From: Blepharisma japonicum
Taxonomy: Eukaryota; Ciliophora; Heterotrichea; Heterotrichida; Blepharismidae
Assembly (NCBI GenBank): GCA_949751835.1
Contig: CATKHK010000017.1
Span: 1-64,000 of the forward strand
Reading direction: 5' to 3'
Length of the DNA stretch: 64,000 bases
How positions within the stretch are numbered: the stretch's first letter is position 1; each line of letters starts with the position of its first letter. The translations under genes were made by a program, and so were the position numbers. Positions 1 to 64,000 of this stretch are shown one piece after another. The notes below the pieces were generated by a model that was given only the letters and a program-made list of their open reading frames with translations, was not told the DNA's origin and made no database searches.

Positions 1-1055
1 CTTTTCCTGACCATGTTCCAGTCTCTGAGGAAGCAAAGTCCTTAATATCGACTATGCTGACTAATGATCCATCTATGAGACCTACACTGGATCAGGTTCT
101 TCAACAGTCATTTTTCACAAAAAATGTAATACCAAAATTAATGCAGGCTGGGACATTGGCTGTCCCACCTTCATCAAGCTATATAAAGCAATACGAGCTA
201 CCCACCCAAACTATAAGAGGAAGACTAGAAGCTGAAAAAAATCAACCGAAAACAGCCAGAGCTTCATCATTAACTCCTACAGATACTGAAAATGGAAGAA
301 CAACCTCAAGAGAAGGAGTAGTAACTGCTAGATGTGGCTCAAGAGGAAGCTCTCGAGAAAGAGCACCAGACTTAGGTGCATCAGGAAATACTTCAAAAAA
401 GGCAGCCTGTTACTCTTCATATGTGCCACCTGATAATGGAGAAGGCCCACAAGTTTGGGTTAAAAGCTGAGTTGATTATTCAAGCAAATACGGACTAGGG
501 TACTTGTTTTCGAACTCTTGTGTAGGGGTGTTTTTCAATGATTCTACTAAAATTATAGCAGATCCTGCAGGAACATTTTTCCAATATATACATAGGACTG
601 GACACTCAAGGGATGAGGAAATGTCGATGTATAGGATAGAACAATATCCTGACGAGTTGAAGAAAAAGGTTACTTTATTACAACACTTTAGGAAGCATTT
701 ATCAAAAGATGAGCCAAATAAAAGACTAGACGCTGCTCAGCCTTTGATTTTTGTTAAAAAATGACTTAATACTCCTCATGCTATTTTATTTAGATTAAGC
801 AATAAAGTAGTCCAGGTGAATTTCCAAGATAAAACAGAACTGATACTTTGCAGTGAGAATAAAATTGTTACTTATATGAATAAACTTGGGGAAAGAAGTG
901 TGTATCCTTTGAATACAGCTATGGAAAGTGGAAATAATGAAATGACTAAAAGACTACGATACACAAAGGAAGTGCTTACAAATATGCTGCAGCCTCAGCA
1001 AAGTGCTGGAACAGGAGAGTATCGACCTGGTATGACTGACCGTGAGATTATATAA
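1..1055 (+). CDS. PLK: Polo-like kinase, 3' part (end of kinase domain and two polo boxes)
   Basis: The gene is cut by the window start; frame 3 is open from base 3 to TAA at 1053-1055 when TGA is read as Trp. It encodes the end of a Ser/Thr kinase domain (DPSMRPTLDQVL, the subdomain XI Arg), a Ser/Arg-rich linker, polo box 1 (WVKSWVDYSSKYGLGYLFS, then VGVFFNDSTKI) and polo box 2 (ILFRLSNKVVQVNFQDKTE). Two in-frame TGA codons (468-470 and 762-764) fall where PLKs have Trp; the first is the counterpart of human PLK1 Trp414. PLKs control mitosis, centrosome or basal-body events and cytokinesis, and the polo boxes dock phosphorylated partners. The PLK1 His538/Lys540 pair that grips phosphate reads Lys/Glu here (QDKTE), so docking may differ. 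The family assignment is firm; the subfamily is not. Confidence 0.95.
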
Positions 1056-1378
1056 TAAATATAAGAAAAATTAGTAAATAATTATCTTAAATTGAGGAGA
1101 ACTTAAAATATTTGATGCATAAATATTTTAAGAAAATTCTAATTATTTTGAAAGAAATTATATAAGAATAACTAAAATATTATTTCGAAAATAAGCTAAT
1201 TAGTTTTTAATAGTAAAATAAGGCACTTTGGTGAGCATGAAGAAACAGAATAAAACAATATAAATTTCAGACTATTTGAAGCTAATTGATAGCAGACATA
1301 GAATATTTTTTAACAAAAATAAGCTCAAAATCTATTTTAATATTGATTTTATATCACTTTATAATATTCATAATAATT
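1056..1378. other. AT-rich intergenic spacer
   Basis: This very AT-rich spacer separates the PLK stop from the next ATG. I see no open frame, RNA gene or repeat in it. The reading frame of the next gene runs upstream to about 1286 but without a better ATG. Confidence 0.6.
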
Positions 1379-1660
1379 ATGAGTAAAGACGCAATTCATG
1401 AAATAGATGGCATTATCAGGAGGACTAATAAGATCTATTTAGGATATCTTTTTTTCAACCTAAGTAGTTTTTATCTATTAGGTTCGTTTTGAAAGACTGG
1501 TCTGCTCAAAAAATCATTAATTTTGATCCCTACTTCTCTATTTTTCTCAGGTATATTCACATGGGTTCACATAGAAAAAACTTACAAAAAAGAAGAAAAA
1601 GTCTTCCTTTTAGTGGGACTAGACGAAAAATACGATAAGATTAAAAAGGATAATAGTTAA
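1379..1660 (+). CDS. Small two-helix membrane protein, unknown
   Basis: This 93-residue frame starts at ATG 1379 and ends with TAA at 1658-1660; one TGA (1490-1492, ..LLGSFWKTGLL..) is read as Trp. Two hydrophobic segments are visible (YLGYLFFNLSSFYLLGSF and SLILIPTSLFFSGIFTWV), followed by a Lys-rich tail, suggesting a small integral membrane protein with a charged end. I do not recognise the family. It ends only 7 nt before the ATG of the next gene, so its 3' UTR must overlap that gene's leader, or the two share a transcript. Support is the open frame and the membrane-protein composition only. Confidence 0.5.
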
Positions 1661-1667
1661 TTATAAA

Positions 1668-4600
1668 ATGCTTTACGATATCGATAATGGTGAATATCAG
1701 AGCGGAACTTTTCAAAGTTTTGGCTTTAATACATTCCAAACCATCACAAGAGACACCAAAATTGTAAGAAGATATAAAAGCCAGGACCTTAAAAACAGGA
1801 CACTAAAGGAAAAATTCGAGGATGAGATAGACAAGTTGCATGATTTTACTGATTTCTCTTTCACCCCAAGCCTTTGTCAAAAAAGCCTTAAAATCCCTAC
1901 TGCCAGAACTGAAACGGTGGAAAGATTTATTGAAAAAGGACATAAGCCAAAGAAACAGTTCAAGGTAAAGAGCTGGGTATTTAGACCAACTATTGGGATA
2001 TATAGACTAAGGCAGTTTTTGATGTCCCAAAAAAAAGGCCCTATGTATGTCCATGTAAAAGTTGCAGGAAATGACCTACTTACGGCCAATTCTGCTGAGA
2101 AAAAGGGAAAAACCAAAAGTTTTTCTATGGATCAAGCTGCAGCAATAAAGGATGATGATTGGCTGAGCAGGAGTATGGACGAGAAAAATGAAGAAATTGG
2201 GAAAATAGAGATAGAAGGGATTGTGGATGAGAAAATGTTTTTGCAAGGCTTAGAAGAAATTGAGGAAAAAAGAGTTTCTGATAGAGATGAAATAGATAGG
2301 CTGATAGATATCAAAGAAAATGAGATTGAAGAGGTAGAGCATGAAGAAAAAATGCAAGAAAATAATGAAGAAAATAAGGTGAAAAGTGAAGGCATTAAAG
2401 AAGATAAAATTGGAGAGCATATAGAAAGTAAAGAAGAGGTAAAAGAAGAAAGAAAAGAAAGTGATATTGCTAGGGAGCTTAAAAAAAGCCTTACTTCTGT
2501 AAAAGAGAAAAAATCAAATGTTTTGACAAAATCAAAAACATTAAAAAAGACTGCAGCTAAAAAGGAAACAAAAGAAGAAACAGACAAAAAACAGTCACCA
2601 GTAAAGCCAGAAGCAAAAGATCAACATGAAATTCATGCAAAAGAGACAGAAGATACCTCAAAACTCCATGAGATAAAGGAAGAGGTCTCTGCTGAAGTTG
2701 CAGTAGAGACATCAAAAAGTGAAGAATTGACTAACAATCAGCAGCCAAAAGAAGAAATAGAAGAGCTGAAAGAAGACATTAAAAATGAAAAGCCCATTGA
2801 GGAAGAAACTCCAGAAGAAGCCAAATTCCCAGCAAGAGGGGGGAAAAAGAGTGCTACAAGTTCTCCTGCAAAGAAATCTCTAAGGAAAGTAGTCAAAGCA
2901 AAAACCTTCATAACAAGGATATCAAAAAAGACTGAAAAAGAAGGCAAAAGTGCAGAAAATACACCCAAAAATGATGTCACAGATCTAAAAGCTAGTTTCC
3001 AGACATTGACAGAAAAAGAGGAAATAAAATTAGAAAAAGAAATTATTCAGACAGAAAATACTGAAATTATTCAAGAAACTCCTCAAATAATAGCTGAGCC
3101 TCCAGTAATTAAAGAATATTTTATTGAAACCAAAATAGAAGCAATTCCTGAATTTATGGATGAAAAAATCAACATTCATGAGCTTCAATCCAAGCCAGAA
3201 AGCTTAATAGAAATTATTGAAGAAGCTAAGCCTGAAACTCTTCCAAAAATAGAAAACCCTGAAAATAAACAAGAAATACAAGTTTTGAGCGCTCCAGAAG
3301 AAAATAAAAGTTCGAGAAGACACAAATCTATGACTCAAAGCCCTGAAAAAGAGCCAGAAAGTTTCCAAAAATCAAAAACTATCTCAAAGGAAGAGCAAGC
3401 TACTCTCAAAAAAAGTCATTCTGCAGGCAAAGCACAAGAAACACGCAAAAAATCAGAAGAAGCAATTCGTGAAATTAAAGAAAAGCAAGAATTAGAAGTA
3501 AATGAAAAATCTGAACAGGAAAGTCATGCGCCATGGAATGCAGCTGTTGAAGCTTTAGAAAAAGCAGAAATTGCTACTAATGTGAAGCATGAAGGGAAAG
3601 TTGTTCTTACCTTACCTGAAACGGTGATATCTGAAGAGAACGCTATAGCTAAGTCTCCTAAGCATGCAAGGTCACCCAGAGGAAAGTCAAAAATTGCAGC
3701 TTCTCCAAAACATAAAGAAATGACTCCAATAAAAATGCCAGATCCAGAGCCAGTTGTTCAAGAAGAAATAAAAGTAAAGCATAAAGATATACTACAATCT
3801 CCTATTATTGAAGAAGTCTTAAAAGTAGAATCTCCAAAAAATAAAGCAATAGAGCATCCTACTACTGAAGAAGTATTAAAGGTAGAATCTCCGAAACATA
3901 AAGAAAAAATAGAAAATCCTATTACAGAAGAAGTCCTAAAGGCAGAATCTCCAAAACATAAGATATTAATAGAGCACCCTATTACTGAAGAAATCATAAA
4001 GCCAGAATCTCCAAAGCACAAAGATCACCCTATTGCTGAAGAAGTTATAAAGGCAGAATCTCCAAAGCACAAAGAGCATTCTATTACTGAAGAAGTGTTA
4101 AAGGCAGAGTCTCCAAAGCATAAAGAAATGATAGAGCATCCTAAAACTGAAGAAGAATTCACAATACATATAGAAGAACCTATTGAAGAAACCCAAAAAG
4201 GAGAAGCATCACCTAAACACCAGGAAAAAGCTTCACCAAAAATAACTGAAAAATCTCCAGTAAAGGAAGAAAAGAAAAAAGCATCACCGACAAAACACAA
4301 AAAATCACTTTCCAAGCAAGAAGATAAAAAAGAAGAGACAAAGCATATAAGAAGAAAAACGCCACAAGCACATGAAATATCTGCTGGCAGAGAAGAAAAC
4401 AAAAAAAATCAACCAGAAACTTCTAAGACACCTGATATCAAAGAAAATGAACTGCAAGTACCTGAAACATCTGATACTAAAGAAGAAGAAGAAACTAGCA
4501 AAAATGAGTTAGAATTGCCTGGTCAAAAAGAAGAAAATGTTGAAAAACAATTAGAAGCACCAGAGGAATCTGATCTTAAGGAGGAACATAAAAAAGAAGT

Positions 4601-7226
4601 AACAAAAACTAAAGCTAAGACATCTGATGCCAAAAAGGAAGAAACTAAACAGAAAAAAAAGATTGAATCTAAATCAGCTGAGGCAAAAGAAGAAAATAAA
4701 AAAGAAGCACCAAAACATACAAGAAAAAAGACACCACAAGCACCAGATGTTAAAGAAGAAAGCGAACTAACTGAGATAACTGAGGCTAAAGAAGAAAATA
4801 AAAAAGAAGCTCCAAAGCATATGAGGAAAAAAACACCTCAAGTGCCTGATAGCAAAGAAGAAAAAAATGAGCCTGAGATATCTGATGCTAAAGAAGAAAA
4901 TAAAAAAGAAGCTCCTAAGCATGCAAAAAAATCTGACGCTAAAGAAGAAAATAAAAAAAAAGCCACAGGGCTTAAAAAGAAAGAAGAACCGCAAGCTCAT
5001 GAAGCTGCTCCTATAACGGAAGATTCTTCAACTCAAAAGCAAAGTGAAATTTCGCAACCGCAAGCTGAGCATGATGCTTCTATTAAGGATGAGCCAAAAA
5101 TTGAAGCCTCAATATCTATAGCTGTAGAAGAGCATAATATAGAGCCTGCCAAAAAAATAATTGATGAAGAAAAACCTTTGCAGGCTGAAATTATTAAAGA
5201 AGAGCACAACATTGAAGCAGGAGCTATCAGTGAAGAGGTTAAAGCTGAAGTACCAGCTATAAAGGAAGAGCCTAAAGTTGAGGCGCCAACCACAGACAAA
5301 AAGACTAAAGCTAAAGCACCAGTTAAAAAGTCAAAGGCTAAAGTGGAAGAAGCACCAGCTATTAAGGAAAATCTAAATGTTGAAGCAGAAATTATTAGTG
5401 AAGAGGTTAAGGCTGAAGCGCTAGCTATTAAGGAAGAGTCTAAAATAAAAGCATCTGAAGAGAAAAAGACTAAGGCTAAAGCACCAGTTAAAAAGACAAA
5501 GGGCAAAGTTGAAGCAAAAGCCACTGAGGATGCTCCTAAAATTGAAACAGAAATAATTAGTGAAGAGCCAATAGCTGAAGCTCCAATTATCAAGGAAGAA
5601 CCTAAAAACGAAGCACCAACTGAAGAGAAAAAGACTAAAGCAAAAGCACCAGCTAAAAAGACAAAAGCTAAAGTTGAAACAAAAGCTGTCGAAGATCCCA
5701 AGGCTGAGGCAGAAATTATCAACGAAACACCAGTTATCAAAGAAGATCCTAAAGCAGAAGCACCTAAGGCTGAGACAAAAACTAAGGCTAAAGCACCAAT
5801 TAAAAAGGCAAAGGCTAAAGTTGAAACAAAAGCTGTTGAAGATAGTGCTAAAATTGAAACAGAAACTATCAGTGAGGAGATTAAAGCTGAGTTGCCAGCT
5901 ATTAAAGAAGAACCAAAAATTGAAGCACAAATAGAAGAGAAGAAGACTAAAGCTAAAGCACCAGTTAAAAAGACAAAGGGTAAGGCTGAAGTAAAAGCTA
6001 CTGAGGATGTTCCTAAAGCTGAAGCAGAAATTACGAGTGCGGAGATTAAAGCTGAATTACCAGTTATTAAAGAAGAACCTAAAATTGAAGCACAAGCCGA
6101 AGAGAAAAAGTCTAAAGCTAAAGCACCCGTTAAAAAGACAAAGGGTAAGGCTGAAGTAAAAGTTACTGAGGATGTTCCTAAAGCTGAAGCAGAAATTATT
6201 AGTGCAGAGATTAAAGCTGAATTACCAGTTATTAAAGAAGAACCTAAAATTGAAGAGCAAGCCGAAGAGAAAAAGTCTAAAGCTAAAGCACCCGTTAAAA
6301 AGACAAAGGGTAAGGCTGAAGTAAAAGCTACTGAGGATGGTCCTAAAGCTGAAGCAGAAATTATTAGTGTGGAGCAAAAAGCCGAAGCATCAATTATTAA
6401 GGAAGAGTCTAAAGCTAAAGCATCTGAAGAGAAAAAGACTAAGGCTAAAGCTCCAGTTAAAAAAACAAAGGGCAAAGTTGAAGCAAAAGCCACTGAGGAT
6501 GCTCCTAAAATTGAAACAGAAATAATTAGTGAAGAGCCAATAACTGAAGCACCAATTATCAAGGAAGAACCTAAAAACGAAGCACCAGCTGAAGAGAAAA
6601 AGACTAAAGCAAAAGCACCAGCTAAAAAGACAAAGGCCAAAGTAGAAGTAAAATCTTCTGATGATGTTCCTTCAGCCAGTGCAGAAATTATTAGTGAAGA
6701 GCTTAAATCTGAACCAGCTACTAATGAAGAGCCTAAAGTTGAAGCATCTACTACAGAAAAAAAGACAAAAGCAAAAGCACCAGTTAAAAAGACAAAGGCT
6801 AAAGTTGAAGCAAAAGTTAGCGAGGCACCATTAACAAATGTTAGTGAAGAAAAGCATGCTGAAAATCTTACAATTGAAAATTCTGAAAACCCCAGAGAGT
6901 CCAGCAATACTCCTATTATTGAGGAAAACAAAATGAGTGAGGAAACTAATATAAATGCATCTGAAAATACGAGCAAAGCAGAAGAAATTAAAACAACCAA
7001 GCAAACGCCCACTAAAAAGGAAGCTGCAAAAGCTCCAAGTAAAACAGGGAAAAAACTTACTGTCAAAGCACAAATAAAGCCAGGGGTTACTAAGATTCTT
7101 AACTTTGCCAGCACTGATAATGCTGAAGAAATAGTTTCAGAATTTGCAGAAAAAAATGAACTTAGCCAAAAAGATAGAGATAATCTTCTCAAAGAAGTTT
7201 CTCAGCAAATAAAAAAAGCTAAATAA
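1668..7226 (+). CDS. Giant Lys/Glu-rich repeat protein
   Basis: This intron-free frame encodes 1852 residues. Residues 1 to about 140 look folded (aromatic-containing, with SWVFRPTIGIYRLRQFL). Residues 150-1800 are almost entirely K, E, A, P, S, T and I and must be disordered or extended. A middle block repeats a unit like EEVLKAESPKHKE (nt 3780-4140). A later block (nt 4680-4930) repeats KEENKKEAPKH. The last block (nt 5290-6830) has a unit of about 55 residues containing KAKAPVKKTKGK, TED, AEIIS and IKEEPK. The final 50 residues regain ordered composition (ILNFASTDNAEEIVSEFAEK). Charge pattern and SPKHK/KSP-like motifs recall neurofilament-H tails or other spacer proteins, but this is composition, not homology. 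It may be a cytoskeletal linker or scaffold; the function is unknown. Confidence 0.85.
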   Translation: MLYDIDNGEYQSGTFQSFGFNTFQTITRDTKIVRRYKSQDLKNRTLKEKFEDEIDKLHDFTDFSFTPSLCQKSLKIPTARTETVERFIEKGHKPKKQFKVKSWVFRPTIGIYRLRQFLMSQKKGPMYVHVKVAGNDLLTANSAEKKGKTKSFSMDQAAAIKDDDWLSRSMDEKNEEIGKIEIEGIVDEKMFLQGLEEIEEKRVSDRDEIDRLIDIKENEIEEVEHEEKMQENNEENKVKSEGIKEDKIGEHIESKEEVKEERKESDIARELKKSLTSVKEKKSNVLTKSKTLKKTAAKKETKEETDKKQSPVKPEAKDQHEIHAKETEDTSKLHEIKEEVSAEVAVETSKSEELTNNQQPKEEIEELKEDIKNEKPIEEETPEEAKFPARGGKKSATSSPAKKSLRKVVKAKTFITRISKKTEKEGKSAENTPKNDVTDLKASFQTLTEKEEIKLEKEIIQTENTEIIQETPQIIAEPPVIKEYFIETKIEAIPEFMDEKINIHELQSKPESLIEIIEEAKPETLPKIENPENKQEIQVLSAPEENKSSRRHKSMTQSPEKEPESFQKSKTISKEEQATLKKSHSAGKAQETRKKSEEAIREIKEKQELEVNEKSEQESHAPWNAAVEALEKAEIATNVKHEGKVVLTLPETVISEENAIAKSPKHARSPRGKSKIAASPKHKEMTPIKMPDPEPVVQEEIKVKHKDILQSPIIEEVLKVESPKNKAIEHPTTEEVLKVESPKHKEKIENPITEEVLKAESPKHKILIEHPITEEIIKPESPKHKDHPIAEEVIKAESPKHKEHSITEEVLKAESPKHKEMIEHPKTEEEFTIHIEEPIEETQKGEASPKHQEKASPKITEKSPVKEEKKKASPTKHKKSLSKQEDKKEETKHIRRKTPQAHEISAGREENKKNQPETSKTPDIKENELQVPETSDTKEEEETSKNELELPGQKEENVEKQLEAPEESDLKEEHKKEVTKTKAKTSDAKKEETKQKKKIESKSAEAKEENKKEAPKHTRKKTPQAPDVKEESELTEITEAKEENKKEAPKHMRKKTPQVPDSKEEKNEPEISDAKEENKKEAPKHAKKSDAKEENKKKATGLKKKEEPQAHEAAPITEDSSTQKQSEISQPQAEHDASIKDEPKIEASISIAVEEHNIEPAKKIIDEEKPLQAEIIKEEHNIEAGAISEEVKAEVPAIKEEPKVEAPTTDKKTKAKAPVKKSKAKVEEAPAIKENLNVEAEIISEEVKAEALAIKEESKIKASEEKKTKAKAPVKKTKGKVEAKATEDAPKIETEIISEEPIAEAPIIKEEPKNEAPTEEKKTKAKAPAKKTKAKVETKAVEDPKAEAEIINETPVIKEDPKAEAPKAETKTKAKAPIKKAKAKVETKAVEDSAKIETETISEEIKAELPAIKEEPKIEAQIEEKKTKAKAPVKKTKGKAEVKATEDVPKAEAEITSAEIKAELPVIKEEPKIEAQAEEKKSKAKAPVKKTKGKAEVKVTEDVPKAEAEIISAEIKAELPVIKEEPKIEEQAEEKKSKAKAPVKKTKGKAEVKATEDGPKAEAEIISVEQKAEASIIKEESKAKASEEKKTKAKAPVKKTKGKVEAKATEDAPKIETEIISEEPITEAPIIKEEPKNEAPAEEKKTKAKAPAKKTKAKVEVKSSDDVPSASAEIISEELKSEPATNEEPKVEASTTEKKTKAKAPVKKTKAKVEAKVSEAPLTNVSEEKHAENLTIENSENPRESSNTPIIEENKMSEETNINASENTSKAEEIKTTKQTPTKKEAAKAPSKTGKKLTVKAQIKPGVTKILNFASTDNAEEIVSEFAEKNELSQKDRDNLLKEVSQQIKKAK
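5290..6830 (+). repeat. In-frame coding minisatellite, ~165-bp unit
   Basis: Inside the Lys/Glu-rich gene a unit of about 165 bp (55 codons) recurs. The copies beginning near 5940, 6105 and 6270 are almost identical. A longer block near 5517-5670 reappears nearly unchanged near 6487-6640, so there is a higher-order duplication of about 970 bp as well. The period is a multiple of three, which keeps the frame open. Confidence 0.85.
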
Positions 7227-7610
7227 TTTAAATTTGAAAATTATTCAATAAAAGTATGTTTCTCATAACTTTCAAGAAACATCATAATTTTTCTAGACAT
7301 CTCAAGATTTATATTTTTCTTCATAAGTTATATATGCAATGTACATCAGCTGTGGCATTCTTTAGTATTCTCTTTCTCTTTATTTTAGAGAATCATTATG
7401 AATACCGATTATAGCTTTTATTCATTGATACAAATCATTTTTAATTTTTATTATCGCTTCAATAGCTAGTAAAAAAGAAAAAAATAGTTGTAATACTCAG
7501 CATCGATGCTATTTAAATAAGTTTTATTCTTTTCATAAAAGTTTGCTTTCTGTTGTTTTACCTAAAATATGCATCTGCTGAACGAAAATTAATAAAAAAT
7601 TATCAATAAA
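7227..7610. other. Intergenic spacer
   Basis: This is AT-rich sequence between the repeat-protein stop and the ACP start. There is a weak hairpin (ttctct...agagaa, about 7370-7400). I see no coding frame or recognisable RNA. Confidence 0.5.
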
Positions 7611-7901
7611 ATGATTAAAGGTTCAAGATATTGCTTAGGACTAGGGAGAAGATGGTTCTCAACAGGTTTAGAAGAGATTGAGGCTACAATTTTTGAAGTT
7701 TTAAAGCAGCATGAGAAAGTAAATCCTGCTCTGTTATCAAGGACATCAGCTTTCAGAGATTTAAATCTTGATAGTTTGGATACAATTGAGGTTGTTGTAA
7801 ATCTTGAAGAAAAATTTAGGATTGACTTATCAGAGAATGATGCCTTAAAAATACACAGTGTTATGGATGCTATTAATATATTCCAAAAATATAAAAAATA
7901 G
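7611..7901 (+). CDS. NDUFAB1: Mitochondrial acyl carrier protein
   Basis: The 96-residue product begins with a short basic, amphipathic leader (MIKGSRYCLGLGRRWFSTG) typical of a mitochondrial presequence. The ACP fold follows, with the phosphopantetheine site LNLDSLDTIEVV; the Ser of DSLD carries the prosthetic group. In mitochondria ACP carries acyl chains for type II fatty-acid and lipoate synthesis, and it is a subunit of complex I and a partner of LYR-motif proteins. The mature part (about 77 residues) has normal length. It ends in TAG and is intronless. I am confident of the identity; the symbol follows the animal orthologue. Confidence 0.93.
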   Translation: MIKGSRYCLGLGRRWFSTGLEEIEATIFEVLKQHEKVNPALLSRTSAFRDLNLDSLDTIEVVVNLEEKFRIDLSENDALKIHSVMDAINIFQKYKK

Positions 7902-8166
7902 ACAAGTTTATATTAGTTGATTCTAGATAATAAGGAATTAAAGCTATTTTCAGAGATTTTAATAAACTTTTTGATAAATATTGCAAGTATTCCATTTACA
8001 ATGATTATCTTATGGATCCTGACTTAAGGAAAATCTAAATCATTTACCTAAAAAACCCTAAATAAACTTTTTTGTCTCCTTATTCTATATCTAGAATTCT
8101 TATTGATCACTTATTACCTCTTCTTTCCATAAATGTCCACCATTCTTATAATTAACAGTTATACCC

Positions 8167-11100
8167 ATGCTAAGGGATCAAGAGCAAAAGGTATTTTGGA
8201 AACCCTTCAAACAAGGAGGAATGGCTCCTCAACCAAGATCAGGCCACAGTTTCACTCAAGTCGGCTCGTCCTACGTCCTTTTTGGTGGTGTCTCAACAGA
8301 GCAGAAAGATCGAGCTTGTCCTAACAATGACGTTTACACTCTAAGAGTTCTTGTCAACGATGGTGTATGGTCTAAAGAAAAGCCAAGAGGTGATATCCCT
8401 CTACCTCGTACGCATCATGCTGCATGCGAGTTATCAGGTGATCGTCTTTTGATTTTTGGCGGCCTTTATACATCAAGCAAAAGATTCAATGATACTTACA
8501 TATTGCATGCACCGTCTATGGCCTGGAGTCAACCTCCTAATCAAAAATCAGGAAGAGAGCCTGATAATTCTCCTAGCCAAATTGGAGCGCCAGAACCAAG
8601 AGCATTCTGCACTGCAAGTTTGATTGACAAAAAAGTTTACATCTTCGGAGGCTATGGAGGAGTTTACTACCAAAGCAAAGCTTTTAACGATATTTATATG
8701 CTAAACATCGAAAACTGGGAATGGAGCAAAATCGAAGCAACAGGTCAAGTCCCAGAACCACGAACAGGACATGTAGCATGCGTAATTGGATCAAAATTAC
8801 TGATTTTTGGAGGATGCTCAAATAATACCCAATTCAATTCATGCCACTTATTTGATCCAAACACTAGAGAATGGAGCGATATAGAGCTTACTTATGGAAT
8901 CCCCAGATGGAACATGTCAGCTATTTTCGTCGAAGCCATCCCATCTAACAAATTTTTCATCTTCGGAGGATCCATAGGAGATTTTGATGAAGGCTCACAA
9001 AGAAATATAGGAAAATTATCCAATGACGTATTTGTGCTAGACATAAATACAATGAGATTTGACAGAGATTCAGAGAAAGTCCACGAAGAATTGCTATCAA
9101 TCCCTGAAGAAGAAAAATTCTTACCTAGGGCAAGAGAGTATGGAAGTATGGTATTTGACAGATCAGAAAGCAGAATTCTAGTATTTGGAGGCTGGAATGG
9201 AAATTGGTTGGGAGACTTAAGCACTTTAAATGTCGCAAAAATTGTAGGGCCACCTTATGCAGTTGAGGAATGCCACCCATGCTTGGGTCCACTTACAGGA
9301 AAAACAAAAATCACCATAAAAGGTGTAGGATTCCAAGACACATCACAAATTTCAGTGCGTTTTGTTTGCCACAAGCAAGTGATCAACGTCAATGCTACTT
9401 ATGTCAGTGAAACTGAAATTACCTGTGAAAGCCCAAGCTTTGAAGCAATTGGTCCAAAAGAAGCAGAAGTCCGTGTTTCGTTTAAAGGTGGAGCTTATAC
9501 CATTACTCATACTACATTTAAATACTTTATGAACACAAGAGCACTTAAATCACTTGCATATGGTCCAGGTCTATTAAAAGATGGGGCAGCAGGAGTCCCA
9601 ACAGTTTTCTTCATTCAAGCCCGTAATGACCTTGGAGAAAACAGAAAATCAGGTGCTGATAACTTCATAGTAAAAATTACAGCTGCAGACCTTGAAATTC
9701 CTTTCACAATTGTAGATCGTGATGATGGCTCTTATGAAGTTACATTTACCCCACCAGAAAATGAATTAAACGTTGAAGTCCTTTTCGAAGACGAAAAACA
9801 GCAAATCACTCACATCCGTGGCTCACCATTCCACCCATACTTCAAAAGCGGAGTCTCTAATAAAAACAACGATCCATTAGGCCCAGCTATGAATAGTTTC
9901 ATCCATGGAACTCTTTCAGAGCTAGAAGAATTCATAAACCTAACTCAAGATGGTATCAATATTAAGCACAAGCATTTAGGCGATGATGTAAAGCAGTTGC
10001 TTAAAGTGAAAAAACATATTGAAGACGTTGAAGAAAGAGGAGATGAAGTCATCTTGAAAATGGATGAACTTGACGAGGCCTTGCAGATGTTTGAAAAAAA
10101 TGACCATCCTAAAGACAGTGAATCCAAAAAGCTCAAAAGACTGACCGAAAATTGGATTGGGCTGCAGAAAAAAGCTAAAGAAGTGAAAAAAGACATAGCA
10201 CCAATGGTAGCTACAGAAGCTGATAAATGCAAGCAGCAAATTAAAAACTTTGAAGAAGAGCTTAAGGTGTACTTTAATAATGTGAAGAAAAAAGATTTCC
10301 AAAAATACGAAACAGGAGTCTACAACGCTCTTAAAAGTTTAACTGAAGAAGAATCAAAACTTCAAAATGACCAAAATGCATTAGATGAGTTAGAGCATCT
10401 CGCTATTTATTTCGGATTCCCAGAAGCAGTCACTGGATGCCTTAAACAGCTAGAACAAAACCAATTCGATGTAAAAACTATGAGACAGCTATGGAACCAT
10501 ATAGAAAAAGTCTTAGCCCTCTATGACAAATATTTAGGCTCAGCCTGGCCAGATATCCAATCAAGTGAATGGGAAGAAGACAATAAAAAGCTTATGGGCA
10601 ACCTCAGAGAAATGAAAGCTGACAAAAAATCTAGCGCTTTCCAAGGAATTAACGCCACCATGAAAACTTGGGCGACATTCTTACCATTAGTAACTCAGCT
10701 AAAAGAGGACTGTATGATGGATCGCCACTGGTCACTACTTAAAAAAGTCCTCAGCCATGAATTCACCATTAATGAAAATTTTACCTTACAAAGACTCTAT
10801 GACATGCACCTCCACAAATATTCAGAGCAGGTCGAAGAAATAGTTGACCAAGCCAGAAATGAAGCCAAAATGGAAAAAACCTTGCAGAAAATCAAAGAAA
10901 CCTGGGACGTCGTCACTTTTGAAAGGCAGCAGCACAAGAATACTGATGTGCAGCTTCTAAGAGTGTCTGAAGAAAACTTTGAGGTGCTTGAAGAGCACAT
11001 GGTAAATGTCCAGAATATGTTTGCTAGCAGGTATTTAGCATATTTTGAAGAACTTGTGGTATATTGGCAAAGAGCTTTAAGCAATATTTCTGATAATACC

Positions 11101-14100
11101 CAGCTGTTGGCAGAAGTCCAAAGATCATGGTCTTTCTTAGAAAATCTTTTCATACATTCAGCAGAAGTCAAAAAGGAGCTTCCACAGGAGTCAGAAAAAT
11201 TCATTGATATTGATAAAGCAGTCAAAGAAATTATGAAACAAGGAGACACGCTAGATATTGTCAAAAATTTCTGCATGCTGGATGGTATTGGAAAAAGGCT
11301 TGAAAAAGTCCAAGAAGAGCTTGCTATGTGTGAGCGCGCACTTAATGAGTTCTTGGACCGCAAAAGAGAAGCTTTCCCTAGATTTTATTTCGTGTCCACT
11401 ATGGATCTATTAGATATTCTATCTAATGGTAACAATCCTCGAAGAATCATGCGTCATATGTCAAAAGTATTTTTAGCTATTCAAGAGCTTATTCTTGAAG
11501 AAGGTGGTGAACGACCATTAGCTACCGATATTATTTCTTGTGTCGGCACAGAGCAAGTCAAATTTTACAAAAAGCAAGAGCTCAAAGGCAAAGTCGAGTC
11601 CTATTTGTCAGATTTAATTGATTGTATGAGACAAACACTGCGAGAAATTGTAGAAAAATCAATTGTGGAATTCGGGAAAAAGCCAAGAGAACAGTGGCTG
11701 AAAGAAGATCCAAGTCAGGTCAGTTTATTAGTCAACTTAATGGACTGGGTTAACAAGACAGAAGAAGCTTTTAAAACGCTAAGCCACGATAAAGAAGCAT
11801 TGTCAAAATACCATAAATATGTAATCGGTGCCTTGACAAGTTTAATTAAGATGGTCCAAGGAGACTTAGAAAGACCAGTCAGAGTAAAAGTTATGTGTAT
11901 GATCACTATGGATACTCACTCAAGAGATATTTTAGACAAGCTCGTCAGAGAAGGTGTAACCAGAGATGATGAATTCCAATGGCAGTCACAACTGAAAGCT
12001 TACTGGGCAGCTGATAACAAATCTACAGTCCTCAGAGTCTGCGATGCCACCATTCAATATGGCTACGAGTACTTAGGAAATGGTGCAAGACTAGTCGTCA
12101 CCCCTCTTACTGACAGAATTTATGTGACAGCCACACAAGCTTTGCATCTAATGATGGGTTGTGCCCCTGCTGGCCCAGCTGGTACAGGTAAAACTGAAAC
12201 CACCAAAGATTTAGCTTCTGCTAGTGGGAAAGCTTGTTACGTCTTTAACTGTTCAGATCAGATGGATTATCAGTCCATGGGAAACATCTTTAAAGGTTTG
12301 GCTGCCTCAGGATCATGGGGTTGTTTTGATGAGTTCAATAGGCTGGTTCCTGAAGTGCTATCTGTGTGTTCAGTCCAATTCAGAGCAGTCACAAACGCTA
12401 TTAAAGCTGGCAGACAAAGGTTTGAGCTAGAAGGCTCTGAGGTCGCCTTAGATCCTACTTGTGGTGTTTTCATCACTATGAACCCTGGGTATCTTGGTCG
12501 TTCTGAACTTCCTGAAGGTCTAAAAGCCTTATTCAGACCTATCACTGTCGTTGTGCCTGATCTTGAACTTATTTGTGAAAATATGCTTATGGCTGAAGGT
12601 TTTATTGAAGCCAAAAATTTGGCTAGAAAATTCACAGTGCTTTATGCGCTTTGTAAAGATTTGCTGTCAAAGCAGCTTCACTATGATTGGGGTCTTAGAG
12701 CTATTAAGTCTGTGCTAGTTGTCGCTGGTGGGTTTAAACGTGCAGAACCACAGCTTGCAGAAGAAGCACTGCTTATGAGAGCACTGAGAGATTTCAACCT
12801 TCCTAAGATTGTAGAAGAAGATTTGTCTATTTTCCATGGGCTGCTTATAGATCTTTTCCCTGGAGTTAAAGTAAATCCTAAAGTGGATTTAGACTTCGAA
12901 ACTGTAATTCAAGGCTGTTTAGAAGACGCCAGGCTTTACCCTGAAAAAGAATGCATTAAAAGAGTTGTCCAACTACAAGAACTGCTAGAAATTAGACATT
13001 GTGTCTTCATTATGGGCCCACCTGGCTCTGGAAAGTCCACAACCTGGAAAATGCTTGTAAAAGCCAATGACAAATGTAGCAGAAAAACCACCGCTGTTGA
13101 TATCAGCCCGAAATCTATCTCTACCAATGAACTTTACGGGCATGTCCTCATGGCCACTCGTGAGTGGAAAGATGGCATTCTCAGCAAAACCATGAGATCC
13201 CTCGGAGACGTAACCGACACACTTCCTAAATGGATTATTTTAGATGGAGATTTAGATGCAAACTGGATTGAAAGTATGAACTCTGTCATGGACGACAATA
13301 AAATCCTTACTCTAGCTTCAAATGAACGTATCCCTCTTAAGCCTCATATGAGGATGCTTTTCGAAATTCGTGATCTGCGCTTTGCGTCTCCTGCCACTGT
13401 GTCTCGTGCTGGTATTCTTTATATATCAGACACCTCTGGCTACCAATGGAGAGCTTTCTATAAAGCCTGGATCGCCAGAATGAGCTATGATGACACTACA
13501 AAAGAAAACTTAAACAAACTTTTCGAAAGATATGTCCAGAAAACCTTAAATTACCTCAAAAAATCAGTCCAATTTGTAGTCCCAGTCGTCGATATCAACC
13601 TGGTGTCTTCACTTTGTTCTATGTTGGAAAGCTTACTTGTAGGAGAAATCAAAGCCTTGGAATACTGGTTTGTGTTTTGCACAGTCTGGGCTATTGGTGG
13701 GTGCTTAAGCGAAAAAGATGGCAATGACTATAAGAAGAATTTTTCAAATTGGTGGAAACAAAAGTGGAAGACTATTAAATTCCCTGGAAAAGGAACCATT
13801 TTTGACTATTTCGTCAATTATGAATCGTCGAAATTTGAAGAATGGGGAGAACAGGTCAAGCCTTATGAGTTCGACTCGTCGACACAGAAAATGAACAATG
13901 TGACAGTCCCGACTACTGAGACGGTGTCAAATTCATACTTCATACAAGCGTTTATTAATATAGGAAAGTCAGTATTATTGATAGGAAACGCTGGGTGCGG
14001 TAAAACACAACTAAGCAAAGGTGTGCTAAGAAGCTTGAACCCTGAGCAATTTTGCTTTGTTGTTATCAACTTTAACTTCTACACTGATGCTTTGCTACTA

Positions 14101-17100
14101 CAAAACATTATGGAGCAGCCTCCAATTGAAAAGAAGACAGGTAAACAATTTGGTCCTCCAGGAAAACTTAAGCTGATCTTCTTTGTAGACGATTTAAATA
14201 TGCCACAGCTTGATGTCTATGATACACAAACTTCTATAGAACTTCTAAGACAGCATGCAGACTATATTCATTGGTATGACAGATCTAAACTAACTATAAA
14301 AGAAATTATTAACACCCAAACAATTGCAGCCATGAACCCTACTGCAGGATCATTTTATGTAAACCCAAGATATCAGCGCCATTTCTGGCATTTGACTATA
14401 CAGTTCCCAGAAGCTTCCAGCTTGTTTACGATTTATAACACCTTTGCGTTAGGACACTTCGGAAAAGGGTTTAAAGCGTCAGTACAAGAAATTGTGTCTC
14501 CTATTATAAAAGCAGCTATTTCTCTACATCCTTCTATGGTTGAGAAATTCAGAAAAACAGCTATTAATTTCCATTATGAGTTTAGCATTAGACATTTAGC
14601 TAATATTTTCCAAGGACTACTGGTAGCACAACCTGCCCAATTCCCTGAGCCAGAAAAAATCATCAAGCTCTGGATCCACGAGTCAGAAAGAATTTATGGA
14701 GATCGTCTTGTTTCTAAAGCTCATTTAGACAGCTACAGAGGCATTATGGGTGAACTCATCAAGAAAACCTTTGCAAAATTCCCAAGTCTCAGCAGATATT
14801 TCCAGTCAAACCCTGAGCCTCTTGTGTTTTCTCACTTCGCAGGTGGACTTGTGGAAAGAGTTTACGACCAAGTGCCTTCAATAGATTCCCTCAACAAAGT
14901 TCTTGACGAAGCCTTAAAGGAGTACAATGATATCAATGCTGCTATGGATCTTGTCCTTTTCGAAGACGCCATGAAGCACGTCTGCAGAATCTCTAGAATC
15001 ATTATGAACCCTGCTGGGCATGCTTTACTTATTGGAGTTGGTGGTAGTGGTAAACAATCCTTATCAAGATTGGCTTCTTTTATATGCGGTTATAGTACTA
15101 CTCAAATCACTATTTCTCAAGCTTACTCTATAAATGACCTTAAAACAGATTTGCAGTCTATGTACAATAAATCAGGCATGAAAAATGAAGGTGTTCTTTT
15201 CTTATTCACAGAAGGCCAGATCACTAATGAAAGATTTTTGGTCTACATTAACGATTTATTAAGCAGCGGAGAAGTCGCTGATCTTTACCAAACAGAAGAT
15301 AAAGACAATATTGTCAATGCTATAAGAGCAGCTGTCAAGGGGGCTGGAATAATAGATAACAGAGACAACTGTTGGAACTTCTTTATTGACAGAGTCCGCA
15401 CAAACTTGCATATGGCACTTTGTTTTTCGCCTGTAGGAGATTCATTTAGAAATAGGTCAAGAAAATTCCCAGCTATAGTAAACTGTACCGTTATTGATTG
15501 GTTCCATGACTGGCCTAGAGATGCACTTTTGTCAGTCGGTGAACGATTTTTGTCATCAGTGGACTTAGGAGTTGACGAAGTCAGAAATGGAGTCGTCGAG
15601 TTTATGCCGTTTTCATTTAACGCGGTTAACCAGCTTTCAGTGAAATATAAAGAACAAGAAAAAAGATTTTGTTATACCACGCCTAAATCTTTCTTAGAGC
15701 TGATTAAGTTGTTCACTTTGATGCTTTCGAAGAAGAGAAATGAAATTATTACTAGCAAGGAAAGACTGGAAAGTGGGCTGATTAAGCTGATAGAAACACA
15801 AGAAAATGTGTCCAAGCTTGAAATTGATTTGAAAGAAAAACAGGTAGAAGTCGAGGTGAAAAAGACATCAGCTGATGAATTCGCTGCAAAGGTTGGACAA
15901 GAAAAAGCAGTCGTCACCCAAGAAACTGAAAATGCTAACAAAGAAGCAGCAGAGTGTGAAAGAATCCAAACAGAAGTAGAAGAAAAGAAAGCGTCTTGTG
16001 AAAAAGATTTAGAAAAAGCTTTACCACTGCTAGAAAGAGCACAAGAAGCCTTGGCCACTTTGCAGAAAAAAGATTTCACAGATATGAAATCTTTCGCTAA
16101 GCCTCCTCCAGGAGTCGAAGATGTCACTGCAGCTGTCATGGTTCTTACCGCCACTTTAGATCCTAACGTCCCTGTTGATAAGCAAGGTAACGTTACTGAC
16201 AAGTCTTGGAAAGCCGCTATCAAGCTTATGGCTAACCCTGAAAGTTTCAAAACTTTCCTTACAAGCTTCAAAACTCACATTGACAACCAAGATGTCCCAG
16301 ATAAGAACTTTAAAGCTGTCCGTCAATACCTCAACCTTGAGTGGTTCAATGGAGAAACTATGAAAGGCAAGTCATTAGCTGCCAAAGGGCTTTGTGAGTG
16401 GGCTATCAACATTACTGCCTATTATGATTGCGTCAGAGAAGTCGAGCCTAAGCGTGAAGCATTAAGGCAAGCCAGTATCCAATTAAATCAAGCCAACGAA
16501 AAATTGACTCTGACTAAAGAAAGAGTTGCTGAACTAGAAGCCAGACTGAAAGACTTGGTAGAACAATATGATGGAGCCATTGCTGAAAAAGAAGCTGTAG
16601 AAAGGGAAGCTGAAAGATGTGCAAGAAGACTGAACTTGGCTAACAGACTTGTGAATGCCTTGGCAAGTGAAAAAGATAGGTGGAGTGAAAGTATTGAAAA
16701 CTATGGGAAAGGGCTAGAAGTCCTTGTAGGAGATGTTCTTATTTCTAGTGCTTTTATCAGCTATGTCGGACCATTTACCAAGAAATATAGAGATATTCTT
16801 ATAAGAGACCAATTTTTGACTTTCTTCGTCCAGAAGAAAATCCCAATGTCTCCGAATGCAAATCCATTGACTTTGCTAACAGATGAAGCCACCATCGCTA
16901 AGTGGAACAACCAGTTCTTGCCAGCTGATCAGGTTTCTATAGAAAACGGTACTATTTTGACCAACACTGAGCGTTGGCCACTTATTATTGATCCTCAGCT
17001 ACAAGGTATTACTTGGCTTCGTGAAAAAGAAAAAGCCAATAACTTGCAGATTGTCAGGCTTAATACTAAGGCGCTTACCCGTACTATGGAAACTTCTATT

Positions 17101-20100
17101 GACCTTGGATATAGTGTTATTATTGAAAACATTGAAGAATCCATTGATGCTGTGCTGTCTCCTGTGGTAGCTCGTAACTATATTAAAAGAGGTGCTAAGA
17201 GGTACCTGAAGCTTGGAGACAAAGAAATTTGTTGGACTCCTACATTTAAACTTTTCTTACACACAAAGTTATCTAACCCTCATTACCCTCCTGAAATTCA
17301 AGCAGAAACAGCTCTTATTAACTTTACTGTCACACAAGATGGTTTAGAAGATCAACTGCTTAACCTTGTCGTCAAAAAAGAGCGTCCAGATCTCGCTAGA
17401 ATGCGTGAAGAGCTGATTCAGCAGCAAAACTCTTTCAAAATCAAGCTGAAAGAATTAGAAGAAGATTTGCTGTTCAAATTAACCAACGCCAAAGGTGATA
17501 TTTTAGAAGACATCGAGCTTATCGAAAACTTAGAAACCTCCAAACGTATCGCCGGAGAAGTCAAAGAAAAAATGGAAATCGCCAAAGTGACTGAAGTAAA
17601 AATCCTCCGTGCTTCTGAAGAATACCGTCCTGCAGCTAGCAGAGGTGCTTTAGTCTTCTTCATGATGAACGAGCTTCATAAAGTCCACACCTTCTATATG
17701 TTTTCATTAGAAGCTTACTTATTAGTCGTTATGCGAGCTATTGACATTGTAGCTGAAAAATACCGAGCCCCAAGCGCTACCAAATCTAAGCGAGGAAAAA
17801 CCCCTGAAGCCACTGAAGTTGTAAAACCTGAAAACGCCATGGAAAACCCAACCGGCGAAGCCCCAGAAGGCGAAGAAAAGAAAGAAGAGTCCTTCCAAGC
17901 ACCAAAAGAAGAAGAAGAAGCAAAAGAAGAGGAGAAAAAAGAAGGGCCAGCAGAAATTGAAGCTGAATTGGAAGAAGAGGAAGAAGTCCAACAAGAACTA
18001 AGCCCAAGGTCACTGAGAAAAAGAGTGTCTGAGCTGACAGAGTCAATTACTTATCAATCACATATATATGTCAGAAGAGGCTTATTTGAGCAGCATAAAT
18101 TATTGGTAGCCACTATGCTTTGCTTTAGGGTGTTGATTAAGGATGGAAAAATTGATGAGCAGGAGTATGCATTTTTAATTAATGGAAAACCTATGGTCGA
18201 TGCAGGACATCAGTCAGAAAATTTGAACTGGTTCAGTGAGTATCAGTGGGGGATGATTAAAGCACTTGATCAATTAGGACCATTCCAAGGATTAGCAAGC
18301 AATGTAGATAGTGACTATTTGCAGTGGAAAAAATGGTATATGGAAGAAAAGGCTGAAATTTCAGATTTGCCTCGTAATTTCAAAGAAATTTCTTATTTCC
18401 ACAAACTTTTGTTAATAAGAGCGCTCAGACCAGACAGAATTACTAGCGCTTTAAGCATCTTTGTGAGAGAGCATATGGGTAACCACTATATTGAACAGAC
18501 TCCATTTAATATGTTCGATACTTATAAAGAAACCTCTAAAACAGTCCCTGTGTTCTTTGTACTGTTCCCTGGTGCTGATCCAACTCCAGAAGTCGAAAGT
18601 GTCGCAGAAACCTTAGGAATCACTGCCCTTAACAATAAATTCAGAAATATTTCTATGGGTCAAGGCCAAGAGAAAAACGCTGAACAAGCTATGGAACAGC
18701 TTTCACAAGCTGGTGGCTGGGTTATGCTACAAAACGTCCATCTCATGCAAAGCTGGCTGAAAATACTCGAAAATATGCTTGAAAAATTCTCCAAAAAAGC
18801 CCACGAAAACTTCCGATGTTTCATTTCTTCAGAGCCTCCAGCGTTGCCTGATATGAAAATTATCCCTGAAACTATTTTGCAAAACTGTATTAAAGTCGCT
18901 AATGAAGCTCCACAAGCTCTTAAAGACAACTTAAGGCGTGCTTATAGCCATTTCAGTCAAAAAGATTTAGAATCGTCTAGAAAGCCTAATGAATTTAAAG
19001 CTATGCTTTTTGCCCTTTGTATGTTCCATTCACTAGTCCTTGGAAGAAGGAAATTCGGGTCTCAAGGATGGAGTAAGCATTATTCATTTAATGATGGAGA
19101 TTTGACTATTTGTTCTGATATTTTGAACAACTATTTATCGAAATATGATGAAGTCCCATATGCAGATTTACGATACTTATATGGAGAAATTATGTATGGT
19201 GGGCACATCACTGATAACTGGGATAGACGTACTTGTAACACTTATTTACAAGTTTTAATCAGGCCTGAGCTGATGTCTGGCATGAGCTTGGCTCCTCAAT
19301 TCAAGTCTCCAGACCCATCAAGATTTGACTATGAAGCTTATTCTAAATACATTGAAGAAAAACTACCTATAGAATCCCCACAGATGTTCGGCATGCATCC
19401 AAATGCTGAAATTAACTACTTAACCGCCACAGGAGATAAACTATTCGGCACAATCTTAGATGTATCAGGTGTTTCTGGTGCTGGTGAAGCTGTAAAGAAA
19501 AAAGAAGACGTCGTTATAGACCTAATAAATGCCTTTTTGGCTAAACTCCCACAGGAATTCAAGATGATTGAAATTACGGCGAAAACAAAGGAAAGGCCTC
19601 CAGATGTAGTTGTGTGTTTACAGGAGTGTGAAAGAATGAATATTTTGTTAGGAACCATCAGAAGGTCTTTAATAGAACTTCAGATGGGGCTGAGCGGAGC
19701 CTTGAATATTACTGATAGAATGGAATCACTGTCAAATTCTTTGTCTGTTAACAGAGTACCTAAAGGATGGGAAGATGTTGCTTATTTCTCGAAAAAGGTG
19801 CTTGCAATATGGTTTTTGGATTTATTGGAAAGAGTAAAACAGCTTGAGGAGTGGTCGAAAGAATTGATTTTACCTAAATCTTTGTGGATTGCAGGACTTT
19901 TTAACCCTATGTCGTTTTTAACATCTGTTATGCAGACTACAGCTAGATCAAAGAATCTGCCACTTGATAATATGACTTTGCAGACCACAGTTACGAATTT
20001 CTTAGAGCCTGATGAAATTCACAATTACCCAGAAAATGGAGCTTATGTGCATGGGTTCTTTTTAGAAGGAGCTGCATGGGAATTAGGTAGAAGCCCAACT

Positions 20101-20343
20101 GAAGAAGGGTACTTAACAGACTCTACATTGAAAGATCTCTATCCTAAGCTTCCTGTTGTAAATGTTTTAGCTGTACCAGTTAAAGAAAAAGCTGTAGATG
20201 GAATTTATGACTGTCCTTGTTATGTCACCTCGATGAGAGGACCAACTTATGTGTTTACTGCTGGATTAAAGATGGAAAGTGAAGAAAGCGATCCTAAGAA
20301 ATGGGTCTTGGCTGGTGTCGCTTTACTTATGGCTGAAGGATAA
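8167..20343 (+). CDS. Axonemal outer-arm dynein heavy chain (Kelch/IPT/filamin tail)
   Basis: One uninterrupted 4058-residue frame; an in-frame TAA at 8149-8151 fixes the ATG as the first possible. Residues ~20-355 hold six Kelch repeats (LLIFGG, VYIFGG, ILVFGG). Residues ~360-458 are an IPT/TIG domain and ~460-575 a filamin-type Ig domain. The dynein linker follows. P-loops are GPAGTGKTETTKD (~1336, AAA1), GPPGSGKST (~1617, AAA2), GNAGCGKTQ (~1939, AAA3) and GVGGSGKQS (~2290, AAA4). The stalk coiled coil flanks a microtubule-binding domain at ~2640-2755. An acidic low-complexity insert lies at ~3200-3280 between AAA5 and AAA6, and the C-terminal domain is complete. The Kelch-filamin tail is that of the Chlamydomonas alpha (ODA11) type, so this should be an outer-arm motor for ciliary beating. 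The gene has no intron and no UGA although it encodes about 64 Trp. Confidence 0.96.
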   Translation: MLRDQEQKVFWKPFKQGGMAPQPRSGHSFTQVGSSYVLFGGVSTEQKDRACPNNDVYTLRVLVNDGVWSKEKPRGDIPLPRTHHAACELSGDRLLIFGGLYTSSKRFNDTYILHAPSMAWSQPPNQKSGREPDNSPSQIGAPEPRAFCTASLIDKKVYIFGGYGGVYYQSKAFNDIYMLNIENWEWSKIEATGQVPEPRTGHVACVIGSKLLIFGGCSNNTQFNSCHLFDPNTREWSDIELTYGIPRWNMSAIFVEAIPSNKFFIFGGSIGDFDEGSQRNIGKLSNDVFVLDINTMRFDRDSEKVHEELLSIPEEEKFLPRAREYGSMVFDRSESRILVFGGWNGNWLGDLSTLNVAKIVGPPYAVEECHPCLGPLTGKTKITIKGVGFQDTSQISVRFVCHKQVINVNATYVSETEITCESPSFEAIGPKEAEVRVSFKGGAYTITHTTFKYFMNTRALKSLAYGPGLLKDGAAGVPTVFFIQARNDLGENRKSGADNFIVKITAADLEIPFTIVDRDDGSYEVTFTPPENELNVEVLFEDEKQQITHIRGSPFHPYFKSGVSNKNNDPLGPAMNSFIHGTLSELEEFINLTQDGINIKHKHLGDDVKQLLKVKKHIEDVEERGDEVILKMDELDEALQMFEKNDHPKDSESKKLKRLTENWIGLQKKAKEVKKDIAPMVATEADKCKQQIKNFEEELKVYFNNVKKKDFQKYETGVYNALKSLTEEESKLQNDQNALDELEHLAIYFGFPEAVTGCLKQLEQNQFDVKTMRQLWNHIEKVLALYDKYLGSAWPDIQSSEWEEDNKKLMGNLREMKADKKSSAFQGINATMKTWATFLPLVTQLKEDCMMDRHWSLLKKVLSHEFTINENFTLQRLYDMHLHKYSEQVEEIVDQARNEAKMEKTLQKIKETWDVVTFERQQHKNTDVQLLRVSEENFEVLEEHMVNVQNMFASRYLAYFEELVVYWQRALSNISDNTQLLAEVQRSWSFLENLFIHSAEVKKELPQESEKFIDIDKAVKEIMKQGDTLDIVKNFCMLDGIGKRLEKVQEELAMCERALNEFLDRKREAFPRFYFVSTMDLLDILSNGNNPRRIMRHMSKVFLAIQELILEEGGERPLATDIISCVGTEQVKFYKKQELKGKVESYLSDLIDCMRQTLREIVEKSIVEFGKKPREQWLKEDPSQVSLLVNLMDWVNKTEEAFKTLSHDKEALSKYHKYVIGALTSLIKMVQGDLERPVRVKVMCMITMDTHSRDILDKLVREGVTRDDEFQWQSQLKAYWAADNKSTVLRVCDATIQYGYEYLGNGARLVVTPLTDRIYVTATQALHLMMGCAPAGPAGTGKTETTKDLASASGKACYVFNCSDQMDYQSMGNIFKGLAASGSWGCFDEFNRLVPEVLSVCSVQFRAVTNAIKAGRQRFELEGSEVALDPTCGVFITMNPGYLGRSELPEGLKALFRPITVVVPDLELICENMLMAEGFIEAKNLARKFTVLYALCKDLLSKQLHYDWGLRAIKSVLVVAGGFKRAEPQLAEEALLMRALRDFNLPKIVEEDLSIFHGLLIDLFPGVKVNPKVDLDFETVIQGCLEDARLYPEKECIKRVVQLQELLEIRHCVFIMGPPGSGKSTTWKMLVKANDKCSRKTTAVDISPKSISTNELYGHVLMATREWKDGILSKTMRSLGDVTDTLPKWIILDGDLDANWIESMNSVMDDNKILTLASNERIPLKPHMRMLFEIRDLRFASPATVSRAGILYISDTSGYQWRAFYKAWIARMSYDDTTKENLNKLFERYVQKTLNYLKKSVQFVVPVVDINLVSSLCSMLESLLVGEIKALEYWFVFCTVWAIGGCLSEKDGNDYKKNFSNWWKQKWKTIKFPGKGTIFDYFVNYESSKFEEWGEQVKPYEFDSSTQKMNNVTVPTTETVSNSYFIQAFINIGKSVLLIGNAGCGKTQLSKGVLRSLNPEQFCFVVINFNFYTDALLLQNIMEQPPIEKKTGKQFGPPGKLKLIFFVDDLNMPQLDVYDTQTSIELLRQHADYIHWYDRSKLTIKEIINTQTIAAMNPTAGSFYVNPRYQRHFWHLTIQFPEASSLFTIYNTFALGHFGKGFKASVQEIVSPIIKAAISLHPSMVEKFRKTAINFHYEFSIRHLANIFQGLLVAQPAQFPEPEKIIKLWIHESERIYGDRLVSKAHLDSYRGIMGELIKKTFAKFPSLSRYFQSNPEPLVFSHFAGGLVERVYDQVPSIDSLNKVLDEALKEYNDINAAMDLVLFEDAMKHVCRISRIIMNPAGHALLIGVGGSGKQSLSRLASFICGYSTTQITISQAYSINDLKTDLQSMYNKSGMKNEGVLFLFTEGQITNERFLVYINDLLSSGEVADLYQTEDKDNIVNAIRAAVKGAGIIDNRDNCWNFFIDRVRTNLHMALCFSPVGDSFRNRSRKFPAIVNCTVIDWFHDWPRDALLSVGERFLSSVDLGVDEVRNGVVEFMPFSFNAVNQLSVKYKEQEKRFCYTTPKSFLELIKLFTLMLSKKRNEIITSKERLESGLIKLIETQENVSKLEIDLKEKQVEVEVKKTSADEFAAKVGQEKAVVTQETENANKEAAECERIQTEVEEKKASCEKDLEKALPLLERAQEALATLQKKDFTDMKSFAKPPPGVEDVTAAVMVLTATLDPNVPVDKQGNVTDKSWKAAIKLMANPESFKTFLTSFKTHIDNQDVPDKNFKAVRQYLNLEWFNGETMKGKSLAAKGLCEWAINITAYYDCVREVEPKREALRQASIQLNQANEKLTLTKERVAELEARLKDLVEQYDGAIAEKEAVEREAERCARRLNLANRLVNALASEKDRWSESIENYGKGLEVLVGDVLISSAFISYVGPFTKKYRDILIRDQFLTFFVQKKIPMSPNANPLTLLTDEATIAKWNNQFLPADQVSIENGTILTNTERWPLIIDPQLQGITWLREKEKANNLQIVRLNTKALTRTMETSIDLGYSVIIENIEESIDAVLSPVVARNYIKRGAKRYLKLGDKEICWTPTFKLFLHTKLSNPHYPPEIQAETALINFTVTQDGLEDQLLNLVVKKERPDLARMREELIQQQNSFKIKLKELEEDLLFKLTNAKGDILEDIELIENLETSKRIAGEVKEKMEIAKVTEVKILRASEEYRPAASRGALVFFMMNELHKVHTFYMFSLEAYLLVVMRAIDIVAEKYRAPSATKSKRGKTPEATEVVKPENAMENPTGEAPEGEEKKEESFQAPKEEEEAKEEEKKEGPAEIEAELEEEEEVQQELSPRSLRKRVSELTESITYQSHIYVRRGLFEQHKLLVATMLCFRVLIKDGKIDEQEYAFLINGKPMVDAGHQSENLNWFSEYQWGMIKALDQLGPFQGLASNVDSDYLQWKKWYMEEKAEISDLPRNFKEISYFHKLLLIRALRPDRITSALSIFVREHMGNHYIEQTPFNMFDTYKETSKTVPVFFVLFPGADPTPEVESVAETLGITALNNKFRNISMGQGQEKNAEQAMEQLSQAGGWVMLQNVHLMQSWLKILENMLEKFSKKAHENFRCFISSEPPALPDMKIIPETILQNCIKVANEAPQALKDNLRRAYSHFSQKDLESSRKPNEFKAMLFALCMFHSLVLGRRKFGSQGWSKHYSFNDGDLTICSDILNNYLSKYDEVPYADLRYLYGEIMYGGHITDNWDRRTCNTYLQVLIRPELMSGMSLAPQFKSPDPSRFDYEAYSKYIEEKLPIESPQMFGMHPNAEINYLTATGDKLFGTILDVSGVSGAGEAVKKKEDVVIDLINAFLAKLPQEFKMIEITAKTKERPPDVVVCLQECERMNILLGTIRRSLIELQMGLSGALNITDRMESLSNSLSVNRVPKGWEDVAYFSKKVLAIWFLDLLERVKQLEEWSKELILPKSLWIAGLFNPMSFLTSVMQTTARSKNLPLDNMTLQTTVTNFLEPDEIHNYPENGAYVHGFFLEGAAWELGRSPTEEGYLTDSTLKDLYPKLPVVNVLAVPVKEKAVDGIYDCPCYVTSMRGPTYVFTAGLKMESEESDPKKWVLAGVALLMAEG

Positions 20344-20378
20344 CCTAATTTAATTTAGATTTCAATTTAAAATATAAT

Positions 20379-21296
20379 TTAGAAATTAGCAACGGTCGCA
20401 ATACTCCATTTATCTCCCAGCCCATTAAAAATCAAAAATCTATTTAAAAACAACTTCCTATAGCATTTCCTTATATCACTCTCACTAATACCAGAAATTT
20501 TTCTCAAATCTTCAGGAAACAGATTTTCTTTGCCATTCATCCAGCTGACCATTAAAGAAATCGCACAGGCCAGGCTCATTTCTTCTTCATTTACCATTAA
20601 ATTACAGTCCTTGATTTTCTTCATAGCTTGTGCACATTTTGTAATCATTTCATTAGAAAAATCAAAATTAATAGCAAGCTTAGCGAATAAAGAAAAGTCT
20701 TCTCTGTTTATTGCAGCTTCAGGGGCATGGAGTTTTACAGTGTTATAGCATCTTACTATTTCATTTTTTGTAATTTTGTTAATATTTAATATTTCTTTTA
20801 GCGGGATTTTATTTCCATATTTTCTGCACAAACAGTATATAATTGCTGATAATATTCCTATATGAGATTTTCCTTTGGTAACTTTTTTTAAAAATAAAAT
20901 CCTGAAAATTTTTTTTGCTTCCTCAGAAATATCATCACTTAAGCATAAAATGCGGCAAAAATCATCAATTTCACTAAAAGTCATGTAAAGAGTTTTATCT
21001 TGAGAAGAGCTCATAGTTCTTTGGGCTCATTTTGCAAGGCCATAATGAGTATCGTGTTTTGAAATTATTGTGCATAAGCCTTTATCTGAGAGAAGTTCGT
21101 TATTAGGGGCTCCAACTCTACAAGGATCTTGATCTCTTGATCCATCTTCTTCTGTTAGATTTCTTCATTCAGGGCCATCATCTATAAGTTTATCAATTTG
21201 TATCCTTCCGCATTTTTTACAAACAACTGTGCCTTCTCTTTCGTCTACCACTAAGGAATGCAAAGCTTTACATTCAATACATTGAAAGATTGACAT
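20379..21296 (-). CDS. TFIIB: Transcription initiation factor TFIIB
   Basis: Reading two TGA codons as Trp gives one 305-residue frame from ATG 21296 to TAA at 20379. An N-terminal zinc ribbon (CIEC and CKKC, residues 6-31) is followed by the B-reader/linker signature (DDGPEWRNLTEED, then RVGAPNNELLSDKGL), where the Trp of EWR is a TGA codon. Two cyclin-like folds make up residues ~110-300. TFIIB bridges TBP-bound promoter DNA and RNA polymerase II and helps select the start site. The GPEWR motif favours TFIIB over the Pol III factor Brf1, which would also carry a C-terminal extension absent here. The gene converges on the dynein gene with only 35 bp between stops. Confidence 0.9.
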
Positions 21297-21405
21297 TATT
21301 TAATTTTTCAATTTTATTATAATTTAAGCTGGGGGCTTATAGCTATTTAATACTTGCCTAGTTATTTCCTTATATTACTTATAAATAAAATGATTTATTC
21401 ACTAT

Positions 21406-22015
21406 TTAAATCCAATTTTGATTATTCACTATATAATCTTTAAAAGCTTCTAAAGCTCTAAATCTGTGCGAAATTGAATTTTTTAAATTTGGATCCATTT
21501 CTGCAAATGTTTGCTCATACCCTGATGGCTGAAATATAGGATTCCATTGAAATCCATTATTACCTCTTGGACTTACAATTGTTCCTTCGCATTTTCCATA
21601 AAATATTTGAGGCTCACCTCCAGGCTTGCAATATCCTATTCTGCATTCTGTTCATGCATTTTTATTATCAAATCCAGCTAATAACCTGAAAAGACCTTCA
21701 TCCTCTAATGCTTTTCAAAATCATTTGCTATATAAATTTTACACATAAGGCCCTGGAAGACCTCCTAGGGCTTCAAAGCACAAACAAGTATCCTCACAAA
21801 TCACAGGAGCATTTATCTGACTGCAAGCAATTTTTAGCTTATCTGAAATAATTTCATCTGGAGTTCCTTGATATTCTTTTAAATCAAGATTAAAGATTTC
21901 TAAATTCACATTTGAAGCTTCTAATGGAGTTTTAAGAATTTCTTTTATTTCTCTAGCCTTCCCAGCCTAATATAACTTTTACATTTCCTGTAATGAGATA
22001 TAAAATTTTGGTCAT
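21406..22015 (-). CDS. ITPA: ITP pyrophosphatase (HAM1 family), paralogue A, variant specificity motif
   Basis: Three exons separated by a 16-nt intron (21967-21982) and a 15-nt intron (21728-21742) give a 192-residue protein ending in TAA. It has the family's N-terminal LITGNAGKAREI, the active-site block [17 protein letters not shown] and the SHRFR motif. HAM1/ITPA enzymes hydrolyse ITP, dITP and XTP to monophosphates and keep deaminated purines out of nucleic acids. In the base-recognition motif, normally FGWDP, this copy reads FQWNP, changing the Asp equivalent to human ITPA Asp152. Several Trp (KWFWKAL, NAWTEC) use TGA. It is the diverged twin of the gene at 23366-23975, with identical intron positions and length. 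It may have altered specificity or reduced activity. Confidence 0.9.
21728..21742 (-). other. 15-nt intron (ITPA paralogue A, intron 2)
   Basis: On the minus strand this reads GTAAAATTTATATAG. Removing it joins ..GLPGPYV to KWF.. as in all ITPA proteins. Unspliced, it brings an in-frame TAA. Confidence 0.9.
21967..21982 (-). other. 16-nt intron (ITPA paralogue A, intron 1)
   Basis: On the minus strand this reads GTAAAAGTTATATTAG and interrupts LITGN/AGK. Retention would shift the frame. Confidence 0.9.
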
Positions 22016-22079
22016 TAATTTTAATAATATGTTAAATTAAATAATATGAATTTCTTAAAAATTTATTCACTTTTTACAA

Positions 22080-23240
22080 TTATCACCCTCCATCCAGCAG
22101 CATATCTTCAACTTCATATATTTTTGCTTGTATCCCATGGCCTAAATTTACACAAACAACCGGTAAATATAGTGGATCACTCATAAAATTAACAATTTCT
22201 CCAGTATATTCCGTCGACTCAAATCATAAATCCTGATGCCAAATGGACTGCTCAACAATATACAGCATTGGAAAGTTTTCACTTAAATTTTCTCCACATA
22301 TCGTATAATGTACCAATTTGCCTTCTTCATCCTTTGGATAAGTTTTTACGCTATCATTTACAGCCAGTTTCAAAATCGTGTTTTTTCTGTTCCCTCATCG
22401 TGCTCTCCTGAAGTACTCTTCCATTTTTTTCATTAAATTGCTGATCCAGTTTTCCATTTTTATTTGTAAAATTAAAGATATTTTTTTCCTCATCCTTGTG
22501 TTTTCACCTAACATGGTGGTAATAGGGCATTTATAAATATCGCTTCAGGATAGAGATTCTGTTAAATAATTCAAATATTTCGCATTAGTGCACTTAATAA
22601 CTTCTGCGTGATATCTTAAACTATCTAACTCATGGAGCTTATCATAAATATTTTTATATTCTTTTGGGACTTCTTCGTATTCTCCTTTTCCAGGGAAGTT
22701 ACTGTATTTATATTGCATGAATGCAGATTGAACTGATATTTTGTTTATGTCAGCGAGATAGAAAATGACGGCAGATCTTGCTCGAACTGGCTTAAATCAG
22801 CAGCAATTCTTGCAGTCAAGGGTGCTGATGGATTTCAACAGGTCAGGTAAAAATTCTTGGTTATTAAGGATAATTTCGGGGATATATTTTCGAAGCCTGT
22901 CTTTTTCTTCTTCAAGTTCTGTTGTAGATAAATTAGCCATCCAGATCTCGAAATTAGACCAATGGGTTGCGACTAAGCTGATTCTGTTTCCTCATTTTAT
23001 TTGGCGGTAAGAGTCTCCTTCTCACTTTTGATATAAAGATAGAGCTCTCTCGTTTAATTCTGGGGTCAGATCTAGCTTTTCGTTGGAGTAGGCAAATTTA
23101 CCGTTGAGTCGAAAAACAAAGCTTCTTATTTTTTGTTCGTTTTTGCGAATTGCGTTGTATCATAAGGACTTTAACTCAGATTCTGAGGTCCAGAGGTCAT
23201 CGATGCTTAGGATTAAGCCATATGGAAGTTTAAACGACAT
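22080..23240 (-). CDS. Unknown 386-residue protein between the ITPA twins
   Basis: With TGA as Trp, a single frame runs from ATG 23238-23240 to TAA 22080-22082 without an intron. About eight in-frame TGA codons are used, the densest use in the window relative to length. The protein is soluble-looking, mixed alpha/beta in composition and rich in aromatics, with a CKNCCWF cysteine cluster near residue 145 and a short acidic/Lys stretch (LEEEKDRLRKY). I see no signal peptide, membrane helix or recognised motif and assign no function. The next upstream genes are the two ITPA copies, which this gene separates. The frame is convincing because every interruption is a TGA and none is TAA or TAG. Confidence 0.75.
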
Positions 23241-23365
23241 AATTATAGGGGGACTTACATTTTTTTGTAAAATATTTTTATAGCTTTTTTAAGTATTATT
23301 TTTGATGCAAAGTAAATTGAAAACATATTGATCGTAAATATTAATAAATTATAAAAAATAATCTT

Positions 23366-23975
23366 CTAAATCCAATTTTGATTAGCTAGCATAAAGTTCT
23401 TGAACGCTTCTAGTGATCTAAATCTGTGTGAAATTGAATTTTTAATATGCATATCCATCTCTGCAAATGTTTGATCATACCCAATAGGCTGGAAAATAGG
23501 ATCCCATCCAAAGCCATTATCTCCTCTTGGCATTACAATAGTCCCTTCACAACTTCCACAAAATACCTGAGGCTCGTCTCCAGGTTTACAATACCCAACT
23601 CTGCATTCAGCTCTTGCATTTTTATTGTCAAATCCCACCAATAAATTAAAAAGTCCACGAGTTCCTATTGCTTCTCTGAACCATTTACTACATAAATTTT
23701 ACATATAAGGGCCAGGCAATCCTCCAAGTGCTTCAAAGCATAAGCAAGTATCTTCACAAATAACTGGTGCATTTACTTGGTTGCAAGCAATTTTAAGCTT
23801 TTCTGAAATAATTTCATCCGGAGTTCCTTGGATTTCTTTTAAGTCAAGAGTAAGAATTTCTAAATTCACATTAGAAGCTTCTAATGGAGCTCTGAGGATT
23901 TCTTTCATTTCTCTAACTTTGCCAGCCTATGGTAAAATTTACGTTTCCTGTGATGAGATAGAGGATTTTGCTCAT
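23366..23975 (-). CDS. ITPA: ITP pyrophosphatase (HAM1 family), paralogue B, canonical
   Basis: Three exons (33 nt first exon [11 protein letters not shown]; introns at 23927-23942 and 23688-23702) encode 192 residues ending in TAG. It carries the full set of family motifs: [30 protein letters not shown] and [12 protein letters not shown]. The enzyme removes deaminated purine nucleoside triphosphates (ITP, dITP, XTP) in the cytosol. It matches paralogue A (21406-22015) in length and intron positions but retains the FGWDP motif, so it is probably the main active copy. The start is the first ATG of exon 1, as in human ITPA, where a similar short stretch precedes TGN. Confidence 0.93.
23688..23702 (-). 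other. 15-nt intron (ITPA paralogue B, intron 2)
   Basis: GTAAAATTTATGTAG on the minus strand. Splicing gives PYIKWF, the exact human-like sequence. Retention gives an in-frame TAA. Confidence 0.92.
23927..23942 (-). other. 16-nt intron (ITPA paralogue B, intron 1)
   Basis: GTAAATTTTACCATAG on the minus strand, at the same position (LITGN/AGK) as in paralogue A. Confidence 0.92.
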
Positions 23976-24056
23976 GAAATTTATGACATTTTCAGATGGT
24001 ATAAAGAGATGAGGTTACAAGGAGATATTGATTATTTAATAAGTATAGAAATATAT

Positions 24057-24620
24057 TTATAGAATTATGTTGCTTTTTCTTGCTTTTAATATATTTTGTT
24101 TCACCTGTAATTTGTGAAAATTCGGTAAACCTTTTAGGCATTTTATTGTGCTAGAAAATTCTTTTTCCCAGCCACTCTCGACAAATTCTTCATCAAATTC
24201 GTCATCTTCTTCTCTGACACATAAAATCTTCCTGGGTTGGTCTAAAGCTTCCTTAGATTTCTGAATCAAATCATTTACTATGCTTTGATTGTGCATCAAA
24301 ACTTTGACATTATATTTTACATTCAAGTCGAGAGAGTCCATCTTCAGAATCTCAATGACTCTTGCATAATTTTTATGCTGCTTAATATAAACATGATTTA
24401 CTTCAGGCATTTCGTTAAAAATTTCTTTTGCTTCCTTTATGAAAGAAAAGTAGTTCATTACTCGATTTTGTTCATCGGGCGTATATTGATAATCCCCAGG
24501 CAATTGATAATGGCCTAATTTTTTATTATAATTTGGCTCAACAATTTGTTGGGTTGTAGTCTTACCATAGCCTTTTTTGAAGTGAAGGGTCCTTACCTCG
24601 GTTTTTATAATTTTGGACAT
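24057..24620 (-). CDS. Unknown 187-residue protein
   Basis: This intron-free frame starts at ATG 24620 and ends with TAA. The protein is basic at the N-terminus (MSKIIKTEVRTLHFKKGYGK), has a middle region with a possible helix pair, then an acidic stretch (REEDDEFDEEFVESGWEKE) and a basic C-terminus. There is no signal peptide, membrane helix or motif I recognise. It lies head-to-tail 81 bp upstream of ITPA paralogue B. The amino-acid composition looks like a real protein, and the flanking AT-rich desert begins right after its start. Confidence 0.65.
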   Translation of the reverse strand: MSKIIKTEVRTLHFKKGYGKTTTQQIVEPNYNKKLGHYQLPGDYQYTPDEQNRVMNYFSFIKEAKEIFNEMPEVNHVYIKQHKNYARVIEILKMDSLDLNVKYNVKVLMHNQSIVNDLIQKSKEALDQPRKILCVREEDDEFDEEFVESGWEKEFSSTIKCLKGLPNFHKLQVKQNILKARKSNIIL

Positions 24621-26384
24621 TTTTTATGAAATACCTTAAAATGAGGTATATAGGGATATTTTATAACAATTTAATCCTACTATAAAATTATGTTTATAAA
24701 GATAAAAACAATTTAATAGGCGCTTTTTTCGCGCCAAAAAGAAAGAAAAGAACCAAGTGAAATTGAAAGTGCTGAAGGTAATGGAGACTCTGTGGGAACT
24801 GTGAAGATATGTCCTGCTACTGATGGCCTATTTCGGAGGATCGAATAGGTGGTGCATCAATGGCTGGATCTTGCATTGGAGATTGTATAGTAGACATGGA
24901 GATTCATTTGGAGTTCTTGATGGCGAAGTAGTTGAAGTTGGAATTTTCGAAGATGAACTGGATGCTTGATTTTTGTCGCGAATTTAAAACAACAAGACTG
25001 GTGGAGCTTTTTAATTGGCCGATTTCGGATGAGTATTGTGCGAATCGGTGATTCAGTTAAAAACTAAAATTAGGAAAGTGATTTAATGAGGTTGCGGCAA
25101 AAAAATTTTAGACAAGAGTTGAATTGAATTTTTTAGATTCTGTGATTTTGGAATTTTTGATATTTTTGAGAATTTTTGGGTAAAAATGAGAGAAATGCTG
25201 GTCTGGCCAGCGCTAAAATAGTTAATAATAATGTTTATAAAGATATTCATTTATTAGCATTCATTTAATTAAAAGAAATTCATATATTATATTTAAATAT
25301 TAAATCTACATGAATAAGTCTAATAAATAATCAACAATTAAAGATTGTTTATCAAAAATAATTATGGCAAAATTCATATAAAGTTAGTTTTAACTTTTCT
25401 CTCTTATTTAGCTAAGTAAATTATTTAAAGATAAAAAAGAGCTAAAATTATCACAGCCTAAGATTAAATTTTATATATAAGCTATATCCTTAGTTTTCTC
25501 TTAAATTAGGATTATTTCACTATATTATTTTTCTGATATGCAGACAGAGTAAAATATATCATATATCTCTTTATAGATCTGGCTAATCCTAATCCTTTCT
25601 GATATGTTTCTTAGAAAGCCCAATCAATTTATGCCAATTGATGCACTTTCAAAGTAGCAAATCTGCAATATGAGCTGTAATTACCAGTTTGAGAGTTAGC
25701 TATTTAAAATCTAGTAATACACAATTGTAGCTAGGAATAATTTATATACTTGATATTTATATTACTCACATTACTCAATATAGTAAATTCACAAAAGAGA
25801 AGCATTAGAAATTGCTAGATAATATTTTCAAATATTTCTAATTGATTTTATTAGCTGATTAAATTCAAGCATCTTCAATTACTTCATTATTATCGATCAA
25901 GATCTGTGCTAAATGTGAAATGGCGTTCTAGAATATTCCAATTTGAGACCAAAAACTTTTGATTTTTTTCAATAATTTTTGTTAGCCAGCAAAAGTGTAT
26001 CTTTTATTAATTCTCGAATACTTTCCTATTTTTAAATCCAATATCAGTTTTAAACCAAAACTGATTATCTAGAGAAATAAAAATCTTAGGAAAATTCTGT
26101 CATAAAATTTGATTTTGCTACTTCTAAATCCAATATATCACAAATTTACTGAGATCTTCCTCTTAAATCATGTGCGACTTACAAATTATTACCATCGACC
26201 CACATCGCTGGCAACTATGGCAAAAATGGTGCTAAATGATTTCGCATATTGAAAAAAAAATTTAGACCTGCTGTTTTTTGGCGATATTTATTTTTTCCTG
26301 AGGTCTATCACGTCTCAGGTTTTTTACTACAATTATCTCTTTAAATATTCAAAAATACCCCTTAATTTCTAAAATTTAAGTTAC
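24621..26384. other. 1.8-kb non-coding region with a GC-richer island
   Basis: I find no convincing gene. From about 24720 to 25220 the base composition is clearly less AT-rich than the flanks, and frames on both strands are broken. On the minus strand short Ser/Pro/Thr-rich readings (KIPTSTTSPSRTPNES and STIQSPMQDPAIDAPPIRS) occur in different frames, as in a decayed gene. Beyond 25230 the sequence is AT-rich, with one perfect 9-bp hairpin at 26043-26065 (atcagtttt/aaaactgat) and a structured stretch at 26180-26325. Confidence 0.55.
24724..24740. promoter_or_regulatory. E2F-like palindromic site
   Basis: TTTTTTCGCGCCAAAAA contains TTTCGCGC and, on the other strand, TTTGGCGC. Both match the E2F/DP consensus TTTSSCGC, which regulates S-phase genes in ciliates as well as animals and plants. 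It overlaps a short GGCGC...GCGCC inverted repeat (24719-24735). It lies about 105 bp upstream of the start at 24620 (minus strand) and at one edge of the GC-richer island. This is a sequence match only. Confidence 0.4.
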
Positions 26385-26924
26385 TTATAAGCATGACTTA
26401 AGATGTATGGAATATTGATATTTGTTGTATAAAACTTTCATACAACGCTCACATGTTACCTTGCGCATATCGTCATGGACTTGGGTTGAGTGAAACTTCA
26501 ATGCATATTTACTGACAAATTTTCTATTGCATTTGAGGCACTTGAAATTTCTTCTTTTTGTTCTATGGATTTTTCCTTGGTGTTGTTTGTATCCTTTATA
26601 TGTGTCGAAAGTTCTGGTGCAGGGTTTGCAAAAATACTGAGATGAAGATATATCTAGATTGTTCTCTAAAGGGACAATATCTACTGAAGTTGATATATTT
26701 GTTGTGAAAGAATCATTATCACTTGAGTCTTGGTTTTGATATATTTGTTGGGGCTGAATTTCAATAGAAAGATTTATGTGAAGTATTTTTTCTGATCCAC
26801 TTCGAAAATTCATACCACAATGCTCACATATATATGACGGTGCTCTACTAATGGGTGAATCATCAGATATATTGATGATAATTGGGGAGGGAAGACTTTT
26901 TTTTGTTCCTAAGTTCAGCAACAT
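26385..26924 (-). CDS. C2H2 zinc-finger protein, paralogue 1
   Basis: The 179-residue protein has an incomplete first finger (CEHCGMNF, no proper His pair). Around residues 100-175 there are three further fingers: CKPCTRTF..HQGKIH, CLKCNRKF..HSTQVH and CERCMKVLYNKYQ..HLKSC, the last ending in His/Cys. The fingers are spaced closely with basic linkers (HRTKRRNFK), so nucleic-acid binding is likely. It shares its order of elements and many residues (TYKGYKQHQGKIH, NKYQYSIHLK) with the genes at 29043 and 31745, so the three are an old local family. A leading KKSLPSPIIINI stretch matches KKLPSPIVLEL of the others. The target is unknown. Confidence 0.82.
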   Translation of the reverse strand: MLLNLGTKKSLPSPIIINISDDSPISRAPSYICEHCGMNFRSGSEKILHINLSIEIQPQQIYQNQDSSDNDSFTTNISTSVDIVPLENNLDISSSQYFCKPCTRTFDTYKGYKQHQGKIHRTKRRNFKCLKCNRKFVSKYALKFHSTQVHDDMRKVTCERCMKVLYNKYQYSIHLKSCL

Positions 26925-27460
26925 TTATTTTTCTAATTACTGTCTACTTAAATATGTCAAATATGATTGCGAATAAGCAATTTATGCGATAACAGAATTA
27001 AGTTTATATTTCTGATAATTGAAAAATATGGCTCTTATAACTTTTAAAAGTAATATTTCACAAATTAATGTAAAAATAAAAAATTAGATTACATTTTCAA
27101 GCAAAAGGATGATTAAGCATTTCTCATGAGTTTTTATTTAAAATTTCTCATGCAAAATTATCAAAATTAATAATATGAGTTATTCATTTTAATCCCATAT
27201 AAAATTAAATTTTAAGTCTTTTGAAATAATGCATTGAATTACAACAATTTAATTATTTATATATTTTTCCAATTTTTAATATAGAAAAGTGATTTATATT
27301 TTAAATTTCATATTGTGCAAATAAAATTATCTCCAAAATGCTCTTTTCTTATACTATATTTTTAAAGAAATACTAATTTAATCGTCCGAATTGACTATCT
27401 AGGTAATCTAGCATTTTAATTTTAAATTTCTTATTTCTTAATCCTTATTGCGCAAAAAGG
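26925..27460. other. AT-rich intergenic spacer
   Basis: I see no coding frame or RNA gene. It separates zinc-finger paralogue 1 (upstream side) from the 3' end of the phosphatase gene. Confidence 0.5.
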
Positions 27461-27961
27461 TTATTCTTTATCAAATTCTATATAGTTTGGCAATTCTTCA
27501 TGAACTGATTCGATTTGTTGCTTTAAGAAAACTTTCGGCCTCACACACTCTCTCTTTTTCAGTATGAAATCCAATGCTTCTCTATAATTCCAACCTTTTG
27601 CAGCCATGTAATATGCAATTACAACAGACACACTTCGATTCCTTCCGAATTTACAATGGACAAGCACCTTTTCTCCTTTTGATACAACTTTGTGGATAAA
27701 CCTCAAAGATTCCTGCATTGCAGGCAAAATTGAATAATTTTTGCCTCTAGGGACTATAGCTGTACAATATGTAAAAGCCGCTCTAAATTCCGTTGGAGTC
27801 GGGACGGCAAAAAGTTCAACTATATGAGTGATTCCATGATGTTTGAGGTTTTGATAATCCTCTGCACTTGTATAATCCCCAATACTGATATGCTCGTCGA
27901 TCTCATGCATACTTGGGAATCCAGTGACTGACTTCAAAGGATCAGAATGATGTAATTGCAT
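27461..27961 (-). CDS. Dual-specificity protein phosphatase
   Basis: This 166-residue single-domain phosphatase carries the cysteine-phosphatase signature VLVHCKFGRNRSVSVVIAYY (HCxxGxxRS); the Cys is the nucleophile and the Arg binds phosphate. The helix after the loop and the motif REALDFILKKR are typical of DSPs. The usual general-acid Asp, about 30 residues before the Cys, is not evident: the region reads VPRGKNYSILPAMQ with no Asp between roughly -20 and -40. It could still act on substrates with good leaving groups or use another acid. The substrate cannot be predicted. The 5' end of this gene is copied as a broken fragment near 30650-30780. Confidence 0.88.
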   Translation of the reverse strand: MQLHHSDPLKSVTGFPSMHEIDEHISIGDYTSAEDYQNLKHHGITHIVELFAVPTPTEFRAAFTYCTAIVPRGKNYSILPAMQESLRFIHKVVSKGEKVLVHCKFGRNRSVSVVIAYYMAAKGWNYREALDFILKKRECVRPKVFLKQQIESVHEELPNYIEFDKE

Positions 27962-29042
27962 ATTTACATTGGATTTGATTTTGAATTATTTAAGCGAGAC
28001 AGACATCTTGCATGATTAAATTAATGGATTAGAGCACTAGAAGAATTAATCGAATTTATACCAGAAAAGATAATTTTTTTTGGTACTTGGAATCCTTAGC
28101 TATTCTAGATTATAAATGGTGAAGATAATAGCTGAATAAAGAATTAGAATTTTGGCAATGTTAGAATGCTATAATGAAGGCCTTGAATGGATTTTTAAAA
28201 TTCAAAAATTAATTTATTAATTTGAACAGAAATTTGATAGTTATATAAAAAATTTAAATTTCAAATTTTCTAATTTAAATAATCATATTAAAAATGCAAA
28301 TAAAAGGCAATTGAGCTCTGCAATGGAATAATATAAAATGGATACATCAAAATTAACAGAGGACGATAAAAGTTTAAGATAATCTAATATAAATTATATT
28401 TTTCTTAAATCTACTTTCTATAATAATTTTGTAATATATATTCTGTATGATGCCATAATAGAGTCTAGTAGAAAGAACGATAAAAAATTTAAAGTAAAAA
28501 TTGGAATTTAATATCTAAAAATGGAACAGGTGATAACATAAGCGATGAAAAAAAAGAATCTGCCTTGAGCGTCATCAAAATTACTTGACTAAATTCTGTA
28601 AGAATTCTGAAATCCAATCCCCAGCCCAAGAAATATTCAAATCACATGCAAAATAAAAATCATGGGGTTATTCAAAATATCCCTAAAAATTCGAATCACA
28701 TGAATTTCAAAGAAATCCAAAATAGATAAAGGTTTAATTCCAGAAGACCTACTTATTATCCTCTAGATCAAAGATATAATTTTTTTTTAATCAAACTAAA
28801 TTTCAAGAAATGATGAGGAAGCAAAAAATAAAATTACGAACTAACTGAACCATATATTTGGTTTAAAGCTAACACAAATAATTTTGGTATTTATTGTTAT
28901 TTTTTATAATCCTTTTTTAGTTAACCCTGTTAACTCAATGTTAAGAAAATGGCCACTCGTAATTGATGACGGAGAAACCAAAAAATAATTTTAACTAATA
29001 AAGAACATAAATTTAAAAATAAATATATAAAAATAAATTATC
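27962..29042. other. Spacer between phosphatase and zinc-finger paralogue 2 (duplicated)
   Basis: AT-rich and without a gene. It is alignable to 30780-31744 in the second duplication unit, with many small differences, as expected for unconstrained DNA. Confidence 0.6.
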
Positions 29043-29606
29043 TTAGTGATCTTTTTCGAGATGAGCTTTTAAGTGATATTTATTATAAAGGAACTTGCCA
29101 CATTTCTCACACGCAACTTGGGTCGATTTTTCATGTACTTGCATGAGATGCATTTTAAGCGCATACTTATTTTTAAATCGTTTTAAGCATGCTTCACATT
29201 TTGATGCTCGTCTTCCAACGCGGTGAATTTTTCCTTGGTGTTGCTTAAACCCTTTATAAGTTGAAAACCACTTGTTACAGGTTGAGCAGAAGTTCGCCTT
29301 GCTTTCTTTTATAGTTTCTGTGGAAATTTGATCAGAAATTTCCACTTGGAGGTTGCTAACATTAGAAAATGTTTCTTCGGTTTGCCAAAATGCTGAGTCT
29401 GGCAATGAGTCAGCATTTTCATCATGAACGCCTTCCAAAGAGTCTAATGAAAACTTTTCATGAAGCATCATATCAACGAATTTTAAGAAATTCATACCGC
29501 AAAGCTTGCATGAATAAGTTGGATTTACCTGAAGGCTGCTTGAATGAACTAATTCCAACACTATTGGTGATGGTAATTTTTTTTGAGTAACTCTCAACGA
29601 TTCCAT
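29043..29606 (-). CDS. C2H2 zinc-finger protein, paralogue 2
   Basis: The 187-residue protein has a half-finger near residue 33 (CKLCGMNF), an acidic/Ser linker (residues 60-105) and three C2H2 fingers: CSTCNKWF..HQGKIH, CEACLKRF..HLMQVH and CEKCGKFL..HLEKDH. By my count it is about 86% identical to paralogue 3 (31745-32308): 27 substitutions in 187 and no gaps. The fingers are more conserved than the N-terminus, which suggests both remain functional. It is probably a nucleic-acid-binding protein. It sits in duplication unit A. Confidence 0.85.
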   Translation of the reverse strand: MESLRVTQKKLPSPIVLELVHSSSLQVNPTYSCKLCGMNFLKFVDMMLHEKFSLDSLEGVHDENADSLPDSAFWQTEETFSNVSNLQVEISDQISTETIKESKANFCSTCNKWFSTYKGFKQHQGKIHRVGRRASKCEACLKRFKNKYALKMHLMQVHEKSTQVACEKCGKFLYNKYHLKAHLEKDH

Positions 29607-30516
29607 TTTCTTTTATTCTTAATGGTGAAGTATTATTTTTTGAGAAAAGTATTCTTAAAGCATTTTTGAATTATTTATTGTTTAAAAATAAAAATTTTTG
29701 TAATATTGGAATTATAATGAGCTCACTGTATATTTAGAAAAAAGTTTTGTTTTTGAAATTGGGCTGATTTTAAAATATTTATTATAGCAATTTTGCTATC
29801 TATGTACATTAGAAAAAATCAAATAATATATATTTAAATTCAAACACCGTAATCTATTAAGGCTCAAAAGAAATGGAGTCCATATAAAATTTATAATAGA
29901 ATTTAAATTAATTAAAGTGAACAGAAATTTCATGAAATTATTTGATTTTTTTATTAAGCATTTTTATAGTAGAAAAATTAAAATAATTATTATAATAATT
30001 CCTTAATACAAAATCCCATTATGAGTTTTTATGATAGTCAATATGCAATTTTTATAAGCAGGTTAGTCTTCAAATTAATTATCGTTAATTATTTTAATAC
30101 ATTGTTTATTAAATTTTATATGCTTTTGCATTTGCTTCATTTTGAAAGAGGAAAAATTCCCTTCTAAAATTGTATAATGATGTATGAAGCGATTATCAAG
30201 AAGATCATTATAGATATTTAAAATATAAATATACATAATTTTTAAAGATGATATTCAAGAGATTATTAAATTAATCAATATTTAAGTCATAACAATAAAT
30301 AAATGATTAATTTTTTTATAGAAACTCCTTTACCTTTAATTAAATTAATTTCTCATTTTAACCAACTCCATTTCTCAAGAGTATTACTGTTATAAAATTA
30401 AGCTTATAATTATATACATTAATATAAACAAAAATAAATTTGCATATCATAGTATTACTGGATTTTTAACTAAAAGCTTAAATATTCTAATAAATTAATA
30501 TTATTTTAGAGTTTAC
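29607..30516. other. AT-rich spacer, matches 32309-33140
   Basis: No gene is visible. The stretch aligns with the spacer between zinc-finger paralogue 3 and the PARP gene and so belongs to the duplicated segment. Confidence 0.6.
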
Positions 30517-30620
30517 CTAGAGTTGAATCCATCTTAAAAAGAACTTTATTTTGATTTAAGCTACATAATTCATGATAAAATCATTATAAAGTAAGCATCC
30601 TTGAGTATTAGTAAGCTGGC
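30517..30620 (-). pseudogene. Broken 3' end of the PARP gene
   Basis: The last ~100 bp of the PARP gene (33145-33245) recur here with many changes. The minus-strand reading starts like LLYNDFI, in which the catalytic Glu codon of LLYNEFI has become Asp, and then meets a stop. There is no upstream PARP sequence, so this is a truncated by-product of the tandem duplication. Confidence 0.8.
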
Positions 30621-30640
30621 CAGCCAGCAAAAAGCTTACT
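30610..30640. repeat. Inverted repeat at the duplication junction
   Basis: AGTAAGCT (30610-30617) faces AGCTTACT (30633-30640) around a 15-nt GC-richer loop; one more T-A pair extends the stem to 9 bp. It lies exactly where PARP-derived sequence stops and phosphatase-derived sequence begins. Confidence 0.65.
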
Positions 30641-30649
30641 ATATGAATA

Positions 30650-30780
30650 ATACTATGATTATTGAAATTTTGATAATCCTCTACCCTTTTATAGTCCCCA
30701 ATGCTGATATATGCCGATTTTATTCATGTTTGGGATTCCAGTAACTGATTTCAGATGATCAGAATTATGTAATCGCATAT
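30650..30780 (-). pseudogene. Broken 5' end of the phosphatase gene
   Basis: This matches the first ~130 bp of the dual-specificity phosphatase gene (27830-27961), including the start region and upstream DNA. Only the beginning of the gene is present and the frame is damaged. It is the counterpart remnant to the PARP fragment just before it. Confidence 0.8.
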
Positions 30781-31744
30781 TTACATAGTATTTGATTTGA
30801 ATTATTTAAGTCAGACAGAAATCTTGCATGATTAAATTATTGATTAAAGTATTAGAAGAGTTGATCGAATTTATACCAGAAAAGATAAATTTTTTTGATA
30901 TTTGGAATTCTTTGATAAGTCAAATTATAATTTGCGAAGATAATAGCTGAGTAAATAACTTGAAATTTTGCAATACTATAAGTTATAATAAAGACTTAGT
31001 AAAATTTAAAAATAATTTATTAATTTGTTAATTTCAAAAAAAAGCAATTAGACTTTACAATAAAATAATATAGATCAAAGTTATGACAAGACAAGAAAAA
31101 ACTTAAGAGAATCTAACATAATTTTTTTTTCTTAAATACTTTCCATAATAATTTCATAAGAAATTAACTATATAAATGCTCTCGCAATCTAATAAAAAGA
31201 ACGATTAAAATTTAAAGTCAACTTGGAATTTAATATCTAAAAATGGAGCAGGTTATAGCATAAGAAGATGAAAAAAATGAATTTTCCTTGAGTATTGTCA
31301 AAAGTCCTTGGCTAAAAATTCATTAAGAACTCCAAAAATAAAACTTGACTTCAAGAGGCATTTGAATCTTATGAGAAATAAAAAAAAAATTATTCAAAAT
31401 ATCCCTAAAATTCGGATCACATACTTTTGAAGAAAATCAAAATAATAAAGGTTTAATTCCAAAAGACTGGCTTATTACTCCCTACATCAAAGATATAATC
31501 AAATTAAATTCCAAAAAATGATGAGATGTGAAAAATAAAATTACGAACTACTGAACCACAAATTGTTAAAATATAAAACAAATGATTTAGGTATTTATTG
31601 TTATTTTTTATAATCCCTTTTGAGTTAACCTTGCTAACTTAATGTAAGAAAATGGTCACTAGCAATTGATGATGGTGAAACCAAAAAAATATTTTAACAA
31701 TAAAGAACATAAAGTTTAAAATAAACGTATAAAAATAAATTATC
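30781..31744. other. AT-rich spacer, matches 27962-29042
   Basis: No gene is visible. It is the unit-B copy of the phosphatase to zinc-finger spacer. Confidence 0.6.
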
Positions 31745-32308
31745 TTAGTGATCTTTTTCCAGATGAGCTTTTAAGTGATATTTATTATAGAGGAGCTTAT
31801 CACATGTCTCGCACACAACTTGGGTTGATTTTTCATGTACTTGCATGGAATGCATTTTAAGTGCATACTTATTTTTAAATCGTTTTAAGCATGCTTCACA
31901 TTTTGATGCTCGTCTTCCGACGCGGTGAATTTTTCCTTGGTGTTGTTTAAACCCTTTATAAGTTGAAAACCACTTGTTGCATGCTGTACAGAAATTTGCT
32001 TTGCATTCTTTTATGGTTTCTGTGGAAATTTGATCAGAAATTTCCACTTGGAGGTTGCTAACATTAGATAAAGTTTCTTCAGTTTGCCAAAATGCTGAGT
32101 CTGGCAATGAGTCAGCATTTTCATCACGAATGCTTTCCAAAGAGACTAACGAAAGCTTTTCGTGAAGTATCATATCAGCGAATTTTATGAAATTCATACC
32201 GCAAAGCTGGCATGAATAAGTTGGATTTATCTGAAAGATTTTTGAATGAACTAATTCCAGCACTACTGGTGATGGCAATTTTTTTTGAATAACACTCGAA
32301 GTTTCCAT
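31745..32308 (-). CDS. C2H2 zinc-finger protein, paralogue 3
   Basis: This 187-residue protein is the duplication-unit-B twin of the gene at 29043. It has the same half-finger (CQLCGMNF), linker and three C2H2 fingers (CTACNKWF..HQGKIH, CEACLKRF..HSMQVH, CETCDKLL..HLEKDH). All zinc ligands of the last three fingers are preserved. Most differences from paralogue 2 lie in residues 1-60, while residues 64-110 and 120-150 are nearly unchanged, which points to selection on the fingers and linker. The role is unknown, with nucleic-acid binding most likely. Confidence 0.85.
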   Translation of the reverse strand: METSSVIQKKLPSPVVLELVHSKIFQINPTYSCQLCGMNFIKFADMILHEKLSLVSLESIRDENADSLPDSAFWQTEETLSNVSNLQVEISDQISTETIKECKANFCTACNKWFSTYKGFKQHQGKIHRVGRRASKCEACLKRFKNKYALKMHSMQVHEKSTQVVCETCDKLLYNKYHLKAHLEKDH

Positions 32309-33144
32309 TTTCTTAAATTTTTACTGACAAAGCTCTATTTTTAGAAAAATAAAAATATTTGTAATATTGAAACTATGAAGTTACTGGATAATTAGAAAAA
32401 GCATTTGTTTTTTAAATTAGGCTGATTTTAATATATATTTATTATAGCAGCTTTGCTATTTTTATACCTTCGAAAATTCAAATAATATATGTTTAAGTTC
32501 AAACAGTGTAATCTATTTAAAATAGCCAAAAATTGGTAATTTTATAGGATCAAAACCAATAGAGTCATATAAAATTTATAGCACAATTTAATTTAATTAA
32601 AGCAAACAGAAATTGCATTAATTTATTTGTTTTTTCAGACATTTTTATAACAGAAAAATAAAACTTTATGTAATTTCAAGTTCTCCATGATGGGCTCTAT
32701 TATAGAGGATTTCAATTTTTATATTTAAGTTAGTTTTCGAATTTATTATAACTAATATTTTAATTATATATTTATTGAAGAAAAATAAATTACCATATAT
32801 TTACTTTTGGCTAATTTTAAAAAGGAAAAATTCCTTTAAAAAATTGTAATTTATAACTATTGAAATATCACATTAGCAAAGATTAAATGCATGAAGTTAT
32901 TAATCAAGATAAGTAGCCCTTAAATATATATGAATCAATCCAATAAATAAATAATTTATAGTTTTTTTCATAAGAGCATCCTTTACTCTTAATTTAGTTT
33001 TTCTCCAAACAATATTACTATCATAAAAATGAAGTTTTAAATTATATATATTAAATAGCCAAAAAATAAATTTTGAGTATCATGGAGGCTGGAATTCATT
33101 AATAAGAATTAAATATTCTAATAAATTATTTATTATTTTAGAGT
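32309..33144. other. AT-rich spacer upstream side of PARP 3' end
   Basis: No gene is visible. The sequence is the unit-B copy of the spacer at 29607-30516. Confidence 0.6.
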
Positions 33145-35025
33145 TTATCTATAATCGAATCTCATCTTGAAAAGGAACTTCATTTTGATTTGAGCGACAT
33201 CATACACGATAAACTCATTGTAAAGTAACGACCCTTGAGTGGCTGTAGGCTGCCCTGCTCCCACTGGCACTTTACATCCTTCTAGATCTTGATAACTTGA
33301 CTCAGGAGGTGCAGTTTTGCCACATCCTTTCGTACTATGACATCCTGCAGGTAGATTAGCCGCATTATAGTCAGCAAAGTACTTTTCTGCAGGTGTTCCC
33401 AGCGCTACTTGGCATAACAGCAAGCAGCCAATATTATTATCTCTACTAGTAAAGCAATAGTTCGCAGACTTACTTACCATATCTGCAAAATAAACCCCTT
33501 TTCCAAACATATAGCCAGTAACTGGTGCTTCTGGTGGTGCAATTCTCAATCCTTGTGATAAAATTCCTACCCAATTTGTTAGCCTACTACCATGCCACAG
33601 CAGCATATCATTTCCAATTTTTGTTTTATACCTTTCGTCTTCCCCTTCTTTTGACAATCTAAAAATATCTAAAACTGTCAAGCCATAATTATTATGAGTT
33701 TGTGCATGCGTATTCTGAACATATTGGCTTAAAAGTTGGAATATTGGATCAGTTCTTTCTATTGGCTGAATCGCACATTTTAGTTTCGCATAATGCTCGT
33801 CTACAGGGTTGCCTACACTTTTAGTTTCTAAAATATTTGTCGCAATTTTCATGTCAGTTAAAGACTCAATCATTGCTATTTTTTGCTGTAATCTTTCTTT
33901 AGTATTAATAGTGAAATTTGACATGTGTTGGAAACCGAAATCATGAGGGATTAATGAGAAAAATTGGCTTGATAATTGCTCAAAACTGCCTTTTTCTTTT
34001 TTTTCTAAAACGCTTTCGATTTTTTTCAAAACTTCTAAACCTTGTTTAAGGTTGTTGGTGGAGAGCTTACCGAGTGGCATTTTTTTGGCATCGTAACCGA
34101 TTTCAGCTAGCACAAGGTTGATTTGCTTTAAGTCGAAGATAACGTTGATTAAGTCTTTTACACGTTTGTCTAGCTTGCTTTCCGTTTTTACTTCCTCTTG
34201 GCTGTCTTTTAAAGCTTTTTTGGCTGGCTTTTCTTCTTCTTTTGTTTCTTCTTCATCATCGTATACAATTTCTAGTTCAATATAGCCTCCTCTTGTTTTA
34301 TCTCTTAATTTACTTAAATATTCGTTTTTTGCTCTCTCTAGATCTCCCATAGGGCCTTTTAGTGCATTTTGTCCTGGGTAACCAACTCTTCCCCATCTAT
34401 TTCATACATAATATTGATTTTGTGCAGTATCAGACTGCAGGAGTTGAATAATGTAATATTTGTTCGCATTGTTTTTTATATCAGTTTGATTCAAAGTTGC
34501 TGACCAAATTTTAGTTGGCTCTTCAAAGACATGGCAATCTTTGGCCTTTGGGCAAATATTATCAACCGCACATCTTCCTTTGCGAATAGTTTTTACCATA
34601 GTTGAGTCATCTTGTTTAGCTGGTGCTGGATCTTGTTTAGCAGCTGGCTTAGGAGTTGGAGGAGGACTTGGAGAAGGAGACTTGGCTGCTTTTCTGCCTC
34701 TTTTTGCAGGGAGATCTTTGGTAGTTGCAGAATCGTTTTTGGCTGGAGGTGGTGAAGGTGATTTTTTGGCTGGGACTTTTTTAGTTGACTTTGGTGGAGG
34801 TGTCTTCTTTGCTTTTGATGCTGGGGCTACTTTTGGAGGAGGAGATTGGTCCGATTCTGAGGAAGAAGATGAATCCACAGCTGGCTTGACTTTGGTTGCT
34901 GCTTTTTTCTTTTCTTCTTCTTTAGCTGGTTTAGCTTTAGTAGTTACCTTGGACTTTTTGTCATCTATTTTTGCTTTTTTAGTAGGAGGAGGAGTTTTAT
35001 CTTTTGCTTTCCTTGTTTGGACCAT
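33145..35025 (-). CDS. PARP: Poly(ADP-ribose) polymerase with WGR domain
   Basis: One TGA read as Trp (about 34400) joins an N-terminal basic, Pro/Ser-rich tail (residues ~1-150, KRGRKAAKSPSPSPPP) to the WGR domain (YYVWNRWGRVGYPGQNA), the helical PARP regulatory domain and the catalytic domain. The H-Y-E triad is visible in LLWHGSR, GVYFADMVSKSANYC and LLYNEFIVYD. The protein has 626 residues from ATG 35025; an in-frame ATG at 35058 would add 11. It uses NAD+ to ADP-ribosylate proteins at DNA breaks, as PARP1/2 do. There are no PARP1 zinc fingers or BRCT domain, so it is PARP2-like. Its 3' end supplied the broken fragment at 30517-30620. Confidence 0.94.
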
Positions 35026-35396
35026 TTTTATTATACTAAAATGTCGGAAATGAACCAATTCAGGCTTAAATCGCCTTAAATGATTCTAAATTGCTTTTTT
35101 GACTAAAATCAAGAAAATAGCTGAGAAGGTTTATAAACTTTGTAGCAATTACAAAAAGATTCACTTAAAAAAAGCTGAATTATTAAATATTTTCAAAAAT
35201 CTTTTCTATCCAGACTAAAATTAAGATAGAATATCAGAAATTCTAGTATTTTTGTAAAATGATCTCAAAAATATTGATAATTTTATCCAAATTTATTTAG
35301 ATTATTAATAGGCATAAAAAAATTGAAAGAAAAGTAAGCCAATAATCAAATTGATAAAAAGTGAACAATTTAGTTAAAACATAAGAATCTAATTTC
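35026..35396. other. AT-rich spacer between PARP start and IST1 stop
   Basis: No gene is visible on either strand. It must contain the PARP promoter. Confidence 0.5.
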
Positions 35397-36431
35397 TTAT
35401 TTTAGTTTTTTAAATCTTGCTTCTAATGAATCAAAATCATCAGGCACTGGATTTTGAGGCGGAGGAATCTGAGCTTCTGAAGGAGGTGGAGGCTGGTATG
35501 GATTTTGTGGAGGTGGAGGAGGTTGATAAGGATTTTGAGGGGTTGGAGTCGATTTATAAGGATTTGGAGGAGAAGGAGGGGAAGGAGGAGCTTGCTCATT
35601 CTGTGGAGGCGGAGGGGTTTGATAATTAGCTGGAGGCTGTGAAGGCGGTGGTGGAGGTGGAGGATATTGGGCTTGATACCCATCTGGAGGAGGTGGATAT
35701 CCTTGATAACCTTGTGGAGGTGGTGGAGGATACTGTCCAGGCCCAGGATATCCTTGTGGTGGTGGCGGATACTGAGCTGGTGGATAACTTGGCATACCAG
35801 GATACCCACCCTGTGGATTATACTGTGGGGCATACCCTGGAGGTGGTACAATATTTTGAATATTCTAAATAACTCTTACATGTCTCACATCATTCTTCGG
35901 TACATAATCTACTCTTTTCTCGCTTGCAATTTCTTGTAGTTTTACTGTCTTCTCTTCTTCAGTAGGGACAACAGCAACTAATTTCGCCAAAACACTTTTA
36001 TTGACGAATCCATCTCTATCGTCGTTTGCGTGCTTGCAGAACTCAATCCCATATTTTCCTGCAAATTGTGCTCGAACTTCAATTAATTCAGCGCATTCAC
36101 AACGGCTTGCAGACCATATTAAAGTTTCTATTGCTGCGCGGAGATCTGGAGGCACTGAGCGTGATTCGGAAATTTGGCGGATTCTTTCAATGCATTGTGC
36201 ACATATAATAGTAATCACTTCAAGAGCGGCGATGTGATTTTCTGTATTGATGTAGCCCTCTACCTTTATCATAGCCATCTCTTCTTGACCATTTCTTAGG
36301 TAGCCGGCGATCTCATCTTTAAGACTGTAGTTACGAGCCATTTTCTTGTTTTTGAGGATTCCTATGCGTGTTACTCCCATTTGGAGATTTGTGCGGAGTT
36401 TGTCTGCACTGTAGTTAGGAGCATTTCCCAT
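35397..36431 (-). CDS. IST1: IST1-like ESCRT regulator with Pro-rich tail
   Basis: Exon 1 (36431-35880) encodes the IST1 helical domain: KLRTNLQMGVTRIGILKNKK, then ALEVITIICAQCIERI and ETLIWSASRCECAEL. A 15-nt intron (35865-35879) follows, then exon 2 encodes about 155 residues of Pro/Tyr/Gly/Gln repeats (QYPPPPQGYPGP) ending in DDFDSLEARFKKLK. The total is 339 residues. IST1 family proteins are ESCRT-III relatives that recruit and control the ATPase Vps4 in multivesicular-body formation, abscission and tubule scission. The Leu/Lys-rich final residues resemble a MIT-interacting motif, as in human IST1. Retaining the intron would end the protein after residue 188, without the tail. Confidence 0.9.
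35865..35879 (-). other. 15-nt intron (IST1)
   Basis: GTAAGAGTTATTTAG on the minus strand, phase 0; it ends in an in-frame TAG if retained. Removing it joins the folded domain to the Pro-rich tail. Confidence 0.9.
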
Positions 36432-36855
36432 TTTTTATATTCGCCTTATTAAAATCAGAAGGAAATGGTCTAATTCATAAGAAAAAGATTGAAAATAATT
36501 AAGAATTGCAGGAAACTTATATTATAATGCAATAAGAAAAATTCAGAAATAAAATCAATAATATTCTTTAATTAAATTTTAGAAATTTTATTCTTGAAAG
36601 ACTAGATATTTTGAAACCGATTTATTTCAGAGAATATAGAATAATTATATTTCTGAAGTTAATAAAGTCTTTTATTATAAAAAGGTAAGTTTTAATAATC
36701 TTTATCCTTAAATAAATTTACTTAAATATAAAAAATAGCTATTAAATAAAAATCCAGTCATTTAGCATGCTTAACGTTCGCATCACAAAATGAAACAATT
36801 TAAATTTGTCACTATATTTTACAAACACGACATAATAAAGATGGTCCTTTAAATT
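36432..36855. other. AT-rich spacer
   Basis: No gene or structured element is recognised between the IST1 start and the stop of the next minus-strand gene. Confidence 0.5.
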
Positions 36856-37176
36856 TTAATTACTACCTGTTAAGTGACGATAAATAAACTTTGCAATATT
36901 TAAATGTGTAGCTGCTCGGCTTTGCAATAGTCTTTCGTACTCAGGCCCTAAAAGCTCGACTTCTCTAATAAAAGACGCTAATCCTAATACCCCGTCTAAA
37001 TTCTTTGGGAGAGATCTGACCTTGATTTTCTTCGGCTTGGAATGATTTTTCTTTGAGTGAAACCTTCTTATCCTAAGCGCGACAGGCCCTAAAATTTCGA
37101 AAAGATCCCTTAAAATGTCATGTGAACAAAATTTGATTCGATCAGATTTACGAATAATGGAGAGCGGACTTTTCAT
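36856..37176 (-). CDS. Small basic protein, unknown
   Basis: This 106-residue frame starts at ATG 37176 and ends with TAA. It is strongly basic in the middle (RIRRFHSKKNHSKPKKIKVR), with a predicted helical C-terminal half (VLGLASFIREVELLGPEYERLL). I recognise no family. The basic patch could bind RNA or DNA, or act as a nuclear signal. Codon use and composition look protein-like, but the frame is short. Confidence 0.55.
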   Translation of the reverse strand: MKSPLSIIRKSDRIKFCSHDILRDLFEILGPVALRIRRFHSKKNHSKPKKIKVRSLPKNLDGVLGLASFIREVELLGPEYERLLQSRAATHLNIAKFIYRHLTGSN

Positions 37177-37474
37177 GCTTGTAAAAATTATTTTGTGCTG
37201 TAATATTGTGTTAAAATGATGTCTTATACATAAGAAAAAGAGAGTTTACTATAGTTTAATTATTATCTCTATCAGATTTTTATTTTGATTAAAATGGCAG
37301 ATAATTACTATCTTATCTCTCTTATTATTTTATAATTATTAAAATTAGAAATACATTAATAAGCGTGTTTTTAGTAGGGAAATTTGATGAATAATTTTAC
37401 TATTAAATATGATATTCACTACAATGCAAAATGGCTTAAATCTTAATCTCACTAAGATCTAAGTAAATAAAACA

Positions 37475-37846
37475 ATGGGTAGAGGTAGATTTTATTCACA
37501 AAGACTTACTCCTTATCAAGGCCGAAAACGATGCTATGGCTTTTTTGAGTGTGATGAATGTGAAAATTGCTGGGAAAGTGCCTACAGTTGGGCTAACATG
37601 TGGCAGCAATGCAGGATCTGTTTAAGCAATGTATATCCATGGTCCCAAAAGAGCTTAGAGGTGATTGGGGTGTTTTGATGTGGAGAAAGATCACATCAAA
37701 CTGAGCTCTGTGAAATGTGCATGCATCTAGGATACAGTTGTGTAGACTATGATCAAGAAAGTGATAGTGACTGTGATGAGTCAGATTACTCAGAAGAGGA
37801 CTTTGAGGACTATGATAGCGACTCTGACTATGATTATTACTATTAG
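37475..37846 (+). CDS. ZAR1-like 3CxxC zinc-finger protein, copy 1
   Basis: The 123-residue protein is read through one TGA (37676-37678) as Trp and ends in TAG. It contains the 3CxxC-type zinc finger: LTPYQGRKRCYGFFECDEC, then WESAYSWANMWQQCRIC, and finally ELCEMCMHLGYSC. This is the arrangement at the C-terminus of vertebrate ZAR1/ZAR1L, which bind RNA and repress maternal mRNAs. An acidic Asp/Ser/Tyr tail (about 35 residues) ends the protein. It is a paralogue of the gene at 39408. RNA binding is inferred from the family; the role in a ciliate is unknown. Confidence 0.8.
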
Positions 37847-37911
37847 AGGAAGTCTAATTTGTAATTGAAATTTTATGAATTAATAGTGTAATAATTGCAG
37901 ATTACTATAAT

Positions 37912-39303
37912 ATGGAAGATATCTCAAGCGTTTACTCAATTATTAAAAGTCAAAAGAATTTGCCTAACAATATAGTCAATTGCATTAAAGAATTAACCAA
38001 AGTATTGCTGAGGTTAAAGAGGACAAGAGATTGGCAGTCTAATATAGAAAAGGATTGGTATGAGCAACAAATAAGCACATTCAGAGATTTATGCATATCT
38101 AATAATCCGGATTTTGAAACTATTGGAAGTATTCTTAGAGAAATTGAGGCAAAGTTCTTTGAAATTTATGTAGCCCCTTTCATTGAAGCTGGAGATAATC
38201 TCTCTGATTTAATTGCTGGAGAAGACAATTTTGACCTAAAATTGCTAAAGACAATGGAGAAAGTCATCAAAAAAGCAATATTTCATGATAGCCAAATGCA
38301 TGATTTTAATGAAGCAATAAGCTTTCTTCTAGAGAAGTTAGAAAACTATTATCTACCCCGAAGCATTTACATTGAATCCCTATTAAGAAATCTTTTAATT
38401 TCAGAAAACAACGAGCTTGCTAATTCGGACTACGTATGAGATTTATGCCATGCTTTATTTTACGATACCCAAGCCTACCTAGATCACCAACGGTTAAATA
38501 TAATCTGCCACAATTTCCAATATTCCCCTGAAACCTGCAGCACTTTTACCCCAACATTATTTACCAAAAAATTGATATTAAAAGTAACCAATTCTCTAGC
38601 AAAATACAACCAAAAATGATTAAAAGTTGGAGAAGACGAAAAATTTTTACCACAAGGTAAAGAAATCATTATTTCTGAGCTTGGCTTTGAAGAATCGCCT
38701 AGGTTCTGCCAAGACAGGCTTGTGATAGGAGGAAGATTTTTAAATGACATATCAGAGCTTGATATTTTAATGGAACCTGATGATAAAACGATAAATCATT
38801 ACCAGTTTTTAATTATCTGTGCATCTGATGGCTACTATTTGATAGATACCTCCAGCACTCCTAATTCAGCAAGTGTTGGCTTAAAAATCAGTTCTACTGT
38901 TCTTGTTGAAGGAATGCTCCTAAGATTAGGACAGTTAAAGATAATAAATGTCCACAAAATTGAGCCAAACGGAACTTCGAAAGTCTTTCACTACCAAAGT
39001 CTTACTGGAGTTCCTTTAAACATGATTCCTAAAAAAGAGATATCAGTAGAAAAGCCTTGGGATTATGTGAGATATGACTTAAACAACGTTATCGAAAAAA
39101 CGGTAAGCTCAAAACAAGGAAAATTTATCAATGATGGCATGCATCTGGTCTATAATCATACAGCTGAAACCACACAAAGCTGACGCCTATTAAAGACTTA
39201 TGATGAATATATTAAAGGTATTCCATCTAAACCTGTGAAGCTTGAAGACGAAGGAGGGGTTATTTGTGTTAATTCATGCCAGCTATTTTACCAAATTAAA
39301 TAA
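37912..39303 (+). CDS. FHA-like protein, unknown function
   Basis: Three TGA codons read as Trp (38437, 38608 and 39181 regions) join one 463-residue frame ending in TAA at 39301. The N-terminal ~180 residues look helical. Around residues 215-345 the pattern IIISELGF..RLVIGGRF..DKTINHYQFLIIC..GYYLIDTSST..VLVEGMLLRLGQLKI follows the beta-strand layout of an FHA domain, but the diagnostic Gly-Arg and Ser-x-x-His phosphothreonine-binding motifs are poorly kept. It lies between two ZAR1-like paralogues. FHA is a tentative call, and if correct phosphopeptide binding may be lost. Confidence 0.6.
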
Positions 39304-39407
39304 TTTTACTATTAAATTGGTATCCATTTTAGACTGAAAATCTTACTGATCTTTTTCAATAGGGACTAAACAAAGATTTCAGTCTAGAGATATTTTAACA
39401 ATTATAA

Positions 39408-39953
39408 ATGCTTTCTACAAGGTACAGGATCAAACCTTCGAGCTCTGCAAAGATTGGTGGCCTGCTCAACCCTATTGAAGATTTTATAAAGTCTCTAAAC
39501 TCAAACAAGCTTAAGCCTAGCAAGGATTCACCCACCAAATCTCAAAAAAAGCCAAATAAACCCAACACTCCAACTAAAAGCCCTCCAAAGCATGAGACTC
39601 ATAAGAGACAAACTTCAAATGCTTCAGAAAAGCCTACAAAGCTTACCCCATATCAAGGAAAAATGAGAGCGTATGGGTTTTTTAAATGCCAAGATTGTCG
39701 CAGAGAATGGACAAGTGGATATAGCTGGGCTAATAAAGGCCAGCAGTGCATGGCTTGTGAAATCAACGTGTATCCATATAGACAAAGAAAATTGCTAAAA
39801 AAACCATACAAAAAAGGAGAAATAAGGAAGCCTCATCAGAGAAAGCTGTGCGAAAAATGCAAAGAATTGGGCTACAGCTGCACAGAATATCGTCCTAGCA
39901 ATTCTTATGTGTCAGTATATAGAGAAAGAGAGGTTGGCAGGGATTTTAACTAA
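39408..39953 (+). CDS. ZAR1-like 3CxxC zinc-finger protein, copy 2
   Basis: The 181-residue protein has a basic, disordered N-terminal 80 residues (KPSKDSPTKSQKKPNKP) and then the same zinc module as copy 1: LTPYQGKMRAYGFFKCQDC, REWTSGYSWANKGQQCMAC and KLCEKCKELGYSC. It matches ZAR1-type 3CxxC fingers. Unlike copy 1 it has a long basic N-tail and no acidic C-tail. The pair flanks the FHA-like gene. A role in RNA binding is inferred from the family. Confidence 0.8.
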   Translation: MLSTRYRIKPSSSAKIGGLLNPIEDFIKSLNSNKLKPSKDSPTKSQKKPNKPNTPTKSPPKHETHKRQTSNASEKPTKLTPYQGKMRAYGFFKCQDCRREWTSGYSWANKGQQCMACEINVYPYRQRKLLKKPYKKGEIRKPHQRKLCEKCKELGYSCTEYRPSNSYVSVYREREVGRDFN

Positions 39954-40231
39954 TTCATACTCTTCTATATTCCAATCCAAGTATTTCCTGCTTCTAATTT
40001 TAAATATTTCTCTATGGAATAGAACTAAATAAGTTGAATTAGTTCCATGGTAGTTTTGGCAAATACATAGATATCTCTTTATTCTAAAGGAGATCACAAA
40101 CTATTAACGGCAGCAAAGTATTTGCCCTCAATTAAATCTCCCTCAAAATGCTCTGCCCATAAAAGAATTGATCATTTTTGATTTCCATAATTTCTAAATA
40201 AGTGCTAGAATAAGACCATATTTCCTTATAA

Positions 40232-40975
40232 ATGGAGCCTTGCACCCATTACGACAGAGGCTGTGACCTATTAGCACCTTGCTGTAATGAGTTTTATCCA
40301 TGCAGATTCTGCCATGACAAAGTAAAATACGAAGAGGAAAAAGACATAAAAATAGCCCATAAACTTGTAAGAAATGAAGTTCAAAATGTAAGATGCAGGT
40401 CATGCCAAAATGTCCAAACTGCTTCACAGAACTGTGAAAGTTGTGGAGCTTGCTTAGGGGCTTATTTCTGCTCAATATGCAAACTTTATGACAATAACTT
40501 GGAAAAACACATATATCACTGTGATAAATGTGGAATCTGCAGGATAGGTCCACAAGAGTCTTATTGGCACTGCGACAACTGTGAAGCTTGCTTAGCAATT
40601 TCTACAAGAGATAGCCATGCATGTAGGCAAGGTGTCTTAAAGGCTAATTGCGCTATTTGTCAAGAAGACATGTTTACAAGCAGGACTTCACCTGTTGCGC
40701 TTCCATGTGGCCATTACATTCACAATAAATGCATGAAAGAAATGTACAAGCATGGACATTTTGCATGCCCCGTCTGCAATAAATCGACACAGGATCTAAC
40801 AGAGTATTATCAAGAAATTGATAAGCAAATAGAAGCTACACCTATGCCAGAAGAATACAAAAATATTGAGTGCAATATACTGTGCAATGACTGTCTTGAG
40901 AAATCTACTATTCTTTTCCACTTTTACGGGCTTAAGTGTAAGAAATGTGGATCATATAACACATCAAGGATTTAG
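40232..40975 (+). CDS. RCHY1: RING E3 ubiquitin ligase, Pirh2/RCHY1 type
   Basis: The 247-residue protein shows the full three-module layout. A CHY zinc finger covers residues 1-75 (CTHYDRGCDLLAPCC, YPCRFCHD, VRCRSCQNVQ). The CTCHY zinc finger covers ~75-125 (YFCSICKLYDNN, IYHCDKCGICRIG). A RING-H2 finger covers ~138-185 (CAICQEDMF, LPCGHYIHNKCM, CPVCNKS). A C-terminal zinc-ribbon-like end follows (CNDCLEKS, CKKCGSYNT). Animal Pirh2 and plant homologues ubiquitinate proteins including p53 and ABA or iron regulators. The protein has typical length and an intact RING. Confidence 0.93.
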   Translation: MEPCTHYDRGCDLLAPCCNEFYPCRFCHDKVKYEEEKDIKIAHKLVRNEVQNVRCRSCQNVQTASQNCESCGACLGAYFCSICKLYDNNLEKHIYHCDKCGICRIGPQESYWHCDNCEACLAISTRDSHACRQGVLKANCAICQEDMFTSRTSPVALPCGHYIHNKCMKEMYKHGHFACPVCNKSTQDLTEYYQEIDKQIEATPMPEEYKNIECNILCNDCLEKSTILFHFYGLKCKKCGSYNTSRI

Positions 40976-41034
40976 CTTTAATTAACCTTAAATTTTACCC
41001 AAAAAATTAAATTTTTTTATTTATTAATAAGCAT

Positions 41035-44000
41035 TTAAGCTTTCAACACTGTGCTTTCCAATACTTTTTTGCTTCTTTTATTTCTTTTCCACTTTTCATG
41101 CCTCTGATATATCCAAACTATTATAAATCTTTCATATATAAATGCTACAACGGTATATACAAACCAAATCCCAAGTAAAGCAAGTCTCATATACATAGGA
41201 AACCAATCAATCTAAATATTTCTTACATTATAAAGATCCATCAACCACTGTGGCGGCCATAACACTAAATACACATGCAGCATTCCAATTAAAGAAATAT
41301 AAACCATAAACGATATATTTTTATAAGCTGGCTTTTTCCATGGTTTTCCTTCATTAAAAGCAATACAAACTGAAATTAACTCAAGAAGCGCCATCAAGTA
41401 AACAATAGTATTTGCATCATTAAGGTAATCATCGCTCGCATCATCTACAGGTGTAAAATAAGGCATACTCAAAGCAACTTCATATACAACGACCATTCCT
41501 ATGGTTTGTAATATTGATTGTCCTATAACAGATCCTATTACAGCTACTGACATCAATGAAGAAATTGGCTGCTTTTTGCTTAATTTGTGATAAGGTCCTG
41601 CACTACCCATAGCCATAGCTAATGGTAGCACAGTTATCAAGTCTTGAGATAAAAATTCGTTATTAGTAAGCCCACTTCCAAGGACATAAAGGATCTGGAC
41701 ATTGGTAAATTGGATCATAGAGTAAACGGCCATATATTTAAAGCATTGGACTGAGGTTGCCAATGCACAACGGCCATTTTGCAAGACGATTGGGACACAG
41801 GAGATGTCAGGGATGCTTGAAGTAAAAGGAGCTGCTATTGAAGTTTCTGCTTCTGTGAGAGAAATACCGATGTCTGCAGTTTTTAGAGCTCCACAGTCAT
41901 TGGCACCGTCTCCACACATACCAACCATAATTCCAGTTTCTTGAAATCGGCTGATTAGGAGGGTTTTGTGCTCTGGAGACATTCTAGCGAAAATTCTACA
42001 TTTTTTTAGTAAGAAGCTTATGGATTGTTCGGCACTAGCGTCGCCTGATTTTGCAAAGGCATCATATGCATTAAGGACTGCTCCAGTTACTGCAAGAGTG
42101 TAATCTCCAGTGTGGTCAGCATTTAGCCAAGGTGGCTCATTGAGAATATTTTCCTTTGGCACATCATCAGCTTCATTAGTGAACTTTTCCCACACAATTT
42201 CATTATCCACCATTTCAGCTAAAAACACTGTAATATCTTGGCTTATTATATGACACTCCTTAGCCACAGAAATAGCTGTCAAAACAGCATCCCCAGTCGA
42301 CATAACAGTTTCAATTTCAGCTTTATGTAGAGTTTTAATAGTAGGAATTGTCTGTGCTTTTAGCTTGTTTTGCAGCACAAGCAGTCCTAAAAAGCTCATT
42401 TCTTGCTCTAGGTTTTCAAGCTTCTGTGCCTTCATTTCTTCAGTAGGAATTGTATTGAGCGAGTTCATAGCACAAGCTAAAACTCTATATCCTGATCTTG
42501 TATAATTATCTAAGACATGTTCAATATCATCAGGAATTGACGATTTTCTACATCTTTCAAGCACTATTTCTGGGGCACCTTTCATATAAAATTCAAAGTT
42601 GTCATTTTGTAAGTTTTTTACGATGACTCCCATTCGTTTCCTTTTAGAAGTAAAGTAAAAAATATGCAAAATAGCTGAATCATAGCTTTCTTCATTTTTA
42701 TTGTCACTATCAGAATTTAAAGATGCATAAGCTTTTACTTCAGACCCTTCATCTTTTGGCAAGCTATATTTAAACCCTGAAAATTTAAAAATTTCTAAGT
42801 CTTGTGGGTCCCCCACAAGTTTATCATCTACAAAAACCAGTGAATGGCAAGTCGCCAAGCATGTTAAAAATCTTCTTTTATTTTTCTCAATTTGTTCAGC
42901 AGACTTATGCAAATCGCTCATTTTTCCTTTTCTGGACACATTTACTCCTAATAAATTCATCCCATCTTCTGTCAAAGTTCCAGTCTTATCAAAACAAAAA
43001 ACATCAATTCTTCCTGCTGCATTTATCCTAGGATACGAAATACAAAAAATCCCTTGCTTTTTAAGTCTATGCAAAGCAAAGCCAGTTCCTATATTCATAC
43101 ATGCAGGAAGTGCAGGAGGAATTGCAATTGTAATTAAATCCAAAGCTCCAATCACAGCTTCGTCAGTTGCTACATCTGTAGAAATAAATAAATAAATGCT
43201 GACTGCAAATCCAGATAGCGCCACAAGTGCTAGACACCCAATAAAACGTAGTGAGTCTCTCGTGAATTTAAACTTGTTTGGCTTAGGGAATAAGATTGAC
43301 CTTACCATCTTACCTTTCATTGTAGAAAACCCAGTTCTTACTACAAGCCCTATGACCTGCTTTTCGCCATGGTTTCTTGTTTGCAAGACTTTGGTACCTT
43401 CATATAAGCTGAAATGTCGGTCTATTTCTACGCTGTAAACTTTGTCGTTTAGATAAGGCAATTCGTCTTTGATGACTGGGACCGATTCTCCAGTCAGGGA
43501 AGATTCTTCAACTACGGCTCCTCCTGATATTAATATTGCGTCACAAGGCATTTCTATGCCTCTCGGAATTTCTATTAAATCGCCAGGAACAACTTCTTCA
43601 CTATTTATGGTCGTCCATTCTTTGCCTCTTTTTACCTTAACAGTGATGTGTCTCAAAGCTAAATCGTGGAGATCATGCATGCTTTTCCATGATTGATAAG
43701 TTGAAGAAAGTAATGAGATAAGCGTTATAACGAATACACAGATTGCATAGACGTAGTAGAGTTCTAAGAACCATAATATAACGCTAAAGAGCTGGAAAAG
43801 GTAGAATGGATGCTTTACTTCTTCAAAACATAGAGATAAAAACGATTGTAGTTGGATTAAAATTTCGCATTTACCAAACAAGTTCCTCTTTTCTGTAACC
43901 TCTTCATCATAATTGTAACCGCCACTCAAGTTGTCAATAATTTCGTTATAAGTCATTGCAGAGTCAAAATAAAGAGGCTGGATGCATTTTCCATCAAAAT

Positions 44001-44376
44001 AGTAACGCAAATTATGATGGGTAAATGATATAACGGTTCCCAGTCCTTTTGAGGAGATTTGTTTTGTACGGATTAAGTCAACAAAATACATAGTTTTTAT
44101 TACAAGCATTGTAGCTTCTGACGTAGGGGCTCTTTTGAAGCGCAAAAATAAATGAAGGCAGAGGAATCAGTGGTCTATCAAATAGTAAAGTCCTCCCGAC
44201 AGAAGTACACAAATTCAAAATATGATTTCCCCAGGCAAAAATCTTTTATAAGGCTCGACTGATTTTATCGTTGATTCTTCAGTAGCATCAAGATGGGGCA
44301 TGCACGGGACGTTATATTGAGGTGTAACATTTGTTTCAGGGCTTGAATCCGAATTCTCAAATGAAACTTTATTCAT
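41035..44376 (-). CDS. ATP13A: P5B-type (ATP13A-like) transport ATPase
   Basis: Reading the TGA codons near 44155 and 44210 as Trp and removing a 15-nt intron (41212-41226) gives 1108 residues from ATG 44376 to TAA 41035. The first membrane helix is around residues 55-75. The actuator motif is SSLTGES, helix 4 carries IAIPPALPA (the P5B signature PPALP), and DKTGTLTED has the phosphorylated Asp at residue 463. The hinge GDGANDCGAL and the remaining helices are present. The last exon supplies the final helix and a Lys/Arg-rich tail. P5B pumps of endolysosomal membranes export polyamines (ATP13A2/3). The start was chosen because upstream residues in the frame look like leader sequence. Confidence 0.93.
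41212..41226 (-). other. 15-nt intron (P5B ATPase)
   Basis: GTAAGAAATATTTAG on the minus strand, phase 0, with an in-frame terminal TAG. Without splicing the ATPase would lose its last helix and basic tail. Confidence 0.9.
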
Positions 44377-45756
44377 TATCAGACGCCAAAATGGCTCAAC
44401 TGAAATCGACAGAATTAACACCAAAATTAATCAGAATGATTATTTCCTTTGTATATAAATGGAGATATGATGTAATTAGATAAATAGTCAGATTTAAGCT
44501 ATTTATGATCAAAAAAACAAACGGAAACTATTCAAAATTTTGCTTTGAAATTTTGAAATATGGTCATAAAAATGAAACGGATTTAAATATGTAAAAGTAT
44601 GAAGCGGAAAAGGGTAAACATTTTTCATAAGCAAATAACTAGTAGCTAAAACAAAAAAATTAGATATTTGGATAGCTAAAATCAACCAGTGAAAATTCAA
44701 AACGAAGAAGGTAGAAAATTTCTACGGATTAAAGTTCAAATTATTTGCAAAAATTTTGAATTCAGCAGTGTATCTAATAATAAGATTATTTCCAAGTTTC
44801 TTGATTGAATATGTTTAAGAGTTCTAAAATATTCAATAATATGTTTTAGCATATTGCGATATTTTAAAAGGATAATAAATTGCCATCAGATCTGGGCTTA
44901 TGCCATGAAAAAATTTGTTTAAATTTCATGGAAGGAGTTTCTTTTTGTTAATTTGGATTAGTAGAGCACTTTAGGAAGATAATTGCTTTATTGAAAAAAA
45001 TTATTGCCTATAATTTTTCATAATTAGATTGTGCTGAATAAAAATTTTCTAAATAAAGCTACCACTAAGGCACTAAACGTTTCTTAAAGCAAATCCTTAT
45101 ACTTATAAGCTTTGCTATGATAGAGGCTGACTAAATCCTTTTGCATAGATTTATAAATAACTCTCCAAAAATATGTCGTATAAAATATCGATTTTATTGG
45201 ATAAATAATTAAATTGCAAATTGCTATGAATTCTGATTAGTATTATTTATATTGAATTTAATTTTAATTTAATTTATGACTGCAAGAGTGTTTCTTTATA
45301 TCTACTTAAATATACAATTTTTCAATATTAGAAAATTCAATAATTAAACAATTTATAATTCTTTTAAAACAATATTCGAATAAGTATTTAGATTCTTATA
45401 TCAAAATAAATATAATATTTTTATATAGAATCTGAATGTACATATTTTATTTATTTAATGGAATATACATAGATTAAATATTTAAATTATTTAACTACTA
45501 AATTGGCACTAGAAAATAAAACCCTCAAAATAATGTTTATTAATTCAATTATTTCACTTTTTATTTTTCCGCATTAATTCTAAATTATCTTATTTTTCAA
45601 TTAATTTTTAATTTTTCTCTCCCCAACTTATATTTAATTATATTTCATTATCTCTCTCACTCTATCTCTAATAATTCCTTGTCAGATCTGATCAGGAACT
45701 CCCCTTATAATCTCTTCATATTTCTGACAATAATAAATATTTCTGTTCAACGACTA
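44377..45756. other. 1.4-kb AT-rich divergent intergenic region
   Basis: This lies between the divergent ATPase and NBR1 genes and must carry both promoters. It contains no supported gene. A pyrimidine-rich tract (tctctctcactctatctct, ~45651-45669) lies upstream of the NBR1 start, and the 8-bp palindrome CAGATCTG follows it. Confidence 0.5.
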
Positions 45757-47118
45757 ATGAGTCTGAACAACACTTTGAGTTTGAAAATAGTGCGTGGAGA
45801 GGAGATCCGAAAGTTACATCGTCTCCCTCAATCATGGTCTGACATGCAGGAAGTCCTGCGGGCCCTTTATGGTAACACTCAGTTCCAAGTCACCTACCAA
45901 GACGAAGAAGGCGACTTAATTACAATTTCCAATGATGAAGAACTTCATGAGGCTTATGAGAGGTCAGTTGGCAAGCCAAGTCTCAAGCTTGTACTAAGAG
46001 GCTTTGAACTTAGCGAAAGCAAAAACATCCAAATGATAGAAAAGCTGGACTCATTGAGAGAAAGCCTTAGATCAGATACTTCATCAATAAAAGTACCAGA
46101 AACTTCTCAAAGCCCAATGGATTTAGAAATCTCAAACGAAAACAAGCCTGAAGAACCAGTCAAAATTGAGGAAAAGCCTAAAGTAACCAGAAAAGAAGTA
46201 AGATTTGATATTCCGAATGAGTCAAAAAAGAGACCTAGAGAAAAAAAGGAAAAAAAAGCAAAGAAAGACAAGAAAAAGAAATTCGGCCTCAATGACTTGA
46301 TTAAATTCTTATCAGGCCAAGCTCCCCAACAAGCAGAAGAACCTCAAAATGAAGGCCCAGCAATTCACAACAGAATCACTTGTGATGGCTGTCAGACTAC
46401 TCCAATTCAAGGAATCAGATATAAATGCTCAGTCTGCCCTGACTTCGACTTCTGTGAAAAGTGTGAAGCGACTGCTGCTCATCCTCATCCATTTTTGAAG
46501 CTCAAAACTCCTCAAGGTTGCCCATGGAGAAGATTTGGATGTGGCAGATTTGGCCGCTGGGGTGGCTTCAATGGCCAAGATGCCCCACAAATTCCTCCAC
46601 CAATTGCCAACATTTTAACTTTGGTCCTTAAAGAAATCCGCAGAGGTCTAAAACAGAAACCAAAGAAGTACAAGCTTAAAGTCATAGACCATCTATATGC
46701 TAAAAACCAAGAAGTCCCTGCTGGAAGCATTGTCAAAGTTGGCTGGAGAATTAAGAATATCGGGAAAAAAGATTGGCCAGAAGGAACCAAGCTTGTCTAT
46801 ACTAAAGGAAGCTTAGAAGGGGTCGAAGAAATCGAGCTTCCTCCAATACCAGCTGGAAAAAAGGCAAATGTTGAGGTTGAATTCAAAGCTCCATTGGCAG
46901 AAGGCAAGCATAAAGGAATCTGGAAAGTTCAAATCAAGAACAAGAAACTAGGCAAACTGGCCAGCAAAATCAATGTTGTCAAGGTTCGTCCTGACGACTT
47001 AGAAGGCTTAGAAACTCTTATGAAGATGGGCTTTACCCTTGATCAAGCCAAGATCGGGTTGGAAGCTTCTAGAGGAGATGTCAACATGGCTGTTTCCCAG
47101 ATCTTCAAGAGAGCTTAA
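45757..47118 (+). CDS. NBR1: NBR1-like selective autophagy receptor (PB1-ZZ-FW-UBA)
   Basis: From ATG 45757 ([19 protein letters not shown]) the 453-residue protein shows an N-terminal PB1 domain (residues 6-85; basic Lys, then [17 protein letters not shown], the acidic OPCA motif), a basic linker and a ZZ zinc finger (~207-250; [24 protein letters not shown]). The FW (four-tryptophan) domain covers ~305-405 ([29 protein letters not shown]) and a C-terminal UBA ends it ([19 protein letters not shown]). This is the ancestral NBR1 arrangement: PB1 oligomerises, UBA binds ubiquitin, FW recognises cargo, and the receptor goes with cargo into autophagosomes. The frame extends 26 codons upstream without an ATG. 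Confidence 0.95.
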
Positions 47119-47183
47119 CTAACCATTTCTCTCTAATTCTGTGTAAATTTAAATGGAAAATAATTATTCTGAATTGGTTAGAG

Positions 47184-47744
47184 TTATCTTCTACCTCTGG
47201 CTCTTTCGAATTTTCTGCCTTCGCTGCGAACATAAGGGCGTGCTTTAGAGCCTTTGCAGCCTGGAGCAGGGCCGAAATGTTTGTAGGATTCTCTTGCTGT
47301 TTTCTTTCCTCTTAAAAGCACAGTTCCAGTGCCAGTTGGGTTTTGAGAAGCAAATTGGTCAAAAGTGAGCACTTTTCCGCCAGCGGCTTCAACTCTAGCT
47401 CTTGCAGTCTCACTGATTCTTAAAGTGACGATTTGAAGACCTTGAGGGATTTCAAGGAATCTTGGGTCATCAAGAACTGAGCCTACAATCACACAAGTTT
47501 TGCTTTCCTTATCTTTCATGTACTTTGCAATGTGCTTAAGAGAAAGAGGTGGTCTATTGTGTCTAGACATGGCCAATCTTTTTGCAATTACTTTATTGAA
47601 GCCAGACTCTGTTCTACGAGCTAAGAACTTGTAAAGCTTAAGAAGAAGACGGAGATAAAGATTTGTAGTTGTAACCTTTCTTCTGTTGAGATTTGGCTTC
47701 TTACCACCTGCTACTAAATCAACACCCTATATAAGCCATACCAT
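47184..47744 (-). CDS. RPL18: Ribosomal protein eL18
   Basis: Exon 1 of the coding region is just the ATG (47742-47744). A 15-nt intron follows, then exon 2 starts GVDLVAGGKKPNLNRRKVTT and runs to the stop at 47184, giving 181 residues. The body matches eL18 throughout: NLYLRLLLKLYKFLARRTES, RPPLSLKHIAKYM, TARARVEAAGGKVLTFDQ and the end KARPYVRSEGRKFERARGRR. It is a component of the large cytosolic ribosomal subunit. It uses no TGA codon. It converges on the NBR1 gene with 65 bp between stops. Confidence 0.96.
47727..47741 (-). other. 15-nt intron directly after the start codon (RPL18)
   Basis: GTATGGCTTATATAG on the minus strand, between ATG and GGT GTT GAT. Splicing restores MGVDLVAGGKKP as in other eL18 proteins. 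Retention ends translation at an in-frame TAG after five codons. Confidence 0.92.
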
Positions 47745-48064
47745 TTCTTTAAGATTGCAAATGAAAATTGATGAGTATCCATGAAAAAGTCAAAATATAT
47801 AAACAAAATCGTATAAATTAAGATTTTAATGCATTTTAATGAAAATTAGCACTATTATTTTATTGAACTCTTATTTATATAGGCTAACGCTCACAATCAA
47901 ATTATTTTTCCTTGAATTTTTGCTTTTACATATTCATATAACCTAAATTTCTGGGAATCCTTAATAATATGCATCTTATATTTAATTATGTGAAATTTCG
48001 AATAAATAAAATAATAGAAGAGAAAAAATTGTGAGAACTAATTGATTGACATTAATTGAAATAA
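47745..48064. other. Divergent intergenic region
   Basis: An AT-rich spacer between the divergent RPL18 and MORN genes, presumably holding both promoters. No element was recognised. Confidence 0.5.
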
Positions 48065-49369
48065 ATGGGAAATTATAATTGTGCAAAGTGCTGTGAAGGC
48101 GGCGAAAACAAGCATGAAATAGATTTAAAAAAATCTGTAAATGTTATACAGACGATAATTCAAGCTTATCAAAGCCTTAGAGACAGTTTCAGTCAAGAAT
48201 TTCTGAGCTTTAATAAAGAAAGTTTAACATCATCTGCAAAAGAAATAAAGGCAGCAATCAAAATCCAAAAAGCTTGATTTATTTATCAAATCAGAAAACA
48301 ATATATTGCTCTTAAAAAAAGATTCAAGGCAAATGATACTTATTTTTCATACAAAGATAATAAAGAAACATTATCTCCTCTCTATCATTCAAAAGTCAGA
48401 AAAGAAAAGCCACTATACACATATAAATCAGGCGCCACTTACAAAGGAAGCTGGCTTGGAGGGTTTAGGGATGGCTATGGCGTTATGATATGGCCTGATG
48501 GGTGCTCATATGAAGGTGAATGAAGCTATGGCTACCCATTTGGTAGAGGAAAATTCATACATATTGATAAAGAAGCTTATGATGGAGATTGAAAAAATCC
48601 TTATAACTCAGGAAAAAATACACTTTCTAATGAAAGTCGTTCAGTTCTTAGAGATATTATTGAAGGAAAAAGAGATGGATATAGTAATTAATAATTAGTT
48701 TGGCTTCACTACAAAGATGAAAGGCTTCGTGGAAATAAAGGAAATCCCAACAAAGCCAGATTTTCTATTGATCATTGTGACAAAGTTTCAGGGCTGAAAG
48801 AAACGTTTGATGAAATTGTTAATGAAATTAGGATTCCAAAAATAGAGCTAAATCAAGAATTTAATTCAGAATTCAGTAATAATTGGCAAGAAATTTCTTA
48901 TGAAAATCAAATAAGATATCTTGGAGAAATAAAGAATGGAAGGCGAGTAGGAAAAGGTAGAAATATTTGGCCTAATGGAGACATTTATGAAGGGTATTGA
49001 GCAAATGATATGCAAAACGGATGGGGCAGAAATATATGGGCGGATGGGTCTTCTTATATAGGATTCTATAAAGATAACCAAAAGGAAGGCATTGGAGAAT
49101 ATATTTGGGAAGATGGGACAACTTATATAGGACAATGGAAAGATAACTTGATTAATGGGATTGGAAAATATAATTGGCCTGATGGGAGAGAATATTTAGG
49201 AGAATGAATTAATGGAATTATGCATGGATTTGGAATTTTTTCATGGAAAGGCGGAAAAAGATATGAAGGAACTTGGCACCAGGGCAAAAAACACGGTTGT
49301 GGGTACTCTATTACAGCCAACAACAAAATCACAAAAGGATTTTGGTCAAATGGTAAAACTGTAAGTTAA
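48065..49369 (+). CDS. IQ-motif and MORN-repeat protein, probably acylated
   Basis: Five TGA codons as Trp and one 15-nt intron (48684-48698) give a 429-residue protein. The N-terminus MGNYNCAKCC has a Gly2 and nearby Cys typical of N-myristoylation plus palmitoylation. An IQ-like calmodulin site (KAAIKIQKAWFIYQIRKQYI) spans residues ~60-80. MORN repeats (YKGSWLGGFRDGYGVMIWPD, YEGEW, YIGFYKDNQKEGIGEYIWED, YIGQWKDNLINGIGKYNWPD, YEGTWHQGKKHGCGY) run in two blocks, ~125-180 and ~280-425. MORN proteins organise membranes and cortex in protists. Cortical attachment and Ca2+/calmodulin control are inferred. Confidence 0.88.
48684..48698 (+). other. 15-nt intron (MORN gene)
   Basis: GTAATTAATAATTAG, phase 1. 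Splicing joins GDGY to IWLHYKDE and keeps the MORN-type frame; retention gives an in-frame TAA. Confidence 0.88.
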
Positions 49370-49446
49370 ATTTATAAAAATAAAAATATTATATGAAAAC
49401 AATTTGAATATAAAATAATAACTTAATTTTATACGTCTTCATAATA

Positions 49447-50346
49447 ATGGAAAGCGCTCGAAATCTAAAGTAATTATAAAACAGACTTATTCGATTATTC
49501 AGTTCACAAAATGACAAATTAAACGAAGAATATCGACAGCTTAAGCATAGATATGACGATATTATGAGAAGTAAAAGCACTGAGAGAAATTGTGTCACCC
49601 CACTAATAAGTTTGAAAAGCCAAAGTGGAAGTAGGTTAAAGTGTGCAAAATCATGGTTAAAAGTATTGAAAAATGACAAAATGTATCTGGAAAGCAGGCG
49701 ATCTATATCTCCACAGCAAGATGACTATGCCTATAATCTTCAACTGCAAATACAAGAACAATTAAAAACTATACTTAAGCTTGAAAAAGAAAACAAAAAA
49801 TTAAATAAAGAAAAATGTGTATCATCCAGCGTTGATATTATCTATTTAAAACCTGATGGAGGATTAATCAGAGAAATTGCAAGATACAGAAAAATGATTG
49901 AAAAATTAGAAGATGAAGAAATCAATAGCAAAAATAAGTTAAAAGAATATCAAATAAGAAACCATAGACTTGAAGAAGAATTGAATGAATTGCAAGAGAG
50001 TGGATATAATATAACCGAAGAAACTGATAGAGGAGAAAGTAATGAAGATAATTATCGAGTATTAATGAAAAAATTGAAATTGATAGAGAAAATATGAAAA
50101 ACCAATATGACAAAGTTCCAGCAGAGGATTAAGGATCTAGAAAAAGAGCAAAAAGAGCTGCAAGAAGAAGCGATGGCGCTACAAAGCAAAACTTTCAAAA
50201 AAATGTCACAGCAGCGGCTTCTTAAGGTGACGTTTGATGACTATAAAAATCTGAATAAAGAGCGATATTTCAGCAAAGACAATGATTTTTACCATCCTGA
50301 TGTCACTTTTCTCTATAAACCTTCCATTAATTCATTGTACAATTAA
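49447..50346 (+). CDS. Coiled-coil protein, unknown
   Basis: Exon 1 (49447-49469, MESARNLK) and exon 2 are separated by a 15-nt intron (49470-49484); one TGA near 50095 is read as Trp. The 294-residue product is Lys/Glu-rich with long coiled-coil stretches (LQEQLKTILKLEKENKKLNK, IRNHRLEEELNELQES, RIKDLEKEQKELQEEAM) and a non-coiled C-terminus (FYHPDVTFLYKP). There is no recognised family. It follows the MORN gene on the same strand, 77 bp from its stop. It may be structural or cytoskeletal, but that is only inferred from the coiled coil. Confidence 0.72.
49470..49484 (+). other. 15-nt intron (coiled-coil gene)
   Basis: GTAATTATAAAACAG; the only intron here ending in CAG rather than TAG. Retention brings an in-frame TAA after 8 codons. 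The upstream ATG exon is inferred from frame restoration. Confidence 0.7.
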
Positions 50347-50431
50347 TTTTCCTAATATCTTTAAAGTATCTTTATAATTATTATCCTATCTACTAAAATT
50401 CTCATTTAATAACTTATAATATTTATATAAT

Positions 50432-51769
50432 TTACTCAAGTTCGTCAGCTATATATCTTGCAGCCCCTTCCAAATTTATGATGATTCTCTTCTCATTTTC
50501 AAACTTTGTCCCTACATAATCGCTTATTAAAGCTAATTCAGCAGAAATAAACTGAGTTTGGCTTTTTATAACTATGTACATCAAAACAGGCAACTCGTCA
50601 TCCATTGAGTTCAGCTCATCTTTCCCTTTAGAATAATCAAGTACACACGTTTTCATTGCTCCAACCATAGTTAGTAGACAGTTTAGCTTTTCAACAGGCA
50701 CACAAGTTTGTTCTAGCTTTTTTAAAGCTTCAATTGCTTCAGAATAAGGCTGAGGAATCCCAATCAGCCTATATTTTTCATTAATTTGTAACTTTTCTAA
50801 AATTTCTTGATTTTCCAATTCCAAAATTTTTGTTCTTTTTTCCAAAAATTTTTGCTCAAGTGCATTCGTTTTTGCTTTATAAATTTCAAGCAAATTATTA
50901 TACAGCTTCCCATAAACATATTTCTCTACTGCAGGCCGACAAAAATGCATCATTGATTCAGTATTTGATTTTCCAAAGTTATAATGGCTAAATAACGCTT
51001 CGACTGAGTCTTCTACTAAAACTTTAATTGATTCAATTGGCTGTGGTAGCAATAAAACTGACTCTTCAGGATTTCTATATTGGCTAGCAAAGGAAGTTAA
51101 AAAATCAGCTATTGTTTTCCCTAGCGTATAAGATTCTGATGACAAAATCTTATGAAATTGGTAATAAGAGGAGCTTTCGTGCTTACAAGTCATAATGGTT
51201 TCTTCGTCAACTTCTCTTGATACATTCATATATAATTCTCTATCTTCTTGAGGCTGCTCTAAAGCGGCTCCAATTTTATTTTTGAAATCTTCGACTACTG
51301 GACAAATTGTTTGTGGGAAACCGTAAATACCTTTAAGCAAGATGGTTCTGGTGCAATTTCGCTCGTTTATAGAAATTGAGAGTCGAACTGCAGACATAAT
51401 CGCTTTTTGGCGTTCTTCAGCTGGGAGACAGCAGAGTAAGATATCTTTTAGGCCATATCCTTCCTTGTGAACTGCAGTTGCAATATTCGAGGTTTTTTCA
51501 ATTATCTGGAAACGCTTTCTTGATGCAACTTTGGTAAAAACATCAAGAATTGTGCTTGAGCTCACTGAAAACGGCATATCAATTTTGAATGAAGGCATAT
51601 ATGGATCTGAAGGATCCGAGCCTAATTCAGTATTGAGGATAAAGGAGTTCCTATTTGTGTGTTCTTGAGAAATATCAACTGATTTAATTATTTTTGTTTC
51701 TTCTGATGGTAAGTTGAGATGGGAATTTGGGATACTTTCAATTTCGTTGTTTAGCTGATTAAATTTCAT
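50432..51769 (-). CDS. VPS9-domain protein (Rab5-family exchange factor)
   Basis: This 445-residue frame starts at ATG 51769, is uninterrupted and contains no TGA. The C-terminal ~140 residues match a VPS9 domain: PVEKLNCLLTMVGAMKTCVL, then MDDELPVLMYIVIKSQTQF with the conserved acidic Asp and the catalytic helix, ending RIIINLEGAARYI. VPS9 domains load GTP onto Rab5/Rab21 GTPases on early endosomes. The N-terminal ~250 residues match no domain I recognise and may set location. Gene order places it downstream of a convergent coiled-coil gene. Confidence 0.9.
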   Translation of the reverse strand: MKFNQLNNEIESIPNSHLNLPSEETKIIKSVDISQEHTNRNSFILNTELGSDPSDPYMPSFKIDMPFSVSSSTILDVFTKVASRKRFQIIEKTSNIATAVHKEGYGLKDILLCCLPAEERQKAIMSAVRLSISINERNCTRTILLKGIYGFPQTICPVVEDFKNKIGAALEQPQEDRELYMNVSREVDEETIMTCKHESSSYYQFHKILSSESYTLGKTIADFLTSFASQYRNPEESVLLLPQPIESIKVLVEDSVEALFSHYNFGKSNTESMMHFCRPAVEKYVYGKLYNNLLEIYKAKTNALEQKFLEKRTKILELENQEILEKLQINEKYRLIGIPQPYSEAIEALKKLEQTCVPVEKLNCLLTMVGAMKTCVLDYSKGKDELNSMDDELPVLMYIVIKSQTQFISAELALISDYVGTKFENEKRIIINLEGAARYIADELE

Positions 51770-52648
51770 TTTTATATATTAAGTCCGATTTTTTTTATAA
51801 GGAATGCTACACTTGAACTAATTAAAAATAATCTCCAAAATATGAAAATCTGAAATTCTTAGCTAAATGGTTTTATTATAATAAAATTTTTGCTCATCAA
51901 AAGGAGTTTTTTCTAAAAAAATCAAATTTTTAATGATTTTTTTGATAAGGATTTAAACATTAGAGCAAAGTCTATTATCCTAAATTAAAATATCTTTAAT
52001 TAATTTTTTACTTGGTTTTTTTTGATAATTTATGTTGTATAGCATTTAATGCACTGCATAAATTAATAAATTAATTAAGATTTACCAAATTGCCAAATAA
52101 AGTCATATGAGTAACTGAAACTTTATGTTTAATTTGTATTAGAATATAAGCTATAACCAAAAAATCATTAATATTAGCATCTAGGCATTTATTTTCTTTT
52201 GCTTTCTAGAAATGGGCTTCATAATCATTAACTGTAAAGTTTATGAGTGTGTCATAAAAAATTATTATTAACTAATAGTGATTTGATAATTATTAAGTTA
52301 AAATCATTATGGCTTCTTAAAAAAGGTCAATTTCAGAATTCAAGAATTTACCTAGAAAAAGAATGCCTAAGCATATATTTATAGCTTTTTAAAATGACAA
52401 TAAATCGAAGCTATTATTTTTATCTAATAAAATAATTGCGTTATATTGCAAACTAATAAACGTTTTTCTTATCAAAACCTCAGCGGTTTCACTCTATCTG
52501 AAAACTACCAAAACAAACTAAACTCTTGCATTTTTAAGCAGAGATACTCTTATTTCTTTCCTTTTTAATGTAACTCTAAACTATTTTAAGCTCTAATTGT
52601 CATTAACTTGAATCAAAAAACTCTAAACGCAGAACAGTTATAAAAATT
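51770..52648. other. AT-rich divergent intergenic region
   Basis: This region carries the promoters of the VPS9 gene (minus) and the giant membrane protein gene (plus). I see no coding frame, RNA gene or repeat. Confidence 0.5.
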
Positions 52649-55600
52649 ATGGTTGAACTACTAAATAGAAAAGCCCTAGCTAAAGTGTCACCAAATTCAG
52701 AAGTCCCTGTCCTCGAGCCACAAGAAGAAGGTGATACCATGGACGGAGTCCCTCTTATGGACCCGCAAAACCAATGAGCGGGGCAATTAAGCCAAAAAGC
52801 AATAGCAACAGGTCTGAATAACTACCGTCAGCAATGAATCAGACGTACCTTTAGATTAATGTGCCTATCTACCTGACTTTTTATTATAGGCCTGGCTTTC
52901 TATCTTTATGTATATCTTACATATTTAAACAAAACAGTCCTTCTATCAGGCGATTCTCTAACTGTTTATGTAAGGGACTGCAAAGTTACATTAGAATACT
53001 CCAGCAGCTTTGCTGATAACACTATTCAAGCACATATAAAAGCATATAGCTCGAACGACACAGTTACCCACACATCTGATACTATCCAAGTCTTAAACCC
53101 ATATACTGATGTCGAAGCTTGCCAAGTTCATGTCAAAGGAAACATCGCATCAAGCGACATGCTTTTTGTGTGTCAACACAACTGCTGAATTGAGCAAAAA
53201 GGAGATACTATTTCTATGCAAAGTCTTCAAGTCGCCTCAGTTGCTGATGATTCTGGGTTTATTGAACAAGGAAGGCTTAAACTAAAATCCGTTTCGGCAG
53301 ACAAAGTTTTGATTGAGTTTGTAGGAACTGTCACTATTAGAGAGCTAGAAACTATTGAAGGAGGCGCTTTCAATGTAACTTATGGAGACTTGTGAGTTCA
53401 AACTAAAAATGAAGCCGCAGTTCTTTTTGGGACTTATGAGTCTGGAGCTTATTGTTTTGCAGGCCCAGCGGTAGGGACTTCAGTTGCTGCTGTTTGTGAT
53501 TGGTCTACTTTATATTTGACAAATACCACTTCTTTTAGTATAGAAAATTGTGCTGGAAAATACAATCTTTGTAAAAACTCAGGGTGTTACCCAAGCATAG
53601 AATACTCAGCAATTGTTACTGATGGAGGCGTTTATTTTAATCTAGTAGGAGAAAACGGGTATTTAATAGATACCCCACAAAATGTAAACGGTGGACAAAC
53701 GCTTCAAGTGAATATAAGAAGCCAAATTACTATAGACGAAATTGTCAATAGCACATTTGGGCTTGATGTTAATAAAGATAAAATTATCATTATGGACCAG
53801 CCTGGGATTTTTGAAGACCATGGCAGATGAATGTTTACTACAAATATTGCATATGCCCAGCTAACTGCATGGTGACTATCATTGGTATCCTTTAATTTAT
53901 TAGTACCTGAATCTAAAATCTTCAATATAAGGATGGTGCCAAATATATGTCCAATGCAAGACAAGACTTGGTATGACACCCAAGTAGGCTTAACATGGGA
54001 CGCTATTAACACACAATACGGAAACCAACAAAATGCGGAGACCATATGGATGGAAAAAAGTGACTCCAAAGATACATGGTATAAATATAAAAAAGGCACT
54101 GATTTGCAGTATAAAAAATCAACAGTTAAAATTTTGGATAATCCTTTTCTGTTTTCTGCACTAATGATATCTTTGTTTTTAGGTTTTTCTGCAGGATTGG
54201 CAGCTATGGTAGGAATTTATTTTTGCTTGAGGTCATTTTCAGTTAAATTTTGGAAAAAATTGGAACATCAGCGGAGATATAATCGATGCAAAAAAACAGT
54301 TGAAGAAATGAAAAATGAAGATATGACAGTAATGGAAGAAAATGATAATGAAAATGATGACGAAAATGATGAAAATGATGATAATGAAGAAGAACAAGAA
54401 GAAGGTGAAGAAGAGTCAGACGAGCCTGCCCCAGGTGAAGGCCTATTACCACCTCCTTATGCAGTTCCTGATTTAGTGATTGCTCAAAGTAGAAATTCAA
54501 GCTTGAACTCTTTAGAAAGTTTCCTTAAAAATGCGGTAGATATAGTCCTTCCTAACGCAGAAGTCCCTATGCAGGTTATTCGTTTAACAGAGCTTAAAGA
54601 AAAATACGAAGCTTTTTGCTTTCTGAACGGGTATATGGAAATGAGTATTAGAGAACATAAAAGCCTTTTCCTTTCAAAAGATATCGAATTTTTGACTATT
54701 AATGATACCACAACAGAAGTGTTCAGAAAAATCAGATTTAAGAACAAAAAAGAAATTGTCGACCAAGGAAGGGTTACACAGATGCCTGACGAAAATTCGT
54801 TAGCTTTCTTTGTAAGATGCAAAACTGTGGTCACACCTTTTAATAAAGATATAATTTATATGAAAGATTTCCAATTGGAATACGAAAAGTTTTGTAGGGC
54901 TGAAAAAGTGGCTGCACCTGTTCCTATAACGAAAAGAGGTATGGAGTCTATGGGAAGTATTTTTGAAAGGCTTCAAATAACGGCTTTAAAACTCAATGGG
55001 AGATTTAGGCTAAACTGGGCAAAAATAGACGATTTGTTAGAAAATCCAATGGACGTCCCCCTAACTCCTGGATGGTGCTGCTCTGATTTCTGTTCAGTTA
55101 CTCTACATGTATTTTTCGCTGCATGGATAATCCTACCTTTGGCTTTGCCTCCTTTGCTGATTACTGCAAAACATGCAATGTTTTCTGCAAGAGATATTGA
55201 CTATATTCTTACATATACAGATTTAAATTACGCTTGGTGGGAAATCATACACAAACTTCGTTACATGCCAGCTTATTTTGTGGTTCTTTTAATTTTGGCT
55301 TGCCTTCTTGAGTTTCTAGCTCTTTTCGAGCTGGTAACTTATTACCTTTATCAAATTTTCCCGTTTAAATCTGAAAATGTACTCAGAAATATGCATGGGG
55401 TCAGATGGATTTCTCAAACTCTTTATTACGTCATATTTTTATTTTTAATTGGTTGGATTTGCTTTTTATTTATAGTTGCAGTCTGCTGATTTATCCTAGG
55501 TGCTGTCTTAAATCCTGATATTTATTTATCTTATTGTTCAGGAGCTGCAACTTTAGTATCATTTTGTATGGGTCAGATAGCAAGTCTTAATTTCTTAAGG

Positions 55601-58600
55601 ACTGAAATATTTAAAAGAGTAAAAGAAGGAGTTTGGGATAGGCTAAGAGGAATGCTGATGCTAACATTAGGAGCTGTCACTGTTGGACTTGCTGCAAGCA
55701 GTGCAAGCTCTCGTGTAATTTCCAGAGAAAACAAAACCTTACAGGTTTTCGCTAAAACTTCATTAGGAGATGTAGCAGAAAATTTAGAAATTGATCACAA
55801 GTTAGCGGCAGCACTGGCACATGGTGATGACGAAGCAATACCAATTTTAGCACAAAAATTCGGAGCTAATCCTTTGATTATTGCAGCAATTCTTGCAGTG
55901 GTTTTTAAAGATAATGAAAAACTGATGAGGGTGGTAGAAGATCTAGCACAGGTGCCTGCTATTAATATTTCTCCTGATCTTGCAAAAATGATTGTAAATA
56001 TCTCACTCAAGCAAAAAGATGCAAATATCAGAAGCACAGTAAAAATGGCAACAATCCAGTTTGTGAAAATGAAAAAAGAAATGGGTGCTGACCCTACTAT
56101 GTACTCGATTGACCCAAGAGCTATCGAAGCTCTAGTCGCAATGTCCCGAGGCTTTGTGGATAGATTCATCACCACAATTTCGAATTCTGATACCCACATT
56201 TCTATTATCAAAATATTATCACTAATCAAAGGGCTTATTGAGCAAAAAATGTTTGAAGCAACAGACACCTTAACCAATTTATTGATAGAATATTGTGATG
56301 TCCCTGAAGATGTCGCCAAAAGTATAGCAAGCTTATGTGATGAAACTTATAGTGCTAAATTCCAAAATGACTTCAGTGGGTGGAACTCTATGATAGACAC
56401 CCTATGCGATAAGCTTGGAATGCAAGATGGTTTATTGATGCAGCTTATAGTTCATACTACTAGAAATAATATGGGATCAATGCTAAGGATCATGAACAAT
56501 TTGACTGAAGTTCTAAATGGAAAGCATAAATGAAATTTAGATAGCGGGATTCTATCATCATTAATTCTATTAGTCAATGGATCACTCATGGATTTAGATA
56601 AATTTGCTGCAAAATATGAGCTGCCTAATGATTTAGTTAATAGTTTGTCACCATTATTTTCTGAAAAACGATTTACAGAAGTTCAGACTATAGTTCCAGA
56701 AGAAATTCCACAAGATCGAAGAGCGTCAGTAGGCGAAGAAGAAATAATAGCTCGCCAAAGTGAATCAAATAGACCGATTCCTGATAATATTCCACCTTTT
56801 ATTAAAGCTCTTGCAGAAAATCTGCAGCCTACAGGAGAAAGCATGGAATGAATGGCAAAATTTTTCAAGTTAACTGGAGATCAATTGCTAGGGCTTTATG
56901 CTATACTTAGAGGGGCTAATAAAAGCCAAAAAAGTGCGCTTAAAGCTATAACTCAAGAAGTTTTAAGAAGGATGAGAGTTGATGAAGAATTCACTAATTA
57001 TATGACAGCTGCTACTGTTTGGGCTACATCTTATGATGCAGATTCAATTAGAGAAGCCCAAGCAACCTTAAAAATGGGCTTCCGAGACCTCACATATGTA
57101 GCGAAACGTATGCTAGACCCTAAAGAGCTCCCTATAGGAATTTTCACAAAAATAGGTATCAGAAAAGATGATCCTGTTGTCAAGAGAAGAAGAGCACTAA
57201 GCTGGAAAAGCGATCCTGACCTCTGCAAAGACTGGTGCAGAGCTACAGCTATGAAAATTGCAGAAGCTAAAGGGATAAAACGCAAGCGAAAAAATTCCAC
57301 AAGAAGCCAACTAATGCTAGCATTCCAATACCCTCAAATTTATATGAAACAAATTTTTGAGAAAAAAATCCAATGTGATGATGAAAGCCAACGAAAATAT
57401 AAAACTCTTATAACTGCCTCTTTTTTAAAACAAATGCAAGGAAATAGGCGAAAGGACCAAATTATCAATTTAGCAAGACTTTTTGAAATGGATAGCGAAA
57501 CAATGGAAATTTGGGTCGAAATGGTCTTAGAGGATAATTTGGAAATAAAAATTGACTACATGAAAAAATGGATTGCAAAAATTGGGCTGGATTGTGTTGA
57601 TAATGCAGAAAAATTTTTATTAGATTATGCGAATCAAAATCAGCTTTATTTTGAATCAACACTAGGCTTTGGAAGGCTTTCCCAAGAGCTTGGATTTCCT
57701 TTTAACTTTACATGCTCTCTTTCGAATGGCGTTATCGATACTTTGGAAAACTACCCAGAATATTTTAACCAGTTTATTAAAGATTTTTGCGGAGAAATGG
57801 GAATAGAAAATAAAAATATTCAGGACTCAATTGTGTGCTATGTAAATCAAGATTCTTCAGGACTTGAGCCGTTCGGTAAAGCTTTAGGATTTAAACCAAA
57901 CTCAATATCGACGCTTGTATCTTTGTTTGGAAGTATGCAAAATGGCTTATTGACGCCTATGATAATTGTAGAGAAATTTGGTGAGCTTCTTGAGTCTATA
58001 GGAGTTAACGATACAATTTATAATGGCGGAAAAGCTTTATTAGCTATATCTCTAAAATTAAGGCAGCAGTTTAAAATCAGGAATTTCAGCGGTCTTACTA
58101 ATAAAGCCTCGGCATCAGAAATAATTGAGGAATTAGCAGGAATTCCTAAGGTAGTTTTAGATGGCATGATGTCAGCTGTAGACACTGAAGACCGTCTTCA
58201 AGCTGACTCATTAATAGAAATGTCAAGATCTCACGTCCCAGGATTTCGTCTTGAAGAAAGTCACTGTAGAGGGATCATTTCAATGGCATATGGACAAGTC
58301 GCAAATGTCGAAGACATTTGCCAAGCTATTAATTTCGATGCAGACATCGCAGAAGTGCTAGTCACTATATCGGAAAATAACAATTTAAGCCATACTTTAT
58401 TAAAAGCATCCTCACATTTCCAGAAATTTATGCTAAAACTTGGTTTGGATCACGAGAAAACGGCTGCTCTTATTGCATTGACATGTGAAGATTTAGAGCA
58501 TTGCGACGAAATTGCAGAAGATTTAGATGAAGGAAGATCAATTAAGGCTGAGTTTTTAAGATGCCTTATAGCGATTTATATGTTTTTCAACCTCGAAAAT

Positions 58601-61600
58601 GAATGGGATGAAGACTATAAGCCAATGAGCAAAATTAAAAAATTAAAAAAATTCCTCCCATGACTTTGTAAAGCTATTGGTGTTACGAATAGTCAAGGAG
58701 CTTTATTGATGCTAAGACTGGCTCAAGGAGATGCAAGCGCTATAGTTGGAATTCAAAGCAAAATGGGCTGGAATGGCACTGATCTTAGCTATTATGCAAG
58801 TTTGGCTTGCTTGGTAAGCCCTCTTCCATTTAAATTCGAATATACAAGCAAAGGTAAATATGACTGAATGTCATTTAAACATCTAGAAACGATCACAGGC
58901 AACCTCTCAGACCTATTTAAACTCAATGAAAAAATGCTTACAATCTTAATCCAAGCTGCAAGGTCTGAGTCTTCAGCTTTAAATTGGATCAGGAAAAAGC
59001 TTAACTTCCCCACAGTTCGCGATGCTCAACGATTTATTAGTTCTTTAATATATTCTGAAGAGCCGAGTGACAATGATGAATATTCTTCAGACGAAGAAAA
59101 CATCAGCATGGCTGATTCTAGCTCGCAAGGCTCCTCATCTCATTATTCCTCCAATACTAGCAACCTACCAGATGATGTTTCAGTTGACAGCCTCAAAGGA
59201 AATCTTGTAGAACGAGTTGACCCTCAAGTAAGAATTCTCCAGCTTGGTCAGTTAGTGAATGCATTAAATTCCCGACAAAACCCTAAAGAAACAAGCTTCA
59301 CTCAAGAGACTGTAAAACTATTACTCAGCCTGTCTTCAGGAAGCCTAGAAAATATCCATTTACTTGAAGAAATTTTAAACTCTGTATATGAAAATGAGCC
59401 ACCAATTAGTTTTATATCAGCAAGAGAAATTATGGCAGTTTCAACTGGAAATCTTACAGAAATTGCAGGCTTGACTTCAAGATACGAAGACTTATATATG
59501 CCTTCTAAAGATGCAGAAGAAGAGGATAAGAAAGGCTCTGCTGATAGTATGATGAATATGTTTAATTTGCTGCCAAGCTCAGTTGAACTGCAATTTTTAG
59601 TTAGATTGGCAAGAGGAGATCATACTTGTTGGGACATGAAGACTGATACAGATGCATATATAGGGCAAAGAGTGCATAGTGATCCACGTTTACTTCAGTC
59701 CTTTACTGCGCTGATTTCTGAAAATCATTATGGGGTTATTGAAACTATTGACACTTTGGCAGAATTCACTGAGCTTGATAGAGATATGCTTATATCGTTG
59801 GTGCTTATATCGCAAAATGCTATAGAACTGCTGCCAGCTGGCATTACTCCGCTTACACAAAGACTTGAAGTAGACTCATTGGTAGCTGGGGCATTTATTC
59901 CGAGTTGCTACAAGACAACAGATATGTTAGAGCAAGCTTTCCAAAGTTGCTGTGAAAAAATGTCAACACCACCTGTAAATGCAGCTTTGGTTGCAGCTGT
60001 TTATAAAGGAGCAAAAGGGGATATTGGTGCATGGGTTCAGCTAGGAATATTTTACATGAACTTGTACAAAAATGCAGACCGAGAAAATCTTGACCAAGTT
60101 TTGATACTTAGAGCTTTTGAAAGTATTTTGGCTGATAAATACCAAACTGAGATCAAAGATTCTATGTTTATATCCAATATTATTGAAGAGCCAGAAATTT
60201 TGCTTTCGCCAGGCAAATTTGGTCCACCAATTTTAGAAGATGAAGAGGGGATAGAGCTTGTACCTCTAGCTTCTCCAACACCTGAATCTATAAACAGATC
60301 TAAAGACGCTTTAGTGAAATGCATTGGATTTAATAGATTTCGCAGATCCTCTATTGTAAAAAGAATGCTAGAAAATGAATTCAGATCTTCCAGTGGACAT
60401 ATAATGGTTGATTTAGTTGTTGGGATTTCAAATAATGACTTAGAAATGGCTCCAATTGTCATGAGAATGTTGCATGAAGACCCATCTCGATATGAACTGA
60501 TAAAAGCTTTCCTTTCTCTCTATAATGATAGTACTGAAGTATTGAACGCCACAGAATTAATAGAAGAATATATAAGTAAAAACCAAACCCAGCTTCCTCC
60601 AGGATCCTTACAAACCATTATAAGTGCAAGAAAAGGGTTTTCTGTAGTCGCTGGGAAAGGTATAGAAAAAGCTGCCAAAAATCCTGGATTGCTCTGGAAC
60701 GATAACTACACAACAGGAATTTCTAAAGTAATTGTGTCCATGGTGCAAGCCAAACTTAACGACAACTGGGAAAGATATGCTGACATTATAACAGAATTTG
60801 CTAAAAAAATCACTGGAGTTGAAAATATCACTCATGAAGACAAAACCTTCCAAATGATTATCCAAATGCTTATGGGAAAAATCAAAGCTTTTATTAAGCT
60901 TGGAGCTCAAGAATTTGGCCTTAAAAATAAAGACTTAAAGGAGCTATTTATTTTGTGTGTTCCCAAAAATCCATGAAGCCAAGCTGGTTTCCCATGCACA
61001 ACTGCAAATTTGAAGAGATTAATACCAAAAATGCCAGAAGAGGTAATAGAATGCTGGCTGAAACTGGTAGGCAGAGAAGTAGAAGACTTGGACTATGGAA
61101 GAAAAGGAATGGGAGATGTGCTATATCCATTTATTAAATTTATTTTGGAGTGCTTACCAAAAGATGCAAGATTTAAAAAGAAAAAAGGGGCTTCAGATGA
61201 GGAGCTGGCTGAAATTAAGATATTTGATGCGTTCTTTTTAGCATGCACAGACCCTTATAAATATACAAAACCTATTGCAGACGCAATGCCAGATCTTGGA
61301 AGAGCTTTAATGAATGAGATAAAAGATGATATTATTACACTTTTGACAGGTTTAGTATCTCTATTTCAGTCAGATCGTAATCAAATTATACGCCACCGTG
61401 CTATTACTGATCTTTCTAATGCATTCATGATAGACTACAATATTGTTAAAGGCTTTGTATCTTTAGCAAAATCAGATTGGGAAGGTCTTTCAGATATGGC
61501 AGGCCGATTCTGTGAATTTGACCCACAAAAAGTAGCGCAGCTTGTTATGCTTGTAAAACGCTTAAAACTAATCGGAGATGAAGAATACAATGAAAAAGAC

Positions 61601-62146
61601 CAAAATGAGTATGCAAGGCTAAAAGAAAAATTAGATGAAGGTGGAGATATAGATAATATCTTCCATATGCTTGACAAAGATGGGTCAGGAGAACTCGATT
61701 TTCAAGAATTCTCACAAGTTATGAAATTTTTTGACCTAGAAATGACGAATCAAAGACTGCTTCAAATATTTTCGAAATTTGACGCTGATGGAAGTGGAAA
61801 TATGAGCTTGCAAGAGTTTGAAGCTGCTTTTGACTATCTAAAAAGCGAAGTTTCAAGAGGTGCAATGGAAGGGCTAGGCCTTGCGAAGAAAAAATTAGCC
61901 ATGATCTTTTTAGGGTCACTATTGATATTGATTCTGGTGTTTGCTTTTCTATTTCTTGGGATTATTGGGTTTATCACTGTAAGCAGATTTGGGTCAGCTG
62001 TAAACTCTATGCTTCCGATGAGCTCTGGAGTTGTAATTTCTAAGCTAAGAGGCTCAGGGGGGAATCTGCAGACTAAAATTGATGAAATTGGTGGGAAAAT
62101 CACAAATTCGTTGAATATAATGACAGTTGAAGAAAATAATGGATAA
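52649..62146 (+). CDS. Giant polytopic membrane protein with helical repeats and two EF-hands (unknown family)
   Basis: The frame from ATG 52649 to TAA 62144-62146 is open for 3165 residues; 13 in-frame TGA codons are read as Trp and no intron is needed. Order: cytosolic N-tail; membrane helix (~74-94); Cys-containing, beta-rich lumenal or extracellular region (~95-495); helix (~499-531); a very acidic stretch (~559-600); a globular part; three or four helices (~813-980); then about 2000 residues of helical repeats (~1040-2980) with recurrent L..L..LAxGD-like turns. Two canonical EF-hand loops follow (residues 3009-3020 DKDGSGELDFQE and 3045-3056 DADGSGNMSLQE). A last helix lies at ~3083-3112. 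I do not recognise the family. Calcium-regulated membrane attachment or mechanics is inferred only from this layout. Confidence 0.88.
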
Positions 62147-62214
62147 TTTTATAGTAAAAACATTATAAATTTAGTTTTTCATTTTTTATTCCATTATTTT
62201 AAGAATTTTAAATT

Positions 62215-63747
62215 ATGGAACATAGTAAAATTGATAGTGATATTGAAGCTCTTGTGCGAAAATACAACTTAGACTCAGACCCATTTACTTCATTCAGCTT
62301 TAAAACAAGTCCCCAAAAAGAAATACCTATCCCAGAACAAGATGAAAGCTTTAAACTTTCAAGAGGCAGCGCACTCTCATCATCTCAATATGAATCTCCA
62401 CAGTTATCATTCAGTAGACCTCCTATTATATCTACCTCCCCAAAAGACTCAGCAAGCTCCCAAGCAATAGCATCTGCTATGAAAGCGCTTCAAGACAAAT
62501 TAAAAATAACTGAGAATGCTAAAGAACAACTTCAATCTGATATAGATGTGTTAGAAAAAAGAAGTTATGAAGAAAAACAAAGACTTAACACAGAACTGAG
62601 CAAAGCTATTTATAGTGTAAAAGATTTAGAAAAAAAATGTTATGAGTTTGATCAAACTTTGCAAAATAAAAATAATTTAATTGCAAAGCTAGAAGACCAA
62701 ATTGGATTTTTAAATACTCAATGTGGGTTTACAGAAGGAGAAAATAAACGATTTCAAGAACAATATGCAATTGATAAAGAAAATTGGTCTTTGCAAGTAG
62801 AACATTTCAAAAAAATGCTTGCGACTAAGAATGACTCTGAAGAGTCCTCTTTAGAAGCATTATCAGCAGAGCAAGCCAAAAATAGGAATTTAGAAGAAAA
62901 AATTCTCGAAAAAGATGAAGTTATTGAAGCTTTAAATGAAGAAATTTATCAGCTTAGACAAAACTTCGACTCAGAAAGAGATATGTATCAAAAAAATCTT
63001 GGAGTTTTAGAAGAAGAATTAAGAAGTACCAAGCTTGATTTAAACGACAAAACAATCAGATTAGACGATTTAAGCAAAAGCTATCAGGATACATTAACTA
63101 AACAAAACACAGAAATTGAAGAATTAAAGCTTCATATCGCCGAGCTGAATAAAATTAATTTTTTATCAGAGGAGGCAAGAACTGCACTTAAACGTGAGCA
63201 TATGGAGACTCAGCATTTTGTAAAAGACATTGTTTCGGTAAATGAGCAGCTTGTAGATTCGCTTAAACGAGAGTCACAAGCTAAACTCTTGCTTGAAAAT
63301 GCTACTAGAGAAAGATCATTGTCATCTAAATCTATTAAAAAACACAAGAAAAAGTTTTCGGGGAGCTTGAAAAAATCAATAGTAAATAAGACCCAAAAAT
63401 CAAGCATACACAAACGAGAATATTCAAGGGAATTAAGCACAGAAAGAAGCTCTAGAGGTTTTACACCGAAAAGGCATGTGAAATCTCCTTCATATTTAAG
63501 AAATAATAAAAATGAAGAAAAAGAATTAGAATATGAAATTCAAGAACTTGATAAAGAAATTTCAAAATACAATGGGATGTATAAGCAGCTATTGCTAATA
63601 TCAAATGATGGGTCCAGAGATTTAGGAGCCTTAAAAGCAGAATTAGATGATATTTCAGCCAAAATGGAAGCAAAAAGCAGACTTTTATATTCACTGAAGA
63701 GAAAACACCAAGCGATTTTGAGAGAAAAAATGCTTACTTTTAACTAA
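62215..63747 (+). CDS. Coiled-coil protein, CEP57-like (tentative)
   Basis: This 510-residue intronless protein begins 68 bp after the giant gene stops. After a Ser/Pro-rich head it has SSQAIASAMKALQDKLKITE, reminiscent of the start of the CEP57 family coiled coil. Long coiled coils follow (~80-360). A Lys/Arg/Ser-rich segment (~365-430, KSIKKHKKKFSGSLKKS) could bind microtubules. A second coiled coil (ELEYEIQELDKEISKYNG..) ends the protein. CEP57 and related proteins work at centrosomes, basal bodies and microtubules. The match is pattern-level; other centrosomal coiled-coil families remain possible. Confidence 0.55.
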   Translation: MEHSKIDSDIEALVRKYNLDSDPFTSFSFKTSPQKEIPIPEQDESFKLSRGSALSSSQYESPQLSFSRPPIISTSPKDSASSQAIASAMKALQDKLKITENAKEQLQSDIDVLEKRSYEEKQRLNTELSKAIYSVKDLEKKCYEFDQTLQNKNNLIAKLEDQIGFLNTQCGFTEGENKRFQEQYAIDKENWSLQVEHFKKMLATKNDSEESSLEALSAEQAKNRNLEEKILEKDEVIEALNEEIYQLRQNFDSERDMYQKNLGVLEEELRSTKLDLNDKTIRLDDLSKSYQDTLTKQNTEIEELKLHIAELNKINFLSEEARTALKREHMETQHFVKDIVSVNEQLVDSLKRESQAKLLLENATRERSLSSKSIKKHKKKFSGSLKKSIVNKTQKSSIHKREYSRELSTERSSRGFTPKRHVKSPSYLRNNKNEEKELEYEIQELDKEISKYNGMYKQLLLISNDGSRDLGALKAELDDISAKMEAKSRLLYSLKRKHQAILREKMLTFN

Positions 63748-63801
63748 TTTAATAAATCAAATTTATAAATATTTTAATTTAAATTATTATATAAAAATAA
63801 T

Positions 63802-64000
63802 ATGACAACGCTTCACTATTTTGACTTTTATGGGCGCGCTGAAGTAATAAGGTTTGCTTTGTATGCTTTTAATGAACCTTTTACAGACCATTGCATGACT
63901 CCTGAAGAGTTTCTTAAAACAAAAAGTCAATACGAGTTTGGGCAGCTTCCTTGTCTTGAAATAGACGGAATGGCCTTAGTTCAATCGAAATCTATCCTTC
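63802..64000 (+). CDS. GST: Glutathione S-transferase, N-terminal part
   Basis: The frame starts at ATG 63802 and runs off the window end (66 codons seen). MTTLHYFDFYGRAEVIRFAL has the GST catalytic-Tyr start and the RAExIRxxL helix typical of the sigma/alpha classes. Then GQLPCLEIDGMALVQSKSIL gives the cis-Pro motif and the SxxI glutathione gamma-Glu site (here QSKSI). The enzyme conjugates glutathione to electrophiles or isomerises prostaglandin-like substrates. Sigma class is the likeliest. The C-terminal helical domain lies outside the window. Confidence 0.88.
   Translation, partial: MTTLHYFDFYGRAEVIRFALYAFNEPFTDHCMTPEEFLKTKSQYEFGQLPCLEIDGMALVQSKSIL

Follow-up and report, generated by a model that had tools for sequence, protein, structure and literature searches.

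The window analysed here is the whole stretch of 64,000 nucleotides at positions 1-64000 of contig C17 in the assembled genome of Blepharisma japonicum (45.2 Mb in 224 contigs). At 52649-62146 on the forward strand lies an open reading frame, referred to below as gene A, that encodes 3165 amino acids with UGA read as tryptophan, ends in TAA and has no evident intron. It had been predicted that this region holds a single giant frame whose reading needs 13 UGA codons, and both points are borne out: the 3165 codons run without interruption, and translation with UGA as tryptophan places 13 UGA codons beside 30 UGG codons. The companion expectation, that standard pipelines would break the gene up, applies to the wrong code only, under which the frame falls into 14 pieces, eight of them at least 100 amino acids long. 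For B. stoltei, UGA is reported to encode tryptophan, introns to be mostly 15-16 bp, and the genome (41 Mb) to carry the same telomere repeat, CCCTAACA, as found here (PMC9942806). Three consecutive units of CCCTAACA match our genome at 77 places in forward and 91 in reverse orientation, and among the matches listed those on C5 and C17 sit at contig ends; the reversed pattern gave 0 matches in a whole-genome search. In-frame 15-base intron candidates of the form GTA...AG occur six times in gene A and once in its paralogue, B (described below). None falls at a five-residue gap of the A/B alignment, a single candidate, at residue 2246, overlaps a gap of one residue, and at residues 2194 and 2903 the alignment, followed by eye, is continuous without a gap; from this alignment we judged such candidates for hidden introns to be coding. 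UGA makes up 13 of the 43 tryptophan codons of gene A versus 0 of 64 in the dynein heavy chain gene of the same window (Fisher p 2e-6); UGA usage varies strongly from gene to gene, perhaps with expression.

The dynein heavy chain (8167-20340, forward strand; 4058 aa) carries kelch repeats and one filamin repeat towards its N-terminus. Upstream of gene A and transcribed divergently from it is a gene for a VPS9-domain protein (50435-51769, reverse strand), a family of Rab exchange factors, and downstream lies a gene for a 510-aa protein (62215-63744, forward strand) that weakly matches ATG16 and Cep57, neither match reaching the cut-off. Three related reverse-strand ORFs of 179-187 aa (26385-26924, 29043-29612 and 31745-32320) have a C2H2 zinc-finger-like motif recognised by eye; two are 86% identical and the third is about 41% identical to both. 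Between them sits a 166-aa ORF (27461-27985, reverse strand) with the motif HCKFGRNRS, which resembles a dual-specificity phosphatase signature. Finally, a frame of 1855 codons is open on the reverse strand at 1673-7240 if UGA is read as tryptophan, with UGA at 23 of its 33 tryptophan codons, and lies opposite a 1867-codon ORF of Lys/Glu-rich appearance (1623-7226, forward strand); the reverse-strand frame is probably a shadow of this low-complexity gene.

Gene A has a complete paralogue, B, at C5:585127-594642 on the reverse strand, which encodes 3171 amino acids and contains 12 UGA codons. The two proteins are collinear over their full length and identical at 1449 of 3138 aligned residues, with identity between 0.28 and 0.69 in every 100-residue block. 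Overall pS is 0.71, near enough to saturation that the corresponding dS of about 2.2 is rough, and pN is 0.365; when the alignment is divided into ten 300-codon blocks and a shorter eleventh, pN is lower than pS in every block. All but one of the 13 UGA codons of gene A are aligned to B, where ten of the 12 stand opposite tryptophan (eight UGG, two UGA), one opposite Phe and one opposite Leu; conversely, eight of the 12 UGA codons of B stand opposite tryptophan in gene A. We regard gene A as one gene because of this collinear full-length relative, the lower pN in all blocks and the pairing of UGA with tryptophan. The full-length paralogue is the strongest of these pieces of evidence and argues strongly for a single gene, against the objection that several genes were read as one; as judged from the same comparison, a chance open frame is ruled out and the whole design is maintained by selection in two paralogues. 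All statements on conservation in this report compare two sequences, A and B. Identity differs by part, from 37% in the first loop through 46% in the arm, 58% in the C-terminal tail and 65% in the EF-hand part to 75% in the last membrane helix. The best-kept 24-residue stretch of the whole protein, residues 1393-1416 (22/24 identical), lies in the arm. The EF-hands and the last membrane helix are, by alignment, also among the best-kept segments of gene A (3025-3048, 21/24; 2998-3021 and 3087-3110, 20/24 each), and 946-969 likewise has 20/24 identical.

Membrane segments were delimited by hydropathy, with a threshold of 1.4, and by their aligned flanks; all features of gene A given from here on lie on the forward strand. 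Six segments exceed this value: TM1 (residues 70-92, 52856-52924), TM2 (497-527, 54137-54229), three helices within residues 819-952, namely TM3 (819-840, 55103-55168), TM4 (873-899, 55265-55345) and TM5 (924-952, 55418-55504), and TM7 (3085-3112, 61901-61984), which is the most hydrophobic of all. TM5 is followed by an Asn-Pro-Asp turn (955-957) that A and B share unchanged and that links it to a weak TM6 (958-981, 55520-55591), with hydropathy below 1.4 in A and 1.7 in B. The original prediction of several membrane helices and a final one accordingly finds support in the hydropathy, except that TM6 stays below threshold in A. The 15 residues preceding TM1 have a net charge of +4 in both A and B, and the N-terminal tail (1-69, 52649-52855) is predicted to be cytosolic, with TM1 as a putative signal anchor. 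TM2 is basic on both flanks (outer +3/+4, inner +4/+3 in A/B), the flank after TM6 carries +2/+3, and the residues on either side of TM3 and TM4 are close to neutral. On this modest evidence we predict a topology of seven membrane helices with a cytosolic N terminus, which would place the C-terminal tail (3113-3165, 61985-62143) outside or in a lumen. Further hydrophobic stretches occur in the arm at 999-1019 (1.6), 1066-1084 (1.71; 2.2 in B), 1756-1774 (1.45) and 2381-2399 (1.62), and in our judgement these are buried helices. The stretch at 1066-1084 is hydrophobic enough for a membrane, and if it alone were inserted the arm would lie on the opposite side; likewise, any odd number of extra arm segments in the membrane would move the EF-hands to the other side. 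A chain with an N-terminal signal anchor normally inserts all its helices into one membrane, which makes a covalent bridge by the arm from one membrane to another the less likely form, and both anchors of the arm are probably in the same membrane.

Between TM1 and TM2 lies a large loop (loop 1, residues 93-494, 52925-54130), predicted to be outside or lumenal. Cysteines are kept in the paralogue at nine of ten positions in loop 1 compared with 19 of 42 in the rest of the protein, and N-glycosylation sequons at three of five in the loop; since five of 25 sequons are kept outside the loop too, the sequon argument is modest. AlphaFold2 models were made for residues 1-1050 and 2180-3165 from two-row alignments; both have a mean pLDDT of 35, so that their secondary structure alone is usable, with care. 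The first model has strands at residues 95-271 (52931-53461), along with two short ones at 468-480, and the block pLDDT of this beta part is 46-71 up to residue 240 (48-71 in the blocks from 91 to 230) and lower beyond. The beta-rich outer part of the original prediction thus reappears in the modelled strands, in a model of low confidence and with the side of the membrane assigned by the predicted topology. In a Foldseek comparison of model 1-1050 with the PDB, 16 of the 17 top matches come from seven entries titled adhesin, cell adhesion protein, pectinase or lipid-binding protein, all 16 with E below 0.004; the other match is to one chain of a secretion complex from Legionella. The adhesin-type matches have a best E of 2.7e-5, probabilities of 0.72-1.00 and target TM-scores of 0.20-0.41, with the query range unstated, and the match at E 2.7e-5 and probability 1.00 has a target TM-score of 0.36 from this low-confidence model. 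Presumably the seven entries (for example, 3ljy, 3pet and 4qrk) are DUF4097/DUF2807-type putative adhesins that share one beta-helix fold. Searched against the genome with E allowed up to 10, the DUF2807 and DUF4097 sequence profiles found no match, and a profile made from loop 1 found no relevant one among PDB sequences. An adhesin-like fold of the outer domain is a lead from modelling.

Directly after TM2 comes a basic patch, and then an acidic linker rich in Asn, Asp and Glu (residues 547-611, 54287-54481) that is present in both A and B. Weak sub-cut-off Pfam matches such as PGA2 (E 0.005) fall on TM2 and this linker, and so do residues 499-593, to which a locus elsewhere in the genome (L008, C28:280313-280624) is weakly similar (35% identity, E 0.009). 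The cytosolic domain that follows (residues 618-815, 54500-55093) is probably a diverged tandem duplication, to judge by a comparison of its halves, cut by eye: they align over 45 columns with a score of 22.8 (E 0.0017, probability 15.5%), and the highest control scores were 16.2 among 100 column shuffles and 14.1 among 20 windows of the arm.

The greater part of the protein is an arm of about 2000 residues (approximately 986-2985, 55604-61603), predicted to be cytosolic and helical, with a Ser/Asp/Glu-rich hinge at residues 2129-2188 (59033-59212) in both A and B. No Pfam domain was found above cut-off in the arm, nor any Pfam repeat of the HEAT, ARM or TPR type. In the second AlphaFold2 model (mean pLDDT 35), residues 2180-3008 are mostly helical and no strand is listed before the first EF-hand loop; 44 helices precede that loop and cover 559 of model positions 1-829, with a median two-helix spacing of 36 residues. 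This modelled part, as short helices in tandem, resembles an alpha-solenoid. Sequence repeats in the arm are left unproven: of 19 hand-picked units scored with each left out in turn, one exceeded all 40 shuffles and none exceeded the best control protein, and a profile comparison of the arm with itself, which scored 31.8 (E 0.023) and exceeded all 24 block shuffles (maximum 26.3), hardly beat a reversed-arm control at 28.8. Of the helical-repeat arm described in the original prediction, the helices find support in the low-confidence model at 2180-3008; the repeats are supported by the block shuffles and unsupported by the leave-one-out and reversed-arm controls.

Close to TM7 are two EF-hand loops of 12 residues, loop 1 at residues 3009-3020 (61673-61708) and loop 2 at 3045-3056 (61781-61816). 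Their claimed perfection is confirmed, as both follow the canonical pattern in A and in B, and Pfam EF-hand_1 matches two stretches of gene A at 42.4 bits against a cut-off of 25.4, with B passing the cut-off too. Residues 3000-3058 match calmodulin (E 2.2e-7), and Foldseek matched model 2180-3165 to calmodulin lobes with probabilities up to 1.00, though with E near 1. The pair is predicted from its sequence to bind Ca2+, and 28 residues separate its second loop from TM7. This genome is rich in EF-hands: of 1348 candidates 150 were scored and every one matched, giving at least 150 matches, which is why EF-hands by themselves say little, and a search of the genome with the EF-hand stretch, with E allowed up to 10, returned 179 matches. 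Other giant proteins with EF-hand motifs (2060-3488 aa; contigs C60, C2, C3 and C52) have no hydrophobic segment above 1.6; among the matches listed, these (12 stretches) align by BLAST with A and B only around the EF-hands, at approximately 2920-3097, and were rejected as relatives. Two of these giants have 3488 aa with 14 EF-hand motifs by pattern (L016-L017, C60:156306-166823) and 3447 aa with ten (L020-L021, C2:92042-102385), both without strongly hydrophobic segments.

Within the genome, searches with the N-terminal part, the membrane block, the arm, and TM7 with the tail each returned gene A itself and paralogue B only, bar the hit on C28 described above. No ion transport (Ion_trans), RIH, transporter or enzyme domain scored above the Pfam cut-off in either paralogue or in the scanned parts, and a profile search of PDB sequences gave no relevant match to gene A; resemblance to any established family of channels or transporters, which would have spoken against the original prediction, was therefore sought in Pfam and PDB sequences and not found. 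Four parts of gene A found nothing above cut-off in NCBIfam. Scans of viral and prokaryote contig collections, with two to six short peptide patterns each and one pair reused, returned no homologue, which means little given that these are viruses and prokaryotes and the patterns few and short. Model 2180-3165 had no Foldseek match in the PDB at E ≤ 0.001, and one match in a viral library at that threshold, with a probability of 0.25, was taken as noise. The description of the protein as undescribed accordingly holds within Pfam (beyond the EF-hand), NCBIfam, PDB sequences and the viral and prokaryote collections, and the titles and abstract openings found in literature searches gave no description of such a protein; unstudied giant proteins abound in ciliates. 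We also considered the Paramecium caudatum mating substance with four EF-hands as a counterpart and rejected it, as it is reported to be a kinase-like protein of 489 residues with another layout (PMC10974281).

Reading function from layout, we favour, with a probability of roughly 0.35, the view that the product of gene A is a looped, Ca2+-regulated membrane scaffold or tether. A glycosylated, disulphide-rich beta domain would lie outside the cell or within a store (the ER or a cortical alveolus), on its lumenal side, and would anchor or position the protein. The hinged, alpha-helical arm would be cytosolic, with both of its ends in one membrane; with its ends so placed, the arm could act as a bent handle able to hold the cytoskeleton or a second membrane. 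A rise in Ca2+ near the membrane would then lead the EF-hand lobe to open a calmodulin-like groove, and the opened lobe may grip the arm, a partner or the membrane, thereby changing the posture of the arm. The kept layout, the EF-hands, TM7, the loop 1 cysteines, the flank charges and the short tandem helices of the modelled part of the arm, together with the lack of a recognised enzyme or channel domain, speak for such a scaffold at the level of sequence; the uncertainty of the topology, the mean pLDDT of 35, the unproven arm repeats and the position of the best-kept stretch in the arm, not in the EF-hands, weaken it. The Asn-Pro-Asp turn and that arm stretch (1393-1416) suggest a role beyond passive anchoring. 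In a more specific form, which we consider decidedly unlikely as stated, the protein would represent a class undescribed in our searches: an adhesin-type beta domain outside or in a store lumen and a six-helix membrane block would be joined to a 2000-residue helical handle whose far end is fastened to the same membrane next to the EF-hand lobe, with Ca2+ opening or closing the handle and thereby the cell's grip on the cortex or a store. Calmodulin-type EF-hand pairs are matched by gene A, but here as a single pair built into a membrane protein. Junctophilin and E-Syt are tethers between the ER and the plasma membrane, and the arm could likewise be a cytosolic spacer beside a membrane; gene A differs from them in lacking any such domain and in having membrane helices at both ends of the arm.

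Among the alternatives, the doubtful one that we would take most seriously has TM1-TM6 conduct as a channel or transporter, with the arm and EF-hands as a Ca2+-dependent gate, as in the big intracellular Ca2+-release channels. RyR and InsP3R have a huge helical cytosolic part, and RyR an EF-hand pair close to its membrane helices, features to which the predicted helical part and membrane-proximal EF-hands of gene A are similar; the arm is preceded by six predicted helices, the first two separated by a large loop, and the membrane turn within residues 946-969 (20/24 identical), itself identical in A and B, keeps this alternative alive. Against it, no Pfam match to an ion channel, RIH or transporter domain and no relevant PDB sequence match was found, the membrane block comes first, the reverse of the RyR/InsP3R order, about 290 residues separate TM2 from TM3, and there is an extra C-terminal helix. 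It is unlikely, in our estimate, that the protein is a surface receptor for adhesion or recognition (as when cells pair or touch a substrate), with the beta domain binding outside and the arm and EF-hands signalling inside. The adhesin-like fold lead keeps that idea alive, with its Foldseek matches (best E 2.7e-5, probability 1.00), and loop 1 is less identical (37%) than the arm (46%) or the EF-hand part (65%), as is often so in surface proteins; yet the model is of low confidence, the target TM-scores are 0.20-0.41 with the query range unstated, the DUF2807 and DUF4097 profiles gave no match, and loop 1 could equally be lumenal. The DUF4097/DUF2807 adhesins, moreover, are bacterial and do not form part of a giant membrane protein. 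That the protein is a Ca2+-driven element of contraction, or that its arm covalently joins two membranes, seems highly unlikely: the EF-hands do adjoin the last anchor, and the arm would be large enough to span tens of nanometres, but no tie to myonemes was found, EF-hand matches number at least 150 in the genome, and co-translational insertion favours one membrane. An artefact, whether from reading across several genes or through a decayed one, is brought to mind by the gene's length and its 13 UGA codons, and is extremely improbable in the face of a collinear full-length paralogue, pN below pS in 11 of 11 blocks and UGA opposite tryptophan in ten of 12 cases.

Giant heterotrich ciliates show fast Ca2+ responses, the membrane parts of which are, to our knowledge, poorly known. 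A two-gene family with a fixed layout offers a concrete candidate, and the A/B pair points to features that can be tested: the canonical EF-hand loops, the identical membrane turn and the hinge.
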